DNA of 64,000 nucleotides, from the NCBI RefSeq assembly GCF_004786035.1, contig NZ_CP035088.1:4128001-4192000 (forward strand), read 5' to 3'. Under the pieces are notes generated by a model, which searched no databases, had not been told where the DNA came from, and saw nothing but the letters and a program-made list of their open reading frames with translations. The stretch comes from Pseudomonas viciae (GTDB taxonomy: Bacteria; Pseudomonadota; Gammaproteobacteria; Pseudomonadales; Pseudomonadaceae). A program made the translations under genes and the position numbers. This document shows, in pieces, positions 1-64,000 of the stretch. Each line of letters starts with the position of its first letter. Position 1 is the first letter of the stretch.

Positions 1-1
1 G

Positions 2-328
2 GCTGATCAGTTGGCCCGGTTCGAGTGGAAGGATTGGTCGTCCTATGGGGTCGATGCGGTAAATGCCCTGGCACCGTTACGGCAGTTGGGCATTGAAGTT
101 TCCAAGCCTGAGCGTAAAACCATCAATGCTGTTAACGGCGCCAACGATTGGGAACGGGCACTGCTCCAGTACTTCAACGCGCAGTTGGACGCTCATGATT
201 TGAAGTTGCTGGCCATCGGCACTCATTTCGATGAATGCCAGAGCTTTGCGTGCCTGCCCATGAACGGCTTGGGCCTGGTCAATGCATTGGAGATCATGGG
301 TAAGCTGGGCATCGTCTATAAGTATTAA
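2..328 (+). CDS. Hypothetical protein, 5' end outside the window
   Basis: The open frame runs in from the left edge without an upstream stop, so the gene probably begins before the window. The visible 108 residues are mixed alpha/beta, with no signal peptide or membrane segment. A stretch around residues 50-80 (LLQYFNAQLDAHDLKLLAIG) vaguely resembles DUF6630-type proteins, but I cannot confirm this and assign no function. A TTG at position 11 could serve as a start, but no convincing ribosome site precedes it. A 75-bp gap separates it from the VOC gene downstream on the same strand. Confidence 0.55.
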   Translation, partial: ADQLARFEWKDWSSYGVDAVNALAPLRQLGIEVSKPERKTINAVNGANDWERALLQYFNAQLDAHDLKLLAIGTHFDECQSFACLPMNGLGLVNALEIMGKLGIVYKY

Positions 329-403
329 GCCTCCCGCTTCAACAAGCCCACGACGGACCACAATGCTGCTCACTTGAGGCAGCACTAAGCAGGAGCTGAA
401 CAC

Positions 404-1051
404 ATGCACACCACTGTCGATCACCTTGTCATCGTGGCACCGGACCTCGACACCGGCTGCAGATTCGTGACAAGCGCGCTGGGCGTCGAACTTCAACCAG
501 GCGGCGCCCATTCCCGCATGGGTACCCATAACCGGCTGCTTCACCTTGGCCCCGGTCTCTATCTGGAAGTGATCGCCGTGGACCCCAGCGCTGAACGTCC
601 GGACCGGGCCCGCTGGTTTGGCCTTGATCAGTTGGCTCCCCATTCCCCGGCACGGCTGGCGACCTGGGTTGCCCGAACCGATGATATCCAGGCTGCCCAT
701 GACGCTTGCCACGACATTGTCGGAGCCATTGAACCGATGACGAGAGGATCATTGAACTGGCACATAACCGTACCGACCGACGGTAACCTTCCCTTGGCCG
801 GAGCAGCCCCCACCCTCATCCAATGGGCCGACGGACCGCACCCGGCGAGCACACTCCAGGACCAAGGTTGCTCGCTGTTGGCATTGGAGGTCTTCCACAC
901 CGATCCGGAAAAAATCAAAGAGATTCTGACGGCCATGAACTTTTCTGGACCGGTTCAGCTGCATGCACTCGCCCTGGCTTCAACCCCTTATCTGCTTGCG
1001 CATATTCAAACGCCAAGTGGTTCGAAAACATTGCCGCTTTCACGAGAGTGA
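404..1051 (+). CDS. VOC-superfamily protein (glyoxalase_3-like)
   Basis: A 215-residue protein opening with HLVIVAPDLDTG, the usual beta-alpha start of a vicinal-oxygen-chelate module. An RMGTHNRLLHLG segment near residues 38-49 and LYLEVIAVDP near 52-61 follow, which is the pattern of the glyoxalase-like PF13468 group. The second half forms another betaalphabetabetabeta unit, giving the expected full length. Members bind a divalent metal, but their substrates are mostly unknown, so no reaction is assigned. The protein is cytosolic, with no signal sequence. The start is an ATG preceded by AGGAG at about 391-395. It is unrelated in function to the two flanking genes as far as can be seen. Confidence 0.8.
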   Translation: MHTTVDHLVIVAPDLDTGCRFVTSALGVELQPGGAHSRMGTHNRLLHLGPGLYLEVIAVDPSAERPDRARWFGLDQLAPHSPARLATWVARTDDIQAAHDACHDIVGAIEPMTRGSLNWHITVPTDGNLPLAGAAPTLIQWADGPHPASTLQDQGCSLLALEVFHTDPEKIKEILTAMNFSGPVQLHALALASTPYLLAHIQTPSGSKTLPLSRE

Positions 1052-1074
1052 AGCCTGAACCTAGAAGTGACGAC

Positions 1075-1308
1075 ATGACAAACTGTGATCAATGCGGGTC
1101 CCTCCTCCTTCACGACACTGCTGTTTGCCAGCGATGTGACGGGGGGATGACGCTCACGGTAGAGACGCTCGCGCCAAGGTCTCAGCCGTCGAAAGGGTGG
1201 AAAATCCTGAAGTGGGTGCTGATCGGCCTTGTCGTCGCGGTGCTGGCCGCCGTAGCGGCGGTCACGTGGATCTTGCACTCGTTGGGGCCGATGCCTTCTT
1301 TTGGTTGA
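1075..1308 (+). CDS. Small zinc-ribbon membrane protein
   Basis: A 77-residue protein with an N-terminal zinc ribbon (C4xxC7 and C18xxC21), a basic linker, then one hydrophobic segment of about 20 residues (WVLIGLVVAVLAAVAAVTWI) close to the C-terminus. This suggests a tail-anchored or single-pass inner-membrane protein with a cytosolic metal-binding knob. The ATG at 1075 is chosen because the zinc ribbon begins immediately after it. A longer frame running back to 823 would overlap the VOC gene out of frame. Function is unknown. Confidence 0.65.
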   Translation: MTNCDQCGSLLLHDTAVCQRCDGGMTLTVETLAPRSQPSKGWKILKWVLIGLVVAVLAAVAAVTWILHSLGPMPSFG

Positions 1309-1360
1309 GGGCTACAGTGGTTTAAGAGCAGCAAGTCTGTGACGAAAAGTTGAAACGCTC

Positions 1361-2086
1361 TCAATGGGCCAATACAGGCGCCGAAGAGGCCTGGCCTTTT
1401 CCATAGAGGCTCAATTTCGCAACGATGCTCAGAAGCGCCAGCGCGGCAAAAATGATGCGGCTCCATACCAGGTTGTGCGTACCCAGACTCGCGATGACCC
1501 AACCAGCCAACGACGCACCTAGGGTAATACCCAAGTTCGAGAATGAGATATAGAGACTATTGGCGAATTCTGGCGCTTCACTGGCGTCACGCATCAACCA
1601 ACTCTGACTGATGACCAGGCCTGCGGAGTGCAGCAGCCCCCACAAAAGGGTCAACAGCACCATGGCCGAGAATGATCCGCCGAGAAGATAAACCAGTACG
1701 TAAATACCGATATAGAGCAGCGGGTAGATGATCCTGGTACGGATTGCATTTTTTTGCAGCCAGGCGCTGAACAAAAAATTCCCGAAGAACCCGAAAATAC
1801 CAAACGCCATCAACATTGCACTCACCCATGTTCCATTCATGTGAGTGACGCCTTCCAGATACTCGGCAATAAAGCTATAGCCGGAGAACATCGTCGCAAA
1901 TACAAATACGACGGTCGAAAGGCTGAGCCAGACAGACCCTTGCTTCAAAATCTTGAGTTGACTCTTGATCGACATTTTCTTCTGGGTGGGTATCGAGGGC
2001 ATGAGCAACAAGATGCCCACAAATGCGCTTCGCGCTCCAAAAGCGTAACGCAGAGCGCGAAACGGTGAGGCACCGGCAAACCCTCG
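1361..2086 (-). pseudogene. MFS transporter remnant (C-terminal half only)
   Basis: The frame encodes about six hydrophobic segments typical of the C-terminal six-helix half of a major facilitator drug/sugar exporter, including SVWLSLSTVVFVFATMFSGY and GLLHSAGLVISQSW. The first usable start is GTG at 2020 (219 residues, against about 390-400 for a full transporter). In-frame coding-like sequence (FGARSAFVGILLLMPSIP, the typical helix-6/central-loop junction) continues upstream to 2086, where a stop interrupts it. No N-terminal half is found in any frame up to the divergent hydrolase. I read it as a gene that lost its 5' half by deletion; expression as a half-transporter is possible but unlikely. 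Confidence 0.6.
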
Positions 2087-2256
2087 TCACGCAATTTTGT
2101 TCGGCTTGATTATCGGGATAACGCAGGTATCCGTTATTCCCATAGTTGCTATCGACACCCTGCAGTTCTGGTCATCGGCCTCTCGCTTTAATCTGCCCAC
2201 CAAGCGATCGATGACGATCGCAGCAGATCAAACCGACCCTTATGGAGAGAGCAACG

Positions 2257-3210
2257 ATGAACACTTTCAACCGCACCATGGCCGTCGCGACCCTGGCCCT
2301 CGCAACCCTCAGCGCCGAGGCCGCATCACCTGTTCAGGCCGGTGCGAGCGCGTCCGCTGTCGGCAGTGTTGTCCAGTCCGCCAGTTACATCACCACCCAG
2401 GATGGCGTGCAGCTTTACTACAAGGACTGGGGTCCGAGGAATGGCCAGGTCGTGACCTTCAGCCACGGCTGGCCACTGGACTCCGATAGCTGGGAAGCGC
2501 AGATGATGTTCCTCGCCTCGAAGGGTTATCGCGTGGTCGCCCACGATCGCCGCGGCCACGGACGCTCCAGCCAGCCTTGGGAAGGCAACGACATGGATCA
2601 CTACGCCGACGACTTGGCGGCGGTCATTGAAGCGCTGGACCTGAAGGACGTGACCTTGGTCGGTTTCTCCACCGGGGGCGGTGAAGTGGCTCGCTACATC
2701 GGTCGCCACGGTACCGGTCGGGTGAAGAAAGCGGTCCTGGTTTCCTCCGTACCGCCGCTGATGCTCAAGACCGAAACCAACCCTGGCGGCCTGCCCATCG
2801 AAGTGTTCGATGGCCTGCGCAAGGCGTCCCTGGAGAACCGTTCGCAGCTTTACCTGGACATCGCCTCGGGCCCTTTCTTCGGCTACAACCGCAAGGGTGC
2901 CAAGCCGTCCCAAGGTCTGATCCAGACCTTCTGGGCGCAGGGCATGCAGGGCGGCAGCAAGAATACCTATGACTCGATCGCGGCGTTCTCGGCCAGCGAT
3001 TTTCGCGGTGACCTGAAGAAGTTCGATGTGCCAACCATGGTCATCCATGGGGACGACGATCAGATCGTACCTATCGACGCATCGGGTCGGGCCTCGGCGG
3101 CACTGATCAAGGGCGCTAAACTCATCGTCTACGCCGGTGCCCCCCATGGCTTGACCGAGACTCACAAGGATCGTCTGAATCAGGATCTGTTGAAGTTTCT
3201 TCAGGAATAA
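2257..3210 (+). CDS. Secreted alpha/beta hydrolase (chloroperoxidase/arylesterase family)
   Basis: A 317-residue alpha/beta hydrolase of the non-haem haloperoxidase/esterase type. Visible elements are an oxyanion strand [13 protein letters not shown] (about 68-80), [10 protein letters not shown], the nucleophile elbow GFSTGG with Ser138, the acid in HGDDDQIVP (about Asp268) and APHGLTETH with His297. An N-terminal hydrophobic stretch with AEA near residue 22 looks like a signal peptide, so the enzyme is probably periplasmic; most relatives of this family are cytosolic. The start at 2257 is preferred over the upstream ATG at 2242 because GGAGA lies 8 nt before it. Physiological substrate is unknown; perhydrolase or esterase activity is typical of the family. 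Confidence 0.85.
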
Positions 3211-3231
3211 AAGCGGTGCAGAGTGATCTAC

Positions 3232-3320
3232 TGTGGGAGCGGGCTTGCTCGCGAAAGCGGTGGATCAGCTTGCATCAATCCTGGAGTGCCGCCGTCTTCG
3301 CGAGCAAGCCCGCTCCCACC
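3232..3320. repeat. REP doublet (inverted pair)
   Basis: TGTGGGAGCGGGCTTGCTCGCGA at 3232-3254 recurs as its reverse complement at 3298-3320. This is the head-to-head REP pair commonly found between Pseudomonas genes. It lies just after the hydrolase stop codon. Confidence 0.9.
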
Positions 3321-3355
3321 TGATCTCGGGTGGTCACAGATTCAGCATCCACCTA

Positions 3356-3384
3356 GCAAAACCCTTCCCACGAAGGGCTTTTGC
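3356..3384 (+). terminator. Probable rho-independent terminator
   Basis: Stem CCCTTC (3362-3367) pairs with GAAGGG (3372-3377) around a 4-nt loop, flanked by AAAA on the left and TTTT on the right. This gives a hairpin with a short U-tract that would work in either direction. It probably ends transcription from the hydrolase after the REP pair. Confidence 0.6.
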
Positions 3385-3490
3385 GTTGTCGCTCATCCCT
3401 CGCCCCCCCTGGCAAGCACGGTCATCGATCCGTGTGAACCTAGCCGCCACCCTGCCCTCCGATACTGAGGACGTACCAAGGGTGACCCAC

Positions 3491-5671
3491 ATGGCAATCG
3501 AAGACACTTTATTACGTCAACGCAAGGTGCTCGCCGAATTCGGTGAGTTGGCCCTGGTTTCAGACGATCTGGAACACATCCTCGACGAGGCCTGTCGCCT
3601 GGTGGGAGATGCACTGCAAACCCAGCTGGCGAAGTTCATGCTGCTGGAGGACGACGGCCTCACCTTTCTCGTGCGAAACGGCGTGGGCTGGACGCCGGGG
3701 GTCGTGGGCAACGTCCGGGTGCAGGCATTGGAAGGAACCCCGGAACACTTTTCCCTCGATACCGGTAGCGCCGTCATCTCAACGGATATCTCGGCTGAAA
3801 CACGCTTTCGCTACCACGATTTTCAACGGCAAAACGGGGTCCAGGCGTTCGTCAACGTATTGGTTTTTGGCGCCACCGAAACACGCCCTTTCGGAATTTT
3901 CGAGGTCGACAGTCGTCATCCGCGACAGTTTGCCGAGAGCGATATCGATTTTCTGCGCGGTTACGGCAACCTGCTCGGTGCGGCATTAAAGCGCTCCAAA
4001 GCGCTGCAGGCCATGCGCCTGACCGAAGAAAAACTGCGTGAAAGCGAAAGACACTACCGGATCGCGGCCGAGCTCAACCCTCACTGGCCGTGGACGGCCG
4101 ACAGCCATGGCGCAGTGATGTCCCTGGATCAGCGTTGGTATGACTACACCGGAAGGTCACCGGCACAGACGCTGGGGCGCCAGTGGCTCAATGCAACGCA
4201 CCCCGACGACAAAATCGCCATCGCCCGGTTATGGAATTTGTCGCTGTCAAACCTGCAACCCTTCGACTCGCAAATCCGCCTGCGAAAACTCACCGGGGAA
4301 TACCGATGGTTCAGGATCCGGGCGTTTTGCAGCCTGAGCCCTGGTGGGCAATGCGAACAGTGGTACGGCACCGTCGAAGATATCAATGAACGGGTACAGC
4401 TGGAGGCCGCGCTGAGGGATTGGAACGATCGGCTCGAAGAACGTATCACCCAGCGTACCGGGCAGCTTGAGGCCGAACAACACGAGCGCGCCTTGGCCGA
4501 GTCCAAGTTGCGGCAAAGTCAGAAAATGGAAGCCGTCGGCCAACTGACCGGGGGTATCGCCCATGACTTCAACAACCTGCTGGCAGGCATCACCAGTAGT
4601 TTGGAACTGATGCAACGCCGCATTGACAGCCACCACTATGACCAACTGTCGCGCTACAACAGCGTCGCCCTGACCTCGGCGGCACGTGCAGCCGCCCTCA
4701 CCCAGCGTTTGCTGGCGTTTTCTCGGCAGCAATCACTCCAGCCGGAAGTGCTCGAACCGCGCCGGGTGGTGGCGGGCCTTGAGGAGATGATCCGGCGCTC
4801 CGTGGGCCCCAGCATCAATGTCGAGTGTTCTTTCAGAAGCAACGACCCGATCAAGTGCGACCCCAATGAACTGGAAAACGCACTGCTCAATCTTGCGATC
4901 AACGCTCGGGACGCGATGCCCGGGGGTGGCGCCTTGAAGCTTGATGTGTACCGCTGCGTGATCGACGAAAAGTCTTCCAGCGAAAAGATAATGCCTGCGG
5001 GCCCGTACGTGGGGATATCGGTCACGGACTCAGGCATGGGGATCAGTGCCGAGATCATGTCTCGCGTGTTCGATCCGTTCTTCACCACGAAGCGCATTGG
5101 TGAAGGTTCCGGTTTGGGTCTTTCGATGATCTACGGATTCGCCCAGCAATCCGGAGGTCAGGTGAAGATCCACAGCACCGTCGGAGTGGGCACGACGGTG
5201 ACGATGTACTTTCCTGTTGTGCGCCGGTTCCCCTCCCCGCTGAAAAGCGCCAAGCCGACCGGAATTGAACCGCTGCCACCTGGGAGCAACGAAACGATTC
5301 TGCTGGTTGACGACGAAGCGGCCATTCGCCAAATGGTCGCGGAGTTCCTGAGCGAAAACGGTTACCGCGTCCTCCAGGCGCTGGACAGCGACTCGGCCTT
5401 GAAGCAAGCCGATAACGCCGAGCACATCGATGTATTGCTGACAGACATCGGCCTGCCCGGCGCCATGAACGGCATCAACCTGGCGGACGAACTGAGGGCC
5501 CGGCACCCAACGCTGAAAGTGTTGTTCATCACCGGGTTTGCCGAGGGCGAAAGCCTGGTCTCGGTCGACGCAACGACTCGGGTGATGACCAAGCCGTTCA
5601 ACTTGACCGATCTGGGTCTGCGAGTCGGTGCGCTGATTCATTCGGCTGATGGCAGTGCTGGGTCACACTGA
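3491..5671 (+). CDS. Hybrid sensor histidine kinase (GAF-PAS-HisKA-HATPase-REC)
   Basis: A 726-residue cytosolic kinase with no membrane segment. Order: GAF domain (about 15-175), PAS/PAC domain (about 195-300, with [12 protein letters not shown] and YRWFRIRAF), and a short coiled coil. HisKA follows with phospho-acceptor His358 in IAHDFNNLL, then a HATPase domain (N box [14 protein letters not shown] boxes DSGMGIS and GSGLGLSM). A C-terminal receiver follows LLVDDEAA, with phospho-acceptor Asp652 in LTDIGLPG and Lys in MTKPF. The FNN variant of the H-box is typical of hybrid kinases with an attached receiver. ATG 3491 follows AAGGGTG; GTG 3482 is an alternative. No dedicated output regulator lies next to it, so the target is unknown. 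Confidence 0.88.
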
Positions 5672-5684
5672 ACATGACGCCTTA

Positions 5685-6173
5685 TCAATGCCGCAGTAGC
5701 TTGCGCAACGGGATCTCGTCCTTGCGCACGGGTGACTTGATGACGATGTAGCTGAAGTACTTGGAGATGCCGATGTTCTTGTCCAGCAGGCTTTCCATCA
5801 CGTCTTGGTAGTCCTGGATGCTGCGGGTCATGAAGCGCACCAGGTAATCGTAGCCGCCGCTGATCAGGTGGCATTCGAGCACTTCATCCACCAGGCGGAT
5901 GTTGGATTCGAACTTGGCGAAATCCTCGCGTTTGTGGTCGCTCAGGGTAATCTCGGTGAAAACCGTCACCGAATCGGTAATCTTGGCCAGGTTCAGATGG
6001 GCCTTGTAGCTGGAGATATACCCCAGCGATTCCAACCGCTTGACCCGCTGCAAACAGGGGCTGGCGGACAACCCCACGGCATCGGCCAGGCTGACGTTGG
6101 TCATGCGACCGTCTTTTTGAAGCTCTACCAAAATGCTGATGTCGATCCGGTCCAGTTTCGCTAAACCTTCCAT
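5685..6173 (-). CDS. Lrp/AsnC-family transcriptional regulator
   Basis: A 162-residue regulator. The N-terminal winged HTH (LDRIDISILVELQKDGRM...LADAVGLSASPCLQRVKRLE, about 6-50) is followed by the RAM/AsnC effector domain (about 70-150, with VLECHLISGGYDYLVRF). Family members sense amino acids and form octamers. It is the last gene of a minus-strand set after the GABA-type transaminase and the HAD protein (45-bp gap), so local control of amino-acid or amine catabolism is a fair inference. It converges on the hybrid kinase with only 13 bp between stops. Confidence 0.88.
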   Translation of the reverse strand: MEGLAKLDRIDISILVELQKDGRMTNVSLADAVGLSASPCLQRVKRLESLGYISSYKAHLNLAKITDSVTVFTEITLSDHKREDFAKFESNIRLVDEVLECHLISGGYDYLVRFMTRSIQDYQDVMESLLDKNIGISKYFSYIVIKSPVRKDEIPLRKLLRH

Positions 6174-6218
6174 CGCATACCTCTTGCCTACCGTTTGTAA
6201 GACAATCTTCTAACAAAA

Positions 6219-6875
6219 TCAGCGTCGTAAAGACAGCTGATGCTGAGCCACCAGATCAGCCATGCTGTTGATGCAATAGTCCGCCGTGCATGGCGTGGAC
6301 GGGTTTTCGCTGCTGCGACAGATCAGGCAAACCGCCCCGACCTTGTGTGGACGGGCACCAGGACGGGTTATCTGTAGGATAGCTTCAGCATCCAGATCGT
6401 TGGCCAACAACCACTCGTGATCCTGCAACGGGTCGCTCGCCAGGGAAATAAAATCCTCCGGCTCGATGCCCAGGCGCTCGCACAGGGCGCCCCGGTCCTC
6501 TGCATCGCGATCGCCGTGCACCAGCAGGCGATAGAACTTGCGCAAATAGAGCATCGCACCCGGCGCGTCCTCGAACAGCGTCCAGACGGCAGCCGACCGG
6601 GCGAAGCTCATACCCTCCTCCCAACTGATCTTGAGCTTCCAGCGCTCGGCCAATTGCCGGTGGGCGAAGCACAGCAAGCCGCTGAAACCCAGTTCGCCAA
6701 AGCGTGGATACAGCGCTTGCAGCACCTCATCGAACTCGGCCAGCACGCGGGCCTTGTCCGGTGCGTCGCCGTGCTGCTCCAGCAGCGGCTGCAACGCACT
6801 CCAGACGCCGGAGTCGCGATCCACCAGAACCTCATCGCAGTCGATCAACAACGCCCGATATTCAGTCAGCCTCAT
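6219..6875 (-). CDS. HAD-superfamily hydrolase
   Basis: A 218-residue protein starting with the HAD nucleophile motif LIDCDEVLVD (Asp12 and Asp14). Motif II is not obvious: a Ser/Thr may lie near LLVHGDRD. Motif IV-like acidic residues lie in SLASDPLQDHEW. A helical cap sits between residues about 20 and 95. This is the general layout of small-molecule phosphatases or dehalogenases, but the substrate cannot be read from sequence. ATG 6875 is chosen over a frame beginning at 6908 because GGAGAC precedes it at a 7-nt spacing and the catalytic motif follows directly. It lies 87 bp downstream of the transaminase. Confidence 0.7.
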   Translation of the reverse strand: MRLTEYRALLIDCDEVLVDRDSGVWSALQPLLEQHGDAPDKARVLAEFDEVLQALYPRFGELGFSGLLCFAHRQLAERWKLKISWEEGMSFARSAAVWTLFEDAPGAMLYLRKFYRLLVHGDRDAEDRGALCERLGIEPEDFISLASDPLQDHEWLLANDLDAEAILQITRPGARPHKVGAVCLICRSSENPSTPCTADYCINSMADLVAQHQLSLRR

Positions 6876-6962
6876 CTTTAAAGTCTCCGATGATGTCCCA
6901 TCGATCACGCTCCATTAACCAGCACTGACGCTTGCCTTGGCAAACGTCATGCACGCTGGCAT

Positions 6963-8255
6963 TCAACCCAGGACGCGCGCCAGGGCGGCGTCGAGAATCT
7001 GCAACGCTTCATCAATCTGCGTTTCAGTCGTCACCAGCGGCGCAAGGAAACGCAACACGTTGCGGTAGACCCCGCATTTGATCACCAGCAAGCCGCCCGC
7101 TCGCGCTTCGTCGATCAGGCGTTGATTCAGCTCGGCATCCGGGGTGCGGGCGTCGTCATTCTTGATCAGCTCGATGGCCAGCATGAAGCCGCTGCCGCGC
7201 ACGTCGCCAATTTGCGGGTAACGCGCTTGCAACTGCAACAAGCCTTGGCGCAGACGCTCGCCCAGGGCTTCGCCACGGGCCAGCAGTTGTTCCTGCTCAT
7301 AGGCGTCGATCACCGCCAGCGCCGCTGCGCAGGACAGCGCGTTACCGCCGTATGTGCCACCCAGGCCACCAGGGAGCGGCGCGTCCATGATCTCAGCCTT
7401 GCCAACGACGCCGGACAACGGCAAGCCGCCGGCGAGGCTTTTGGCGACGGTGACCAGGTCCGGTTGGATGCCAGCATGCTGGAAACCGAACCATTTCCCG
7501 GTGCGACCGAAACCGGTCTGGATTTCATCGAGAATCAACACAATGCCGTGCTTTTGCGTCAGCGCGCGCAAACCCTGCAGAAACTCGGCCGGTGCCGAAA
7601 GGAAACCGCCATCGCCCTGCACCGGCTCAATGATGATCGCCGCGACCCGCTCAGGGGCTACTTGCGTGGCCAACAGCTCGTCCAACGCCAGCAGCGCCAT
7701 CTCACTGGTGACGCCGCGATAAGCGTTCGGATACGGGGTGTGGAACACCTCCGGCGCGAACGGACCGAAGTTCTGCTTATACGGCTGGCTCATCCCGGTC
7801 AGCGTAGTGCCGAGCAAAGTCCGGCCATGGAACCCGCCGCGAAAAGCGATCACCGCCGAGCGGTTGGTGTGGGCACGGGCAATCTTCACCGCGTTCTCCA
7901 CTGCTTCGGCGCCGGAAGTGAAGAACGCCGCTTTGTAGGCCTCGTGGCCACCGATCATTTCGCACAGGCGTTGGGCCAGGTCCAGGTAAGGCTTGTAGGC
8001 CACGACCTGGAAGCAGGCATGGGTGACTTTCTGCAACTGGGCCTGCACCGCCGCGACCACCTTGGGGTGATTGTGGCCGATGTTCAACACACCGATACCG
8101 CCGACGAAGTCCAGGTAGCGCTTGCCGTCCACGTCCCACAATTGCGAGCCTTGGGCCCTGTCGATCACCAGTGGGTGCGCGGTGACCAGGCCACGTGGCA
8201 CGAATTGATCACGTTGACGGAGCAGACTTGGGGTTTCTTCGACTTTACTGTTCAT
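6963..8255 (-). CDS. gabT: 4-aminobutyrate-type class III aminotransferase
   Basis: A 430-residue PLP-dependent class III aminotransferase. Visible are FFTSGAEAVENAVKIAR (phosphate-binding region, about 111-127), Asp243 in ILDEIQTGFGRTG, and the Schiff-base lysine Lys272 in VAKSLAGGLPLSG. Length and motifs fit 4-aminobutyrate--2-oxoglutarate transaminases; ornithine- or other omega-amine specificity cannot be excluded. This is probably not the main gabT of the cell, because no gabD lies directly beside it; an SSADH-like gene lies about 4.4 kb away. The start at ATG 8255 skips nine extra N-terminal codons. It probably forms a transcription unit with the HAD and AsnC genes. Confidence 0.8.
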   Translation of the reverse strand: MNSKVEETPSLLRQRDQFVPRGLVTAHPLVIDRAQGSQLWDVDGKRYLDFVGGIGVLNIGHNHPKVVAAVQAQLQKVTHACFQVVAYKPYLDLAQRLCEMIGGHEAYKAAFFTSGAEAVENAVKIARAHTNRSAVIAFRGGFHGRTLLGTTLTGMSQPYKQNFGPFAPEVFHTPYPNAYRGVTSEMALLALDELLATQVAPERVAAIIIEPVQGDGGFLSAPAEFLQGLRALTQKHGIVLILDEIQTGFGRTGKWFGFQHAGIQPDLVTVAKSLAGGLPLSGVVGKAEIMDAPLPGGLGGTYGGNALSCAAALAVIDAYEQEQLLARGEALGERLRQGLLQLQARYPQIGDVRGSGFMLAIELIKNDDARTPDAELNQRLIDEARAGGLLVIKCGVYRNVLRFLAPLVTTETQIDEALQILDAALARVLG

Positions 8256-8542
8256 TGGCATTTCCCATCGTGAGCCTCGCACCCAGGAAGCGGTTGCGCT
8301 GTGTTCACAGGTTAAGGGTTCGACGCGATTGTCTAAGCCGAACTTGGCCGCTGAGAAATCCGGATCGACTGTTTACACCCCGGCAAACAGCAGAAAACTC
8401 CAGAGACCTCCCACCCCATGGAATCTGCCGGCAAGAGCGTCTTACAACGCAGCGTAATGCGGCTAAGCGGGTCCTTTCGACAGATCCTGCTCTGGCGTTG
8501 AGGCATGCTGGATACTCCTTAATTTCAGGCGAGAAGTGATCC

Positions 8543-9469
8543 ATGGCCCTGCTTTATAAAGCTGACCCGGTACGCGGCGAACACTGGCGGCGCCTGTTCG
8601 CCGAACACGCTCCGGATATCGAGTGGCGTGCCTGGCCGGATATCGGCGACGCGCGGGACATTCAGTACCTCGCGGCCTGGCAGGCACCGGATGACATCGA
8701 AACCGTGTTGCCGAACCTCAAGGTTCTGTTCGCCTTGTCAGCCGGGGTCGATCAGCTTGACCTTGGTCGCTTGCCGACGACGCTGCCGGTGGTGCGCTTG
8801 CTCGACCCGGGGATCAGTCAGGGCATGTGCGAGTACGCCAGTTTCGCGGTGCTCAGTCTGCATCGGGACATGTTGCGCTACCGCCAGCAACAGGCCGAAC
8901 GGTGCTGGCAGGCGCACCGGCTGGTGCCCGCCCGGCAACGCCGGATCGGGGTCATGGGCCTGGGTTTGCAGGCGCAGCAGATACTCGCCACCTTGAAGAC
9001 CTTTGGCTTTGCCTTGTCGGGCTGGGCCCGCAGCGAGCATCGTATTGAAGGGGTGGAGTGTTTTGCCGGCACCGAGCAACTGCCGGCCTTTCTCAGCCAG
9101 TGCGACATCGTCGTGTGTGTCCTGCCGTTGACCGAGCAGACCCGAGGAATTCTCGACCGTCAGCTGTTCCAGCATCTGCCCGAGGGTGCCGCCTTGATCA
9201 ACATGGGCCGGGGTGGGCATCTGGTCGAGACGGACCTGCTTGAAGCGCTTGCCAGCGGCCAACTCAGCGCGGCGGTGCTCGATGTCCTGGAACAGGAACC
9301 GGCTGCCTCGGACCATCCGTTCTGGGACCATCCACAGATACTGCTGACGCCACACATCGCCGCGATGACTCAGCCCGAGAGTGCCTTTGGCGTGTTGCTG
9401 GAGAATATCCGCCGGCATCAACGGGGTGAATCGATGCTGGGCCTGGTTGATCGTGAGCGTAACTACTGA
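8543..9469 (+). CDS. Glyoxylate/hydroxypyruvate reductase A-like D-2-hydroxyacid dehydrogenase
   Basis: A 308-residue NAD(P)-dependent reductase of the GhrA type. It has the nucleotide-binding motif RIGVMGLGLQAQQI (about 134-147) and the catalytic Arg in ALINMGRGGHLVE. The Glu lies in LDVLEQEPA and the His in LLTPHIAAMTQP. Enzymes of this group reduce glyoxylate or hydroxypyruvate to glycolate or glycerate in the cytosol. It is divergent from the transaminase across 287 bp and begins a plus-strand run with the GNAT and bicupin genes. A 2-oxoacid produced by the neighbouring amine catabolism would be a plausible substrate (inference). Confidence 0.85.
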   Translation: MALLYKADPVRGEHWRRLFAEHAPDIEWRAWPDIGDARDIQYLAAWQAPDDIETVLPNLKVLFALSAGVDQLDLGRLPTTLPVVRLLDPGISQGMCEYASFAVLSLHRDMLRYRQQQAERCWQAHRLVPARQRRIGVMGLGLQAQQILATLKTFGFALSGWARSEHRIEGVECFAGTEQLPAFLSQCDIVVCVLPLTEQTRGILDRQLFQHLPEGAALINMGRGGHLVETDLLEALASGQLSAAVLDVLEQEPAASDHPFWDHPQILLTPHIAAMTQPESAFGVLLENIRRHQRGESMLGLVDRERNY

Positions 9470-9693
9470 CCCTTCCTCCGCCTTTTGTGCAGTCTCGAAG
9501 GCGGAAAAACGCTCCAGTATTTCCTGCTGGCCCGGCGTCGGATTTGAGCAAGAAATGTGGCCGGCCGCACCGTTGCTTACGGAACCTGCCGAATCAATTA
9601 GCGGCCCTTGTCAGGCCTCGTTGCAGGTGAGATACACACACTTTCAGCGGACAAAAACCGTCCGATTACAGGCCTTTTCAGTGGTGATCTGCC

Positions 9694-10551
9694 ATGTCCA
9701 TGTCGCAACGCCCCACCTACTTTTATCGCTCCATGACCGCAGCCGATGTACCTTCGGCGCACACCTTGTCCGTGCAGCTGAAATGGCCCCATCGCCTGGA
9801 AGACTGGGCGATGTTGCAGCGCATCGCCGAGGGTTTTGTCGTGGAAGACCAGGGCCGCTTGATCGGTACTGCGTTCACCTGCGCCCAGGGCAGCTACGCC
9901 ACCATTGGCCTGGTGATCGTCGATGATGAGTACCAGGGCCAGGGCATCGGTCGCAAACTGATGGAACTGGCAATCGAAGCTTGCGGATCGCGCACCGCGA
10001 TTCTCAATGCGACACTGGCCGGTGCCCCGCTGTATGCCAGCCAGGGGTTCGTTGACTTTGGGCATATCCAGCAGCATCAGGGGCAGGCGCTGGTGCCTGC
10101 CCTGCCGGAACTGACTGTTGGCGAGCAGTGCCGTGTGCTGACCGCAGCCGATCAGGCCGAGCTGATCAAGCTGGCCAACGCCGGTAGCGGGCTGGACCGC
10201 GAGGCCGTGCTCAATGACCTGTTCGATGTCGTTGAACACGCCGTGGGCATAGAGCACGACGGTCATTTGTGCGCCTTCGCTTTGCTGCGCCCCTTCGGCC
10301 GAGGTCGCTGTATCGGCCCGGTCATCGCGCAAAACCCTGAGCAGGCCCGGCACTTGATCGCCTCGCTGCTGGCCCAGGTGCCGGACGCCTTCGTACGCAT
10401 CGACATTCCCTCAAACAGCGGCCTGGCGCCCTGGCTGGAAGCAGCTGGACTCAAGCAGGTCGACACCGTCGCGCAGATGGCCCGTGGCACGCCCCCAGAG
10501 GCTCGCGGCGACGTGCGACAGTTCGCGCTGGTGACCCAGGCTATTGGCTGA
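9694..10551 (+). CDS. GNAT acetyltransferase with two GNAT-like halves
   Basis: A 285-residue protein. The N-terminal half (about 10-140) is a standard GNAT domain with the acetyl-CoA loop in LVIVDDEYQGQGIGRKLME (Q/RxxGxG/A). The C-terminal half (about 150-280, HDGHLCAFALLRPFGRGRCIGPVIAQ) looks like the second, degenerate Acetyltransf_18 module found in YitH-type proteins. Acceptor substrate is unknown. ATG 9694 or 9700 could be used. The 224-bp gap before it contains no gene; an 8-bp inverted repeat (9477-9484 with 9498-9505) lies in it but lacks a U-tract on the plus strand. Confidence 0.8.
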   Translation: MSMSQRPTYFYRSMTAADVPSAHTLSVQLKWPHRLEDWAMLQRIAEGFVVEDQGRLIGTAFTCAQGSYATIGLVIVDDEYQGQGIGRKLMELAIEACGSRTAILNATLAGAPLYASQGFVDFGHIQQHQGQALVPALPELTVGEQCRVLTAADQAELIKLANAGSGLDREAVLNDLFDVVEHAVGIEHDGHLCAFALLRPFGRGRCIGPVIAQNPEQARHLIASLLAQVPDAFVRIDIPSNSGLAPWLEAAGLKQVDTVAQMARGTPPEARGDVRQFALVTQAIG

Positions 10552-10593
10552 AAATCCTACGTCCTCTCAACGCTCCCCTGGAGAATCACCTTC

Positions 10594-11301
10594 ATGTCCG
10601 AACCCACTGCAGTGCTGCTGGCACACGCCGATGGCCGCCTCGCCTCAACGCCATTCACCTCAGGTTCGTTGGCGGCCAACGATCCGTTCAAGCGGCTCAT
10701 CGCTTATGCCGGAACGGACGGCATGGCTGCCGGCGTGGTCCGGGCAAGCGGTCGGTTCAGCGCAACCGAATACCCCTTCAGCGAAACGATCGTGGTGCAT
10801 GCCGGAAGCGTGACACTGCGCAACCAGGGGCAGGCGCTGCAGCTCAAGCCCGGTGAAAGCGCGGTGATCGGTCGGGGGACGGCGCTTGAGGTCGAGGCGC
10901 AAGCGGAGTCTGTCTGGGCCTTCTGCGCCGATACCCAACTTGTTGCGGCAAACGCTCCTGGGTTGACTGCGCTGACGGCGCACACCCTGCTCTCACCCTC
11001 CGCACCACCCGACGACGAGATACTGCTCAGTCCGCCGCCGCAATGTCGCTCGCACAATCTGTTTGTCGAGGAAGCGAGCAACCTGCGCATCGGCATCTGG
11101 GATTCGACGCCCTATACCCGCAAGTCACGGCCGCACAAACTGCATGAGCTGATGCACCTGCTCGAAGGCAGCGTCACCCTGCAAGCTGCCGATGGCACCG
11201 ACCTGACGGTCAACACTGGCGACACCGTATTCGTGCCCCTGCATGCGCCGTGTGCCTGGAAGAGCAGCGTCTATGTGCGCAAGGTCTACGTCGTCAAATA
11301 A
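10594..11301 (+). CDS. Bicupin protein (cupin_3/DUF861 type)
   Basis: A 235-residue protein with two cupin folds. The first (about 45-110) carries ETIVVHAGSVTLRNQGQALQ and LKPGESAVIGRG. The second (about 160-232) carries HKLHELMHLLEGSVTLQ and VNTGDTVFVPLHAPCAWKS. The second fold keeps the His/Glu set (HELMHLLEG) of metal-binding cupins, while the first has fewer ligands and may be structural. EutQ/DUF861-like cupins often bind or isomerise small amino or sugar acids; no reaction is assigned. It follows the GNAT gene by 42 bp and ends the plus-strand run. Confidence 0.75.
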   Translation: MSEPTAVLLAHADGRLASTPFTSGSLAANDPFKRLIAYAGTDGMAAGVVRASGRFSATEYPFSETIVVHAGSVTLRNQGQALQLKPGESAVIGRGTALEVEAQAESVWAFCADTQLVAANAPGLTALTAHTLLSPSAPPDDEILLSPPPQCRSHNLFVEEASNLRIGIWDSTPYTRKSRPHKLHELMHLLEGSVTLQAADGTDLTVNTGDTVFVPLHAPCAWKSSVYVRKVYVVK

Positions 11302-11327
11302 TCCTGCGTGGCGATAGCGCCGACGCT

Positions 11328-11484
11328 ATCGCGAGCAAGCTCGCTCCCACAGGGGATTCGTGGTGGACACAAATCTCGCGGCCACCCAGGACCCAATGTG
11401 GGAGCGAGCTTGCTCGCGATGACGGCGGCACACCCAACATCACAGCAACTGACCCACCGCTTTCGCGAGCAAGCTTGCTGCCAC
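11328..11484. repeat. REP triplet
   Basis: Three copies of the REP palindrome: 11328-11351 (inverted), 11397-11420 (direct) and 11462-11484 (inverted, one variant base in the CTCGC part). They lie between the bicupin stop and the terminator of the minus-strand catabolic operon. Confidence 0.9.
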
Positions 11485-11515
11485 TGGGGCTTGTGGTGGA
11501 TATCAGTCTTGCGGC

Positions 11516-11542
11516 AAAAAAAAGCCCGCAGTGTGCGCGGGC
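11516..11542 (-). terminator. Rho-independent terminator of the catabolic operon
   Basis: Read on the minus strand, GCCCGC and GCGGGC (11537-11542 with 11524-11529) form a GC-only stem with a short loop, followed by eight T residues (11516-11523). It lies 28 bp past the stop of the tartrate-dehydrogenase-like gene and so marks the end of the long minus-strand operon. Confidence 0.88.
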
Positions 11543-11570
11543 AAGAAGTGTCGCAGGTTAGTGTCAGGCC

Positions 11571-12650
11571 TCAAAGCGCTGCAGCGATTGCTTTGCCCAC
11601 ATCCTGGGTCGAGCCTTTCCCACCCAGGTCGGGGGTAATAGGCCCTTCAGCGATGACCCGCTCGATGGCCTTGAGAATCCCATCATGGGCCGCGCGATAA
11701 CGCTCATCGCCGTTACCCAGAAAGTCCAGCATCAATGCACCGGACCAGATCATCGCAATCGGGTTGGCGATGTTCTGCCCATAGATATCCGGCGCCGAGC
11801 CATGCACAGGTTCGAACAACGACGGGAAGCGCCGCAGCGGATCGAGGTTGGCCGACGGGGCGATGCCGATGGTGCCGGCGCAGGCCGGGCCCAGGTCGGA
11901 GAGGATGTCGCCGAACAGGTTCGATGCCACCACCACATCAAAACGATCCGGCTGCAAAACGAAACGAGCACACAGAATGTCGATGTGTTGCTTGTCCCAT
12001 TGCACATCCGGGTACTGCTCGGCCATCAACGCCGTGCGCTCGTCCCAGTACGGCATGCTGATGGAGATGCCGTTGGATTTGGTCGCCGCCGTCAGGCGTT
12101 TGCGCGGCCGGGTCTGGGCCAGGTCGAAGGCGAACTTGAGGATCCGGTCGACCCCTCGGCGGGTGAACACCGACTCCTGGAGCACGAACTCATGCTCGGT
12201 GCCTTCGAACATCTTGCCGCCGACCGAGGAATATTCGCCCTCGGTGTTTTCGCGGATCACCACAAAATCGATGTCCCCCGCTTCGCGCCCAGCCAAGGGG
12301 CACGGCACGCCCGGAAACAGGCGCACCGGACGGATGTTCACGTACTGGTCGAAGTCGCGGCGGAACTTGAGCAGCGAGCCCCACAGGGAGATGTGATCCG
12401 GGACCTTGTCCGGCCAGCCCACGGCACCGAAGTAGATCGCGTCGAAGCCCTTGAGTTGCTCGAACCAGTCAGCGGGCATCATCTGCCCGTGCTCCAGGTA
12501 GTAATCGCAGTGGGCCCAATCAAGCACTTCGATACTCAGCGACAACTGCCATTTTTTCGCGGCCTGCTCCAGTACCCGCAGTCCTTCAGGCAGGACCTCT
12601 TTACCGATGCCATCGCCAGCAATCGCGGCGATTCGAAATGGTTTGCTCAT
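11571..12650 (-). CDS. Tartrate dehydrogenase/D-malate dehydrogenase-like decarboxylating enzyme
   Basis: A 359-residue member of the isocitrate/isopropylmalate dehydrogenase family. Seen are IAAIAGDGIGKEV at the start, LLKFRRDFDQYVNIRP (substrate arginines), ENTEGEYSS, the catalytic Lys in AATKSNGI and metal aspartates in NLFGDILSDLG. FEPVHGSAPDI and NPIAMIWSGALMLDFLG give the NAD side. The pattern fits tartrate dehydrogenase/decarboxylase or D-malate dehydrogenase (TtuC/DmlA) rather than LeuB. Such enzymes oxidise and decarboxylate beta-hydroxyacids with NAD+ and a divalent metal. ATG 12650 is chosen over the upstream TTG. It is the last gene before the operon terminator. Confidence 0.85.
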   Translation of the reverse strand: MSKPFRIAAIAGDGIGKEVLPEGLRVLEQAAKKWQLSLSIEVLDWAHCDYYLEHGQMMPADWFEQLKGFDAIYFGAVGWPDKVPDHISLWGSLLKFRRDFDQYVNIRPVRLFPGVPCPLAGREAGDIDFVVIRENTEGEYSSVGGKMFEGTEHEFVLQESVFTRRGVDRILKFAFDLAQTRPRKRLTAATKSNGISISMPYWDERTALMAEQYPDVQWDKQHIDILCARFVLQPDRFDVVVASNLFGDILSDLGPACAGTIGIAPSANLDPLRRFPSLFEPVHGSAPDIYGQNIANPIAMIWSGALMLDFLGNGDERYRAAHDGILKAIERVIAEGPITPDLGGKGSTQDVGKAIAAAL

Positions 12651-12690
12651 CAAGTGTGGCTCCCGAATGTCTGTTCAAACGCTGGCCGCA

Positions 12691-14148
12691 TCACAGCCCA
12701 CCGATGTGGAAGGCTTTGACTTCAAGGTATTCATCCAGGCCGTATTTGCTGCCTTCACGGCCCAGGCCCGACTGTTTGATGCCGCCGAACGGGGCGACTT
12801 CCATGGAAATCAGCCCAGTATTGAGACCGACCATGCCGAACTCCAGCGCCTCGCCGAAGCGCCATGAACGGCGCAGGTCCTGGGTGAAGTAATAGGCCCC
12901 CAGGCCATACGGCGTGGCATTGGCCAGGGCCAAGGCCTCCTCTTCGGTAGTAAAGCGCATCAGCGGGGCAACCGGGCCGAAGGTTTCTTCGTTGGCCAGC
13001 AACATCCCGGCGTGAGCCTCACCCAGCACCGTTGGCTCGACGAACTGACTGTCGCCCTCGGGAACAGCGCCACAGAGCAGACGCGCGCCCTGACTCAACG
13101 CATCGTCGATGTGCCGGGCGACTTTGTTCACCGCAGCCAGGTTGATCAGCGGACCGATCGTTACCCCTGCCTCCAGGCCATTGCCAACCTTGAGCTTGCC
13201 CACCTCCTCCACCAGGCGCTCGGCAAAGCGTTGGTAGATGCCGTCCTGCACCAGGATGCGGTTGGCGCAGACGCAGGTCTGGCCGGCGTTGCGAAACTTG
13301 CTGAGCATGATCCCGGCCACCGCCTGCTCCAGGTCTGCGTCGTCGAAGACAATGAACGGCGCGTTGCCGCCCAGTTCCAGGCTCAAGCGCTTGATGTGTT
13401 CGGCGCTCTGGCGCATCAGCAGCCGCCCGACTGCAGTGGAGCCAGTAAAGGAAATCTTGCGCACCGTCGGGTTGCCGGTCAGCTCTTCGCCGATGCCGGC
13501 CGGCAGGCCAGTGACAACGTTGAATACCCCGGCCGGAATCCCGACCCGCTCGGCCAGCACCGCCAGCGCCAGGGCCGACAAAGGCGTCAGGTCCGAGGGT
13601 TTGACGATGACCGGGCAGCCCGCCGCCAAGGCCGGGGCGCATTTGCGGGTGATCATCGCATTGGGGAAATTCCACGGGGTAATCGCCGCGCAAACACCCA
13701 CCGGTTGCTTGAGCGTGAGCAGGCGACGGTCGCCGCTGGGCGCCGGTATGGTTTCGCCATAAACCCGGCGGGCTTCTTCGGCAAACCATTTGGCGAAACC
13801 GGCTCCATAGCGGATTTCGCCTTTGGCTTCGTTCAGCGGCTTGCCCTGTTCGCAGGTCATGATCAGCGCCAGGTCGTCAAGGTTGTCCATCATGGCCTGG
13901 TACCAACGCTCCAGCAGCGCCGCACGTTCCGCTGCCGGCCGCGCACGCCAGGCCGGCCAGACGCGCTCGGCCGCCTCGATGGCGCGCCGGGTTTCCACAC
14001 CTTGCATGGCCGGCACCCGGGCCAGCACTTCACCTGTCGCCGGGTCGATGACATCCAGGGTGGCCGCATTGTCGGCACCGATCCACTGACCGTCGACATA
14101 AGCGAGTTCTGCCAACAGGCTGGGGTCTTTCAATTGATTCTTGAGCAT
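12691..14148 (-). CDS. NAD(P)+-dependent succinate-semialdehyde dehydrogenase family protein
   Basis: A 485-residue aldehyde dehydrogenase with ITPWNFPNAMITRK (cofactor-binding region), FTGSTAVGR, the catalytic Glu in LELGGNAPF and Cys in GQTCVCANR. FGGIKQSGLGREGSKYG closes the C-terminus, as in GabD/DavD enzymes that oxidise succinate or glutarate semialdehyde in the cytosol. It sits between the ArgE-type hydrolase and the decarboxylating dehydrogenase in the operon, so its aldehyde probably arises from oxidative deamination by the upstream flavoenzymes (inference). Exact chain-length specificity is not readable. Confidence 0.87.
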   Translation of the reverse strand: MLKNQLKDPSLLAELAYVDGQWIGADNAATLDVIDPATGEVLARVPAMQGVETRRAIEAAERVWPAWRARPAAERAALLERWYQAMMDNLDDLALIMTCEQGKPLNEAKGEIRYGAGFAKWFAEEARRVYGETIPAPSGDRRLLTLKQPVGVCAAITPWNFPNAMITRKCAPALAAGCPVIVKPSDLTPLSALALAVLAERVGIPAGVFNVVTGLPAGIGEELTGNPTVRKISFTGSTAVGRLLMRQSAEHIKRLSLELGGNAPFIVFDDADLEQAVAGIMLSKFRNAGQTCVCANRILVQDGIYQRFAERLVEEVGKLKVGNGLEAGVTIGPLINLAAVNKVARHIDDALSQGARLLCGAVPEGDSQFVEPTVLGEAHAGMLLANEETFGPVAPLMRFTTEEEALALANATPYGLGAYYFTQDLRRSWRFGEALEFGMVGLNTGLISMEVAPFGGIKQSGLGREGSKYGLDEYLEVKAFHIGGL

Positions 14149-14335
14149 GGTCGCGTCCTGTTCCGAGGTGATTCCAGTCTAAGGAGATGCCACGGGGCAG
14201 GATGCTGAAAGCGGGTTTTGGGCAGTGTTGGATGCTGAAATTTGCGGGGAAGCAGCAGGCTCTACCGAGGCACCAGGCTAAACACCGAAGCTTTGCTCCC
14301 ACAGGAGTACTCCCACATTTTGTTCTGTGTATGGC

Positions 14336-15493
14336 TTAGATTTTCAAGGAGCCCAGCACCCCTTCCAAAAACCGCTCCCCCGCGTCCATCTGGCTGATTT
14401 CGATGAACTCATCCGGCTTGTGCGCCTGTTCGATGGAGCCCGGGCCGCAGACCACGACCGGCACGTCCAGGCGCTGTTTGAACAAACCACCTTCGGTGCC
14501 AAAGGAGACTTTCGCGGTGCCGGTGTCCGGGGCGGCGAAGTTTTTCAGGAAGCGCACGGCTTCGATACTCGGGTGGGTATCGAGGCCCGGGTAGACGTTC
14601 AAGGTTTCGATTTCGATGTCCGCCACGCTAGAGAGCTTTTTCGCCTCGCGCACGATCACTTCGGCATGCTCGCGCAACTGTTCCAGAAACAAGTCCAGGT
14701 TATCGGCCGGCAAGTTGCGCACTTCGAAATCCAGGGTGCACAGGTTCGGTACGATGTTCAGCGCCTTGCCGCCGACAATCTGCCCGACGTGCACGGTGCT
14801 GTAGGGCACGTCGTAATCCGCATCCTGGGCGCCCTGCGCCTGCAATTGCTGCTGGCTCTGGCGCAACGCCGCGATGAAGTCGCAGGCGACGTGAATCGCA
14901 TTGACCGAGCGCGGCGCCAACGACGAGTGCGCCTCCAGGCCGCGACAGTAAGTGCGATAAGAACCCTTGCCCTTGTGGCCAAGCACGAACTGCATGTTGG
15001 TCGGCTCGCCAATCACGCACAGAAACGGCCGCACCGGCGCCAGGTGCAGCACGTCGAGCAAACGCCGCACCCCCACGCAACCGATCTCTTCATCATGGGA
15101 GAGCGCCAGTTGCAGTGGCCGGCTCAAGGCATGGTCGGCGGCATCGAGCATGGCGTCGATGGCCAACGCAATGAACCCTTTCATGTCACAGCTGCCACGC
15201 CCATAGACCCGCCCGTCTCGCACGGTCGCCTGGAACGCCGGGACGGTCCAGGCCTGCCCCGCCGCCGGCACCACGTCGGTATGCCCGGACAGCAGAATCC
15301 CCGGCAGCTCCCGGGGCCCGGTGCTGGCGAACAGGTTGGCCTTCTTGCCGCTTTCATCCTTGACGATCAGCGACTCGATGCCCTTGCTCAGCAGCAATTC
15401 GCGCACGTAGTCGATCAGGGCCAGGTTCGATTCTGATGAGACCGTTTCAAACGCCAGCAGGCGTTCGAAAATGGCTAACACGCGGGGTTTCAT
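14336..15493 (-). CDS. argE: ArgE-type N-acyl-amino-acid deacylase (acetylornithine deacetylase family)
   Basis: A 385-residue M20 metallohydrolase. The metal-ligand set is visible: His in LLSGHTDVVP, Asp in GRGSCDMKGF, the general base and ligand pair in SHDEEIGCVG, Glu in VIGEPTNM, and the last His in QAHKPDEFI. The dimerisation lid lies around HKGKGSYRT. ArgE enzymes remove the N-acyl group of ornithine or other amino acids. In fluorescent Pseudomonas, arginine synthesis normally recycles acetyl groups through ArgJ, so a second argE-like gene inside a catabolic operon points to an N-acylated or amide-linked catabolic substrate (inference). Its start overlaps the preceding FAD gene by 4 bp. 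Confidence 0.83.
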   Translation of the reverse strand: MKPRVLAIFERLLAFETVSSESNLALIDYVRELLLSKGIESLIVKDESGKKANLFASTGPRELPGILLSGHTDVVPAAGQAWTVPAFQATVRDGRVYGRGSCDMKGFIALAIDAMLDAADHALSRPLQLALSHDEEIGCVGVRRLLDVLHLAPVRPFLCVIGEPTNMQFVLGHKGKGSYRTYCRGLEAHSSLAPRSVNAIHVACDFIAALRQSQQQLQAQGAQDADYDVPYSTVHVGQIVGGKALNIVPNLCTLDFEVRNLPADNLDLFLEQLREHAEVIVREAKKLSSVADIEIETLNVYPGLDTHPSIEAVRFLKNFAAPDTGTAKVSFGTEGGLFKQRLDVPVVVCGPGSIEQAHKPDEFIEISQMDAGERFLEGVLGSLKI

Positions 15494-16644
15494 GAGGCCT
15501 TGCTCCGTTGCTCGACTGAAAGGGCGAACCGGCGGATGGAAAACGGCTCGATCGACGTGCTGGTGCTGCCGGTGCTGATCAGCTCAGCCATGACGTCGCC
15601 GACGCCCGGGCCAAGCTGGAAGCCATGCCCGCAGAAACCGAACGCATAGTACAGCCCATCGACGTTGCCACTGGGGCCCATCACCGGCAGGGAATCGGGC
15701 AGGTAGCCTTCGATGCCGCTCCACACGCGGATGATGTTCAGGTTACCGACACCCGGCAGCAGGCGACGCATCTGGTCGAGCTGGTTGAGGATGCTGCGCG
15801 GCTCGACATAGGCCCGGCGGTTGAGCATGTCCGGTTTGCTGCGATAGCCGCCACCGATGACGATGTTGCCCCGGGGGATCTGGCGGAAATAGATCACCTC
15901 TTCGGGGATCTTGGTGTACACCCCGATCACCGTCGGCAAGGCATAGGGCACCGGCTCGGTGACGGCCATTTGCGGTCCGTTGGTCTCCAGTGGCACCGGC
16001 TCGCCGAACTGTGCCGAGAGCTTCTGGCCCCAGGCACCCGCGGTAATCAGCAACTGAGCGGCACTGAACTGGCGCCCGTCGGTGGTGCTGATGCTGAAGC
16101 CGTCACCCATTTTCTGCACTTCGGCCACTTCGGTGCGTTCCTCGATGCGTGCGCCGAGGCGCCGGGCCGCCCGGGCAAACGCCGGGGCCGCCAGGCGCGG
16201 GTTGGCGTGACCGTCGTGCGGAGCATAAGAGCCGCCCTTGACGTCCTTGCCGAGGAACGGAAAACGCGCGTGCAGTTCGCTACCGCGATAGATCTGCAAA
16301 TCCAGTTGCGCCGCTTCCGGGGCCGCCGCGTAGGCCTCGAGCTCGGGGATTTCGTCTTCGCGATAACACACGCGCATGTGCCCGCTGGCAATGAACTCCA
16401 GGTCGTCATCGATCAGCTCCGGCAGGCGTTTCCACAACGCCCAGGAGCGGTTCGCCAGCTCCAGTTGCCCGAGGAAACGCCCCTGGCGCCGCACGTTGCC
16501 GAAGTTCACACCGCTGGCATACTGACCGATCTGGTCACGCTCGAGCAGGATCACCGACTGCCCCCGTTGACGCAGGAAAAACGCCGCCGCCGAGCCCATC
16601 AGGCCACCGCCAACAATCACCACATCGGCTTTTTCCAGCGTCAT
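15490..16644 (-). CDS. FAD-dependent amine/opine dehydrogenase, beta-type subunit (copy 1)
   Basis: A 384-residue DAO-family flavoprotein with an N-terminal Rossmann motif (VVIVGGGLMGSAAAFF, about 8-23), the FAD-adenosine acid in ILLERD, and C-terminal YAFGFCGHGFQLGPGVGD. It resembles OoxB/NoxB of opine catabolism, the beta subunit of D-hydroxyproline dehydrogenase and the sarcosine oxidase beta chain. Together with the two genes just upstream it would form a heterotrimer oxidising a C-N bond of a secondary or N-substituted amino acid. It overlaps its neighbours on both sides by 4 bp, which suggests translational coupling. A near-identical paralogue lies at 28709-29890. Confidence 0.85.
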   Translation of the reverse strand: MTLEKADVVIVGGGLMGSAAAFFLRQRGQSVILLERDQIGQYASGVNFGNVRRQGRFLGQLELANRSWALWKRLPELIDDDLEFIASGHMRVCYREDEIPELEAYAAAPEAAQLDLQIYRGSELHARFPFLGKDVKGGSYAPHDGHANPRLAAPAFARAARRLGARIEERTEVAEVQKMGDGFSISTTDGRQFSAAQLLITAGAWGQKLSAQFGEPVPLETNGPQMAVTEPVPYALPTVIGVYTKIPEEVIYFRQIPRGNIVIGGGYRSKPDMLNRRAYVEPRSILNQLDQMRRLLPGVGNLNIIRVWSGIEGYLPDSLPVMGPSGNVDGLYYAFGFCGHGFQLGPGVGDVMAELISTGSTSTSIEPFSIRRFALSVEQRSKAS

Positions 16645-18032
16645 GGCGCTACCTCCCGGGTGAGCATCGAAAGAGGTTTCACTGGCGCCTGACCGCGCTG
16701 GCGCCCCACCTCCTGCACCTGGACACCGGCCGCTGCGGCAATCACTTCGGCCCCGGCCTGGGAGCAGTAACGCCCCTGGCAGCGACCCATGCCGACCCGA
16801 CTGAAAGCCTTGGCCCGGTTGACTTCACAGGCGCCCTTTTCGCTGACCGCGCGGCGCAGTTCGCCAGCGCTGATCATCTCGCAGCGGCAAACAATGGCCT
16901 CGTCCGGCAAGGCCTTGGCTTGCGCAGCGGGCCAGGGAAATGCCTGGGCCAAACCAAGACGAAAATCATCCATGACCTTGAGTGCCTGGCGCTGCTCGGC
17001 GACCTGTGCGGCGTTCACTGGCTGTTGCAGATCGCCCAACAGCGCCAGGGCGACCAGGCGCCCGGCGTGCTCGGCCGCATCGGCGCCACGAATTTTCGAT
17101 CCATCCCCCGCGGCATACACGCCGCTGACGGAGGTCCGACCTTCTTCATCGGTGTCCAGCCACCATTGGCTGGACGCCTCGTCGAAGCGCATGCGACAGC
17201 CCGCCAGGTCGGCCAGTTGGGTTTCCGGACGCAAGTGATAACCCAGCGCCACCGCATCACAATCCACTGTCAACGTCTCCCCTCTCGCGGTGCGTACCCG
17301 TACGCCACTGACGCCGGTGATCGCCTCACCGAGCACTTGCAGGGGCGAAATACCCAAGTGCACCGGGATCTTCGCCCGATACAACTGGGCCAACAGTTTC
17401 ATGCCGGTGAACAGCAATCCCGGCCGCGCCATGAGTTTGGGCAAGGCTTTGATGCGCTGGCTCAGCGGCGAAGTATCCAACACCGCGGCCACACTGGCCC
17501 CGGCTTTTACGTATTGACTGGCGACGAGGTACAACAACGGCCCGCTGCCCATGAACACCACGCGGTGGCCGATGGAGACCGCCTGGGCCTTGAGCGCAAT
17601 CTGCGCCCCGCCGAGGCTGTAGGTGCCGCCCAGTTGCCAGCCATCGATCGGCATCAGGCGGTCGGTGGCACCGGTGCAAAGAATCAGCGCGTCGTAATCC
17701 ACCGTCGAATGTTGGCCCTGGCTGACGCAGCACAACTGCCCCGGCGTCAGGTTCCACACCAGGGTGTCCGGGCGGTAGTCGATCTGTGGGCGCAGGCGAT
17801 CGAAGCTTTCGTGCAGGTCCCGGGCCTTGTCCGCCTCGGTGCCGTACAGCGTCGTGTAGGTGCGGGTGAACCCTTCAGGTTGACGCCGGTAGATCTGCCC
17901 GCCATCGCGTCGATTTTCGTCGATCAGGATCGGTTTGAAGCCGGCCGCCACCAAGGTCTGGGCACACCGGATGCCCGCCGGCCCGGCGCCTACGATGACG
18001 ACTCGATGTGTGTTCAACCGCGCAGTGGCCAT
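16641..18032 (-). CDS. FAD/NAD(P)-binding alpha-type subunit of amine/opine dehydrogenase (OoxA/HcnB-like)
   Basis: A 463-residue pyridine-nucleotide-disulphide-oxidoreductase-like protein: GAGPAG near 15-20, DENRRDGGQIYRR, a second GSGPL motif around 157 and AAGDG near 310. A C-terminal BFD-type [2Fe-2S] module has CRCE (about 380) and CQGRYC (about 428), i.e. a CxC...CxxxxC set. This architecture is shared by OoxA, the alpha subunit of D-hydroxyproline dehydrogenase and HcnB. It would pass electrons from the beta-chain flavin towards the respiratory chain. It overlaps the small ferredoxin-like gene by 19 bp and the beta gene by 4 bp. Confidence 0.85.
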   Translation of the reverse strand: MATARLNTHRVVIVGAGPAGIRCAQTLVAAGFKPILIDENRRDGGQIYRRQPEGFTRTYTTLYGTEADKARDLHESFDRLRPQIDYRPDTLVWNLTPGQLCCVSQGQHSTVDYDALILCTGATDRLMPIDGWQLGGTYSLGGAQIALKAQAVSIGHRVVFMGSGPLLYLVASQYVKAGASVAAVLDTSPLSQRIKALPKLMARPGLLFTGMKLLAQLYRAKIPVHLGISPLQVLGEAITGVSGVRVRTARGETLTVDCDAVALGYHLRPETQLADLAGCRMRFDEASSQWWLDTDEEGRTSVSGVYAAGDGSKIRGADAAEHAGRLVALALLGDLQQPVNAAQVAEQRQALKVMDDFRLGLAQAFPWPAAQAKALPDEAIVCRCEMISAGELRRAVSEKGACEVNRAKAFSRVGMGRCQGRYCSQAGAEVIAAAAGVQVQEVGRQRGQAPVKPLSMLTREVAP

Positions 18033-18322
18033 ATCGCCTCCGGTTGCCTGGTGATGATGTCCAGCCCTTCGCGCACTTCATTGGAGCAGGCACGCAAGCG
18101 CTCGCCGCTGCGGGTCCAGACCCAGCAGTCCTGGCAGGCACCCATCAGGCAGAAGCCGGCACGGCTGCCCGGATCGAATTCCGACTGGCGCAACGCCGGG
18201 CCCTGGGTCAGCAGCGCTACCATCAACGTGTCGCCCTGCAAGGCCTCGACCGGTACGCCATCCACTTTCAATTTGACGATGGGCCGGCCCTGTTCGGCCA
18301 GCCTCACGAAACGAGCGTTCAT
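18014..18322 (-). CDS. Small [2Fe-2S] gamma-type subunit (HcnA-like)
   Basis: A 102-residue ferredoxin-like protein with four cysteines spaced as in HcnA-type subunits (C58, C63, C66, C79). It is the third chain of the dye-linked amine dehydrogenase encoded with the alpha and beta genes downstream. It has no signal peptide, so the complex is cytosolic or peripheral to the inner membrane. Its start overlaps the end of the ATPase gene by 4 bp. That links enzyme and transporter synthesis and supports a shared substrate. Confidence 0.85.
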   Translation of the reverse strand: MNARFVRLAEQGRPIVKLKVDGVPVEALQGDTLMVALLTQGPALRQSEFDPGSRAGFCLMGACQDCWVWTRSGERLRACSNEVREGLDIITRQPEAIWPLRG

Positions 18323-20163
18323 GCGTAGGCTCCCACGATCATGCTGTTTGAATCCTGTTGGCTTTTGAGCAGCTCAGCGCTGTCGTGATGACAGAGCACT
18401 TCACTGCCGCCGTCGATGATTCGCCGAGGCGGCGCGCTGTGGTTGCACAGCCCATCGACCCGCACCGGGCAGCGGTTGAGAAAGGTGCACAGTTGCGGCA
18501 CATCGGCTTTCTCGCCCAACGCCGGCAGTGAGCCGCAAGTGGTGGCGCCGCATGTTTCCAGCCAGCCCTGGCGCAACTCCGGCACCGAATGGATCAACAG
18601 GTCGGTGTAGGGATGGAACGGTGCCTGGGCGAACGATTGCCGCGTGCCCGCCTGGACTTTGTGGCCGCTGTACATCACCACGATGTCGTCGCACAGCGCC
18701 CGCACCGTGGAGATGTCGTGGCTGATGAACAGGTAGGACACCCCCAGTTGCTGGCGCAGGTCACGCAGCAGTTCGAGAATCGCCGCGCCGACCACGGTAT
18801 CGAGGGCCGAGGTCACTTCATCGCACAAAATCAAATCCGGCTTGGCCGCCAGCGCCCGGGCCAGGTTGACCCGCTGCTTCTGCCCGCCGGAGAGTTCGCT
18901 CGGGCGGCGCTCGGCCATGTCCCGTGGCAGACGTACCAGGTCCAGCAACTCGCCAATACGCTCACGCAGCGCCGCGCCCTTGAGGCCGAAGTACATCTTC
19001 AGCGGCCGGCTCAGAATGGTGCTGATGTTGTGCATCGGGTTAAGCGCGGTGTCGGCGTTCTGGAACACCATTTGAATACGCCGGAACTGTTCATCGGTGC
19101 GCTCGGAAAGGCTGCCGCCCAGCGGCTGGCCATCGAAGGTCAGCCCGCCGACTGCCGGGGTCAGCAACCCCGCCACCACCCGCGCCAGGGTCGATTTACC
19201 CGAACCCGACTCGCCGATCACACCGATGGCCTGGCCCCGACGCACGGTCAGGTCGATGTCTTCCAGCACCCGGATCTGCGGCATGCCGTGCTGGTTCTTG
19301 TTGCCGTAGCCGGCAGTCAAACCCTGGATGGTCAGCAGCGGCGTGTCTTCGGCCACACCACAGGGCGGGCGAATCGTCGTGTCCGGTCGCGCCGCCGCCA
19401 ACAGGCTGCGGGTGTAGGCGTGGGCCGGGCCTTTGAGCAGCGGCGCAGTGGCGCTGTGTTCAAAGATCTGCCCGCCGTTGAGCACCACGATCTGGTCGGC
19501 CATCTGCGCAACGACGGCCAGGTCGTGGGAGACGTAGACCGCCGTCGCGCCTCGTTCACGGACCACGCGTTTGAAGGCGCGCAACACGTCGATCTGAGTG
19601 GTTACATCGAGGGCGGTGGTCGGCTCATCGAGCACCACCAGCAGCGGATCGCTGATCAGCGCCATGGCCGCCATCACCCGCTGCAATTGTCCGCCGGACA
19701 CTTGATGGGGATAGCGCCGGCCGATGCGCTCGGGGTTTGGCAGCGCCAGGTCGCGAAACAACTCGATGGCCTTGGCTTCAAGCGTGGCCCGGCTACCCAG
19801 GCCATGGATCAATGCGCCCTCCACCACCTGGTCAATCAGTCGTTTTGCCGGGTTGAACGCTGCGGCCGCGCTTTGAGCGATGTAGGACACACGGTTGCCG
19901 CGCAGGCCTTGCAACTCGCCCTCGCTCAACGCCAGCATGTCGTGCTCGCCGATCTGCACCACGCCGCCGGCCAGGCGACAACCACGTCGGGCATAGCCGA
20001 GCAGTGCCAGGGCGATGGTGGTCTTGCCGGAGCCGGACTCGCCAATCAGCGCCAGCACCTCACCTTTTTCCAGGGAGAAGCTCACGCCCTTGACGATCTC
20101 CACTTCGCCGCGCTCGCCACCGGCGACTACGCGCAGGTTCTCGACTCGGATCAATTCGCTCAT
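18319..20163 (-). CDS. Fused double ATPase of a peptide-type ABC importer (GsiA-like)
   Basis: A 614-residue protein with two complete nucleotide-binding domains. Domain 1 (about 1-260) has Walker [10 protein letters not shown], signature VSGGQLQRV and Walker [10 protein letters not shown]. Domain 2 (about 275-600) has [18 protein letters not shown] and [12 protein letters not shown]-terminal oligopeptide-transporter extension carries [14 protein letters not shown]. In Dpp and Opp systems the two ATPases are separate; fusion is typical of the glutathione importer GsiA and some opine or peptide importers. It powers the two permeases encoded immediately upstream. Confidence 0.92.
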
Positions 20164-20164
20164 A

Positions 20165-21040
20165 TCAATGGCCTCCCGTACGTCGATTGCGCCGCGAAGA
20201 CAGGCGGTCGATAAACAGATTGACGCCGATGGTCAGGGTGCCAATGGCCAGGGCTGGAATCACGATGGCCGGCGCGCCCTGGTTGAGGCCGCCGATGTTT
20301 TCGCGCACCAGGGAACCCAGGTCGGCGTCCGGCGGTTGCACACCCAGGCCGAGGAAACTCATGCCACTGAGCAGCAGTACGATGAAACCGAAGCGCAAGC
20401 CCAAGTCAGCCAGCACCGGGTTGAGCATGTTCGGCAGAATTTCCACGCAAGCGATGTACAGCCGGCGTTCGCCACGGGTGCGGGCCACTTGCACGTATTC
20501 CAGGGCCTCGATGTTCACCGCCATGCTGCGAGCGATACGGAACGCACCCGGTGTGTAGCTCAACACCGCCGTACACACCAATAAAGTCACCGACGAACCA
20601 AACGCCGAGACCATGATCAGCGCCAGCATCTTGCTCGGGATCGAAATGAAAGCGTCCATCAAGCGACTGATCAATTCATCCAGCCACTTCGGTGAAACCA
20701 CCGACAGCAGTGCGCAACCGGTCCCAAGCCCACTGGACAGGACCGCGGCCACCAGCGCCAGGCCCACGGTGAACTGTGCGCCGACCAGAATGCGGCTCAG
20801 CATGTCACGGCCCAGGTAATCGGTACCCAGCGGGTGAGCGGCGCTGAAGCTGCCGAAAACATTGTCGGAGACCACTTCCCCCACCGGGTGCGGCGCCAGC
20901 CATGGGCCGAAGATCGCCACCAGCAACCAGAGTGCACACATCACCGCGCCGACCAGTCCAAGCCAGGACGAGCCGTGAGCGTCTTTGCCCAACGCCAGAG
21001 CGACCGCCGCGGTCGGGGGTTTCACAATGAGTTTGTTCAT
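20165..21040 (-). CDS. ABC peptide-type permease (DppC/GsiD-like)
   Basis: A 291-residue inner-membrane permease with a cytosolic N-terminal arm and about six membrane segments. It has the DppC-type periplasmic start HPLGTDYLGRDMLSRIL (about 75-91) and the coupling EAA loop EYVQVARTRGERRLYI. ATG 21040 is chosen because it overlaps the stop of the upstream permease as ATGA and because the membrane arm follows. The open frame extends further upstream, but that part is out-of-frame shadow of the other permease. It pairs with the next gene to form the channel. Confidence 0.9.
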   Translation of the reverse strand: MNKLIVKPPTAAVALALGKDAHGSSWLGLVGAVMCALWLLVAIFGPWLAPHPVGEVVSDNVFGSFSAAHPLGTDYLGRDMLSRILVGAQFTVGLALVAAVLSSGLGTGCALLSVVSPKWLDELISRLMDAFISIPSKMLALIMVSAFGSSVTLLVCTAVLSYTPGAFRIARSMAVNIEALEYVQVARTRGERRLYIACVEILPNMLNPVLADLGLRFGFIVLLLSGMSFLGLGVQPPDADLGSLVRENIGGLNQGAPAIVIPALAIGTLTIGVNLFIDRLSSRRNRRTGGH

Positions 21041-21993
21041 TGATTTCTCAGCCTCGGGTTGGAAAGGATCGCGCACAGATCGGCAATCAGCACCAACGTC
21101 AGGTACGCCGTGCAAAACAGCATGGTGCAGGCCTGGACCAGTGCCATGTCGCGGTTCGTCACCGCATCGACCATCAGACTGGCGATGCCGGGATAGTTGA
21201 AAATCGTCTCGACAATCACCACCCCACCCAGCAGGTAGGAAAGGCTCAAGGCGATGGCGTTGGCGATCGGTCCGATGGCGTTGGGCAAGGCATGGCGCAG
21301 GACCACTCGCACCGGACTCACGCCTTTGAGACGAGCCATTTCCACGTAAGGGCTGTCCAACTGATCGATCACCGCCGCCCGGGTCATGCGCGCCATTTGC
21401 GCGACGATCACGCAGCACAGCGTCATGACCGGCAAGGCATAGGTGCGCATGAATTGCAGCGGTGAAGTGATCTCACTGGAATAGGACAACGCGGAAAGCC
21501 AGCCCAGGTTCACTGCGAAGATCAGCACCGCCAGGGTGGCGACCAGAAATTCCGGCACTGCCACCATCATCAGGGTAAAAAAACTCATGAAGCCGTCGAT
21601 GCGACCACCACGCCCCATCGCCGAACCAATGCCCAGAATCAATGCCACTGGCACCGATACCAGCGCCGTGGCGGCCGCCAGCATCAGCGTGTTGGGCACC
21701 CTGCCCGCCATCAGCTCGGTGACTGGCACGGCATTGGATACCGACACGCCCATGTCGCCGCTGAGCAGACTCGTCAACCAGTGCAGGTAACGCAGCACAC
21801 CAGGCTGATCGAGGCCCATTTTCGCCCGCAGGGCCGCCACCTGTTCCGGCGTGGCGAACTGTCCAAGGGACTGTTGCGCCGCGTCTCCCGGCAACACCGC
21901 CGTGATGGCGAACACCACCATCGAGACGATCAACAGCGTCACGATCGCGGCGCCTACGCGCCGGCCGATCAACCAGAGTGTGCTGCTATTCAT
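21037..21993 (-). CDS. ABC peptide-type permease (DppB/GsiC-like)
   Basis: A 318-residue permease with the DppB hallmark first helix (WLIGRRVGAAIVTLLIVSMV) and early periplasmic domain including LPGDAAQQSLG. EQVAALRAKMGLDQPGVLRYLHWL and GDMGVSV follow. The EAA loop is SPYVEMARLKGVSPVRVVLRHALPN near residue 225. Start ATG 21993 follows an AGGAGGGCAG ribosome site. The spacing to the binding-protein gene is 45 bp, and the stop overlaps the second permease. Confidence 0.9.
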   Translation of the reverse strand: MNSSTLWLIGRRVGAAIVTLLIVSMVVFAITAVLPGDAAQQSLGQFATPEQVAALRAKMGLDQPGVLRYLHWLTSLLSGDMGVSVSNAVPVTELMAGRVPNTLMLAAATALVSVPVALILGIGSAMGRGGRIDGFMSFFTLMMVAVPEFLVATLAVLIFAVNLGWLSALSYSSEITSPLQFMRTYALPVMTLCCVIVAQMARMTRAAVIDQLDSPYVEMARLKGVSPVRVVLRHALPNAIGPIANAIALSLSYLLGGVVIVETIFNYPGIASLMVDAVTNRDMALVQACTMLFCTAYLTLVLIADLCAILSNPRLRNQ

Positions 21994-22038
21994 CAATCTG
22001 CCCTCCTGCCCTGCCACCCAGCGAATACCCGACGTTCA

Positions 22039-23682
22039 TCAGGCGTCCAGCCAGACTTGCTCGGAGAACATGTAGCCCATGAAACCGCCCAGCGGATTGG
22101 TGCCATAGCCTTTGACGCGCTGGTCGACGCCGTCGATGTTGCTGATGAACACCGGAATGCCGATACCGCTGTGGTCATGCACCAGGGTTTGCATGTCGGC
22201 GTACATCTTGCCGCGCTTGGCCTCGTCGGTTTCACCTCGGGCCTGGATCAACAGCTGGTCGAACTGTTCATTTTTCCAGCCGGACTCGTTCCATGGCGCC
22301 GTGGACTGGAAGAACTGCGAAAACAGCATGTCGGCGTTGGGCCGTGGGTTGATGTTGCCAAAGCTCACTGGATGCTTGGCCCAGTGATTGGACCAGTAGC
22401 CATCGCTCGGCAAACGGTTGACGTTGAGCTTGAGCCCGGCCTCCTTGGCCGATTGCTGCAGCAATACGGCGACGTCCACCGAACCGGTGGCGGCCGGCGA
22501 GCACATCACCGGCATGGTGATGTTTTCCATACCGGCCTTCTTCAGCAGGAAGCGCGCCTTTTCCGGATCGTAGGTCCGTTGCGGCAGATCGGCATTGTAG
22601 AAACGTGCGCCGGGTGCGATCGGATGGTCGTTGCCGACCCTGGCGAAGCCACGGAAAATCGCCGACTTGACTTGCTCCCGGTCCAGCAGCAGCTTCATGG
22701 CCTCGGTGAATTCCGGGCTTTTGCCGGGCATCTGGTCCTGGCGAATGATCAGGTCGGTGTAGTTACCCGACGGTGAATCCACGACACGGTGGGTGCTGCT
22801 GTCCTTGATGCGCGTGGTCGAACGCGGGTTGACCTCGTTGATGATCTGCACATCGCCGGAGAGCAGCGCATTGACCCGTGACGGTTCGTCGGCGATGCCG
22901 ATGAACTCGATCTCGTCCAGGTAAGGCAAGCCCGGTTTCCAGTAGTTGGTGTTGCGCGCGCCGATGGAACGCACCCCTGGTTTGAATTCCTTGACCTTGA
23001 ACGGACCGGTACCGATGCCCTGGCTGAAATCGCTGGTGCCTTCGGGCACGATCAACAGGTGGGAAACCGCCAGAATCGATGGCAGCTCGGCGTTCGGGCC
23101 GCTCAACGTTATCTGCACTTCATGGGTGCCGTTGGCCTTGACCTCGGCAAACTGCGACGCCAGCGGCAGGACTTTGGAGCCGGTAATCGGGTCCTTGTGC
23201 CGCAGCAGGGAAAACACCACGTCAGCGGCGGTCAGTCCCTTGCCGTTGTGGAAGGTCACTTCTTTGCGCAGGGTAATCACCCAAAGCGTGGCATCGGTGG
23301 TGTCGATGCGTTCAGCCAGCTCCAGTTGCGGCACCATGTGATTGTCGAAGCGGGTCAAGCCGTTGTAGAACATGTAGTGGCGCACATAGTCCGTGGACGA
23401 CGAGCCTTTGGCCGGGTCCAGGGTATCGGCGGTGGAACTGGAGATGCCCGCCACCCGAATACGCCCGCCGGGCTTGCCTTTGCCAGGGCTCGCGGTGTCA
23501 TCGGCCAGCAGTTTTCCGGCGGTGCCGAACAGGCTGCCGGCACCGGCGGCGGCCACGCCTGCCAACCCGAGCATTTGCAATGCATGGCGGCGAGACATGC
23601 CGCGGTTGAGCCCTTCGAAAACACGCAGACTTTCTGTACCGGTGATCAACTGGTCTTTGATGCCGTTTTTATTGTCACTCAT
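22039..23682 (-). CDS. ABC substrate-binding protein, family 5 (SBP_bac_5), Tat-exported
   Basis: A 547-residue periplasmic binding protein of the dipeptide/opine class. The N-terminus carries a twin-arginine signal (SRRHALQMLGLAG at about 30-42) with a long charged leader before it, so it is exported folded through Tat. The mature part has the SBP_bac_5 pattern: TLDPAKGSSSTDYV, LRKEVTFHNGKGLTAADVVFSL and GTGPFKVKEFKPG. Members bind oligopeptides, glutathione, opines or nickel chelates. As the first transport gene of the operon it defines the import specificity, which the sequence does not reveal. Confidence 0.9.
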   Translation of the reverse strand: MSDNKNGIKDQLITGTESLRVFEGLNRGMSRRHALQMLGLAGVAAAGAGSLFGTAGKLLADDTASPGKGKPGGRIRVAGISSSTADTLDPAKGSSSTDYVRHYMFYNGLTRFDNHMVPQLELAERIDTTDATLWVITLRKEVTFHNGKGLTAADVVFSLLRHKDPITGSKVLPLASQFAEVKANGTHEVQITLSGPNAELPSILAVSHLLIVPEGTSDFSQGIGTGPFKVKEFKPGVRSIGARNTNYWKPGLPYLDEIEFIGIADEPSRVNALLSGDVQIINEVNPRSTTRIKDSSTHRVVDSPSGNYTDLIIRQDQMPGKSPEFTEAMKLLLDREQVKSAIFRGFARVGNDHPIAPGARFYNADLPQRTYDPEKARFLLKKAGMENITMPVMCSPAATGSVDVAVLLQQSAKEAGLKLNVNRLPSDGYWSNHWAKHPVSFGNINPRPNADMLFSQFFQSTAPWNESGWKNEQFDQLLIQARGETDEAKRGKMYADMQTLVHDHSGIGIPVFISNIDGVDQRVKGYGTNPLGGFMGYMFSEQVWLDA

Positions 23683-23767
23683 GTCAGTTCTACCTTTCGG
23701 AAAATGATAGGGCCCGATTGCGCACGATTAACGCAACGTGTTGAAACGCCAAACAACACCATATAAA

Positions 23768-25042
23768 TCAGTGTAGGTAGTCCTGCAGGCGGTAATACGC
23801 GCCTACCAGCGGCAGGAACCAGGGTTTGCCGAAATGTCCGGGGATGGCCGGCCAATCGAGCTCGCGCCAAGGGTTGGCCTCGACCTTGCCGTTCATGACC
23901 TCAGCCATGACCTGCCCCATGTGCACCGACATCTGCACTCCGTGGCCGCTGTAGCCCATGGAGTGATAAACCCCTCCATGCTGGCCGGCCCGGGGTAAAC
24001 GGTCGGATGTCATGTCCACCAAACCGCCCCAGCAATAGTCGATCCGGGTGTTCGCCAACTGCGGGAACATCTGCACCATCGCCGCTTGCAGCACCTTGCC
24101 GCTCTTGGCGTCGGAAACGCTGTCGGACATGGCAAACCGCGCCCGACCGCCAAACAGCAGACGGTTGTCCGGCGTCAGGCGAAAATAGTTACCGATCATG
24201 CGGCTGGTGACATAAGAGCGGCGTGCCGGCAGCAAGCTGTCGATCAGCGCCTGGGGCAGCACTTCGGTGGCGACTACAAAACTGCCCACCGGCACGATCC
24301 GCCGCCGATACCAGCCCAGGCCACCTTGCTGAGACGCGCCGGTCGCCAGCAGGATCTGCTTGGCGTGCAACGCGCCTTTGCTGGTGTTGACTTGATAGCC
24401 GCCGGCGCGGGCCTTCCAGTCCCTCACCTCGACGCCTTGAAAGATCAACGCACCGTGACGGGCCGCCGCCTCGGCCAGGCCGACACCGAAGCGCCCGACA
24501 TGCATCTGCACGCCATTGCGCTGCAGCAGGCCGCCGTGGAACTGGGCCGAGTTGACTTCCGCACGCGTCTCTTGGGCAGAGAGCAACTCGACCTCGGCAT
24601 CGACCTCCTTGCGAATCAATTCACAGGTGCGCGCCAGTCCCTCGTAGTGCATGGGTTTGGCGGCGAGTTTGAGTTTGCCGTTACGCTTGAGATCGCAGGC
24701 AATCCCCTCCTGCTCCACCAGCGAGACCACGCTCTGCACGGCACTTTCATAGGCCTGGTAATACGCACGCGCCTTGTCTGCGCCAAGACTGGCGGTGAGC
24801 GCCGCGTAATCCTGGGCCACGCCGGTACTGCAATGCCCACCGTTGCGCCCCGACGCCTCGCCAATCACCCGACCGGCTTCCAGCACCGCCACACTCGCCC
24901 CCTTCAAGGCCAGGGCCCGGGCCGCCGCCAGGCCGGTGAAGCCGCCACCGACGATGGCGACATCGACCTGCCCGGGCAACCCGCCGAGCTGGGCACCGGT
25001 GAAGGCCGGTGCGGTATCGAGCCAATAGGACTCACTGCCCAT
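23768..25042 (-). CDS. PuuB/OrdL-like FAD-dependent oxidoreductase
   Basis: A 424-residue DAO-family flavoenzyme with VAIVGGGFTGLAAARALALKG (about 28-48), the acid in VAVLEAGRVIGEASGRNGGH and C-terminal MGYSGHGVQMSVHMGQVMAEV. The pattern fits gamma-glutamylputrescine oxidoreductase (PuuB) and related OrdL proteins, which oxidise a primary amine of an N-substituted polyamine to an aldehyde plus NH3 and H2O2. It differs clearly from the two beta-type flavoproteins of this region. With the SSADH-like enzyme it would complete an amine-to-acid route (inference). An 85-bp gap precedes the binding-protein gene. Confidence 0.85.
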   Translation of the reverse strand: MGSESYWLDTAPAFTGAQLGGLPGQVDVAIVGGGFTGLAAARALALKGASVAVLEAGRVIGEASGRNGGHCSTGVAQDYAALTASLGADKARAYYQAYESAVQSVVSLVEQEGIACDLKRNGKLKLAAKPMHYEGLARTCELIRKEVDAEVELLSAQETRAEVNSAQFHGGLLQRNGVQMHVGRFGVGLAEAAARHGALIFQGVEVRDWKARAGGYQVNTSKGALHAKQILLATGASQQGGLGWYRRRIVPVGSFVVATEVLPQALIDSLLPARRSYVTSRMIGNYFRLTPDNRLLFGGRARFAMSDSVSDAKSGKVLQAAMVQMFPQLANTRIDYCWGGLVDMTSDRLPRAGQHGGVYHSMGYSGHGVQMSVHMGQVMAEVMNGKVEANPWRELDWPAIPGHFGKPWFLPLVGAYYRLQDYLH

Positions 25043-25077
25043 GTCTAACCCCTTTCACCTTGAAGAGTGCGCTCAAC

Positions 25078-25746
25078 TCAGAGCCCGACCAAACCGGCCA
25101 AACCGCCGATGTCCGGGATCTGGTGGTAGCCGTACACGGCATTGGCTGGTTGTTCGTGACCACGGGCCACGAAGGCTTTGTTCTTGATTTTCATGTCGTG
25201 GGCCGGCATGAGGTCGTAGCGGAAGCTCGACGATACATGCAGCACATCCTCCGGCCCGCAGCCGAGGTTATCGAGCATGAATTCGAAGGCCGCCAGACGC
25301 GGCTTGTAGGCCTGGGCCTGCTGGGCCGTGAAGACCTTATGGAAAGGCGCGCCGAGCTTGTCGACGTTGGACATGATCTGCTCGTCCATCGCGTTGGAAA
25401 AAATCACCAGGGGAATCTTGTCGGCAATTTTCGACAGACCCGCCGGCACATCGGCGTGGGGGCCCCAGCTTGGAACGGCGTCGTAATAGAGCTGTCCTTC
25501 GCCCCGGTACTCGACACCCCAACGCTTGCAGACCCGCATCAGGGAGGTCTTGATGATTTCATCATAGGGCCGCCAGTCACCCATCACCTGATCCAGGCGA
25601 TAAGCGGAGAAATCCTTGACGAACTGGTCCATCTGCCCGGCATCGACACGGTCGGCGAACAGCTCGCGCGTCATGTTGCCCATCTGGAAATTGGTCAACG
25701 TGCCGTAGCAGTCGAAGGTGATGTACTTGGGTCGAAGAAAGCTCAT
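25078..25746 (-). CDS. Haloacid dehalogenase, type II-like
   Basis: A 222-residue HAD protein with nucleophile Asp in ITFDCYGTLTNF (about residue 11), motif II in VIFSNAMD, Lys in QAYKPRLAAF and the acidic motif SSSFRYDLMPAHDMKIK. It belongs to the type II L-2-haloacid dehalogenase family. In catabolic operons these often act on carbon substrates that are not halogenated, so the name should not be taken literally. The start at ATG 25746 is preferred because the longer frame upstream has no family residues. It is the promoter-proximal gene of the operon, 35 bp before the PuuB-like gene. Confidence 0.8.
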   Translation of the reverse strand: MSFLRPKYITFDCYGTLTNFQMGNMTRELFADRVDAGQMDQFVKDFSAYRLDQVMGDWRPYDEIIKTSLMRVCKRWGVEYRGEGQLYYDAVPSWGPHADVPAGLSKIADKIPLVIFSNAMDEQIMSNVDKLGAPFHKVFTAQQAQAYKPRLAAFEFMLDNLGCGPEDVLHVSSSFRYDLMPAHDMKIKNKAFVARGHEQPANAVYGYHQIPDIGGLAGLVGL

Positions 25747-26207
25747 GAGTGCGGTCCTGGATTGTTGTTGAAGACATGACGAGGCAAACATTGATGCCGT
25801 TCGTGAAGCATCGCTGCAACGCTGCATCACGTTTTCATTACAACACCATGAGACCGTGGATAAATCGTTAAAAATGCCGGCCGCTTGGTACAAACCACCG
25901 TTTTGCAGGGTTCGCTCAGCAGACTTTGCGGGATGCTCCAGGCGTGGGCGCTGCACCCGTGTTTCTGTGGGTTTGCGGGCAGTTATGGTGCGCAAACCGG
26001 CACCGCAAAGGGCTGTTTGCGGCAGAATCTACGCCTTGGCGTGGACCGCTTCAGCAGCTTTGCTGAATGGGCTGCCGTCATCGCGAGCAAGCTCGCTCCC
26101 ACAGGGATCTTGGGCGGTCGCATGATTGGTGTTCGCCACAGACCCACTGTGGGAGCGAGCTTGCTCGCGATGGCGGTGGGTGTCGGCAAGAACAGTAGGC
26201 CCTGTGC
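25747..26207. other. Intergenic region upstream of the catabolic operon
   Basis: A gene-free stretch of 461 bp between the start of the dehalogenase-like gene and the stop of the LysR gene. Its right half holds a REP doublet. The left 150 bp is comparatively AT-rich and should carry the operon promoter, but I could not pick out -35/-10 boxes or a sigma-54 site with confidence. Short frames in this stretch look like noise. Confidence 0.6.
26080..26172. repeat. REP doublet (inverted pair)
   Basis: TCGCGAGCAAGCTCGCTCCCACA at about 26080-26102 and its reverse complement TGTGGGAGCGAGCTTGCTCGCGA at about 26148-26170 face each other, 45 bp apart, upstream of the catabolic operon. Confidence 0.9.
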
Positions 26208-27092
26208 TCAGGCTTTCAGTTCAACCTCAAGAAAGCTCACCAACGCCTGTACCCGCGCACTGCGCAGTTTGCGCGAGGGCACCAGCAGGTTGATCGGGGC
26301 GCTATCGAATTGCCAATCGGCGAGCACCCGCACCAAGCGGCCAGCGGCGATGGCTTTGCTGACGTCCCATTGCGAACGCAGCACCAGCCCCAGGCCCTGT
26401 TCTGCCCAGCGGCGGGCCACGCTGCCGTCGTTGCTCAATAAAGCCGGTTTGATCCGCAGGGTTTTGCGCCCTTGCTCATTACGCAGATGCCACAGCGTGA
26501 CATCTTCATCGTTTTCACGAATACAAATGCAGCGGTGCTCGGCGAGTTGCTCAGGCGATGACGGCGTACCGTACTGCTCCAGGTAGGCAGGGCTCGCGCA
26601 GAGCCATCGGTGGTTCTGCGTCAGGGGCCGGGCGACCCACAGGCTGTCGCTGAGGGTGCCGATGTGAATCACCGCATCGCTGTCATGGCGATCGGGCCAG
26701 GGCGTTTCCCGCAGATCCAGATGCAGGCACAACTGCGGATGCAACCTGGCAAAACGGGCCAGCAGAGGCGCGATGTGTTGTCGCCCATAGCCAAACGGCG
26801 CCGCCAACCTGAGGGTTCCGGCCAACTGATCGTCCTGCTGCTTGAACGACTCGGGAAGCGCCTCCAGCTGTTCCAGCAACAGCGCACTCTGCCGGGAAAA
26901 ACGCTCGCCGTCGGCGGTGAGGCTCAGGCGCCGGGCGTCGCGGTTGGCCAAGGTCAGGCCCAGCAGCGTCTCCAGTTTGCGCAGGCGCATGGACAGCGCC
27001 GGCGGCGAGACATTAAGTGCCCTGGCGGCGGCGCTCAACGACTCGGAGCGCGCCAGCGTCACAGCCATGCGCAGGTCTTCGATGGTAATCAT
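26208..27092 (-). CDS. LysR-family regulator
   Basis: A 294-residue LysR regulator. The N-terminal winged HTH (MAVTLARSESLSAAARALNVSPPALSMRLRKLE, about 9-41) is followed by a substrate-binding domain (about 90-290). The GTLRLAAPFGYGRQHIAPLLARF style is typical of the CrgA/AaeR-like group. It is divergently transcribed from the PLP enzyme-RidA-FAD operon with a 95-bp shared control region, so that operon is its probable target. It might also act on the nearby transporter operon; this is inference. Confidence 0.88.
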   Translation of the reverse strand: MITIEDLRMAVTLARSESLSAAARALNVSPPALSMRLRKLETLLGLTLANRDARRLSLTADGERFSRQSALLLEQLEALPESFKQQDDQLAGTLRLAAPFGYGRQHIAPLLARFARLHPQLCLHLDLRETPWPDRHDSDAVIHIGTLSDSLWVARPLTQNHRWLCASPAYLEQYGTPSSPEQLAEHRCICIRENDEDVTLWHLRNEQGRKTLRIKPALLSNDGSVARRWAEQGLGLVLRSQWDVSKAIAAGRLVRVLADWQFDSAPINLLVPSRKLRSARVQALVSFLEVELKA

Positions 27093-27187
27093 TCAGTTCA
27101 ACTTAATGATTGATGACAAAGCATTGAACCACGACTTCACGATGGCTGAGTAGAGTCGAGCCTGTCTCCAACCACCGAGCCCTGTTC
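27093..27187. promoter_or_regulatory. Divergent LysR control region
   Basis: A 95-bp gap between the start codons of the LysR gene and the PLP enzyme. It is AT-richer than its surroundings and contains a TTCAA...TTGAA inverted pair (about 27098-27102 and 27124-27128), the kind of dyad a LysR dimer could use. No experimental support; promoter boxes were not assigned. Confidence 0.4.
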
Positions 27188-28324
27188 ATGCCAGCTTCAA
27201 TTGCCTCCCTCGACACCCCGGTCGCGCTCATTGATGTGCCGCAAATGCAGCGCAATATCCAACGCATGCAGCAACGCATGGACAACTTGGGTGTGCGCCT
27301 GCGGCCCCACATCAAAACCAGTAAATGCCTGCCCGTGGTCCAGGCGCAGATCAAGGCAGGCGCCAGCGGCGTCACGGTTTCCACGTTGAAGGAAGCCGAG
27401 CATTGTTTCGCTGAAGGCATCCAGGACATCTTCTACGCCGTCGCCATGGCCCCCGGCAAACTGGCCCAGGCCCTGACGCTCAAGCGCAAGGGATGCCAAC
27501 TGAGCATCTTGACCGACAGCCTGATCGCAGCCCAAACCATCGTCGACTTTGGCCAGCAACACGACGAGCGTTTCGACGTGTGGATCGAGATCGATTGCGA
27601 CGGCCATCGTTCCGGCCTGCGGGTCGAGGACGAGTCGCTCGTCGACATCGCGCGGATACTCAGTGAAGGAGGCATGCAACTGTGCGGCGTGATGACCCAC
27701 GCCGGGTCCAGCTACGAACTCGACACGCCCCAAGCGCTGCAGGCCTTGGCCGAACAGGAACGGCACGTCTGCGTCCGCGCCGCCCAGCGCATCCGTGAAG
27801 CCGGGCTGGCCTGCCCGCAGGTCAGCATCGGCTCGACGCCCACGGCATTGTCGGCACTGAGCCTGGAAGGCGTCACCGAAGTTCGCGCAGGTGTCTATGT
27901 GTTCTTCGATCTGGTGATGCACAACGTCGGCGTCTGCGTGGCAGACGAGTTGGCCCTCAGTGTATTGACCACCGTGATCGGTCACCAGAAAGACAAGGGC
28001 TGGGTCATCACCGATGCCGGCTGGATGGCCATGAGTCGTGACCGGGGTACGCAGCGCCAGCAACGGGACTTCGGCTATGGACAGGTGTGTACCGAAACCG
28101 GCGACTGGATCGACGGCGCCCTGCTCTCCAGCGCCAACCAGGAACACGGCATCATCACCCTTTCAAGTATCGGGGACATCGATATCACCGCGCGTTTTCC
28201 CATTGGCAGCCGCCTGCGCATCCTGCCCAACCACGCCTGCGCCACCGGTGCGCAATTCCCTGATTACCGCGCCTGCGATGCCTCTGGCGAGGTGCAAACC
28301 TGGAGTCGTCTGCATGGCTGGTGA
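27188..28324 (+). CDS. DSD1-family PLP enzyme (D-serine dehydratase/D-threonine aldolase-like)
   Basis: A 378-residue alanine-racemase-fold enzyme. The PLP lysine is Lys43 in RPHIKTSK. Downstream are IDCDGHRSGL, GVMTHAGSSYE, SIGSTPTALS and EVRAGVYVFFD. The C-terminal metal site reads H349-x-C351 (PNHACAT). His/Cys is the zinc pair known for eukaryotic D-serine dehydratase and D-3-hydroxyaspartate dehydratase, whereas D-threonine aldolases have His/Asp, so dehydratase chemistry on a D-beta-hydroxy amino acid is favoured. Such a reaction releases an enamine, matching the RidA gene that overlaps its stop by 11 bp. Confidence 0.82.
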   Translation: MPASIASLDTPVALIDVPQMQRNIQRMQQRMDNLGVRLRPHIKTSKCLPVVQAQIKAGASGVTVSTLKEAEHCFAEGIQDIFYAVAMAPGKLAQALTLKRKGCQLSILTDSLIAAQTIVDFGQQHDERFDVWIEIDCDGHRSGLRVEDESLVDIARILSEGGMQLCGVMTHAGSSYELDTPQALQALAEQERHVCVRAAQRIREAGLACPQVSIGSTPTALSALSLEGVTEVRAGVYVFFDLVMHNVGVCVADELALSVLTTVIGHQKDKGWVITDAGWMAMSRDRGTQRQQRDFGYGQVCTETGDWIDGALLSSANQEHGIITLSSIGDIDITARFPIGSRLRILPNHACATGAQFPDYRACDASGEVQTWSRLHGW

Positions 28325-28712
28325 GATCGAGTTGATTCACACAACCCAGGCCGCCGCTGCGGGTGGACATTACGCCCAGGCGCTGTCGCACCAAGGCGTC
28401 TTGTACGTGTCCGGACAACTGCCGGTGCGCGCCGATGGCAGCCACAGTGTTGACCAACCGTTCGAGGTCCAAGCCTGCATCGCTCTGGACAACCTGATGG
28501 CGATTCTCAGCGCGGCTGGCCGTCGTCCGAGTGACCTGCTGAAGGTGACAGTCTATGTCGCCGGTATCGAACACTGGCCTGCTTTCGACCGGATCTACGC
28601 CCGCTATCTGGGCGAACACCGGCCTGCACGCGCGGTGGTGCCCGTCCCGGCGTTGCACCATGGGTACTTGATTGAAATCGAAGCGCTGGCGGGGAGTGAG
28701 AGAACATCATGA
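28314..28712 (+). CDS. RidA-family enamine/imine deaminase
   Basis: A 132-residue YjgF/YER057c/UK114 protein. The substrate-carboxylate Arg of active RidA proteins is present in HRPARAVVPVPAL (about Arg104), and the C-terminal IEIEALAG carries the usual Glu. It hydrolyses reactive enamines/imines to 2-oxoacids. It overlaps the PLP-enzyme gene by 11 bp and the FAD gene by 4 bp, so the three products are made together. It could process the imine from either partner. Confidence 0.87.
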   Translation: MAGEIELIHTTQAAAAGGHYAQALSHQGVLYVSGQLPVRADGSHSVDQPFEVQACIALDNLMAILSAAGRRPSDLLKVTVYVAGIEHWPAFDRIYARYLGEHRPARAVVPVPALHHGYLIEIEALAGSERTS

Positions 28713-29890
28713 AGCCACACAAAAGCGACGTACTGATTATCGGTGGCGGGATCATGGGGTCGGCGTCGGCGTTTTTCCTGCGCCAGCGCGGACATTCGGT
28801 GACGTTGCTGGAGCGCGACCTGATTGGCCAATACGCCAGCGGGGTGAATTTTGGCAACGTGCGACGCCAAGGGCGCTTCCTCGGCCAGCTGGAACTGTCC
28901 AATCGCTCGTACGGCTTGTGGAAACGGCTGCCCGAGTTGATCGGCGACGACTTGGAGTTCATCCCCAGCGGCCATATGCGCGTCTGCTATCGCGAAGATG
29001 AAATCGCCGAACTGCAAGCCTACGCCGCCGCCCCCGAGGCCCGTGAACTGGACTTGCAGATCATCACCGGCAAAGCCTTGCACGAGCGCTTCCCGTTCCT
29101 CGGCCCGGAGGTCAAGGGTGGCTCCTACGCACCTCACGACGGCCACGCCAACCCGCGCCTGGCGGCACCGGCGTTTGCCCGCGCGGCGACACGGGCCGGG
29201 GCCAGCGTCCGCGAGCGAACGGAAGTCGCCGACGTACAAAAGGTGAATGGCGAATTCCACGTGACCACCACCGACGGCCAGCTGTTCGTCGCCGAGCAAC
29301 TGCTGATCACGGCGGGCGCCTGGGGCGCGAAGCTGTCCGAACAATTCGACGAAGCCGTGCCGTTGGAAGCCAATGGCCCACAAATGTCGGTCACGGAACC
29401 GGTGCCCTATGCCTTACCGACGGTGATCGGCGTGTTCACCAAAATAAAGGAAGAGGTGATTTATTTCCGGCAGATACCCCGGGGCAACATCATCATCGGC
29501 GGCGGCAACCGCTGCAAACCGGACATGCTCAACCGGCGCGCCTACTTCAAGCCGGAAAGCCTGCTCAACCAGATGCAGCAGATGAGCCGCTTGTTACCTG
29601 GAGCCGCGAACCTCAACATCATCCGGGTCTGGAGCGGTATCGAGAGCTATACGCCGGACTCGCTGCCGATCATGGGCCCCAGCGGCAAGGTCAAGGGCTT
29701 GTTCTATGCCTTTGGATTCTGTGGGCATGGCTTCCAGCTCGGCCCGGGCGTCGGCGACGTTATGGCCGAGCTGATCAGCACCGGTAGCACCCGCACCTTG
29801 ATCAGCCCTTTCGATATTCGAAGGTTCACCGACCCGACTGCCCTGGCAATGCCTCAGGCGAGCTTTCCCAGCACCGGCAGACTTGTTTGA
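28709..29890 (+). CDS. FAD-dependent amine/opine dehydrogenase, beta-type subunit (copy 2)
   Basis: A 393-residue flavoprotein almost superimposable on the product of 15490-16644. Both share the Rossmann start GGG-MGSA-AFFLRQRG, GQYASGVNFGNVRRQGRFLG, GHMRVCYREDE, APHDGHANPRLAAPAFAR and the end YAFGFCGHGFQLGPGVGD. By eye roughly four residues in five are identical. This copy lacks adjacent alpha and gamma genes and is instead tied to the PLP enzyme and RidA. It may borrow the alpha/gamma chains of the other cluster or act as a stand-alone oxidase. The ATG overlaps the RidA stop as ATGA. Confidence 0.85.
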   Translation: MKPHKSDVLIIGGGIMGSASAFFLRQRGHSVTLLERDLIGQYASGVNFGNVRRQGRFLGQLELSNRSYGLWKRLPELIGDDLEFIPSGHMRVCYREDEIAELQAYAAAPEARELDLQIITGKALHERFPFLGPEVKGGSYAPHDGHANPRLAAPAFARAATRAGASVRERTEVADVQKVNGEFHVTTTDGQLFVAEQLLITAGAWGAKLSEQFDEAVPLEANGPQMSVTEPVPYALPTVIGVFTKIKEEVIYFRQIPRGNIIIGGGNRCKPDMLNRRAYFKPESLLNQMQQMSRLLPGAANLNIIRVWSGIESYTPDSLPIMGPSGKVKGLFYAFGFCGHGFQLGPGVGDVMAELISTGSTRTLISPFDIRRFTDPTALAMPQASFPSTGRLV

Positions 29891-30104
29891 AGCCATCCGA
29901 TCAACGCATGGACGCGCTTTTTCGCCCTGAACCGATGCCGCTACTTTTTTTGCGAAGTTAGCCAGGCAGATACAGCAGATTCTTCTTTGCCAGGCTCGAG
30001 AACGGCATATCCCATCAGCGCCGCTTTGTTAGTTTATCGAGAGGAAAAACGGCATCACGATCTGCTGCCGGCAGCGCTATCAACGCTCTATGGGAGCCCG
30101 TTGG

Positions 30105-31553
30105 ATGACAACCCAATCTTCAAATAATCCGCCGACGTCCCGGCAGTTTTATATCAATGGTGACTGGCAGCCTCCGGTGTATCCGGCAACGCTGCCCGTG
30201 GTCAATCCGGCCAGCGAGGAAGTCATTGCCGAGGTCGCCCGAGGGTCAAGCGAAGACGTTGATCGGGCGGTAGCGGCGGCGCGCGCAGCGTTTCCTGGCT
30301 GGTCGGCGACCCCGGTGGATTCGCGGGTATCGATCCTTGGAAAGATCCATGAATTGATCCTTGAGCGCAAAGAGGCATTGGCCCAGGCGCTCTCGCTGGA
30401 AATGGGCGCCGCCATCGGTTTCGCCCGAGCCATGCAAGTACCGCTGGCAGCCGAACACGTCCGCGTGGCCCGCGACGTGCTGTCCAGCTATTGTTTCCAG
30501 AAAGTCGAAGGCGGCACAGCAATTACCCGCGAACCCATCGGCGTCTGCGGTCTCATCACGCCATGGAACTGGCCGTTGTATCAAATCACCGCCAAAGTCG
30601 CCCCGGCGATTGCCGCCGGCTGCACGGTGGTTTTGAAACCGAGCGAACTGTCCCCGCTGAGCGCCCTGCTCTTTGCTCAACTGGTGCACGACGCGGGCCT
30701 TCCAGCGGGGGTCTTCAACCTGGTGAATGGCAGCGGTGCCGAGGTCGGCGCGGCCATGGCGGCGCATCCCGACATCGACATGATCTCCATCACCGGCTCG
30801 AACCGCGCGGGCGCGCTGGTGGCCCAGGCCGCCGCGCCTACAGTGAAGCGTGTCACCCAGGAATTGGGCGGCAAATCGCCGAACGTGCTTCTGCCCGACG
30901 CCGACTTTGCCAAAGCCGTGCCGCCGGGGGTGATGTCGGCGTTCCGCAACGTCGGCCAGTCATGCAGCGCACCGACCCGAATGATCGTACCCAGGAATCG
31001 CCTGGCGGAAGTCGAAGCCTTGGCTGCCGCTACCGCCAACGCAATCATCGTCGGCGACCCACAGTCGCAAGCAACCGTCCTCGGCCCCATCGCCAACGAG
31101 GCCCAGTTCAATCGGGTGCAAGCCATGATCGAAGTCGGCCTGGGGGAAGGTGCGAAACTGCTGTGCGGCGGGCCAGGACGCGTGCCAGGCTTTGCAAAAG
31201 GCTTCTACGCCCGACCGACTGTGTTCTCCCAGGTGGACAGCGCCATGCGCATCGCCCAGGAAGAAATCTTCGGCCCGGTGCTGTGCATCATCCCCTATGA
31301 CTCGGTGGATGAAGCGGTCGCCATCGCCAACGACACCGTCTACGGTCTGGGTGCTCATGTTCAGGGCCAGGACCTTGAACAGGCGCGCAGCGTTGCCTCG
31401 CGTATTCGCTCCGGGCAAGTGCTGTTGAACTACCCGGCGTGGAATCCGATGGCGCCGTTCGGCGGCTACAAGCGCTCAGGCAATGGGCGTGAGTACGGTG
31501 TCCATGGGTTTGAGGAATATCTGGAGATCAAGGCGATTGTCGGGTTTGAGTGA
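30105..31553 (+). CDS. NAD(P)-dependent aldehyde dehydrogenase
   Basis: A 482-residue aldehyde dehydrogenase: LITPWNWPLYQI (cofactor region), FNLVNGSGAEVG, the catalytic Glu in QELGGKSPN and Cys in GQSCSAPTR, and C-terminal GGYKRSGNGREYG. It resembles broad-specificity aldehyde dehydrogenases rather than the SSADH subgroup. ATG 30105 is chosen because TGGGAG lies 8 nt before it; ATG 30090 is an alternative. A 214-bp gap separates it from the FAD gene, so it may have its own promoter, but an aldehyde from the preceding amine oxidation is a plausible substrate. Confidence 0.86.
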   Translation: MTTQSSNNPPTSRQFYINGDWQPPVYPATLPVVNPASEEVIAEVARGSSEDVDRAVAAARAAFPGWSATPVDSRVSILGKIHELILERKEALAQALSLEMGAAIGFARAMQVPLAAEHVRVARDVLSSYCFQKVEGGTAITREPIGVCGLITPWNWPLYQITAKVAPAIAAGCTVVLKPSELSPLSALLFAQLVHDAGLPAGVFNLVNGSGAEVGAAMAAHPDIDMISITGSNRAGALVAQAAAPTVKRVTQELGGKSPNVLLPDADFAKAVPPGVMSAFRNVGQSCSAPTRMIVPRNRLAEVEALAAATANAIIVGDPQSQATVLGPIANEAQFNRVQAMIEVGLGEGAKLLCGGPGRVPGFAKGFYARPTVFSQVDSAMRIAQEEIFGPVLCIIPYDSVDEAVAIANDTVYGLGAHVQGQDLEQARSVASRIRSGQVLLNYPAWNPMAPFGGYKRSGNGREYGVHGFEEYLEIKAIVGFE

Positions 31554-31558
31554 TTACC

Positions 31559-31951
31559 CTAGCCTTCGGAGCGCCCGCTACCCTCGCGATCATGCTCGTA
31601 GTGTCGGGTGAACGGAAACGCCGGCAGCCAGGACTCACGGCGCACGGTCCAGCTTTCGTAGGTGGGCACCAGTTGGTCAGGCGCGTCCAGCGTCCCGAGG
31701 TTCACTTCGATTTCATCGCCGGTGCGGGCGAACACCGATGAGCCACAACGTGGACAGAAAAAGCGCCCGGCGTAGTCCCGTGTTTCACCTTCGATCGTCA
31801 CCGCATCCTGGGGGAACACGGCAGAAGCGTAGAAGAGCGCCCCGTGATGCTTGCGGCAGTCGAGGCAATGGCAGAGGCCGACCCGGTACGGGCGGCCCGA
31901 GGCCTGGAGGCGAACGTTGCCGCACAGGCAACCGCCGGTGAATCGGTCCAT
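31559..31951 (-). CDS. GFA-family protein
   Basis: A 130-residue member of the glutathione-dependent formaldehyde-activating (GFA/CENP-V) family. The zinc cysteines are visible in GGCLCGNVR, LCHCLDCRKHHG and FFCPRCGSSVF. Despite the family name most bacterial members have no proven formaldehyde activity. ATG 31951 directly precedes the zinc core; the longer frame adds five unlikely residues. It converges with the aldehyde dehydrogenase across only 5 bp, which may be coincidental. Confidence 0.85.
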   Translation of the reverse strand: MDRFTGGCLCGNVRLQASGRPYRVGLCHCLDCRKHHGALFYASAVFPQDAVTIEGETRDYAGRFFCPRCGSSVFARTGDEIEVNLGTLDAPDQLVPTYESWTVRRESWLPAFPFTRHYEHDREGSGRSEG

Positions 31952-32073
31952 GTGAGTCTCCTCCACACACGTAATAAACCGCCCCCATGCCCGCGCAGAC
32001 GGCCATATCAGTGGTTATGAACATAGCAGCAAACGACCGCCATGAGGTCGCTTCGCCCTGTTCAAGCCCCTTC

Positions 32074-32394
32074 TTATTTAATAACCGAATAAACCCCCGG
32101 CCTGGATAACAAATAAGTCCACTGCGGCGAAAACTTGCCTTGCGCCACACTCATCAGCAATGCCAAATGCGCCAAATAGCCTCGAGCGATGTATGGATGA
32201 GCTGAAAAATACGCGTTACAGGCTTCCGACCGTAATGAAAAAACCAGCCCTCCAGTACGTTTAATCTGCTCGATTCTTTCTAGAGCGACCTGCGCCGCTT
32301 GAGACGCGGGCAGCGCTAGAGCAAGGTTTACTTCTTTGACGACACTAGACAGTTCGTATTTGGCTGGACAGGCTCCTCTTGATACCGGTAGACC
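32074..32394 (-). pseudogene. Orphan open frame, probable frameshifted 3' part of the upstream gene
   Basis: On the minus strand a stop-free frame of 106 codons runs from 32394 to a TAA at 32074-32076. Its product looks protein-like (ALERIEQIKRTGGLVFSLRS, HPYIARGYLAHLALLMSVAQ), yet no ATG, GTG or TTG occurs in its first half. It overlaps the end of the 137-residue gene at 32328-32741 in the -1 frame. The simplest reading is one gene of about 210 codons split by a single-base change between about 32331 and 32394. A sequencing error or a programmed shift would look the same; I saw no classical slippery heptamer. Confidence 0.5.
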
Positions 32395-32741
32395 TCAACA
32401 GCATTAACTGCTGCCTGAATATCGACCGTATGGATCAACAAAAAATTGGCAACAGCCAAGCTTCGGGTTACACAACCATCATTCATTTCGACACAGAGTT
32501 GCACACCTCTGATTGTTTCGTACATTTGAGCGTCAGCAGACAGAAACAGAGACTCCATATACAGTTTATCGTCACCCTCTGGAGCGATATCTTCACGTCT
32601 TAAAACCTGCTCTCCTCCGACCAGATCGATAGCCCAGCGTACTTTTTCAGCCTGGACCGAAAACCAGAAAAAAAACACATAAACCAATACTGCCGCGACT
32701 CCCAAAAACACCATGACGCCGACTATTCTAGCTCTTGTCAT
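32328..32741 (-). CDS. Hypothetical protein with N-terminal membrane anchor (possibly 5' part of a frameshifted gene)
   Basis: A 137-residue protein. ATG 32741 is followed by a basic start (MTRAR) and one hydrophobic segment (VGVMVFLGVAAVLVYVFFFW), leaving a soluble periplasmic part. It is not recognised as any family. The region is clearly richer in A and T than the flanking metabolic genes, as is the next membrane gene, which hints at recent acquisition or weak selection. The C-terminal twenty residues may be an artefact of a frameshift, because a coding-like frame continues in another phase to 32074. Confidence 0.5.
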   Translation of the reverse strand: MTRARIVGVMVFLGVAAVLVYVFFFWFSVQAEKVRWAIDLVGGEQVLRREDIAPEGDDKLYMESLFLSADAQMYETIRGVQLCVEMNDGCVTRSLAVANFLLIHTVDIQAAVNAVEVYRYQEEPVQPNTNCLVSSKK

Positions 32742-32843
32742 CTCACCACTTCCCTCGACACGGCCCCACTCGGATCCTGCGTTCCCACCGTTACTCAATC
32801 ACTCCAGACCCAGACCATCAAGCCAAATGACTTATGAGACCTT

Positions 32844-33248
32844 TTAAGAGCCAGCCCCAAAAATACACATAAGCAATAGAAAAAGACCATGAAAAACAAC
32901 CGAGCCAATGGATACCCACAACCCTGCCTTCTTCAGAACATTTACCTTGATCAAAACGCCGACAAGTGCCAACGCCCCGCCCAACCAGCCAATTTGCGCA
33001 AACGCCAACAAATCAAAAAGAAAATTCACCCAACTCCAGTCTTCAGGCCCACTTGCATAAACCCACACGACATAACAAAAAAGGCTGAGAGGGAGACTAA
33101 AGCCCCCTATAAATAACGAAGCGACTTTAGAGGGTTTTATCTTCAGCGCCATTACGCTGAGCAACGGGATCGCCAACAGCAAGCCAAGGTAAATTTCACC
33201 AAGCAAGCTCACAAAAACCTTCTTGAGTTCCATCATCAGCGCCTCCAT
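32844..33248 (-). CDS. Hypothetical four-helix membrane protein
   Basis: A 134-residue protein with about four hydrophobic segments (LLLAIPLLSVMAL, LFIGGFSLPLSLFCYVVWVY, IGWLGGALALVGVLI, SIGSVVFHGLFLLLMCIFG). No family recognised. ATG 33248 is preferred over an earlier GTG because GAAAGGAAG lies 6 nt before it. It is transcribed towards the 137-residue anchored protein with about 100 bp between them, and both share lower GC, so they may be one small unit. Confidence 0.6.
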   Translation of the reverse strand: MEALMMELKKVFVSLLGEIYLGLLLAIPLLSVMALKIKPSKVASLFIGGFSLPLSLFCYVVWVYASGPEDWSWVNFLFDLLAFAQIGWLGGALALVGVLIKVNVLKKAGLWVSIGSVVFHGLFLLLMCIFGAGS

Positions 33249-33497
33249 GCATCTTCCTTTCGCCACCCAACAAAAATCAAAAAAACGGAAGTTTCCATCA
33301 CAGCAAAAAATCAGCTCGGATAGCCGCCATCCAGCGTGATGAGAGGCCGTTTCGTGACAAACAAAACATGGTGAATTTTATTCATGAACAGATTTCTTTT
33401 GATGGCGCGAAAACCGCACAAAAAAATCCGCTGTCTCTCGATGACGGCGGCAAACTAAGTGAGTTGCTGAAAGAGGTCAAGCGCTCAAGCACAAACG

Positions 33498-34238
33498 CTA
33501 AAGCCCCACCATCGGCACCGCAATCAGCAATATCGCGGTCCCATGAGTCGCCGTCGACGCCACCACCCCGTAGCGCATACGAACCAGCCCGCACGCCAGG
33601 CCTTCAATCAAGGTGAAGAGCAGGATGGGCCAACCGAGCTGGGTGACGCTCAAGGCCAGAAAGGCATGTAGCGCGGAGAATGTCAGGGCGCTAAGCAGTG
33701 CGGCTCGTAGGGCGCTGACGTGCTGCTCAAGGAAACCTTGCAGGAACCCCCGAAACAGCACTTCTTCCAACGCATTGGCGCCGTACGCGAGCACCGCCAT
33801 ACCAAGCAACCAGCTCCAGTAGTCTGGAATCGCCGCGACTTCGGCGCCTTGATAAAGCCGCAGTGGCACACCGATCAAACACCCTGCGACGATGCCCACG
33901 AGCGCACCGATCAGTCGATTACCCTTGAATAAAACCACCAGTCGCCACAAATCCGGCAACAGGCGAGCGATCAGCGCGACCAGCAGCAGCGACGAACCGC
34001 CCAACAGGGCCAGCGCGAACGGGTTGGCCAGAAAGCCGATCTGCAGCTCGCCATTGAGCGACCACATGCGCAACGGCGTCATCACGTCGCGCATCAACAC
34101 GAACGCCAACACTAAGATCAGGATGCGCAATCCTGTCTGGGTCCTGGGCGTCAAAGCGAACCAGAGGCCGAAGAGCGCGAGGCCCGGCATCAGATACATT
34201 GCGTAGTCCAGCAGTACGGTGAATCCTTCGGCGATCAT
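33498..34238 (-). CDS. CPBP-family intramembrane glutamic endopeptidase
   Basis: A 246-residue polytopic protein with the CAAX-protease/bacteriocin-processing (CPBP, Rce1-like) motifs: EExxxR in NALEEVLFRGF (Glu158, Glu159, Arg163), FSALH with His191, and a third-motif-like ATHG near residue 231. The family cleaves substrates inside the membrane, but substrates are unknown for most bacterial members. The start codon overlaps the stop of the upstream LysR gene as ATGA, so translation is coupled to the regulator. The 249 bp downstream hold no convincing gene. Confidence 0.8.
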   Translation of the reverse strand: MIAEGFTVLLDYAMYLMPGLALFGLWFALTPRTQTGLRILILVLAFVLMRDVMTPLRMWSLNGELQIGFLANPFALALLGGSSLLLVALIARLLPDLWRLVVLFKGNRLIGALVGIVAGCLIGVPLRLYQGAEVAAIPDYWSWLLGMAVLAYGANALEEVLFRGFLQGFLEQHVSALRAALLSALTFSALHAFLALSVTQLGWPILLFTLIEGLACGLVRMRYGVVASTATHGTAILLIAVPMVGL

Positions 34239-35164
34239 TCGGCTCTTCCCTTGGCCTCAACCGGCGCATGTTGCGCCATCAGTTCCACAACCCACTCGAT
34301 AAACACCCGCAACTTGGCACTGATATGCCGGTTCGGGGGATAGGCCACATAAAGCGGCATCGGCTCGAGGCGCCAGTCTTCGAACAGCGGCACCAACTCA
34401 CCTTGCGCTTCATGAGCCTTGGACATGTACTTAGGCAGCCAGAGCACACCCAACCCGGCCAAGCCAGCCGCGAGGTAGGCGTTGCCATCGTCGACGGCCA
34501 GTGCATAGCGGCCTTTGATGTGCAGATGCTCGGCGTGGTTGTGCATAGCGTAAGGCACGGCTTTGCCGGTGCGCGCCCAGAGGAAACCGACGACGCGATG
34601 CGGGGAATCTTCCAGTTCCAGCGGATGCGCTGGCGTGCCCACGCGCGCCAGGTAGCTCGGTGCGGCAAACACGCCCAGGGCCAGGTCGCCGACGCGTCGG
34701 GCGATCAGTGATTGATCCGTCAGCTCGCCGCCACGTACCACGCAATCGACGTTTTCATCGATCATGTCGACGATGCGATCGCTCACGCCCAGGTCGATCT
34801 GGATGTCCGGGTAGCGGGCGTAGAATGCCGGTAACGCCGGCACCAGGATCAGGGCGGCCAGCGGGCTCGGTACGTCCACCCGCAAGCGGCCCCTGGGCGA
34901 CGCTTGCGCGCTGGACAGGCTGGTCTCGGCATCGTCCATGTCGGCCAGCAGCCGGATCACCCGTTCGTAATAGACGGCGCCGTCGGCGGTGACATTGACC
35001 TTGCGTGTGGTGCGGTTGAGCAGCTTGACCCGCAGCCGTGCTTCAAGCTGCTGCACCAGTTGGGTCACGGTGGTCTTGCTCATGTGCAGGGTTTCAGCCG
35101 CCTTGGTGAAACTGCCCGCCTCCACGACTCGTGCGAACGCTTGCATCGCATCAAAACGATCCAT
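34235..35164 (-). CDS. LysR-family regulator
   Basis: A 309-residue LysR protein of the CrgA/DmlR-like class: N-terminal HTH (MQAFARVVEAGSFTKAAETLHMSKTTVTQLVQQLE, about 7-41) and an effector domain beginning GRLRVDVPSPLAALILVPALPAF. It is divergent from a RidA-family gene (129-bp gap), its usual type of target, and overlaps the CPBP protease gene downstream. Effector unknown. Confidence 0.88.
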   Translation of the reverse strand: MDRFDAMQAFARVVEAGSFTKAAETLHMSKTTVTQLVQQLEARLRVKLLNRTTRKVNVTADGAVYYERVIRLLADMDDAETSLSSAQASPRGRLRVDVPSPLAALILVPALPAFYARYPDIQIDLGVSDRIVDMIDENVDCVVRGGELTDQSLIARRVGDLALGVFAAPSYLARVGTPAHPLELEDSPHRVVGFLWARTGKAVPYAMHNHAEHLHIKGRYALAVDDGNAYLAAGLAGLGVLWLPKYMSKAHEAQGELVPLFEDWRLEPMPLYVAYPPNRHISAKLRVFIEWVVELMAQHAPVEAKGRAE

Positions 35165-35293
35165 TTCTGCCCCGGGTATCCATCGATTGTTTGGATTTCA
35201 CAAACAGTGATCGCCAAGGTTGCTCGTTTATCGCCTGGGCACAAGCCCCTAGAGTGTTTTCATCGTTGGATTTGACCCTTGATGGAGGTACCT

Positions 35294-35686
35294 ATGACGC
35301 AGCGTGATGTAGTTTTCCCAGCCGGACGCCAGGCGCTTTATGAGCGTAATCGTTATTCGCCGGCTATTCGCTCCAATGGCTTTCTGTTCGTCTCGGGGCA
35401 AGTCGGCAGTACCGAAGACGGCTCGCCGGAACCCGATCTGGAAGACCAGGTCCGACTGGCATTCAACAACCTGAAGGCGATTCTCGCCGCTGCCGGCTGC
35501 AGCTTTGACGATGTGATCGATGTCACGGTCTTTATTGTCGATCCCGAGTCGATATTCGAGCGGATCTGGAAAGTCGTGCCTGAATTCTGGGGTGACGCAC
35601 CGCATCCGACGCTGACTGGGGTGGGGGTGACGTGGTTGTATGGTTTTCAGTTTGAAATCAAGGTGATTGCCAAATTGCCTGAGTGA
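35294..35686 (+). CDS. RidA-family protein lacking the deaminase arginine
   Basis: A 130-residue YjgF-type protein. Fold features are clear (YSPAIRSNGFLFVSGQVG, FNNLKAILAAAGCSFDDVIDVTVFIVD). Where active RidA proteins have the carboxylate-binding Arg, this one reads PHPTLTGVGVTW, so imine-deaminase activity is unlikely; it fits the non-RidA subgroups whose roles are unsettled. Start ATG 35294 follows GGAGG at 5-nt spacing. It is divergent from the LysR gene and probably controlled by it. Confidence 0.82.
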   Translation: MTQRDVVFPAGRQALYERNRYSPAIRSNGFLFVSGQVGSTEDGSPEPDLEDQVRLAFNNLKAILAAAGCSFDDVIDVTVFIVDPESIFERIWKVVPEFWGDAPHPTLTGVGVTWLYGFQFEIKVIAKLPE

Positions 35687-35719
35687 TGGGCCACACACAG
35701 GATCTGCGGTGACCGTTGG

Positions 35720-36199
35720 TTAACCCTTCAACGCCGCTTCAATCGCTGCAATATCGATCTTGGCCATTTGCATCATGGCTTCGAACACGCGCTTGGCGGC
35801 TGCTCGGTCGGGGCTGGCTATCGCAGTGGTCAGAATGCGCGGAGTGATCTGCCACGACAGGCCCCACTTGTCCTTGCACCAGCCACAGGCGCTCGCCTCG
35901 CCGCCGTTGCCGATAATCGCGTCCCACAAGCGGTCCGTTTCGGCCTGGTCATCGGTCGCCACTTGGAATGAAAAGGCTTCGTTGTGCTTGAACATCGGGC
36001 CGCCGTTCAGCCCGAGACAAGGAATGCCCATCACCGTGAATTCCACCGTCAACTCATCACCCTGCTTGCCTGCGGGATAGTCGCCAGGGGCGTGATGAAC
36101 GGCGTGCACCGCACTGTCCGGGAAGGTCGCCGCGTAGAACTGCGCCGCTTCCAGTGCAGTGCCGTCATACCACAGACATATCCTGTTCTTGTTGTTCAT
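35720..36199 (-). CDS. PhnB-like VOC-family protein
   Basis: A 159-residue protein of the PhnB / 3-demethylubiquinone-methyltransferase-like VOC group: ICLWYDGTALEAAQFYAATFPDS at the start, MGIPCLGLNGGP (about 58-69), and CGWCKDKWGLSWQITP (about 104-119). Function of these proteins is not established; some are resistance or lyase-like. No signal peptide. It converges with the RidA-family gene. Confidence 0.85.
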   Translation of the reverse strand: MNNKNRICLWYDGTALEAAQFYAATFPDSAVHAVHHAPGDYPAGKQGDELTVEFTVMGIPCLGLNGGPMFKHNEAFSFQVATDDQAETDRLWDAIIGNGGEASACGWCKDKWGLSWQITPRILTTAIASPDRAAAKRVFEAMMQMAKIDIAAIEAALKG

Positions 36200-36274
36200 C
36201 CGGATTCTCCGAGAGAAGGACTGGACGGTGAAGTCTAGCAGCGCTCCGGACAGGTGACAGGGAACGAATCGGGC

Positions 36275-36511
36275 TTAGGCGCTCACCCGCTCCCCATGTT
36301 CGACCATCCAGCGAATCATTCTCGCCAGCGGTACCCGATGTTGATGGATCGCGCACCAGCTGACGTGCTCATGGCGGTACAGTTCGACATAGCGACTGAG
36401 CAGCACATGACCGCCCTCCTCGGCCAGCCGCAGTTCAACTTCGCGGCAATGCAACGTCGTTGGGTCAAGCGCCCTCATCCGTCGATGCAAGACCAGCGTC
36501 TGGTTACTCAT
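36275..36511 (-). CDS. Small hypothetical protein coupled to mlaA
   Basis: A 78-residue cytosolic protein, rich in His and Arg, not recognised. Its ATG overlaps the mlaA stop (ATGAGTAA), a strong sign of translational coupling and of being a real gene. It has no signal or membrane segment, so it is unlikely to be part of the Mla envelope machinery itself; its C-terminal HVSWCAIHQHRVPLARMIRW pattern suggests a small RNA- or protein-binding fold, but this is a guess. Confidence 0.6.
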   Translation of the reverse strand: MSNQTLVLHRRMRALDPTTLHCREVELRLAEEGGHVLLSRYVELYRHEHVSWCAIHQHRVPLARMIRWMVEHGERVSA

Positions 36512-37283
36512 CGGCCATTTCTCCACTCTGGCAATCCGAGACGACGGCGCCCAACTTCCCCTGTGCGACAAAATCGGCGCGCCGCTGTGCCGTCGCATCT
36601 CGAAGCGCCGAGTAGTAGTCCGCTTGGGTCTTCAGCTCGTCCGTCAGCGGCAAGGCTTGCGCACGGCCATCGACGATGCCGCCGGCAGTATTGATCGTGC
36701 CCAGGGTCTCAACGGTGCTGCTGTTGTCGCCAAACGGATCGACGGCAAAGCTCACCACTTTGCCCGTGGCGTCCCTCAGGTTCGCGGTGCCCAGCAGCGG
36801 CAATTCCACAATCGGCCCCGGGGCGATGTTCCAGACGCCGAACGTCTGGCCGAAATCGGCCTCATGCCGCTCGATGCCCAGCTTGCCCGACACATCGATC
36901 AACCCGACGATACCGGCGGTGCTGTTGATGACGAAACGGCCCAGGGTAGTGACCGAGCGTTGTGCATTGCCTTGCAGCAGATCGTTGATGAACACCTTGG
37001 GCTCACCGAAGTTCGCCACGAAGTTGTGAACGCCGGTCTGGAACACCTCCGGCAGCTTGAGATAACCACGGGCAACGGGGGCCAGCGCGTAGTCATCCAC
37101 GGTTCGGTTGAACGCGAAAATGCCGCGGTTGATGGGCTCAACAGGATCATGAACGGTGTAGGTCGCACTGTCACAACTGCCCGAAGTGGCAGCAGGCGTG
37201 GTGGTGCAACCGCTGGCGAGAGCCGCCAGTGCAATGACTAGAGAGGTACGAGCGCATAACGGCGCGGGTTTGAACGTCGGCAT
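36504..37283 (-). CDS. mlaA: MlaA (VacJ) outer-membrane lipoprotein
   Basis: A 259-residue lipoprotein with lipobox LASGC (Cys26) and the MlaA core: DPVEPINRGIFAFNRTVDDY (about 46-65), FGEPKVFINDLLQGN, RFVINSTAGIVGLIDVS and DFGQTFGVWNIAPGPIVELPLLG. MlaA with porin removes misplaced phospholipids from the outer leaflet and hands them to the periplasmic MlaC. ATG 37283 is preferred to the longer frame because it gives a proper signal peptide. Confidence 0.93.
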   Translation of the reverse strand: MPTFKPAPLCARTSLVIALAALASGCTTTPAATSGSCDSATYTVHDPVEPINRGIFAFNRTVDDYALAPVARGYLKLPEVFQTGVHNFVANFGEPKVFINDLLQGNAQRSVTTLGRFVINSTAGIVGLIDVSGKLGIERHEADFGQTFGVWNIAPGPIVELPLLGTANLRDATGKVVSFAVDPFGDNSSTVETLGTINTAGGIVDGRAQALPLTDELKTQADYYSALRDATAQRRADFVAQGKLGAVVSDCQSGEMADE

Positions 37284-37343
37284 ACAAGGTGATCTCGGCA
37301 AGGAAAAAAGTGGTGCTACCAACGCCAGTCAAAAGCCGAACCC

Positions 37344-37371
37344 GTGGCGAGGGAGCTTGCTCCCTCGCCAC
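37344..37371. repeat. REP-like perfect palindrome
   Basis: GTGGCGAGGGAG-CTTG-CTCCCTCGCCAC forms a 12-bp stem with a 4-nt centre, upstream of mlaA. It is a different REP variant (GTGGCGAGGGAGC) from the GTGGGAGCGAGC copies elsewhere in the window. Confidence 0.85.
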
Positions 37372-37553
37372 AGAGGTCGGTGTTGGCTGGCTATTTGACT
37401 GACTGACATTGGGCCATCCTGCCCTTGCTTTTTTGCCTGAAGATTTCCAGAACATTGCCCGCCGGCAACTTTATTTCCGGATTGAAATATATGACGCAGC
37501 CCGCGGATTGCCCCTAGTATCCGCTCCTGTATTCCTTGCCCTGCGTGCCCACC

Positions 37554-38264
37554 GTGAGCCATTTATTACTGGTGGACGACGACCTCGAAGTCCTCGCCCT
37601 CTTGCGCAAATTCCTCGAAAAACATGGCTACAGCGTGGAAGTGGCCGCCGACGGCGCCGCCCTGTGGCAAGCGGTGGAACGGCGGGTGCCGGACCTGATC
37701 ATCCTCGACGTCATGCTGCCGGGCGATAGCGGGCTGGTGCTCTGCCAGCGCCTGCGGGCCGAGCACACGGTCGGCATCATCATGCTCACCGCCATGGGCG
37801 AGTTGAGTGATCGCGTGGTCGGCCTGGAGCTGGGGGCGGACGATTACCTGACCAAGCCCTTCGACGCACGCGAGCTGTTGGCCCGGGTGCGTGCCGTGCT
37901 CAGGCGCACCGGTGAAGCCAAGGGCACGTTGAAGGATTCATCGCGGCCGATCCTGGAGTTCGAAAACTGGCAGTTGGACGTCACCCGCCGCGAATTGCGC
38001 TCACCGGAAAAAGTCATGATCCCGCTGTCCACCGGGGAGTTCGAACTGTTGCTGGTATTCGCCGAACACCCACGCCGGGTGCTGACCCGCCAGCAATTGC
38101 TGGATTTGGCGCGAGGGGAAACGTTCGAGGCGTTTGACCGAAGCATCGACGTCCAGGTCAGCCGACTGCGGCGCAAGCTGGAGACCGATATCACCGGCGC
38201 CTCGATGATCCGCACCGTGCGCAACAGCGGCTACCTGTTCAGCCCTCACGTGGTGAAGCGATGA
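37554..38264 (+). CDS. OmpR-family response regulator
   Basis: A 236-residue regulator. The receiver (about 1-115) has acidic pocket VDDD and phospho-acceptor Asp52 in LIILDVMLPG, with MLTAMGE and Lys in LTKPFDARE. The C-terminal winged helix has MIPLSTGEFELLLVF and FDRSIDVQVSRLRRKLE. GTG 37554 (SHLLLVDDD) is taken as start; TTG 37536 and GTG 37545 are alternatives with no better ribosome site. It overlaps its cognate kinase by 4 bp. Confidence 0.9.
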   Translation: MSHLLLVDDDLEVLALLRKFLEKHGYSVEVAADGAALWQAVERRVPDLIILDVMLPGDSGLVLCQRLRAEHTVGIIMLTAMGELSDRVVGLELGADDYLTKPFDARELLARVRAVLRRTGEAKGTLKDSSRPILEFENWQLDVTRRELRSPEKVMIPLSTGEFELLLVFAEHPRRVLTRQQLLDLARGETFEAFDRSIDVQVSRLRRKLETDITGASMIRTVRNSGYLFSPHVVKR

Positions 38265-39613
38265 AACAGCAACGCTCGAACACTCATCGACCACGGGACA
38301 CGGTGGCGCGCTGGATCGCCCTGACCACCATGGTTGCGATGCTGACGTTGCTGGCCTTGAATGAACTGTTCAGCCTGCTGGCTGGAGCCTGGGCCCGCCC
38401 ACCGCTGATGGAAACCGGCCTGATGGATAAGGCCGCCGCCATCACCCGCATCATCGAGTCCGTCACGCCCGCGCAACGGCCCGACATGGCTAGGGCCGCC
38501 AGTGATCAGGCGTTCAACGCGCAATGGCTACAGCGCCATGAAGAGGCGCGGTTGCCAGTGATTGACGACCCGGCGTTCAGTGAGGGATCAGGGTTCCTGC
38601 GCCAGCAACTGGGCAGGCCCGACGCCAGGATTGAAGCCTACGAGCCCAACGATTGGCCAGCCGATCAGCCCAACCCACGCTACGCCGTGGTGATCGAATT
38701 GAGCGACCATTCCTGGGTGGTTTTTTCCGTGCCCTCGCGCAGTTGGGGCTTGGAGGAATGGGCGCGCAACCTGATTATCATCGCCCTGATTCTTCTCTCG
38801 ACGTGCATCGTCGCCCTGATCGCCACACGGCACTTGGCCGCCCCCCTGGAGCGCTTTGCCGAAGGCGCCAGGCGCTTTGGCGTGGATCACAGGGCCCCGC
38901 CCATTCCGGTCATCGGCCCCTACGAGATCCGCCAGGCAATCCTCGCCTTCAATGCCATGCAGGCCCAGCTCAAACACTTCCTGCAGGACCGCACGCAAAT
39001 GCTCGCCGCCATCTCCCATGACCTGCGCGCGCCGTTGACCCGCATGCGCCTGCGCGGGGAATTCATCGAGGATGCCGAGCAACAATCGAAGCTGTTCAGG
39101 GACGTGGATGAAATGCAGGCGATGGTCAATTCGGCCCTGGAATTCTTCCGCGACGAAGCACGGCTCGAGCACGCCACGGCGTTCGACCTGACCGAACTGC
39201 TGCACACTGTCGTCGACGACTTCAGGGATGCGGGTATCGAGGTGTCCTTCAAGTGCGTCCAGCGGTTGGTCTTCGTAGGCCGGCCCATCGGGATCAAGCG
39301 TGCGCTGGTCAACCTGATCGACAACGCGATCAAATACGGCAACGAGCCAGGCGTTGAACTCAGGGCGCTGATAGACCGCGTCGAGATTCGAGTCCTCGAC
39401 CGCGGGCCCGGCATCGCGCCCCAACTCCATGAGCAGGTGTTCGCGCCCTTCTTTCGCATCGAAGGCTCACGTAACAAGAACACCGGCGGTGTCGGCCTCG
39501 GTCTGTCGGCGGCACGGGCGACGGTGCTGGAGCATGGAGGGACGCTGGCCCTCAGGAATCGCCAGGGAGGCGGCCTGGAGGTCAGGGTCTCGCTGCCGCT
39601 GGATTGCCCCTGA
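38261..39613 (+). CDS. EnvZ-type sensor histidine kinase
   Basis: A 450-residue inner-membrane kinase. A first membrane helix (about 19-42), a periplasmic domain of about 120 residues, a second helix (about 170-188) and HAMP come first. HisKA follows with His253 in AAISHDLRAPLTR. The HATPase domain has ALVNLIDNAIKYG, DRGPGI and GVGLGLSAARA. With the upstream regulator it forms a two-component system of the OmpR/EnvZ type. The signal is unknown. The kefF-like gene starts 97 bp downstream and could be controlled by it (inference). Confidence 0.9.
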   Translation: MKQQRSNTHRPRDTVARWIALTTMVAMLTLLALNELFSLLAGAWARPPLMETGLMDKAAAITRIIESVTPAQRPDMARAASDQAFNAQWLQRHEEARLPVIDDPAFSEGSGFLRQQLGRPDARIEAYEPNDWPADQPNPRYAVVIELSDHSWVVFSVPSRSWGLEEWARNLIIIALILLSTCIVALIATRHLAAPLERFAEGARRFGVDHRAPPIPVIGPYEIRQAILAFNAMQAQLKHFLQDRTQMLAAISHDLRAPLTRMRLRGEFIEDAEQQSKLFRDVDEMQAMVNSALEFFRDEARLEHATAFDLTELLHTVVDDFRDAGIEVSFKCVQRLVFVGRPIGIKRALVNLIDNAIKYGNEPGVELRALIDRVEIRVLDRGPGIAPQLHEQVFAPFFRIEGSRNKNTGGVGLGLSAARATVLEHGGTLALRNRQGGGLEVRVSLPLDCP

Positions 39614-39710
39614 CACGACACGCCGGCAAACAATGTCCTAAACAACCCATGCCTTCCTCGGTAGGATGTCCGACCTTTTGCCCTGGACCCAGCCTGCTGG
39701 AATTGCCCTG

Positions 39711-40232
39711 ATGATTCTGATCGTTTACGCCCATCCCTACCCCGACCAATCGCGGGTCAATCAGCAAATGCTCAAGCGGGCATCCAGCCATCCGGACGTG
39801 GTAATACGGTCCCTCTACGATCTTTATCCGAACTTCGACATCGACGTCGAGGCCGAACATCGGGCCATCGAACAGGCACAACTGGTCGTCCTCCAACACC
39901 CGATGTATTGGTACAGCATGCCGCCGCTTTTGAAATTGTGGATCGATAAAGTGTTCACCCACGGTTGGGCCTACGGAAAAGGCTCCACTGCCCTTAAAGG
40001 CAAGCACCTGCTGTGGGCCGTCACCACCGGTGGCCAGCAGAATCATTTCCAGATCGGCGACTACCCAGGTTTTTCGGTGTTGGCCCAACCCCTCCATGCC
40101 ACGGCCATCTATTGCGGCATGCGCTGGCTGGACCCCGTCGTGGTGCACGGCGCGTATACCGGTGCCTGCGAAAGCCAGCAAGCACAAATCGAACACTATG
40201 GCGCCCGCCTGGCTGCCTGGAAGGAAGATTGA
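39711..40232 (+). CDS. KefF-like NAD(P)H-dependent oxidoreductase
   Basis: A 173-residue flavodoxin-fold quinone reductase: [18 protein letters not shown] at the start, [32 protein letters not shown] (about 62-93) and [11 protein letters not shown]. Proteins of this type bind to and activate KefC and reduce quinones or electrophiles. The ATG at 39711 begins the family domain; the upstream extension is not conserved-looking. The stop is directly followed by the kefC ATG. Confidence 0.88.
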
Positions 40233-40233
40233 T

Positions 40234-42060
40234 ATGGAAACCCACAGCCTGATTGAAATGCTCATTTACCTGGGCTCGGCGGCGTTGATCGTGCCGATTG
40301 CCGTCCGGTTGGGGCTGGGCCCGGTGCTCGGCTATTTGCTGGCCGGGTGTGTCATCGGCCCATGGGGGTTGAAGCTCATCACCGATGTAAAAGCCATTCT
40401 GGAATTCGCCGAAATTGGCGTCGTCCTGATGTTGTTCATCATCGGGCTTGAGCTCGATCCCAAACGGCTCTGGGCCCTGCGCAGGATGGTGTTTGGTGGC
40501 GGCGCTCTGCAGATGCTGGCTTGTGGCGCGGCCATTGCGTTGTTCTGCACGGCCCTTGGCCTGAACTGGACAGCAGCGCTGCTGGTAGGCCTGACACTGA
40601 GCCTCTCCTCCACGGCGATTGCCATGCAGGCGATGAACGAACGCAACCTGACCGCCACCTCCGTAGGGCGCAGCAGCTTTGCCGTGCTGCTGTTTCAGGA
40701 CATCGCGGCCATTCCCCTGGTCGCCATGATTCCCCTGTTGTCGGCGCACGGTGATACACCTTCAGGCACAGCCTTGCTGCTGTCGATCGGCAAAATCGTT
40801 GCCGCCATCACGGTCGTCGTTTTGTTGGGCCGCTACGTGACCCGGCCACTACTGCGCTTCGCCGCACGCTCAGGCTTGCGCGAGATTTTCAGCGCCGTAG
40901 CGCTGTTTCTGGTGTTCGGTTTCGGTTTTCTCCTGGAAGAAGCCGGCCTGTCGATGGCCATGGGCGCGTTCCTCGCCGGGGTGTTGCTGGCCAGTTCCGA
41001 ATACCGCCATGCCCTGGAAAGCGACATCGAACCGTTCAAAGGCCTGCTGCTGGGCCTGTTTTTCATCGGCGTGGGTATGTCGATCGATTTCGGCACCCTG
41101 ATCAATGCACCGCTGAAAGTCATGACCCTGACCTTGGGTTTCATCCTGATCAAGCTGCTGGTGATCAAGGCCGTGGGCCGGTTCCTGAACGTCCCAGCCG
41201 GCCAGCGCTCCTGGCAGGCGATATTGCTGGGCCAGGGTAGCGAGTTTGCCTTTGTGGTGTTCGGCGCGGCGACGGTCGCGGGGATCTTGAGCGATCAATG
41301 GGGCAAAAGCCTGACGCTGGCGGTGGCCCTGTCCATGTGCCTGACGCCCCTGCTCATTCTGCTGCTGGATCGCGTGGAGTCCGCGACCAAAAAAGACCAG
41401 CGGGAATCGGACCTCATCGACCAGCAGAATCCACGGGTGATCATCGCCGGGTTCGGTCGTTTCGGGCAGATCGCCGGGCGTCTCCTGATGTCCTGCGGTG
41501 TCGAAGTGGTGGTACTGGATCACGACCCCGACAACATCGAGACCCTGCGCAAATTCGGCGTGAAGGTCTTTTATGGCGATGCCACGCGCCTCGATTTGCT
41601 GCATGCCGCCGGCGCAGCCCAGGCCGTTGTGCTGATCAATGCGATAGACGACCAGGAAGACAATCTGCTGCTGACCCGGCTGGCTCAAGAGCACTTCCCC
41701 ACGTTGAAGCTGATCGTGCGGGCGCGGGACATGGGCCACCTCATCACCCTTCGACAGATGGGCGTGGATGCGGCCGAGCGGGAAACCTTTGAAAGCGCAT
41801 TGTCATTGGGTCGCAGTGCGCTGGTGCACATGGGTGTCGGGCAGTACGAGGCGCGTGAACGAGCTGATCAGTTCCGCCGCCTGAACCTCAATATGCTGGA
41901 GGAAATCGTGGCCCAGCCGGACGCTGACCTCAAATTCAGACACGACGCTTATCGGCGCGCCAACGCCTTGTTGACGGACATGTTCAACGAAGATCGGGCG
42001 CGTCCGATCAACAGTTGGCCTGAGCATCATCGGACCGAGGTGGATGAAAACCACAGCTAA
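40234..42060 (+). CDS. kefC: Glutathione-regulated K+/H+ antiporter (KefC/KefB type)
   Basis: A 608-residue CPA2 antiporter. About twelve membrane helices (residues about 5-380) include [15 protein letters not shown] and [11 protein letters not shown] cytosolic TrkA-N Rossmann domain ([18 protein letters not shown], about 402-419, then [12 protein letters not shown]) and a coiled C-terminal tail follow. Kef systems release K+ and acidify the cytosol when glutathione adducts form, protecting against electrophiles; glutathione holds them closed. Its activator is the adjacent kefF-like gene. Confidence 0.9.
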
Positions 42061-42232
42061 GCGGCGCGCCCTTCAGCCTGCCACCCGCTCGTCTCCTCGC
42101 CGTCAGGATTTTCGAACCAAGCGTCTCGCTACGGCTCGGAGCTACATGACACCGCTGAAAGCGCTCCGACAGTCACAGCTTGAACGGCGGGTGCATTGAG
42201 GTTGCTTGCAGTTCACTGCCGGGAGTTTCGCC

Positions 42233-42901
42233 ATGTATGAATGCCTTGTTCAGCAGGTTTCTTCAAAGGATTCCCTGGCGTTTTTCGCCCAGCGAGGCAG
42301 CCATGGCGCAGGCTTCAATACCAACGCGGCAAGCGCAGGTTTGTGTGTAACGGCGAACCCGAAACCCCACGCTCAGCAAAGCCTGATCAAGCCAAACATG
42401 CAGGTCAGCGCCATCCGTCGTCGCGGCGGGCATCTGGAATGTATCAAGGTGCGCTGGGGCTGGTCGCCGATCTGGTCGGTGGGGACCATGCCACCGATGA
42501 CTCATCTGCCCCTGCACCTGGTGATGCGCTCCAAGGTTTTTGATCGAATCAAGCGCGAGGGACGGGTCCTGGTCGCGGTGGACGGTTGGTACGAGTCCGC
42601 GGAAACGGCCCAGCGCCTGAGCTATACGACCTCCAGGCAGCGGTCGCCGATCTTCCTCGCCGCCCTGGCCCAAGCCAGCGAGACACCCAACGGTTGCGAT
42701 GGACTGACCCTGGTGACCTATGGCGACATTACCAACAAGCAGCAACGCCTTCTGGCCTTCACTGGTGAGGAGGCACTGCGGTGGTTGAGGCCCGACCTGG
42801 ATTGGGAGCAGGCGCAACAGATCGCAGCCAGCGCGGCGGTGGCTGAACCGCAACTCGAACGGGTGCTGGCAACCCAACGCAGGGTCCAGGGCGGACACTG
42901 A
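42233..42901 (+). CDS. SRAP (HMCES/YedK)-family protein without catalytic Cys2
   Basis: A 222-residue protein with the SRAP core: VRWGWSPIWS (canonical WGLIPSW), VDGWYES (canonical GFYEW, Glu kept) and FTGEEALRWLRPD near the end. Active SRAP proteins begin Met-Cys, and Cys2 forms the DNA-protein cross-link at abasic sites; this one begins MYECLVQQ. The conserved HxRMP histidine also seems replaced in TLVTYGDITNKQQRLLAF. ATG 42233 follows GGGAG at a suitable distance and no alternative start yields a Cys2. It is either a pseudoenzyme or has a different chemistry. Confidence 0.72.
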   Translation: MYECLVQQVSSKDSLAFFAQRGSHGAGFNTNAASAGLCVTANPKPHAQQSLIKPNMQVSAIRRRGGHLECIKVRWGWSPIWSVGTMPPMTHLPLHLVMRSKVFDRIKREGRVLVAVDGWYESAETAQRLSYTTSRQRSPIFLAALAQASETPNGCDGLTLVTYGDITNKQQRLLAFTGEEALRWLRPDLDWEQAQQIAASAAVAEPQLERVLATQRRVQGGH

Positions 42902-43020
42902 GGTTGGGTATTGCCGAGAATTCAAGGAAATCACGAAAGGCTCGTTGATGGGCGGTAAACTGGCGATCCGGTCGCTGTGGCACGACCGACCCCTTACCCT
43001 TTTCGAGCAAGAGACTTCCA

Positions 43021-43400
43021 TGGCAAACCAAGACATCACGTTCATTCCTGACCCGGACGCGGATTCCATCTCTTCCGACGTCGCCGGCTTCGGCGGCCTG
43101 CTGGTTTCCACTCAGATTCCAACCCACGCCGACGGCAGCCTGGAACTGGGCGACATCACCCTGCAAAGCGAGTGCACGTTGCAGGCGCTCAAGACCGCGC
43201 TGGAAGGCGCCGGCAGCTCCATGGACCGTGTGTTGCACTTGACCATTTACCTCACCGACATGGCTGATCGCGCTGCCTTCAACGAGGTTTACAAGCGTTT
43301 CTTCGCCAAGCCGTGGCCGGTTCGCGCCGCAGTCGGCGTGGCGACGCTGGCCGTTGAGGGGATGCGGGTGGAAGTGACTGCGATGGCGGCCAAGGGCTGA
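43021..43400 (+). CDS. RidA-family protein
   Basis: A 125-residue RidA-type protein with FGGLLVSTQIPTHADGSLELG, LKTALEGAGSSMDRVLHLTIYLTD and the carboxylate-binding Arg in PVRAAVGVATL, ending VEVTAMAAKG. It is likely to act as an imine deaminase or scavenger. ATG 43021 is chosen; the frame open from 42945 lacks family residues. It is monocistronic between the SRAP gene and lactate permease. Confidence 0.85.
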
Positions 43401-43635
43401 AGTCGGCGAGGTTCCCTGTTTGGACCGGGGACATGGTTACCCCTGTGGCGAGGGTAGTCAGACGCACCTCACCCTGATCAAGCGCCAGCCAGCAACCGCG
43501 CAAGACAGAGACGTCGAAGGCCTGGCAACTCTGTCTTAGCACCACCGTCCCAATTCCCTCCCCGATCCGCGCCTATACTCCTCTGCCAATCCCTACGGGG
43601 CCTGCACTTCCAACAATAAAAAGCAGAGGTGGAAC

Positions 43636-45399
43636 ATGGTCTGGCAACAAGTCTACGATCCCTTCGGTAATACGGTGCTTTCGACGCTTCTGGCGGCGGT
43701 CCCGGTGGTGGTGATGCTGGCGTCCCTGGCGTTCTTTCGTATCAAGGCGCACCTGGCGGCGCTGCTGGCCCTGGCCTCGGCCTTGCTGATCGCCATCTTC
43801 GCCTTCGGCATGCCCGCCGGCATGGCCGGTTCGGCGGCGTTGTATGGGGCGGCCAACGGCTTGCTGCCCATCGGCTGGATCGTGCTCAACATCATTTTCC
43901 TGCACCGACTGACCACCGAGAACGGTTCGTTCAAGGTGCTGCAGGACTCCCTCGCGCGTATTACCGACGACCGGCGCCTGCAATTGCTGTTGATCGCTTT
44001 CTGCTTTGGCGCGTTCTTCGAGGGCGCAGCCGGCTTCGGTACGCCAGTAGCGGTGACCGGCGCAATCCTGATCGGCCTGGGCTTCTCACCTTTGGCCGCG
44101 TCGGGCCTGGCACTGATCGCCAACACCGCACCGGTGGCTTTCGGCGCCCTGGGCACACCGATCATCACTCTGGCCAAAGTCACCGGGCTGGATGAAATGG
44201 AGCTGTCGATGATGGTCGGTCGGCAGCTGCCGTTTTTCTCGGTGATCGTACCGTTCTGGTTGATCTGGGCATTTGCCGGGTGGCGCAAAATGCTGGAGAT
44301 CTGGCCGGCGATCCTGGTGGCCGGCGTGAGCTTCGCCATCCCCCAGTTCCTGGTCTCCAACTACCACGGGCCGATGCTGGTGGATGTGATAGCGGCGCTG
44401 ATTTCCATGGCCTGCCTCACCGGTTTTCTCAAGCTCTGGAAACCGGCCACAATCCACACGTCTGCGGCGCTATCAGGAAGGGTCGATGATTCGAAAATCG
44501 ACGTCAGCGAAGATGACACACCGGTAGCCAGCAGCACATTTGCCAGCGACGCGCGACCGGCCGTGCTGCGGGCCTGGATGCCGTGGATCATCCTTACGGT
44601 GTTCGTGTTCGCCTGGGGCACCCAGGGCTTCAAGAATCTGTTCGATACTCGCCCGGCGCTGGACCCACAGACGCAATCGGCCAAGCTTGACCCACAAGGC
44701 AAGCCGATGCGCGAAGCGAACCCGATCTTCTCACCCCTGCTGACCTTCGGCACCATCCACCAGCAGATCGAAAAAGTCCCGCCCGTGGTGCCCCAGCCTA
44801 AAACCGAGGAAGCGGTCTACAAGTTCAACTGGTTCACCGCCACCGGCAGCGGGATCTTCCTGGCCGCCATTCTCGGTGGCTTGCTGATGGGCTACTCCAT
44901 CCCGCAACTGGCGCACCACTACCTGCGAACGCTATGGGTGGTGCGTTATTCGCTGATCACTATTGTGGCGATGCTGGCCCTGGGGTTTCTCACGCGCTAC
45001 TCCGGGCTGGACGCGACCATGGGCCTGGCCTTCGCCGCGACAGGCATTTTCTACCCGATGTTCGGCACCCTATTGGGCTGGCTCGGCGTGGCGCTGACCG
45101 GCTCGGACACTGCGTCCAACGTGTTGTTCGGAGGCTTGCAACGGGTGACGGCGGAGCAGTTGGGGATCAGTCCGGTGTTGATGGCGGCGGCGAACAGTTC
45201 CGGCGGGGTCATGGGCAAGATGGTCGACGCCCAGTCGATTGTGGTCGCCTCCACCGCGACTCGCTGGTACGGCCATGAAGGGGAAATCCTGCGCTATGTG
45301 TTTTTCCACTCAGTGGTGCTGGCGATTCTGGTGGGCGGGCTGGTGACGTTGCAGGCGTATGTGGCGCCGTTCAGTCATATGGTGGTGGGAGGACGTTGA
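43636..45399 (+). CDS. lldP: L-lactate permease (LctP/LldP family)
   Basis: A 587-residue polytopic symporter with the LctP pattern: LPIGWIVLNIIFLHRLT, GAFFEGAAGFGTPVAVTGAIL, NTAPVAFGALGTPIITLA, and C-terminal TGSDTASNVLFGGLQ and ANSSGGVMGKMVDAQSIVVA. It imports lactate (also glycolate) with protons. The hydrophilic loop around residues 330-395 is longer than I expect for this family. No lldD or other lactate dehydrogenase gene lies next to it in the window. GCAGAGGTGG precedes the ATG. Confidence 0.92.
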   Translation: MVWQQVYDPFGNTVLSTLLAAVPVVVMLASLAFFRIKAHLAALLALASALLIAIFAFGMPAGMAGSAALYGAANGLLPIGWIVLNIIFLHRLTTENGSFKVLQDSLARITDDRRLQLLLIAFCFGAFFEGAAGFGTPVAVTGAILIGLGFSPLAASGLALIANTAPVAFGALGTPIITLAKVTGLDEMELSMMVGRQLPFFSVIVPFWLIWAFAGWRKMLEIWPAILVAGVSFAIPQFLVSNYHGPMLVDVIAALISMACLTGFLKLWKPATIHTSAALSGRVDDSKIDVSEDDTPVASSTFASDARPAVLRAWMPWIILTVFVFAWGTQGFKNLFDTRPALDPQTQSAKLDPQGKPMREANPIFSPLLTFGTIHQQIEKVPPVVPQPKTEEAVYKFNWFTATGSGIFLAAILGGLLMGYSIPQLAHHYLRTLWVVRYSLITIVAMLALGFLTRYSGLDATMGLAFAATGIFYPMFGTLLGWLGVALTGSDTASNVLFGGLQRVTAEQLGISPVLMAAANSSGGVMGKMVDAQSIVVASTATRWYGHEGEILRYVFFHSVVLAILVGGLVTLQAYVAPFSHMVVGGR

Positions 45400-45409
45400 T
45401 CGAGTGCGT

Positions 45410-45516
45410 CCTGTAGGAACTGCCGAAGGCTGCGATCTTTTGATCTTGATCGTTCACTTGAAACTCAAGTGAACTCGGAAAGATCGCAGCCTCGCTTCGC
45501 TCGACAGCTCCTACGA
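45410..45516. repeat. Nested palindrome (hairpin within hairpin)
   Basis: Outer arms AGGCTGCGATCTTT (45427-45440) and AAAGATCGCAGCCT (45479-45492) are exact complements, and flanking GTAGGA...TCCTAC extends the pairing imperfectly. Inside, GTTCACTTG (45452-45460) pairs with CAAGTGAAC (45466-45474). It belongs to the second common intergenic repeat type of fluorescent Pseudomonas and may also act as a bidirectional terminator between lldP and the lipoprotein gene. Confidence 0.8.
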
Positions 45517-45546
45517 GGCACGGCTCAAGCAGGGACAGCTGGGTTT

Positions 45547-45882
45547 TTACTGAACGCTTTTCAGCTTGACCACATCACCAGACACCGAGGTGGTGTAACC
45601 GGTCAGGACCCAGGCCCAGAACCAGTTTTCCTGCACTTGGGTGTTGATCATGGCGTCGCCGCCCTTGGCCTTGATCGCCGCGGTCTGGGCGCGCACGAAA
45701 CGGTTGTTCTGCCGGATCGGGATCACGCCGAACAGCAGCAGGCCGGTGGCCTTGGCTTCACTGTGGCCGACAACGGTGTATTGGCTGGCGTCGTACTGCT
45801 GGGTTTTCATCGGGGTGCCGGTGCAACCCGCCAGGGCCAGGCCGAACAGTGCGCAGGCAACAACTTTGCTGATGTGGTTCAT
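45547..45882 (-). CDS. Small lipoprotein
   Basis: A 111-residue putative lipoprotein: signal MNHISKVVACALFGLALAGC with lipidated Cys20. The mature part (YTVVGHSEAKATGLLLFGVIPIRQNN, MINTQVQENWFWAWVLTGYTTSVSGDVVKL) resembles small outer-membrane lipoproteins of unknown role that are common in Pseudomonas. It converges with lldP across the nested palindrome. Confidence 0.8.
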   Translation of the reverse strand: MNHISKVVACALFGLALAGCTGTPMKTQQYDASQYTVVGHSEAKATGLLLFGVIPIRQNNRFVRAQTAAIKAKGGDAMINTQVQENWFWAWVLTGYTTSVSGDVVKLKSVQ

Positions 45883-46130
45883 TGAATACTCCATGAGAAA
45901 ACGCCCGGGATCCATCTCTCGGGCGGCGCGTACTCTAACCGATCAACGTCAAATTGACATTATCCTCGCGCCATCAGAAAAACCGTCTGAGAGGCTCAAC
46001 ACAGAGCCACTCGTCAGTTGCCGCTGTAGCCAAACGGACCCTCGTCGATAACATGAACACTGTGCCACAGAAGGTAATCCTGCCCATTCCGGCTGATGAG
46101 TAATGGCCGGTTCTGTTGGAGCATTTGATC

Positions 46131-46787
46131 ATGATTGACCTGACTGTCTGGAACATTACCCTGCCCGTGCAAACGCCAGCGCAAGTCGTGGCGACCAAAG
46201 CCATGCCGACCCTGAAAAACAAGTATTTCGACAGTAACGGCCAGCGGATCGTCTTCTGGGCGCCGGTCACTGGCTCCCATACCGGCAAAAGCGAATACCC
46301 GCGCTCCGAACTGCGGGAAACCAGCAAGGACGGAAAACTGCGCAATTGGCGCTACAACAGCGGCATCAATACCCTCAAGGGCACCCTGGCCGTAAACCAG
46401 GTGCCTTCCGAAGGCCGCGTAGTCGTGGCGCAGATCCACGCCAAGGACGCCCCCACGCCGTTGTTGAAGCTGGTGTACCGCTACGCCAAGGGCACCGGCA
46501 ATATCGACGTGGAGTATCGGGTCAAACCCAAGGACAAGAAAAGCCCGGTGATCTACACCGTGCCAAACGTGCCGTTGAACAAAACCTTCTCCTACTCGCT
46601 GCAAATGGACAAGCAAGGCAAGCTCTCGGTGTTGATCAACAATGTGGGCAAACAGGTGAAGCTCGACCCGTCCTGGTACGCCTACAACTTCTATTTCAAG
46701 GCCGGCGTCTACACCCTGGACAACGTTGGGTATGCCTCCGAAGGCGGGAAAGTGACCTACACCAAACTGGACGTCAGCCACAAATGA
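46131..46787 (+). CDS. Polysaccharide lyase family 7 alginate lyase
   Basis: A 218-residue beta-jelly-roll lyase with all three PL7 signatures: RSELR (58-62), QIH (101-103) and YFKAGVY (188-194). These hold the catalytic Arg, Gln, His and Tyr that cleave alginate by beta-elimination. No signal peptide is visible at either possible start, so the enzyme is either cytosolic or leaves by a non-classical route. There is no alginate biosynthesis or uptake gene beside it. Length is that of a bare catalytic domain. Confidence 0.88.
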   Translation: MIDLTVWNITLPVQTPAQVVATKAMPTLKNKYFDSNGQRIVFWAPVTGSHTGKSEYPRSELRETSKDGKLRNWRYNSGINTLKGTLAVNQVPSEGRVVVAQIHAKDAPTPLLKLVYRYAKGTGNIDVEYRVKPKDKKSPVIYTVPNVPLNKTFSYSLQMDKQGKLSVLINNVGKQVKLDPSWYAYNFYFKAGVYTLDNVGYASEGGKVTYTKLDVSHK

Positions 46788-46811
46788 CTGGCGCCCAGCC
46801 CTGCCTTTGCC

Positions 46812-48044
46812 TCAGGCCTTGGACGACGCGGCAACCACCTGTCGGCCGCTGAAGGTCAACAGGAAGCAGACGAACACCACCAGTGCGAAACCGGCGGGAA
46901 ACAGCCAGATGTTTTTCCAGTCATGACCGCCGGCCACGGCAAAATGATCGGTCACCTGCCCCGCTACCCAGAAGCCGATCAGCATCCCGACGCCATAGGT
47001 CGCCAGGGTGATCAGCCCCTGGGCCGAGCTGCGAAAGCGCTCCGGCGCCTTGGCATCGGTGTAGATCTGCCCCGAGACAAAAAAGAAGTCGTAGCAGATG
47101 CCATGCAGGGCAATCCCCGTGAACAGCATGAACGCCAGGTCGCCGTTATTGCCGTAGGCGAACAACAGATAACGCAACGCCCACGCCAACATGCCCACCA
47201 ACAGCGCCAGCTTGATGCCGAAGCGCTGGATGAACAGCGGCAACAGCAGCATGAACAACACTTCTGAGACTTGCCCGATGGCCATCTTCGCCGTCGGGTT
47301 GGTCATGCCGGTTTCAGCCAGGAACGGGTTGGCATTCTGGTAATAGAACGCCAAGGGAATGCAGATCAGGATCGAGGCGATAAAAAACACCAGGTAGCTG
47401 CGGTCCTTCAACAACCCCAACGCATCCAGCCCCAGCAACTGCTTGACGCCGCCATCGCTGGCCTGCGCCTTGAGCGGTGCCGTGGCCGGCAGCGTGAAGC
47501 TGTAGAGCCCCAGGACCAGGGACGCGATGGCCGCCATCAGGAAGGTATTGCGCAAGCCGCCCGTTGAGATCGCTTCGCGCGAATCCCAGGCAAATACAAA
47601 GCTGATCACCACGCCCGCGACGATCCAGCCGAGGGTGCCCCACACCCGAATGCGCGAGAACTCCAGTGCCGGGTCGCGCATCTGCCGGAACGCCACGGAA
47701 TTGACCAGCGCCAGCGTCGGCATGTAGACCACCATGTACGCCAGCACGTACGGGTAGAACACGCTGAAGTCCGCCGCCGAGTACAGCTGGTACAGCAACA
47801 CCGCGCCCAACAGGTGCAACACCGCGAGGATGCGCTCGGCATTGAAATAGCGGTCGGCGATCAGGCCGATCACGAACGGCGCAATGATCGCTCCCCACGA
47901 CTGCGTGGAAAACGCCATGCCGATCTGCCCACCACTGGCGCCCAGCGTGCTGGACAGAAAGGTGCCGAGGGTGACGAACCAGCCCCCCCAGATAAAGAAC
48001 TGCAGGAACATCATCACGCTCAAGCGTGCGTTCATTGTGGTCAT
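46812..48044 (-). CDS. NupG-like MFS symporter (nucleoside/sugar:H+)
   Basis: A 410-residue twelve-helix transporter of the nucleoside:H+ symporter/LacY branch: LQFFIWGGWFVTLGTFLSST at the start, ADRYFNAERILAVLHLLGA, EFSRIRVWGTLGWIVAGVVI and YDFFFVSGQIYTDAKAPERFRSSAQG. It is the third gene of a minus-strand operon after the Gfo/Idh dehydrogenase and TIM-barrel isomerase, so its substrate is more likely a sugar, inositol or glycoside than a nucleoside (inference). ATG 48044 follows GGTGA; GTG 48053 is less likely. Confidence 0.85.
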   Translation of the reverse strand: MTTMNARLSVMMFLQFFIWGGWFVTLGTFLSSTLGASGGQIGMAFSTQSWGAIIAPFVIGLIADRYFNAERILAVLHLLGAVLLYQLYSAADFSVFYPYVLAYMVVYMPTLALVNSVAFRQMRDPALEFSRIRVWGTLGWIVAGVVISFVFAWDSREAISTGGLRNTFLMAAIASLVLGLYSFTLPATAPLKAQASDGGVKQLLGLDALGLLKDRSYLVFFIASILICIPLAFYYQNANPFLAETGMTNPTAKMAIGQVSEVLFMLLLPLFIQRFGIKLALLVGMLAWALRYLLFAYGNNGDLAFMLFTGIALHGICYDFFFVSGQIYTDAKAPERFRSSAQGLITLATYGVGMLIGFWVAGQVTDHFAVAGGHDWKNIWLFPAGFALVVFVCFLLTFSGRQVVAASSKA

Positions 48045-48111
48045 GACAGTCACCGTTTTATTGTTGTTCTTGTGAAAAATGAAATTTTGCAGGGCTTCTC
48101 TGTGGCGAGGG

Positions 48112-49215
48112 TTATGTCATTGGGGGCAAACCCAACAGCCGCCGATTGGAATCTTCATCAGCCGTTACACTGGCGAAGTCATCAAATGCCTTGCGGGTCT
48201 TGCTGATCATGTGCCGCTGGATGAACGCCGCCCCTTCAGCAGCGCCCTGCTGCGAATCCTTCAGGCAGCACTCCCATTCCAACACCGCCCAGCCGCTGAA
48301 ATCGTATTGGGTCAGTTTGCTGAAGATCGATTTGAAATCGATCTGGCCGTCGCCCAGTGAACGGAACCGACCGGGGCGATCGACCCAGCCCTGGTAACCG
48401 CCGTACACCCCGGAACGGGCGTCGGGGCGGAACTCGGCGTCCTTGACGTGGAACATGCGGATGCGCGCGTGGTAGCGATCGATGAAGCCCAGGTAGTCCA
48501 TCTGTTGCAGCAACAGATGGCTGGGGTCGTAGAGGATCGCCGCCCGAGGGTGATGATCGACGGCCTCCAGGAAGCGCTCGAACGAGGCGCCGTCGTGCAG
48601 GTCTTCGCCGGGGTGGATCTCGTAGCACAGGTCCACGCCGGCCGCGTCGAAGCAGTCCAGAATCGGCAACCAGCGCCGGGCCAGTTCGGCGAAACCTTGT
48701 TCCACCAGGCCGGCCGGACGTTGTGGCCACGGGTAGAGATACGGCCACAGCAGCGCACCGGAAAACGTCGCGTGGGCCTTGAGGCCCAGGCGCTGGCTGG
48801 CGCGGGCGGCGAGCTTGAGTTGCTCGATCGCCCACTCGGTCCGCGCCTGGGGCTGGCCCCGCAGATGCGCCGGGGCGAAGTCGTCGAACAGCGTGTCGAA
48901 CGCCGGGTGCACCGCCACCAACTGACCTTGCAAATGCGTCGACAATTCGCTGATTTCGACACCGGCCTGGGCGCATGTGGCCTTGAGCTGATCACAATAT
49001 TCCTGGCTCTCGGCGGCCCGGGCCAGGTCGATGTACTGCGTGCCGGACGTCGGCAGTTGAATGGCCTTGTAGCCTTGCGACGCGGCCCATTTGGCGATGT
49101 TGGCCAGGGTGTCGAACGGCGCTTCGGCAGACATGAACTGCGCGAGGAAAATACCCGGGCCACGCAGGCCCGTCGGTGTCTCAGCAATGGAAGTCACAGG
49201 ATTCTCCGGGTTCAT
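48112..49215 (-). CDS. Sugar phosphate isomerase/epimerase-like TIM-barrel protein
   Basis: A 367-residue xylose-isomerase-like barrel (AP-endonuclease-2 fold). Metal and catalytic acids sit in CYEIHPGEDLHD (about 205-216), LYDPSHLLLQ, MFHVKDAEF and VLEWECCLKD. Relatives include IolE dehydratases, sugar epimerases and 3-keto-glycoside hydrolase/isomerase-type proteins that work with Gfo/Idh dehydrogenases. The reaction is not assigned. Its ATG overlaps the stop of the dehydrogenase gene (ATGA), tying the two steps together. Confidence 0.83.
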   Translation of the reverse strand: MNPENPVTSIAETPTGLRGPGIFLAQFMSAEAPFDTLANIAKWAASQGYKAIQLPTSGTQYIDLARAAESQEYCDQLKATCAQAGVEISELSTHLQGQLVAVHPAFDTLFDDFAPAHLRGQPQARTEWAIEQLKLAARASQRLGLKAHATFSGALLWPYLYPWPQRPAGLVEQGFAELARRWLPILDCFDAAGVDLCYEIHPGEDLHDGASFERFLEAVDHHPRAAILYDPSHLLLQQMDYLGFIDRYHARIRMFHVKDAEFRPDARSGVYGGYQGWVDRPGRFRSLGDGQIDFKSIFSKLTQYDFSGWAVLEWECCLKDSQQGAAEGAAFIQRHMISKTRKAFDDFASVTADEDSNRRLLGLPPMT

Positions 49216-50378
49216 GCCGTGCAGACCAGTTCGGTCCATTTGGCGTTGCCGCGATGATTGGCGACAGCGGTCTCAATAAAGGCCATGCCGCGCAAACCGA
49301 TTTGAATGCCGGGTACGCCGGGGGCTTCATTGCCTTCAACGTTGCCTCGAATGGCCCGGGCAAAATCGCCGTAGAGGTTGGCCATCGCCTCCAGATAACC
49401 TTCGGGGTGCCCGGCTGGCAGGCGCATGCGCTGGCTGGCGGCCTCGCTCAACCACGGCTGGCCGACACCGGAACGCAGGGTGCGCATGGGTTGGTCGAGC
49501 GCACGATGGATCAGGCTTGCCGGTTCTTCCTGGCGCCACTCCAGGGCGCCCTTGTCGCCATAGACGCGGATCTTCAACGGGTTCTCTTCGCCGGCGCAGA
49601 CCTGGCTGGCGATCAACACGCCGCTGGCGCCGGTGCTCATCTGGAACAGCATCGACACGTCATCGTCCAACTGCCGACCCGGGATGTGGGTGCCCAACGC
49701 GGCGCATAACCGCTCAATGGGTTGGTCGGCGACAAACTCCGCCAGGGAAAACGCATGGGTGCCGATGTCGCCAATACAGCCACCCAAACCCGATTGTTGC
49801 GGATCGTCGCGCCAACCGGCCTGTTTGTTGCCCTGTCCGGCGACATCCTGGCTGAGCCAGCCTTGGGGGTATTCCACCAGCACTTTGCGCACCGCGCCGA
49901 TCACACCTGTGCGCACCATGTCCCGGGCTTGCCAGACCATCGGATAGCCCAGATAGGTGTGGGCCAGACCGTAGAGCCGATCGCTGCTTTCGAGCACTTC
50001 CTTGAGGGCCAGCAATTCACGCAGGTTCAGCGCGGCGGGCTTTTCGCTGAACACATGAAAACCGGCCTCCAGCGCCTGGCTGGCAATCGGTGCATGCAGA
50101 TGGTTGGGGGTGACGATGACCAGCAGTTCCATGCGCTGGTCCGCTGGCAGCGCCGCTTCGGTATCGAGCATCAATTGCCAGTCGCTGTAGCAGCGGGACG
50201 CGGCCAGGCCCAGGGCCGCGCCGGTTTGCCGGTTGTTCTGCGCATCACGGCTGAACGCGCCACACACCAGTTCGAAACCGCCGTCCAGGCCCGCGGCCTG
50301 GCGATGGGCCTGGCCGATGAAAGCGCCCGCACCACCGCCGACAAAGCCCATTCTTATTTTGGGAGCTACAGGATTCAT
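49212..50378 (-). CDS. Gfo/Idh/MocA-family NAD(P)-dependent dehydrogenase
   Basis: A 388-residue sugar/inositol dehydrogenase. Rossmann start IRMGFVGGGAGAFIGQAHRQA; EKPAALNLRELLAL carries the catalytic Lys of the EKP motif. C-terminal GGCIGDIGTHAFSLAEF provides the D...H pair of the active site. Such enzymes oxidise a ring hydroxyl of a sugar, inositol or glycoside to a keto group. First gene of the operon; the start codon lies 25 bp from a perfect 22-bp palindrome that should be the LacI operator. Confidence 0.88.
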   Translation of the reverse strand: MNPVAPKIRMGFVGGGAGAFIGQAHRQAAGLDGGFELVCGAFSRDAQNNRQTGAALGLAASRCYSDWQLMLDTEAALPADQRMELLVIVTPNHLHAPIASQALEAGFHVFSEKPAALNLRELLALKEVLESSDRLYGLAHTYLGYPMVWQARDMVRTGVIGAVRKVLVEYPQGWLSQDVAGQGNKQAGWRDDPQQSGLGGCIGDIGTHAFSLAEFVADQPIERLCAALGTHIPGRQLDDDVSMLFQMSTGASGVLIASQVCAGEENPLKIRVYGDKGALEWRQEEPASLIHRALDQPMRTLRSGVGQPWLSEAASQRMRLPAGHPEGYLEAMANLYGDFARAIRGNVEGNEAPGVPGIQIGLRGMAFIETAVANHRGNAKWTELVCTA

Positions 50379-50402
50379 TGCGATTCTCTTAGGCTATGAT
50401 CG

Positions 50403-50424
50403 ATGATGTAACCGGTTACATCAT
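50403..50424. promoter_or_regulatory. Perfect 22-bp LacI-type operator
   Basis: ATGATGTAACC followed by its exact reverse complement GGTTACATCAT, centred between 50413 and 50414. The core TGTAACCGGTTACA has the central CG and symmetry of LacI/GalR operators. It lies 25 bp upstream of the Gfo/Idh start codon and about 130 bp before the lacI-type gene, so it can repress the sugar operon and perhaps its own regulator. Confidence 0.88.
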
Positions 50425-50552
50425 GACGGGAATCTAGGCCCAGTTTGGCGGTGTGTCAAACCCCAGGCGAAATGCCCGAGCCTGTGTGCGGCGCTCAACC
50501 TGCGGTAAGCTCCCAGCAGTGCCAACACTTTTGGCGCCGAATCGAGGTGATC

Positions 50553-51560
50553 TTGTCCAATATCCGTGAAGTGGCCCGGCTGGCCGGTGTGTCGGTGGCC
50601 ACGGTTTCCAGAACGCTGAAATCCCCCGAGCGGGTACTTCCCCAGACGCGGGACAAGGTTAATGCGGCGGTGGAACAGGCTGGCTATCGGCCAAACCTGA
50701 TGGCGGTGCAGTTTCGCTCCCGCCGCACCGGCAACCTGGTGATCCTGGTGCCGGCCATCGCCAACACGTTTTTCGCCCGGGTCATCAGCGGCGCCCAACA
50801 GGCAGCGCAGGCGGCGGGCTATCGATTGTTGCTGTGCGACACCCAGGGCCGGGAAGAAATCGAAGAGGAATTTGCCGCGCTGGTCTATGCGCACCAGGCC
50901 GACGGGGTGATCCAGTTGCGCGCCAGCGATCCTTTCGAGTCCTTGCCCCCCGGCGCCGAGCCCCTGCCGCTGGTGAACGCCTGCGAAGTGGTCAAGAACG
51001 CCCCCTACCCAACCATCAGCCTCGACAACCGAGCCGCCGCCCAGGCCATGACCGAACACCTGATCGGTCTCGGCCACCGGCGCATCGGCATCATTAAAGG
51101 GCCTCGAAGCAGCCCCCTGACCCTGGACCGCGTCGCCGGTTACCAGGATGCCCTGCGCCAGGCCGGCATCGCCGCCGACCCCAGCCTGATCTGTCACGGC
51201 GACTTCACCTTGAAGGCCGGTTACGAGGGCGCCGGCGCGATGTTGGCGCTGGCCGACCGCCCCAGTGCGCTGTTCTGTGAAAACGACGAAATGGCCATCG
51301 GTGCGCTCACCCGCATCAAGCAAATGGGCCTGCGGGTGCCCGAGGATATTTCCCTGGTGGGGTTTGACGACATCCCGTTCGCTGCGTATTGCGACCCGCC
51401 CCTGACCACCATTTCGCAACCTGCCGAAATCTTTGGCCAGAAAGCGGTAGAGATGCTGATCGCCCTGATCGAGAAGAAGCCGATTGCCGAACGCCACGTG
51501 TTGCTGCCGTTTGAGTTGACGGTGCGCGGTAGCACGGCAGCGCAGAACGATAGTCCATAA
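50553..51560 (+). CDS. LacI-family repressor of the sugar operon
   Basis: A 335-residue LacI/GalR regulator. The N-terminal HTH reads NIREVARLAGVSVATVSRTL, with the hinge helix around PNLMAVQFRSRRTG, and a periplasmic-binding-protein-like effector domain follows (IVILVPAI-type strand, FCENDEMAIGAL, SLVGFDDIPFAAYCDPPLTT). TTG 50553 is taken as start because the HTH begins two residues later and GAGG lies just before; GTG 50547 is possible. Divergent from the Gfo/Idh gene with the palindromic operator between. Confidence 0.88.
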   Translation: MSNIREVARLAGVSVATVSRTLKSPERVLPQTRDKVNAAVEQAGYRPNLMAVQFRSRRTGNLVILVPAIANTFFARVISGAQQAAQAAGYRLLLCDTQGREEIEEEFAALVYAHQADGVIQLRASDPFESLPPGAEPLPLVNACEVVKNAPYPTISLDNRAAAQAMTEHLIGLGHRRIGIIKGPRSSPLTLDRVAGYQDALRQAGIAADPSLICHGDFTLKAGYEGAGAMLALADRPSALFCENDEMAIGALTRIKQMGLRVPEDISLVGFDDIPFAAYCDPPLTTISQPAEIFGQKAVEMLIALIEKKPIAERHVLLPFELTVRGSTAAQNDSP

Positions 51561-51667
51561 CCAGGCCCGCCACAAAAGGCCTTTACCGCCGTTCGACTCG
51601 CCACCGCCCACGTTTGAACTACAGTGGAAAGACTCTGCATAAAGCCATAACAAGACGGAGAGTCCCC

Positions 51668-52618
51668 ATGCGAGTCAACAAGCGCTTCACCCTCCTGGCC
51701 GCCGCGGCAGCTTTGGTGGTCACGACCACCGCCCAGGCAGCCCCGGTGTACATCAATATCCTGACGGGGGGCACCAGCGGGGTTTATTACCCGATAGGCG
51801 TCGGGCTGTCGCAGATCTATAGCAGTGGCATCAAGGACTCCAAGACCTCGGTGCAAGCCACCAAGGCCTCGGTGGAAAACCTGAACCTGCTACAGGCCGG
51901 GCGCGGGGAACTGGCGCTGGCCCTGGGCGACTCGGTGGCGGATGCCAAAAATGGTGTGGAGGATGCCGGGTTCAAGGCACCATTGACCAAGCTGCGCGCC
52001 ATCGCCGGCGCCTACCCCAATTACATCCAGATCGTCGCCAGCCAGGAATCCGGGATCAAGACATTGGCCGATCTCAAGGGCAAGACCGTTTCCGTCGGTG
52101 CGGCGAAATCCGGCACCGAGCTCAACGCCCGGGCGATCTTCAAGGCTGCGGGGCTGACCTATCAGGACATGAAGGTCCAGTACCTGCCGTTCGCCGAGTC
52201 GGTGGACCTGATCAAGAACCGCCAACTGGATGCCACGCTGCAGTCCTCCGGCCTGGGGATGGCGGCCATTCGTGACCTGGCCTCGACCATGGCGTTGAAC
52301 TATGTGTCGGTGCCCACCGACGTCGTCGAGAAAATCGGCAACCCGGCCTACCAAAGCGCGATGATTCCGGCCAACACCTACGACGGCCAAACCGAGGCCG
52401 TACCGACCGTGGCCATTACCAACATTCTGGTGACCCGCGAGGATGTCCCGGATGAGGTGGCCTACCAGATGACCAAGCTGCTGTTCGAGAACCTCAATCG
52501 CCTGGGCACCTCCCATTCGGCGGCCAAGGACATCACCCTGAAAAACGCCGCGAAAAACCTGCCAATCGCGCTCCACCCCGGTGCCGAGCGCTACTACAAG
52601 GAAGTGGGCGCGCTGTAG
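51668..52618 (+). CDS. TAXI-family TRAP transporter binding protein
   Basis: A 316-residue periplasmic protein. Signal peptide of about 24 residues ending AQA, then the TAXI pattern: INILTGGTSGVYYPIGVGLSQIY, ALGDSVADA, KGKTVSVGAAKSGTELNARAI and a C-terminal ALHPGAERYYKEVGAL. It captures a small carboxylate or amino acid and delivers it to the fused TRAP permease downstream. A strong hairpin separates the two genes. Confidence 0.92.
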   Translation: MRVNKRFTLLAAAAALVVTTTAQAAPVYINILTGGTSGVYYPIGVGLSQIYSSGIKDSKTSVQATKASVENLNLLQAGRGELALALGDSVADAKNGVEDAGFKAPLTKLRAIAGAYPNYIQIVASQESGIKTLADLKGKTVSVGAAKSGTELNARAIFKAAGLTYQDMKVQYLPFAESVDLIKNRQLDATLQSSGLGMAAIRDLASTMALNYVSVPTDVVEKIGNPAYQSAMIPANTYDGQTEAVPTVAITNILVTREDVPDEVAYQMTKLLFENLNRLGTSHSAAKDITLKNAAKNLPIALHPGAERYYKEVGAL

Positions 52619-52624
52619 CCCCAA

Positions 52625-52657
52625 ACGCGTCAACGGCGCCCGTCGCCGTTGACGCGT
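52625..52657 (+). terminator. Intercistronic hairpin between TRAP binding protein and permease
   Basis: ACGCGTCAACGGCG (52625-52638) pairs perfectly with CGCCGTTGACGCGT (52644-52657) around a 5-nt loop, followed by CGTGTTTT. A 14-bp perfect stem with a partial T-run between two co-oriented transport genes suggests partial termination or mRNA protection, giving more binding protein than permease. Confidence 0.75.
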
Positions 52658-52699
52658 CGTGTTTTCGCACCTTGAATGTGAACAGAAGGCAGGCACCTC

Positions 52700-54727
52700 A
52701 TGAGTGAAGACCAGCACGGCATCGCCACGGACCCGCGGGACTGGCCCAAGACACTGTTCTACGTGGCCTTGCTGTTTTCCGTGTTTCAAATTGTCACCGC
52801 CGCGTTTTCCCCGGTCTCCAGCATCGTGCTGCGGGCGGTGCATGTCGGCTTCCTGCTGTGGGTGGTGTTCCTCAGCTACCCGGCCTATGGCAAGCAACGT
52901 CCCTGGCAACCCCTGGCCTGGGTCCTGAGCCTGGCGGGCGTGGCGACGGCCGTCTATCAATGGGTGTTCGAGGCCGACCTGATCCAACGTTCTGGCGACC
53001 TGACCACCGCCGACATGGTGATAGGCGTTGTGCTGATTGTGCTGGTGTTCGAAGCGGCACGGCGGGTGATGGGCATCGCGCTGCCGATCATTTGCGCCCT
53101 GTTCCTGGCGTATGGCCTGTTTGGCGAATATCTGCCGGGGGATTTAGCCCATCGCGGCTATGGCGTCGATCAAATCATCAACCAACTGTCGTTCGGTACC
53201 GAGGGTTTGTACGGCACGCCGACCTATGTGTCGGCCACTTATATCTTCCTGTTCATCCTGTTCGGCGCGTTCCTGGAAAAGGCCGGCATGATCAAGCTGT
53301 TCACCGATTTCGCCATGGGCCTGTTCGGCCACAAACTGGGCGGGCCGGCGAAAGTAGCCGTGGTCTCATCGGCGCTGATGGGCACCATCACCGGCTCGGG
53401 CATCGCCAACGTGGTCACCACCGGGCAATTCACCATCCCGCTGATGAAACGCTTCGGCTACAGGGCCGCGTTTGCCGGTGGCGTGGAAGCGACGTCCAGC
53501 ATGGGCAGCCAGATCATGCCACCGGTGATGGGCGCGGTGGCCTTCATCATGGCCGAAACCATCAATGTACCGTTCGTGGAAATTGCCAAGGCGGCGTTGA
53601 TACCGGCGTGCCTGTACTTCGGTTCGGTGTTCTGGATGGTTCACCTGGAAGCCAAACGTTCCGACCTCAAGGGCCTGCCCAAGGACCAGTGCCCCAGCGC
53701 CTGGGGCGCGGTCAAGGAAAGCTGGTACCTGCTGATCCCGCTTGGGGTGTTGGTCTACCTGCTGTTTTCCGGACGCACACCGCTGTTTTCCGGCATGGTG
53801 GGCCTGGCGTTGACGGCCATCGTGATTCTCGGCTCGGCGATTATTCTCAAGGTCTCGAACTACGCCTTGCGCTGTGCTTTCTGGGTCGCGCTGGGCTTGC
53901 TTTGCGTCGGTTTTTTCCGGTTGGGCATCGGTGTCGTTTTTGCGGTGATCGGCGTGCTGGTGGTGGTCTGCTGGTTCATGAAAGGCACGCGCGAAACCCT
54001 CATCATCTGCCTGCACGCCCTGGTGGACGGTGCGCGTCACGCCGTTCCCGTGGGGATCGCCTGTACGCTGGTGGGCAGCATCATCGCAGTGGTCTCGCTG
54101 ACTGGCGTAGCCTCCACCTTTGCCGGTTACATCCTGGCAATCGGCAGGGACAACCTGCTGCTGTCGCTGATCCTCACCATGCTCACCTGCCTGGTGTTGG
54201 GCATGGGCATCCCGACCATTCCCAACTACATCATCACCAGCTCGATTGCCGCGCCCGCCTTGCTGGAACTCGGCGTGCCATTAATCGTGTCGCACATGTT
54301 CGTGTTCTATTTCGGCATCCTCGCCGACCTGACGCCACCGGTGGCGCTGGCCTGTTTCGCCGCTGCGCCCATCGCAAGGGAGAGTGGCCTGAAGATCAGC
54401 TTCTGGGCGGTGCGCATCGCCCTCGCCGGCTTTGTCATTCCATTCATGACCGTCTATAACCCGGCATTGATGCTGCAGGGCGACAACTTATGGATGACGG
54501 CGTACATGCTGATCAAGACGTTGCTGGCCGTCGGCCTCTGGGGCATGGCATCCACCGGCTATCTGCAACAGAAAATGCCGCTCTGGGAACGCCTGATGTG
54601 TTTTGCCGCCGGCGCCTTGTTGGTGGTGGCCCTGCCGCTGACCGATGAGATTGGCTTCGTACTGGGCGCACTGCTGATCTTCCAGCATGTGTGGCGCGCG
54701 CGGCGCAGCGGGCGGGCCTTGGCGTGA
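52700..54727 (+). CDS. Fused TRAP transporter permease (TAXI type, small plus large subunit)
   Basis: A 675-residue polytopic permease joining the four-helix DctQ-like part (about 20-130) to the DctM-like large subunit. Landmarks are FGTEGLYGTPTYVSATYIFLF, GTITGSGIANVVTTGQFTIP, GVEATSSMGSQIMPPVMGA and GMGIPTIPNYIITSS. It moves substrate with Na+ or H+ using the binding protein encoded upstream. The last codons overlap the DUF1850 gene. Substrate unknown; glutamate or dicarboxylates are common for this type. Confidence 0.92.
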   Translation: MSEDQHGIATDPRDWPKTLFYVALLFSVFQIVTAAFSPVSSIVLRAVHVGFLLWVVFLSYPAYGKQRPWQPLAWVLSLAGVATAVYQWVFEADLIQRSGDLTTADMVIGVVLIVLVFEAARRVMGIALPIICALFLAYGLFGEYLPGDLAHRGYGVDQIINQLSFGTEGLYGTPTYVSATYIFLFILFGAFLEKAGMIKLFTDFAMGLFGHKLGGPAKVAVVSSALMGTITGSGIANVVTTGQFTIPLMKRFGYRAAFAGGVEATSSMGSQIMPPVMGAVAFIMAETINVPFVEIAKAALIPACLYFGSVFWMVHLEAKRSDLKGLPKDQCPSAWGAVKESWYLLIPLGVLVYLLFSGRTPLFSGMVGLALTAIVILGSAIILKVSNYALRCAFWVALGLLCVGFFRLGIGVVFAVIGVLVVVCWFMKGTRETLIICLHALVDGARHAVPVGIACTLVGSIIAVVSLTGVASTFAGYILAIGRDNLLLSLILTMLTCLVLGMGIPTIPNYIITSSIAAPALLELGVPLIVSHMFVFYFGILADLTPPVALACFAAAPIARESGLKISFWAVRIALAGFVIPFMTVYNPALMLQGDNLWMTAYMLIKTLLAVGLWGMASTGYLQQKMPLWERLMCFAAGALLVVALPLTDEIGFVLGALLIFQHVWRARRSGRALA

Positions 54728-55104
54728 TCGGTTTGTGCCTGGGCCTGTCCGGTGTGGTCTGGGCCCAGCTTCCAATTGCCGATTTCACGCTGGCGTGGAA
54801 CCACACCATCGAGAAGGTCCGCTGGGAAGAAGACTACCGCGTCACCCAACAGGGCCTGGTCCTGGGTGAGGCCAGGGTCAAAGGCAACGGCGCTGGCATG
54901 GAGATTCCCGAAGACGCCCGGCTGGAAAACGGCAGTTGGCACTATCGGCGCCAACTGCCGCCCCTGCAACCACTGAAACTGGCACGCACGCCGCAGGCCG
55001 GCGACTATCAATTGTGCTTCGATGGCCGTTGCCGGTCGATGAGCCAATGGTTGGGGCCACCTGCGGCGGGTCAGCCGACCGTGGAACTGTGGAGTTGCGA
55101 ATAA
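54691..55104 (+). CDS. DUF1850 protein associated with TAXI-TRAP
   Basis: A 137-residue protein with a basic N-terminus and hydrophobic stretch (GLGVIGLCLGLSGVVWA) that reads as a signal peptide, then a DUF1850 core: FTLAWNHTIEKVRWEEDYRV, EARVKGNGAGMEIPEDARLENGSWHY and YQLCFDGRCRSM. DUF1850 proteins accompany TAXI-type TRAP operons and are presumed periplasmic accessories. GTG 54691 is chosen as it supplies positive charges for export; GTG 54724, overlapping the permease stop as GTGA, is an equally plausible start. Confidence 0.8.
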   Translation: MARAAQRAGLGVIGLCLGLSGVVWAQLPIADFTLAWNHTIEKVRWEEDYRVTQQGLVLGEARVKGNGAGMEIPEDARLENGSWHYRRQLPPLQPLKLARTPQAGDYQLCFDGRCRSMSQWLGPPAAGQPTVELWSCE

Positions 55105-55159
55105 CCCGCCAAGCGCAGAACCGACTATGGGAAGCAGTATCTGCGGATCAGTCGTTCAT

Positions 55160-56251
55160 TCAGGCAAACGTCGCCCCTCGGGTATTCACAAACAGCGAAT
55201 ACAACGAGTGGCTGCCGGCCATGAATAACCGATTACCTTCCCGGCCACCAAAGCACACATTGGGGCAGCGCTCCGGCAGGGAGATGTGCCCAATGGCCTT
55301 GCCTTCGGGGTTGAACACCCGCACGCCGTCGAGTTTTTCCAGGTCGGCCTTGGGGTCGCCGTTGCCGCCCCAACCGCACCAGAGGTTGCCGCTCTCATCA
55401 CACTTGAGCCCGTCGATGGCGGCGTAATCCAAGCCTTCGATGTGCTTGCGCCGCTCACCCAGCGTGCCATCGTCCTTGACACTGATCGCCCAGATCAAGC
55501 GATTGGGCTTGGCTCGGCCTTCGACCACGTAGAGGATTTTCTCGTCTGGGGAAAAACACAGGCCATTGGGCCCCGCCAGGTCGTCGATCACCCGGCTGAG
55601 TTTGCCGGTTTCGCCGTCGATGCGGTACACCGCGTGGGGTTGGGCCGGCGTGACTTTGTGTCCTTCGTAATTGTTGCCGGTCTGGAACGGTGGGTCGGTG
55701 AACCAGACCGAACCGTCGCGTTTGCACACGATGTCGTTGGGAGAGTTAAGCGGCTTGCCTTCGAAACTGTCCGCCAGCACGGTGATCGTGCCGTTGTGCT
55801 CGGTGCGGGTGATGCGCCGGCCTTCGCTCGAGGTGGTGGAACCTTCGCACACCAGCAACCGCCCCTGGCGATCGCGGCACATGCCGTTGGAGAAGTTGGA
55901 GTTCTCCCGATAAACCGACAGGCCACCAGTGATTTCATCCCAGCGCACGATGCGGTTGTTGGGAATGTCGCTGACCAGCAGGTAACGACCGTCGCCGACC
56001 CACACCGGCCCTTCCGCCCAGCGCAGGCCAGTGGCGAGTTTTTCCACACTGGCGTTGAAGATGCGCAAGTCCATGAAACTGGGGTCAAGGATATTGATCA
56101 GTGGGTCAGGGTAACGCTGGCTCAAGGGCTCGGCCTGGGCCAGCCCTGGCAGGTTGCCAAGGGTGGCGGCGGCGGCCGAGACCACCAGGGATTTTTTCAG
56201 GAATATCCGGCGGCCCTGATCGGCGGCGGTTGCAGATTGCGAAGCATCCAT
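55160..56251 (-). CDS. Tat-exported SMP-30/gluconolactonase/LRE-family protein
   Basis: A 363-residue six-bladed propeller. The N-terminus carries a twin-arginine signal (RRIFLKKSLVVSAAAATLG). The core has LRWAEGPVWVGDGRYLLVSDIPNNRIVRW, NSPNDIVCKRDGSVWFTDPPF, GPNGLCFSPDEKILYVVE and AIDGLKCDESGNLWCG, which provide the Glu, Asn and Asp metal ligands of SMP-30 lactonases. It probably hydrolyses a sugar lactone in the periplasm. No sugar dehydrogenase adjoins it; it converges with the DUF1850 gene. Confidence 0.88.
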   Translation of the reverse strand: MDASQSATAADQGRRIFLKKSLVVSAAAATLGNLPGLAQAEPLSQRYPDPLINILDPSFMDLRIFNASVEKLATGLRWAEGPVWVGDGRYLLVSDIPNNRIVRWDEITGGLSVYRENSNFSNGMCRDRQGRLLVCEGSTTSSEGRRITRTEHNGTITVLADSFEGKPLNSPNDIVCKRDGSVWFTDPPFQTGNNYEGHKVTPAQPHAVYRIDGETGKLSRVIDDLAGPNGLCFSPDEKILYVVEGRAKPNRLIWAISVKDDGTLGERRKHIEGLDYAAIDGLKCDESGNLWCGWGGNGDPKADLEKLDGVRVFNPEGKAIGHISLPERCPNVCFGGREGNRLFMAGSHSLYSLFVNTRGATFA

Positions 56252-56347
56252 CGTGCGTCTCCGTTAATTATTATTGGACGGGACGACAGTTTTACACCGT
56301 GATAAGACATCGTACAAGTAGACTACATGTACGCCTGAACACCCCCA

Positions 56348-57478
56348 TCAGTGGGGGTGCAACGGGATACGAACGGTGAACGTAGTGCCCGCCCGCGCCT
56401 TCGAGTGAACTTCGATGGTGCCCTTATGGGCCGAGACAATCGCCGAGGCGATATACAGGCCAAGCCCCAGCCCGGCCGTAGAACCGTACTGTACTTCACC
56501 GCTGCGCAAATGCCGGATCATCGGGTTGAAGATGCTGGCGATCGCGTCGCTTTCGATAGGCTTGCCCTGGTTGTTGATCGCGATCACCGCCATATCGTCT
56601 TCAGCGCTCAACGAAACAACAATCGGCGTGCCCTCGGTGCCATGCTGGACGGCATTCCCGATCAGGTTGGAGAACACCTGCTCCATGCGAGCCTGGTCAA
56701 ACAGTCCTTCCAGGGGACCGGTTGTTTCAAAGAGGATTCTGTTTTCCGGATGATAGGCCCGCGCCTCCTCCACCATGCCTTCGCAAGCCGCCACCAGGTC
56801 ACCGTTGAAACGCTGCACCGGAATGCCCGAGCCCAGTTGGGTACGGGTGAAATCCAGCAGGTCGCCGACAATTTTGTTGGCTCGCTTGACGCTGGTGTAG
56901 ATGCGCGACGAAATCTTGGTGGCTTTGGCGGGCAGGTCTCCGGCTCGCAGCAGCACCTCGGAACTCAGCAGGATCGCGCCCAAGGGGCTACGCAGGTCAT
57001 GCCCCAGGATCCCGAGAAAGATGTTGCGCGATGCATCGACCGCGCCCGAGTAACTGACCACCGATTCCGCCAAGGCCTGGTCCACCGCCTCGTTGAATCG
57101 AATCAGATCGGCCATGACCTGCTTTTGATCCAGCTGGGTGTGGGGCATCCAGAGCATCAGCACACTGGTGCGCAACGCCCGGTACTCCGAGACCATCTGC
57201 TCCACGGTAAAACCTGAAGACTGACGAATGACCGCATGGGTTTCGGCGGCGGTTTCGGCATCCGCCGTCGGGGCATCGCCGTGGGACTTGGCAATCTGCT
57301 CCTTGCGCGTCTGCTTGGTGCGCAGATCTGCGGCGATGGTGCGCAGCATCTGCTCGGCATGGTCGCGCAGGGCAACGGAATCCATGCCAATGGACGCGGG
57401 AGTGATGGTTTTGGCGAAATCTTCCCACGCCTGAAGGATTGGCTCGATATTGTCGAGAATGAAATCAGCCAGACGCAT
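56348..57478 (-). CDS. Soluble sensor histidine kinase with RsbRD-like N-terminus
   Basis: A 376-residue cytosolic kinase. The N-terminal all-helical domain (about 1-145, DFILDNIEPILQAWEDFAKTI, FTVEQMVSEYRALRTSVL) resembles the RsbRD/RsbU helical sensor. HisKA carries His160 in LGILGHDLRSPLGA and the HATPase has MEQVFSNLIGNAVQHG, NQGKPI and GLGLGLYIASAI. No response regulator lies next to it, so it is an orphan kinase. Upstream is a 252-bp gap to the divergent EamA gene. Confidence 0.88.
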   Translation of the reverse strand: MRLADFILDNIEPILQAWEDFAKTITPASIGMDSVALRDHAEQMLRTIAADLRTKQTRKEQIAKSHGDAPTADAETAAETHAVIRQSSGFTVEQMVSEYRALRTSVLMLWMPHTQLDQKQVMADLIRFNEAVDQALAESVVSYSGAVDASRNIFLGILGHDLRSPLGAILLSSEVLLRAGDLPAKATKISSRIYTSVKRANKIVGDLLDFTRTQLGSGIPVQRFNGDLVAACEGMVEEARAYHPENRILFETTGPLEGLFDQARMEQVFSNLIGNAVQHGTEGTPIVVSLSAEDDMAVIAINNQGKPIESDAIASIFNPMIRHLRSGEVQYGSTAGLGLGLYIASAIVSAHKGTIEVHSKARAGTTFTVRIPLHPH

Positions 57479-57730
57479 GGAGTGCTCCGCAAATGGGGCG
57501 ATGCTGCAAACGACACAACGGTCAGGTTGTTGTACAGCAAAGCGCAGGACAATGTGCGCGGTCTTGCGCAGAGTCGCCGCACCGAGGTGACAGATCGTGC
57601 CGCTTCTGGCCTTGTCTCTTCCAACCCTATAGGGTAAAAACCCTCCTCGAAGTTGTACGACAACCTATAACTAAAAAACAGCCAACCCGAAGCGCTTTGC
57701 TCGGGCGGCCCTCCTTTGAGACACCCTGCC

Positions 57731-58702
57731 ATGACTCGCCCCAGCGCTGCACCTGACACCCCCACGCCCTTCCCCCGCCACCTCGCGGTGCTCATTCTGC
57801 TGTGCATGGGGTGTGCTTTTGCTGGCAACCATGTCGCCGCGCGGGCGGCGTTCGATGATGGTGCCGGTGTGTTGCTGGCGATCCTGCTGCGTTCGGGCGG
57901 GACCCTGCTGGTGTTGGCCGCCATGGTGTTGTGGCAGCGCCAGAGCCTGCGCTTGCCGCCGGGGGCGTGGCGTTGGCAACTGACCCTGGGGCTGTTGATC
58001 GGCGCCCAAAGCCTGTGCCTGTACTCCGCCGTGGCGCGGGTGCCGGTAGCGTTGGCGCTGTTGGTGGGCAACGTCTTTCCGATTTTGCTGGCGTTGCTGA
58101 CTTGGGCGCTGGGCGGGCCACGACCGACCGCACGCACCGCCGCGTTGATGGGGATGATTCTGGTGGGGCTGGTGTTCGTGCTGGAGGTGCCCGCCCGGTT
58201 AGCGTCGGAACAGAGCGTCGGCCCGCAATGGCTGCTCGGGGTTGGCCTGGCTTTCTGCGCCGCCTGCGTGTTCGCTGGCGCGCTGTGGATCACCGACCAC
58301 AAGTTGTCCCAGGTGCGAGGTTCGGTGCGCAGCCTGCTGACCATTTTCATCGTCTTCAGCAGCGTCAACCTTGCCGGCCTGACCGGCGCCCTCCCCGGCG
58401 GCTTCGACCTGCCGGCCAGCAGCACCGGCTGGTTGGCCCTGGCGACCCTGGTGGTGCTCTATGGCACCGGGTTTATCGTGCTGTTCATTTCCGTGCCTCG
58501 CCTGGACATGCCCCGCAACGCCCCGGTGATGAACATCGAACCGCTGGCAACGTTGCTGATCGGCTGGCTGGTGCTGGACCAGATGCTCAACCCGGGCCAG
58601 GTACTTGGCGGGGTAATCGTGGTCACCGGCATTGTGCTGCTGACTTATCGCAAGGTTGAGCGGGTCAAGGTGCCCGTGGCCGAGGCAGTTGGACGCACCT
58701 GA
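57731..58702 (+). CDS. EamA-family (DMT) exporter
   Basis: A 323-residue transporter with ten hydrophobic segments arranged as two EamA repeats (about 18-145 and 165-310), for example FAGNHVAARAAFDDGAGVLL and PVMNIEPLATLLIGWLVLDQ. Family members export amino acids, nucleotides or drugs. ATG 57731 is used; the extra five codons upstream start with TTG. Substrate not assignable. Confidence 0.87.
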   Translation: MTRPSAAPDTPTPFPRHLAVLILLCMGCAFAGNHVAARAAFDDGAGVLLAILLRSGGTLLVLAAMVLWQRQSLRLPPGAWRWQLTLGLLIGAQSLCLYSAVARVPVALALLVGNVFPILLALLTWALGGPRPTARTAALMGMILVGLVFVLEVPARLASEQSVGPQWLLGVGLAFCAACVFAGALWITDHKLSQVRGSVRSLLTIFIVFSSVNLAGLTGALPGGFDLPASSTGWLALATLVVLYGTGFIVLFISVPRLDMPRNAPVMNIEPLATLLIGWLVLDQMLNPGQVLGGVIVVTGIVLLTYRKVERVKVPVAEAVGRT

Positions 58703-58915
58703 CCCCTCTGTTGACTGCCCTCGCCACAGTGTCCCAGTCCAAAATAGAGCCTGCGTAGGCCTGCGGATAAGTCTTCACCCTCCTGAAACTTGTTTTCAAA
58801 CCCGCAGTCCTACCCCAGCCGTGAAAACCTCGCCAATCGACAGCGACAGGTTTTCCGGTTGATCGGCGCCAAGCCTGGCGCTAAAGCAACTCCCCTCTCT
58901 CGAGCCGTTCGCCCC

Positions 58916-59776
58916 ATGCGCCACACTGTTCGCTCTTGCCGTTTCGCTTCGCTTTGCCTCCTCACCCTACTGCCCTTAATTACCAACCCCGCCCATGCCC
59001 GAGGCGAAGGGCAACTGGTGCAAGCGATCAACGACTACCGCAGCCAATCCCACCGTTGTGACTGGCGGACATTGCGCCCTTCGCAGCCATTGGTGCTGCG
59101 TTCGAGCCTGGCCTTGCCGATTGGCTTTCGCGCAGGGTTGCGGGAAACCTTGAAGGACGCAGGCTATCAGGCCCAGACAGTGCGCAGCATCCGCCTGACT
59201 GACGCGCGGGACGCCGAAGAAGCTTTCGAGATGCTGGCGGACGAGCACTGCGCGGCGCTGCTGGACAACCAGTACACCGACATCGGCGTCAACCGGGTCG
59301 GTGATGAATGGCGAGTGGTACTGGCCCAGCCCATGGGCGGTAGCCGGGTAGACAACGTTGCTTCCGCGGACAAGACGCTGCTGGCCCAGGTCAACGCCGC
59401 GCGAGCCAGATCCAGGATGTGTGGTCGCCAACGTTTCGCCGCCGCCCGGCCGTTGAGCTGGAACGCCGCCCTCGGCACAGCCGCCCAGGGGCACAGCCGG
59501 GCGATGGCCCGCGGCAACTATTTCGCCCACCAGGACCCTGACGGCCGCTCCGTGGCCGACCGAGCCAAAGGCGCGGGTTTCCGTGGGCGCAAGCTCGGCG
59601 AAAACATCGCCGCCGGACAAGGCTCGCCAAGCAAGGCCATGCAAGACTGGTTGGCCAGCCCCGGACATTGCGCCAACCTGATGAACCCGATGTTCACCCA
59701 GGTGGGCGCGGCGTACGCCACCGACTCGCGCAGCGATGCGGGGGTTTATTGGACCATGGTGTTTGGGGCGCCTTGA
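58916..59776 (+). CDS. Secreted CAP/SCP-domain protein
   Basis: A 286-residue protein. Signal peptide of about 30 residues ending AHA, a poorly characterised N-terminal domain (about 35-145), then a CAP domain (about 158-284) with GHSRAMARGNYFAHQDPDG, LGENIAAGQ, MQDWLASPGHCANLMNP and YWTMVFG, giving the His and Glu residues of the CAP cavity. Bacterial CAP proteins are envelope-associated with unclear activity. ATG 58916 is chosen because the signal peptide starts there; the longer frame to 58790 is not signal-like. Confidence 0.86.
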   Translation: MRHTVRSCRFASLCLLTLLPLITNPAHARGEGQLVQAINDYRSQSHRCDWRTLRPSQPLVLRSSLALPIGFRAGLRETLKDAGYQAQTVRSIRLTDARDAEEAFEMLADEHCAALLDNQYTDIGVNRVGDEWRVVLAQPMGGSRVDNVASADKTLLAQVNAARARSRMCGRQRFAAARPLSWNAALGTAAQGHSRAMARGNYFAHQDPDGRSVADRAKGAGFRGRKLGENIAAGQGSPSKAMQDWLASPGHCANLMNPMFTQVGAAYATDSRSDAGVYWTMVFGAP

Positions 59777-59836
59777 GGGTGAGGAAGCCATTGCCCTCGC
59801 CACAGAGTGCGGTGTCACCCCATCAAGGGGTTCAGG

Positions 59837-60370
59837 TCAGAGACGAATCTCCTGCGCCGGCACCACATCGATCCGCGACACCGCACTGCTCAAGCGCCCC
59901 AGCCTGTTGTTGTGGTTGGCGATGATCTGTTCGGCCGCCATGCTACCGTTGGCCACCGTAGAGTGGGCGTCGGCAGCCAGGACCACCTCGTACCCCAGGG
60001 CATGGGCCTGGCGCACGGTGGCGTTGATGCAATAGTCGGTCTGTAGCCCGCAGATCACCAGGCGGTCGATGCCTCGGGCTTGCAGCAGCGAGAGCAGATC
60101 GGTCTGGTAGAAAGCGTCGGGCGTGGTCTTGCGCACCCGCAGGTCATCGGCAGCGGTCAACAGGCCATCGGCCAATTGCCAGGCGACAGAACCATACGTC
60201 AGCGAGCCTTCCAGCTCTTCGTGCTGGATCAAGATCACCGACAAACCAACAGCCCGGGCCCTGGCGCTGAGGGCGTTGATGGTCCGGATGAGGCGCTGGC
60301 TCTCAAAACATTCTTCTTCACCGCTGCACAGTGCGTTCTGGATATCGATGATCAGCAATGCAGTGTTCAT
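59837..60370 (-). CDS. Isochorismatase-family cysteine hydrolase
   Basis: A 177-residue hydrolase with the catalytic triad Asp9 (LLIIDIQNAL), Lys81 (RVRKTTPDAF) and Cys114 (GLQTDYCINATVR). The family covers nicotinamidase-like, carbamoyl-sarcosine and isochorismate hydrolases; the substrate is not evident. ATG 60370 begins the family domain. Divergent from the GNAT gene with about 160 bp between. Confidence 0.9.
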   Translation of the reverse strand: MNTALLIIDIQNALCSGEEECFESQRLIRTINALSARARAVGLSVILIQHEELEGSLTYGSVAWQLADGLLTAADDLRVRKTTPDAFYQTDLLSLLQARGIDRLVICGLQTDYCINATVRQAHALGYEVVLAADAHSTVANGSMAAEQIIANHNNRLGRLSSAVSRIDVVPAQEIRL

Positions 60371-60532
60371 GACTTTCCTCTTCGAAACGGTGCGCGATCC
60401 CAACCGCGATTGCATTAGGCAGTATGGCCCGGTTTGCGTAATGCGCCTGTTTCCCCGTCGACCGGGTGACGCCACGACAGCCTTTGGGATAGGCTCGTCC
60501 AGTTCATCACTCACCGCATAAGGACAGCGCCG

Positions 60533-60967
60533 ATGACGCTACGAATCGAACGCACGGACACCCCTACCGACGAAGAACGCCAAGCCATCCTCGCGCCGCT
60601 ACGCGCCTATAACACGGCCAAGACCGGCGGGACAGTGCCGGAACTGGTCGCCTGGCTGGTACGGGACGAACACAGCAACGAAATCGTTGGTGGGCTGTAC
60701 GGACGGGTGTTTTTCCGCTGGTTCTATATCGAGCTGCTGGTCGTGCCGGAACAGGCTCGCGGCCAAGGCACGGGCTCGACCTTGATGCAGATGGCCGAAG
60801 ACCTGGCCAGGGAGAAAAACTGCGTGGGCATCTGGCTCGACACCTTCGACTTCCAGGCCCCAGCGTTCTACAAAAAACACGGTTTCACGGAAATCGGCCA
60901 GATCGACGACTACCCGCCAGGGCACCAGCACTTCTTCCTCCAGAAGCGCCTGAACCCTGCTGACTGA
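60533..60967 (+). CDS. GNAT-family N-acetyltransferase
   Basis: A 144-residue single GNAT domain: IVGGLYGRVFFRWFYIELLVVPEQARGQGTG carries the beta4 strand and the acetyl-CoA loop (about 53-83), followed by LMQMAEDLAREKNC and FYKKHGFTEIGQIDDYPPGH near the end, a pattern seen in small GNATs such as those acting on small amines. Acceptor unknown. Followed by a REP doublet. Confidence 0.87.
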   Translation: MTLRIERTDTPTDEERQAILAPLRAYNTAKTGGTVPELVAWLVRDEHSNEIVGGLYGRVFFRWFYIELLVVPEQARGQGTGSTLMQMAEDLAREKNCVGIWLDTFDFQAPAFYKKHGFTEIGQIDDYPPGHQHFFLQKRLNPAD

Positions 60968-60978
60968 AACACAAATCC

Positions 60979-61068
60979 TGTGGGAGCGAGCTTGCTCGCG
61001 AAGGCGGTGGGTCAGGCGACATTAATGTCGAATGGTAAGCCGCATTCGCGAGCAAGCCCGCTCCCACA
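60979..61068. repeat. REP doublet (inverted pair)
   Basis: TGTGGGAGCGAGCTTGCTCGCGAA at 60979-61002 and the facing copy TTCGCGAGCAAGCCCGCTCCCAC at about 61045-61067, between the convergent GNAT and lipoprotein genes. Confidence 0.9.
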
Positions 61069-61094
61069 TTGATCCGGGACTCCGTGCGAGTTAT

Positions 61095-61445
61095 TTACAG
61101 ACAAGTCGCCAACGCCGCCAACCGGCGCTTGGCCACGAAGTCATCCTGCTTGGCGTAGTAATTCAACACCGTGCCCGAGGCCCCGGTTTCCAAATCGACG
61201 AACGACTCAGCCGAGCGAGTGTAAACAGTCGAACCACCCTTCTTGCCCGGTTGCAGGTAAGCGCCAGCATCGACACCAAACACCGCTTCGTCCTGCCAGG
61301 AAAACTGTATGCACTGGGCCACGAGCTGCTCGGGTTTGTCCGAGCTCAGGGTCTTATAAGGGGTTTGAGTCCGGGCCTGGTTCATCGCCGAACCCGCGCA
61401 GCCGGCCAGCAAGGTTGCGGCCAGGGCCACCGTCAACATTCGCAT
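61095..61445 (-). CDS. Small lipoprotein
   Basis: A 116-residue putative lipoprotein with signal MRMLTVALAATLLAGC (Cys16). The mature part (TLSSDKPEQLVAQCIQFSWQDE, GAYLQPGKKGGSTVYTRSAESF) is of the small envelope-protein type common in Pseudomonas with no known role. ATG 61445 gives the signal directly; a GTG three codons earlier is possible. Confidence 0.78.
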   Translation of the reverse strand: MRMLTVALAATLLAGCAGSAMNQARTQTPYKTLSSDKPEQLVAQCIQFSWQDEAVFGVDAGAYLQPGKKGGSTVYTRSAESFVDLETGASGTVLNYYAKQDDFVAKRRLAALATCL

Positions 61446-61587
61446 TGCGTTCACTCATCGAGAAAAAAACGGACTGTAGCACTGCGGCCCCCGCCTTCGT
61501 GCTGCTTTACTGAAATTTACACGGGACATCGGCCAACGATTCGCGCAACCTGTCGCGCCATTCCCACCAGCCATCGCGGAACACTCC

Positions 61588-61848
61588 ATGACCCCCAACG
61601 CCGAGTTCTACAAACCCACCGCCGAATACGCCGACAAACTGATCAGCCAGATCGGCCAGACACCTTCCTGGATCGCCAAGCGAATCGGCGTCACCGACAA
61701 ACGGATTCGCTACATCCTCGACGGTGAACGTACCGTCAAGGGCGAAACCACGCCGATCCAGATGACCTACACCGAACAATTCGCCCTCGAATGCCTGGCG
61801 GCTGCGGCCAAGGCCAGCAAGAAGCAGTCCTCAACCCCCAAGGAGTGA
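61588..61848 (+). CDS. Small HTH-like hypothetical protein
   Basis: An 86-residue protein whose middle (LISQIGQTPSWIAKRIGVTDKRIRYILDGERTVKG, about 18-52) reads as a phage-repressor-like helix-turn-helix. It may bind DNA, but nothing points to a target. It precedes the DUF6388 gene by 2 bp, so the two are probably co-transcribed. Composition matches the surrounding genes. Confidence 0.65.
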   Translation: MTPNAEFYKPTAEYADKLISQIGQTPSWIAKRIGVTDKRIRYILDGERTVKGETTPIQMTYTEQFALECLAAAAKASKKQSSTPKE

Positions 61849-61850
61849 CC

Positions 61851-62180
61851 ATGGCGGCAACCGAACAGCAACACGAACGGGCCCTGGAAAATTTTCTCGA
61901 TGAGCGCCCCGAGCTGCGCGTCGAGTTGGACCACCTCAACCCGCTGCTGGCCCAGGCCAAGGGCGAGACCGCCGCGCAGTACCGCGCTGAGCGGTTGCAT
62001 GAAGCATTCGAAGCCGAGGCCGAGCGCCTGGGCCTGTTCGCCTGGGAACTGACCCTGCAACTGACCGCGGCTTCGCCCCAGGACTACCAGGCCCAACGCC
62101 TGGAGGTGCACAGGGAAGTGGCGGAGATGGCGGGGATGGAGTGGGCGGAGTATTGCGAGCTGCATGGCCTCAAGCAGTAG
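61851..62180 (+). CDS. DUF6388-type hypothetical protein
   Basis: A 109-residue, acidic, mostly helical protein (ALENFLDERPELRVELDHLNPLLAQAKGETAAQYRAERLHEAFEAEAERLG is the helical core, about 9-60, shown here only by its first and last motifs ALENFLDERPEL and EAEAERLG). It resembles the DUF6388 group found in Pseudomonas; function unknown. ATG 61851 lies directly after the upstream stop and GGAG precedes it. Confidence 0.65.
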   Translation: MAATEQQHERALENFLDERPELRVELDHLNPLLAQAKGETAAQYRAERLHEAFEAEAERLGLFAWELTLQLTAASPQDYQAQRLEVHREVAEMAGMEWAEYCELHGLKQ

Positions 62181-62198
62181 CCTGATCGCACGCCCATC

Positions 62199-62284
62199 TG
62201 TGGGAGCAAAGCTTGCTCGCGATACAGGCGCCTCGGCTTTCCGGAGACCGCGTGGCCCTCATCGCGGGCAAGCTGCTCCCACAC
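62199..62284. repeat. Degenerate REP doublet
   Basis: TGTGGGAGCAAAGCTTGCTCGCGAT at 62199-62223 faces ATCGCGGGCAAGCTGCTCCCACA at 62261-62283. Both arms differ from the REP consensus by a few bases. Located between the DUF6388 gene and tusD. Confidence 0.8.
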
Positions 62285-62384
62285 AGGCCTCGCTGCACCA
62301 GCCTTGCTCCCGCACAGGCATACACAATCGCCCCCCCGCCCATAAAGCATTATCATGGCCGCAGTTTTGCTGATCGGGTCTCTC

Positions 62385-62777
62385 ATGAAGTTCGCCATCG
62401 CGCTGTTTTCCGCCGCCCATGCGCCCTCCTCGCGCCGCGCCTTGCTGTTTGCCCAGGCTGCGCTCGCGGGTGGGCATGAAATCGTGCGGCTGTTTTTCTA
62501 TCAGGACGGCGTTTATAACGCCGCCGGCAGTGTCGTCACGCCCCAGGATGAGCAGGACCTGCCCAAACAGTGGCGCGCGTTCGTCAGCGACAACCAGCTC
62601 GACGGCGTGGTGTGCATCGCAGCGGCATTGCGCCGTGGCGTGTTGAACGACGAAGAAGCCCAGCGCTACCAGCGTTCGGCGGTCAGTGTCGAAGCGCCCT
62701 GGGCCTTGTCCGGCCTGGGTCAGTTGCATGATGGAATCCAGGACGCCGACCGTCTGATCTGTTTTGGAGGCGCGTGA
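62385..62777 (+). CDS. tusD: Sulfur-relay protein TusD (DsrE)
   Basis: A 130-residue DsrE-fold protein: MKFAIALFSAAH, GHEIVRLFFYQDGVYNA and the persulfide-carrying Cys77 in DGVVCIAAALRRGV. It accepts sulfur from TusA and passes it to TusE for 2-thiolation of wobble uridine in tRNA by MnmA. ATG 62385 is used rather than the upstream 62355. First gene of the tusDCBE operon; the next gene begins immediately after its stop. Confidence 0.93.
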   Translation: MKFAIALFSAAHAPSSRRALLFAQAALAGGHEIVRLFFYQDGVYNAAGSVVTPQDEQDLPKQWRAFVSDNQLDGVVCIAAALRRGVLNDEEAQRYQRSAVSVEAPWALSGLGQLHDGIQDADRLICFGGA

Positions 62778-63140
62778 ATGGCCAAGTCTTTGTTGCTCAT
62801 CAGCCGCCAGGCCCCATGGTCCGGCCCCGGCGCCCGGGAGGCGCTGGACATCGTGCTGGCCGGCGGCGCGTTCGACCTGCCCATCGGCCTGCTGTTTCTC
62901 GATGACGGCGTGTTCCAGCTCGCCGCCGGCCAGAACGCCAAGGCCGTCCAGCAAAAAGACCTGAGCGCGAACTTGCAGGCGCTGCCCATGTTCGGCATCG
63001 AAGCGCTTTTTGTCTGTGCCCAGAGCGCCGCTGAACGCGGTATCGCCGCCGATGCGTTGGCATTGGACGACCTGACAGTGCTGGCCGCGCCGGACATCAC
63101 TGCGCTTATTGACCGTTACGACCAGGTGATCACCCTCTGA
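62778..63140 (+). CDS. tusC: Sulfur-relay protein TusC
   Basis: A 120-residue DsrE/F-fold subunit (SLLLISRQAPWSGPGAREALD, PIGLLFLDDGVFQLAAGQNA) of the TusBCD complex. It is non-catalytic but needed for the hexamer. The ATG follows the tusD stop directly, and its own stop overlaps the tusB start. Confidence 0.92.
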   Translation: MAKSLLLISRQAPWSGPGAREALDIVLAGGAFDLPIGLLFLDDGVFQLAAGQNAKAVQQKDLSANLQALPMFGIEALFVCAQSAAERGIAADALALDDLTVLAAPDITALIDRYDQVITL

Positions 63141-63433
63141 TGTCGACTTTGCATGTGTTGTCTCATTCACCTTTCGGCGATAACCGCCTCGCCAGTTGCC
63201 TGCGAATCCTGGGGAGTCAAGATGCGCTGCTGCTGTGCGGCGACGCGACGTACGCGTTGCAACCGGGCACCGCGCCGTTTGAAAAACTGCAGGTCGGCGG
63301 CCGGAAATTGTTCGTGCTCGCCGAAGATGTCCAGGCTCGGGCCTTGCCGCTTCCAGACTGGGCCGAAGCCATCGACTACCCGGCCTTTGTCGAGCTGTCG
63401 ATCCAGCATGACAAGGTCAACACCTGGCTATGA
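63140..63433 (+). CDS. tusB: Sulfur-relay protein TusB
   Basis: A 97-residue DsrH-type subunit (TLHVLSHSPFGDNRLASCLRIL, DALLLCGDATYAL). Third partner of the TusBCD complex. Translationally coupled on both sides (overlap of 1 bp with tusC and ATGA with tusE). Confidence 0.92.
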   Translation: MSTLHVLSHSPFGDNRLASCLRILGSQDALLLCGDATYALQPGTAPFEKLQVGGRKLFVLAEDVQARALPLPDWAEAIDYPAFVELSIQHDKVNTWL

Positions 63434-63765
63434 AGGCGCTGATCGTGGGCGAGCGCGCCATCGCACTGGACAAGGACGGCTACCTGGCCGACCTTGACGA
63501 CTGGTCGGCCGATGTGGCGATTGCCCTGGCGGCCGCCGAAGACATCGAGCTGAGCCCCGAACATTGGGAGATCCTTGAGCTGCTGCGCGGTTTCTACAAC
63601 GAATTCCAGCTCTCCCCCGCGACCCGGCCGCTGATCAAGTACACCGCGCTGAAACTGGGCGCGGACAAGGGCAACAGCCTGCACCTGAACCGATTGTTCA
63701 AAGGCACCCCCGCCAAACTCGCCGCCAAGCTGGCGGGCCTGCCCAAACCGACGAATTGCTTATGA
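63430..63765 (+). CDS. tusE: TusE (DsrC-type) sulfur carrier
   Basis: A 111-residue DsrC-family protein: DKDGYLADLDDWSADVAIALAA (about 15-36), HWEILELLRGFYNEFQLSPA, and the C-terminal swinging arm ending PTNC110-L, whose penultimate cysteine carries the persulfide. It receives sulfur from TusD and delivers it to MnmA. The ATG overlaps the tusB stop. Confidence 0.94.
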   Translation: MKALIVGERAIALDKDGYLADLDDWSADVAIALAAAEDIELSPEHWEILELLRGFYNEFQLSPATRPLIKYTALKLGADKGNSLHLNRLFKGTPAKLAAKLAGLPKPTNCL

Positions 63766-64000
63766 CCGACTTCCCATCGCTGACCCTTGAGACCCCGGCC
63801 GAACACCCGTTCGCCCAGTTCGTGCGCATCCTTGGCAAAGGCAAGCGCGGCGCCCGCAACCTGACCCGCGAAGAAGCCCGCGAGGCCATGGGCCTGGTGC
63901 TCGACGACAAGGTCGAAGACACCCAGCTCGGCGCCTTCCTGATGCTGTTGCGGCACAAGGAAGAAAGCGCCGAGGAAATGGCCGGCTTTACCGAAGCCCT
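63762..64000 (+). CDS. ybiB: YbiB-like glycosyl/phosphoribosyl-transferase family protein (3' end outside the window)
   Basis: The first 79 residues of a gene that runs off the right edge. FAQFVRILGKGKRGARNLTREEAREAMG and GAFLMLLRHKEESAEEMAGFTEAL match the N-terminal helical domain of anthranilate-phosphoribosyltransferase-like proteins. The KGKRGARNL insertion marks the YbiB/TrpD2 branch, which binds nucleic acid rather than anthranilate. It overlaps tusE by 4 bp, the arrangement commonly seen in Pseudomonas. Confidence 0.85.
   Translation, partial: MTDFPSLTLETPAEHPFAQFVRILGKGKRGARNLTREEAREAMGLVLDDKVEDTQLGAFLMLLRHKEESAEEMAGFTEA

Follow-up and report, generated by a model that had tools for sequence, protein, structure and literature searches.

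The gene cluster analysed here raises the question of which compound it serves to import and dismantle. It lies in a window of 64,000 nucleotides from Pseudomonas viciae, where twelve co-directional genes, all of them open, occupy the minus strand from 11571 to 25746 and close at a terminator-like hairpin (Table 1), as a first-pass annotation of this DNA had described. The families named in that annotation are also correct: SBP_bac_5, two BPD permeases, an ATPase with two ABC domains, Fer2_4, Pyr_redox_2 with Fer2_BFD, two DAO proteins, M20, aldehyde dehydrogenase, Iso_dh and HAD type II.

Table 1. Features of the operon and its surroundings, with positions in the window
Feature	Position	Strand	Basis
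Lrp/AsnC regulator	5685..6173	-	PF01037; recurrent cluster c11
Class III transaminase related to those of azetidine-hydrolase loci	6963..8282	-	profile match; identities; tree
GhrA-like D-2-hydroxyacid dehydrogenase, recurrent partner	8543..9469	+	PF02826; synteny
Double GNAT acetyltransferase, recurrent partner	9694..10551	+	PF18014, PF00583; synteny
Two-cupin protein, recurrent partner	10594..11301	+	PF05899; synteny
Terminator-like hairpin, eight T	11524..11542	-	hairpin scan
Tartrate/D-malate dehydrogenase (decarboxylating), TtuC	11571..12650	-	TIGR02089 above cut-off
SSADH-type aldehyde dehydrogenase, proposed malic semialdehyde dehydrogenase	12691..14148	-	TIGR01780 above cut-off
ArgE-type M20 deacylase	14336..15493	-	NF005710 and TIGR01892 above cut-off
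Beta subunit (daoB), DAO flavoprotein	15490..16644	-	PF01266; nearest solved chain 1y56_B
Alpha subunit, Pyr_redox_2 with Fer2_BFD	16641..18032	-	PF07992, PF04324
[2Fe-2S] subunit (fer2), FAD heterotrimer	18014..18322	-	PF13510
ATPase (atp), 614 aa, two ABC domains	18319..20163	-	PF00005 twice
Dpp/Nik-type permease C (permC)	20165..21040	-	PF00528
Dpp/Nik-type permease B (permB)	21037..21993	-	PF00528, PF19300
SBP_bac_5 binding protein (SBP), twin-arginine-like signal	22039..23682	-	PF00496
PuuB/AmaA-like DAO flavoprotein, 424 aa	23768..25042	-	PF01266
HAD type II hydrolase, 222 aa, proposed azetidine-ring hydrolase	25078..25746	-	TIGR01428 above cut-off
LysR regulator	26208..27092	-	profile match; accompanies dsd in some loci
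D-serine-dehydratase/hydroxyaspartate-aldolase family protein (dsd)	27188..28324	+	PF14031, PF01168
Second DAO, resembles beta subunit	28709..29890	+	profile match
Aldehyde dehydrogenase, adjoins cluster in other loci too	30090..31553	+	profile match; synteny

HAD and puuB are separated by 35 bases, puuB and sbp by 85, sbp and permB by 45, permC and atp by 1, argE and ssadh by 187, and ssadh and ttuC by 40. The permB/permC, atp/fer2, alpha/daoB and daoB/argE pairs each overlap by 4 bases and fer2/alpha by 19, so that the "many" overlaps of 1-19 bp announced earlier are real, and number five, of 4-19 bases. At the presumed strong terminator lies a terminator-like hairpin with eight T, of a class that occurs at chance level in the region (15 sites found, 15.5 expected). 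The cluster runs past both ends of 11516..25746.

Conservation and the import and oxidation genes

The cluster is a conserved catabolic operon. With an SBP limit set after inspection of the scores, at the break from 702 to 492 bits, HAD and SBP are both found in 24 of 398 proteobacterial genomes, only one of the two in 1 and 4, and neither in 369. In all 24 genomes with both, they lie on one contig at most 11 kb apart, the nearest pair having been picked by hand where a genome holds several copies. In Pseudomonas, 30 of 35 loci chosen by HAD also contain puuB and sbp, more than chance would give. The loci compared are the top 80 from at least 589 and lean toward near relatives, and their open reading frames were picked by length and GC3, independently of a gene caller. 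Many are cut at 10 kb flanks, and absences are therefore upper bounds. Across loci, the dipeptide-type importer and PuuB are almost always present (permC occurs in 29 loci of a set of 35 and in 67 of a set of 79), and the second DAO is usual. Many named hosts are plant or soil bacteria. The original view of an operon for import and oxidative breakdown, apparently of an N-substituted amino acid, is supported.

The binding protein is the top scorer in its own genome, at 956 bits against 187 for the runner-up, and a loose twin-arginine-like pattern in 62 of 64 orthologues bears out the Tat-type signal noted at first. Its AlphaFold model (pLDDT 57) was left out of interpretation. The name "GsiA-type importer" has to be dropped, because the ATPase scores 343.5 bits against PRK10261, for which the NCBI cut-off is 1077.

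The heterotrimeric dehydrogenase had been placed at the heart of the system. However, alpha is missing from 5 core loci of a set of 30 and from 16 of a set of 65 (upper bounds, because some flanks are cut), and the trimer was rejected as a defining feature; among these 21 loci, 9 have a different DAO. A paralogue of alpha with 52% identity is encoded elsewhere in the genome. Next to a proline-racemase-like gene, its family read from the sequence, the same genome encodes a further trimer, whose subunits are approximately 31% and 25% identical to the operon alpha and beta. Orthology with D-hydroxyproline dehydrogenase was therefore rejected, and the statement that this is not a hydroxyproline route stands. 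For the opine oxidases, comparison gives 35-38% identity of alpha to two proteins annotated as OoxA. OoxB, NoxA and NoxB do not appear as annotations in the records listed, namely the 40 best and 60 spread over 1384 beta records, and 60 spread over 561 alpha records. The PuuB-like protein reaches 164 bits with the AmaA model, below the cut-off of 600.

The HAD hydrolase and the downstream route

The HAD hydrolase, which came last in the first-pass list, is the most telling gene of the operon. By sequence, its nearest solved chains are 8hp5-7 and 3smv/8ywo/8yvw, at 71-77 bits, and all others score at most 45. The 3smv record is named L-azetidine-2-carboxylate hydrolase, and 8hp7 is described as an enzyme trapped with (2R)-4-amino-2-hydroxybutanoic acid; on these two grounds, 8hp5-7 are probably azetidine hydrolases as well. 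The nucleophile Asp and the Lys that are mutated in 8hp6 and 8hp7 align in the window HAD and are invariant in 14 of 14 aligned HADs, a pair common to HAD type II enzymes in general. The window HAD is 29% identical to azetidine hydrolase and forms its own clade in a tree of 40 rows without an outgroup. In the same tree, a second HAD from rhizobial versions of the cluster, 38.5% identical to azetidine hydrolase, groups with the azetidine hydrolases with support of 100/99. The window HAD is a candidate azetidine-ring hydrolase, a proposal weakened by the 29% identity and by a fold comparison that does not tell it from dehalogenases.

The genes at the other end of the operon are consistent with this proposal. 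The SSADH-type enzyme exceeds the TIGR01780 cut-off (679.6 bits versus 646.35) and falls below that of the equivalog PRK11241 (708.2 versus 828). TtuC passes TIGR02089 (546.7 bits, cut-off 470.4) and matches 3flk, a solved tartrate dehydrogenase/decarboxylase from P. putida, at 657 bits. The cluster transaminase is 64-66% identical to the GabTs of three azetidine-hydrolase loci versus 48-49% to putative housekeeping GabTs, and its fork with the azetidine-locus GabTs has support of 83/77 in a tree of 24 sequences from which a duplicate of the window protein and a fragment below 250 aa (L045) had been removed. The product of azetidine hydrolase is reported to feed a GABA-type route (PMC8016842), and a GABA-like downstream route had been assumed for this operon too. 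TtuC and the kinship of the transaminase instead indicate a route via 2-hydroxy-4-aminobutyrate and malate. The (2R) stereochemistry of the 8hp7 ligand is that leading to D-malate, and the sequence from (R)-4-amino-2-hydroxybutyrate through D-malate to pyruvate, completed by the SSADH-type enzyme and TtuC, is a stereochemically fitting route.

Candidate substrates

The operon quite possibly imports and dismantles an azetidine-bearing aminocarboxylate chelator, in which case nicotianamine and/or phytosiderophores of the deoxymugineic-acid type are the most likely substrates. The computation establishes which genes and families are present, their synteny and co-occurrence, and their relation to enzymes of the azetidine pathway; the substrate and each step that follows are inferred. 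The Tat-type binding protein and ABC importer would bring in the chelator, after which two DAO activities (the PuuB-like protein, and the heterotrimer or a DAO that replaces it) would cleave both internal C-N bonds to give C4 semialdehydes. The HAD hydrolase would open the four-membered ring with inversion, yielding (R)-4-amino-2-hydroxybutyrate, either free or still N-substituted. The class III transaminase would then form malic semialdehyde, the SSADH-type enzyme would oxidize this to D-malate, and TtuC would decarboxylate D-malate to pyruvate. GNAT may add acetyl groups to toxic intermediates and ArgE remove them.

It is also possible, if somewhat doubtful, that the substrate is a different N-substituted C4 amino acid that lacks the azetidine ring (an opine, or a diaminobutyrate or hypusine-like compound), in which case the HAD would perform a different inverting hydrolysis and the end route via hydroxy-semialdehyde and D-malate would be the same. 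The SBP resembles the opine-binding protein AgaA and peptide-binding proteins, and structural Z scores tie the window HAD with HAD type II enzymes without separating it from haloacid dehalogenases. Some loci also hold accessory genes resembling those for hydroxyaspartate and hydroxyectoine enzymes, below cut-offs. However, such a substrate leaves unexplained both the enzyme of the azetidine-hydrolase clade in rhizobial versions and the closeness of the transaminase to those of azetidine loci. A Pfam scan of 30 window proteins showed no ectoine-type M24 hydrolase, and ectoine catabolism (doe/eut) was rejected as a candidate.

Under the chelator proposal, the hydroxyaspartate-type accessory genes would serve hydroxylated members of the chelator family. 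A broader role is also possible, though somewhat less so: a widespread bacterial cluster that breaks down nicotianamine and phytosiderophores of the mugineic-acid family, in which the core separates the C4 units and opens the azetidine ring, and swappable modules handle the hydroxyls that distinguish deoxymugineic, mugineic and hydroxymugineic acids. These modules comprise a D-serine-dehydratase-like protein, an EutB/BhcB-like and EutC/BhcD-like pair, or a kinase with a phospho-lyase-like transaminase, the last in places with a second HAD.

Grasses secrete phytosiderophores for iron, and plants in general use nicotianamine. Microbial breakdown of phytosiderophores limits plant iron nutrition and chelator fertilizers. 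Soil microbes are reported to break down phytosiderophores readily, and a chelator in which proline replaces the azetidine ring seemed longer-lived in soil (PMC7946895); P. fluorescens SBW25 is reported to consume mugineic acids, and a 2021 paper states that neither the taxa nor the genes behind phytosiderophore metabolism were known (PMC7786132). Genes raised in SBW25 under iron lack encode an OmpW-type porin, a PF03459 protein, a PF03992 monooxygenase and a hypothetical protein, and the root-exudate paper makes no mention of dehalogenase, opine, dipeptide or semialdehyde. The single paper matching presumed S. meliloti locus tags treats another subject. Among the open-licence papers listed, which for one search were 12 of 34 matches, none names genes for phytosiderophore catabolism, and no bacterial genes for breakdown of such azetidine chelators seem to be known. 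If the chelator proposal is true, the cluster is a microbiome marker for chelator degradation and presents a directly testable pathway, including enzymatic opening of a strained ring.

Detoxification and assimilation of free azetidine-2-carboxylate, as in Pseudomonas sp. A2C, is unlikely. The HAD and transaminase are kin to that pathway, and one of three azetidine-hydrolase loci (L146) has a PuuB-like DAO (28%). However, another of these loci (L137), whose enzyme is 99% identical to 3smv residues, has a GABA-type permease (read by eye) and lacks a match to DAO or alpha proteins in 16.6 kb. Moreover, the near-constant dipeptide-type importer and PuuB and the usual second DAO have no clear use on a free amino acid. 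Very improbable, and rejected as weak, is a tartrate route in which the HAD is a cis-epoxysuccinate hydrolase supplying TtuC: its next-best solved relatives are epoxide hydrolases so described, TtuC is a tartrate dehydrogenase and the neighbouring LysR is nearest to the TtdR model (below cut-off), but these relatives score 45 bits versus 77 for azetidine hydrolases, TtuC is missing from up to 14 of the 30 core loci, some flanks being cut, and the importer, DAO enzymes, SSADH and transaminase are left unexplained.

Comparison with known systems

The operon is not described in the portions of the literature that we saw. Azetidine-2-carboxylate assimilation in Pseudomonas sp. A2C, by a HAD hydrolase and a GABA-type route, shares with it the broad HAD family and an SSADH-type enzyme, and the operon transaminase belongs to a neighbouring clade. 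L137 likewise carries GabT, SSADH-type and class III transaminase genes. The operon differs in importer type, in its constant PuuB-like DAO, in ArgE and TtuC, and in the low identity of its HAD. By eye, L137 and L144 contain a large FAD/Fe-S dehydrogenase-like gene that the window lacks; it shares only 26-28% identity with its counterpart at the edge of two Rhizobium loci.

Heterotrimeric opine oxidases and D-hydroxyproline dehydrogenase have the same Fer2 + FAD/BFD + DAO architecture as the operon trimer, which is set apart by the alpha identities given above and is not found in some versions of the operon. The Puu pathway for gamma-glutamylputrescine shares the PuuB-like oxidase, the aldehyde dehydrogenase and a GabT-like transaminase, whereas the operon has a proposed D-malate end route, and the 30 window proteins covered by the Pfam scan include no gamma-glutamyl enzyme. 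Catabolism of EDTA and iminodiacetate offers a further parallel, in that it also combines a peptide-type importer with a DAO oxidase for an aminocarboxylate chelator.

The operon and its conservation

The operon is real, conserved and apparently undescribed. Its twelve genes are present as the first-pass annotation described them, with families that match profile-search results, and it ends in a GC-rich hairpin with eight T residues. Overlapping junctions also occur, but there are five, of 4-19 bases, rather than "many" of 1-19 bp. Profile searches of the window proteins extend the cluster past both of its proposed ends: downstream lie cupin, GNAT, ghrA, class III transaminase and Lrp regulator genes, and upstream lie genes for a LysR regulator, a D-serine-dehydratase-family protein, a second DAO flavoprotein and an aldehyde dehydrogenase.

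Among 149 genomes of the genus Pseudomonas (own genome included), the HAD gene has matches at E 1e-10 in 53 genomes, and at 70% identity or more in 31 genomes and 38 places. Thirty-five regions of up to 20 kb cover all 37 of these places outside the window, as well as two further places at 51-53% identity. The synteny check proposed earlier bears out conservation, in that HAD, puuB and sbp occur jointly in 30 of these 35 HAD-chosen regions. These 30 core loci include importer genes (permB 29, ATPase 29), enzyme genes (alpha 25, argE 28, ssadh 25, ttuC 16) and flanking genes (gnat 22, cupin 24, ghrA 17, gabT 6). We also fetched 79 named loci, from the best 80 of at least 589 matches, which represent Pseudomonas, a Vibrio, Burkholderiales, Rhizobiaceae, a Litchfieldella and others. 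All three core genes are present in 65 of them, accompanied by alpha (49), gnat (50), the aldehyde dehydrogenase c9 (30) and argE (28), counts that are affected by flanks ending at 10 kb.

In a phylum sample of 398 genomes (own included), HAD is present in 28 at E 1e-70, and 35 pass an SBP threshold of 1e-130. The 25 genomes exceeding 700 bits were taken to hold SBP orthologues, the next score down being 492. Both genes occur in 24 genomes, SBP only in one (an assembly in 1890 contigs), HAD only in four and neither in 369 (Fisher p 3e-33, a test that ignores relatedness). In all 24 genomes with both, the genes share one contig and are 0.9-10.6 kb apart.

The Fer2-alpha-beta trimer does not hold up as the heart of the operon, as alpha is missing from 5/30 and 16/65 core loci. 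Another DAO, c18, is found in 9 of these 21 loci, and alpha and c18 share a locus in only 2/65 and 0/30. This distribution suggests that c18 replaces the trimer where alpha is missing, although flank ends weaken the case. HAD and the PuuB-like protein occur jointly in 31/35 regions and 71/79 named loci (best 80 of at least 589), and their genes are adjacent in most loci. Because HAD is also found outside this operon type, in some loci with a kinase and a transaminase-like gene alongside, its pairing with the operon is strong but not absolute.

Coordinates of the operon and of features in the window and in loci fetched for comparison (L-numbers)
Feature	Location	Observation
Operon	window 11571-25746	minus strand, twelve genes
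REP-like inverted repeats	window 26075-26165	gggagcgagcttgctcgc; LysR gene on one side, HAD gene on the other (by eye)
Conserved gene	window 6219-6908	218-229 aa; flanked by transaminase and Lrp regulator; no Pfam match at 1e-5
Azetidine-hydrolase locus	L137 3625-12035	Pseudomonas
Accessory module with HAD paralogue	L126 1-4654	with APH-type kinase, EutB/BhcB-like and EutC/BhcD-like genes
Accessory module	L063 1848-7825	APH-type kinase, EutB/BhcB-like, EutC/BhcD-like and transaminase-like genes
Rhizobium plasmid cluster	L151 7484-13809	threonate/tetronate genes inside; annotations similar to L152
Rhizobium plasmid cluster	L152 8907-13810	threonate/tetronate genes inside; otnK, otnI, ltnD, aldolase
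Closest paralogous trimer, own genome	L169 6750-9665	alpha 52%, Fer2 53%, beta 45%; adjoins polyamine-type ABC importer and possible IclR regulator (by eye)
Apparent D-hydroxyproline-type flavoprotein pair, own genome	L171 7607-11142	next to proline-racemase-like gene

HAD proteins and azetidine hydrolases

The window HAD has the nucleophile motif FDCYGT and lacks the second acidic residue that marks HAD phosphatases. In sequence searches, its closest solved chains are azetidine-2-carboxylate hydrolases, among them probably 8hp7, which its structure library entry gives as trapped with (2R)-4-amino-2-hydroxybutanoic acid. Counting against an azetidine role, its identity to azetidine hydrolase is only 29%, it is as near to an uncharacterised set of HADs (group X), and fold comparison leaves it tied between azetidine hydrolases and dehalogenases. 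Group X (L130-L136, L138-L142, L145, L148, L149) shares about 30-33% identity with the window HAD as well as with azetidine hydrolase; BLAST places a LysR-like gene beside the group X HAD in at least L132, L134, L140 and L149.

Rhizobial clusters hold a second HAD, c31, which is 38.5% identical to azetidine hydrolase and clusters with four azetidine hydrolases at 100/99 in a 40-row tree with no outgroup. Six named loci carry it (L113, L117, L119, L120, L128, L129), and so do plasmid-borne loci of S. meliloti, R. etli and R. bangladeshense; a looser count of 9/79 named loci may contain cross-matches. Homologues of sbp, HAD, puuB, ssadh, ttuC, ghrA (about 54% identity) and argE (about 36%) all accompany c31 in the plasmid loci as well as in L117, L119 and L128; fewer are present in L120 and L129. 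The presence of two HADs together in rhizobia may mean that the common HAD has another job.

Candidate substrate and route

The operon very probably serves catabolism of an N-substituted C4 amino-acid compound. More tentatively, this compound could be nicotianamine and/or a mugineic acid. These chelators comprise three C4 units, linked through two C-N bonds, and end in an azetidine ring, an arrangement that fits two DAO activities and one ring hydrolase. L-azetidine-2-carboxylate would be opened with inversion to (R)-4-amino-2-hydroxybutyrate, which transamination and then oxidation would convert to D-malate, and TtuC would decarboxylate D-malate oxidatively. The solved enzyme nearest to TtuC is a tartrate dehydrogenase, which catalyzes oxidative decarboxylation of D-malate. 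A route via D-malate would thus account for a tartrate/D-malate dehydrogenase adjoining SSADH, for which the GABA-like downstream route favored earlier gives no reason.

Accessory genes would serve hydroxylated C4 units of the chelator, a fit that is speculative. They include the D-serine-dehydratase-family gene in the window and, elsewhere, EutB/BhcB-like and EutC/BhcD-like genes, all below equivalog cut-offs, or a kinase and a phospho-lyase-like transaminase (named by eye).

Counting against the azetidine chelators, GNAT, ArgE, GhrA and cupin have no assigned step in the route. Sequence comparison of the binding protein gave no pointer to a ligand. According to the accessible part of PMC7786132, four genes are raised in SBW25 under iron lack, with annotations outside the operon's families, and P. 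putida strains are cited there as not degrading phytosiderophores.

The accessible portions of the open-licence literature name no genes for phytosiderophore or nicotianamine breakdown except these SBW25 candidates (none in those of PMC8016842, PMC7946895, PMC12364333 and PMC8079746), and reports elsewhere are possible.

Comparison with azetidine-hydrolase loci

Because one azetidine-hydrolase locus also carries a PuuB-like DAO (28% identity), a DAO alone is no proof of a chelator substrate. In the Pseudomonas locus L137, the azetidine hydrolase is a 99% match to the crystallised enzyme. The locus also encodes an SSADH-type enzyme, an EamA-like protein, a permease that by eye is of the GABA type, a GabT that shares 65% identity with the window transaminase, and a class III transaminase that shares 52% with its rhizobial counterpart. 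With the GabTs of three azetidine-hydrolase loci, the window transaminase shares 64-66% identity, and with one further GabT that has no known azetidine-hydrolase locus it shares 66%, versus 48-49% with putative housekeeping GabTs (one per genome, four genomes). In a 22-row tree, it joins the azetidine-locus GabTs at 83/77, on a branch without a star.
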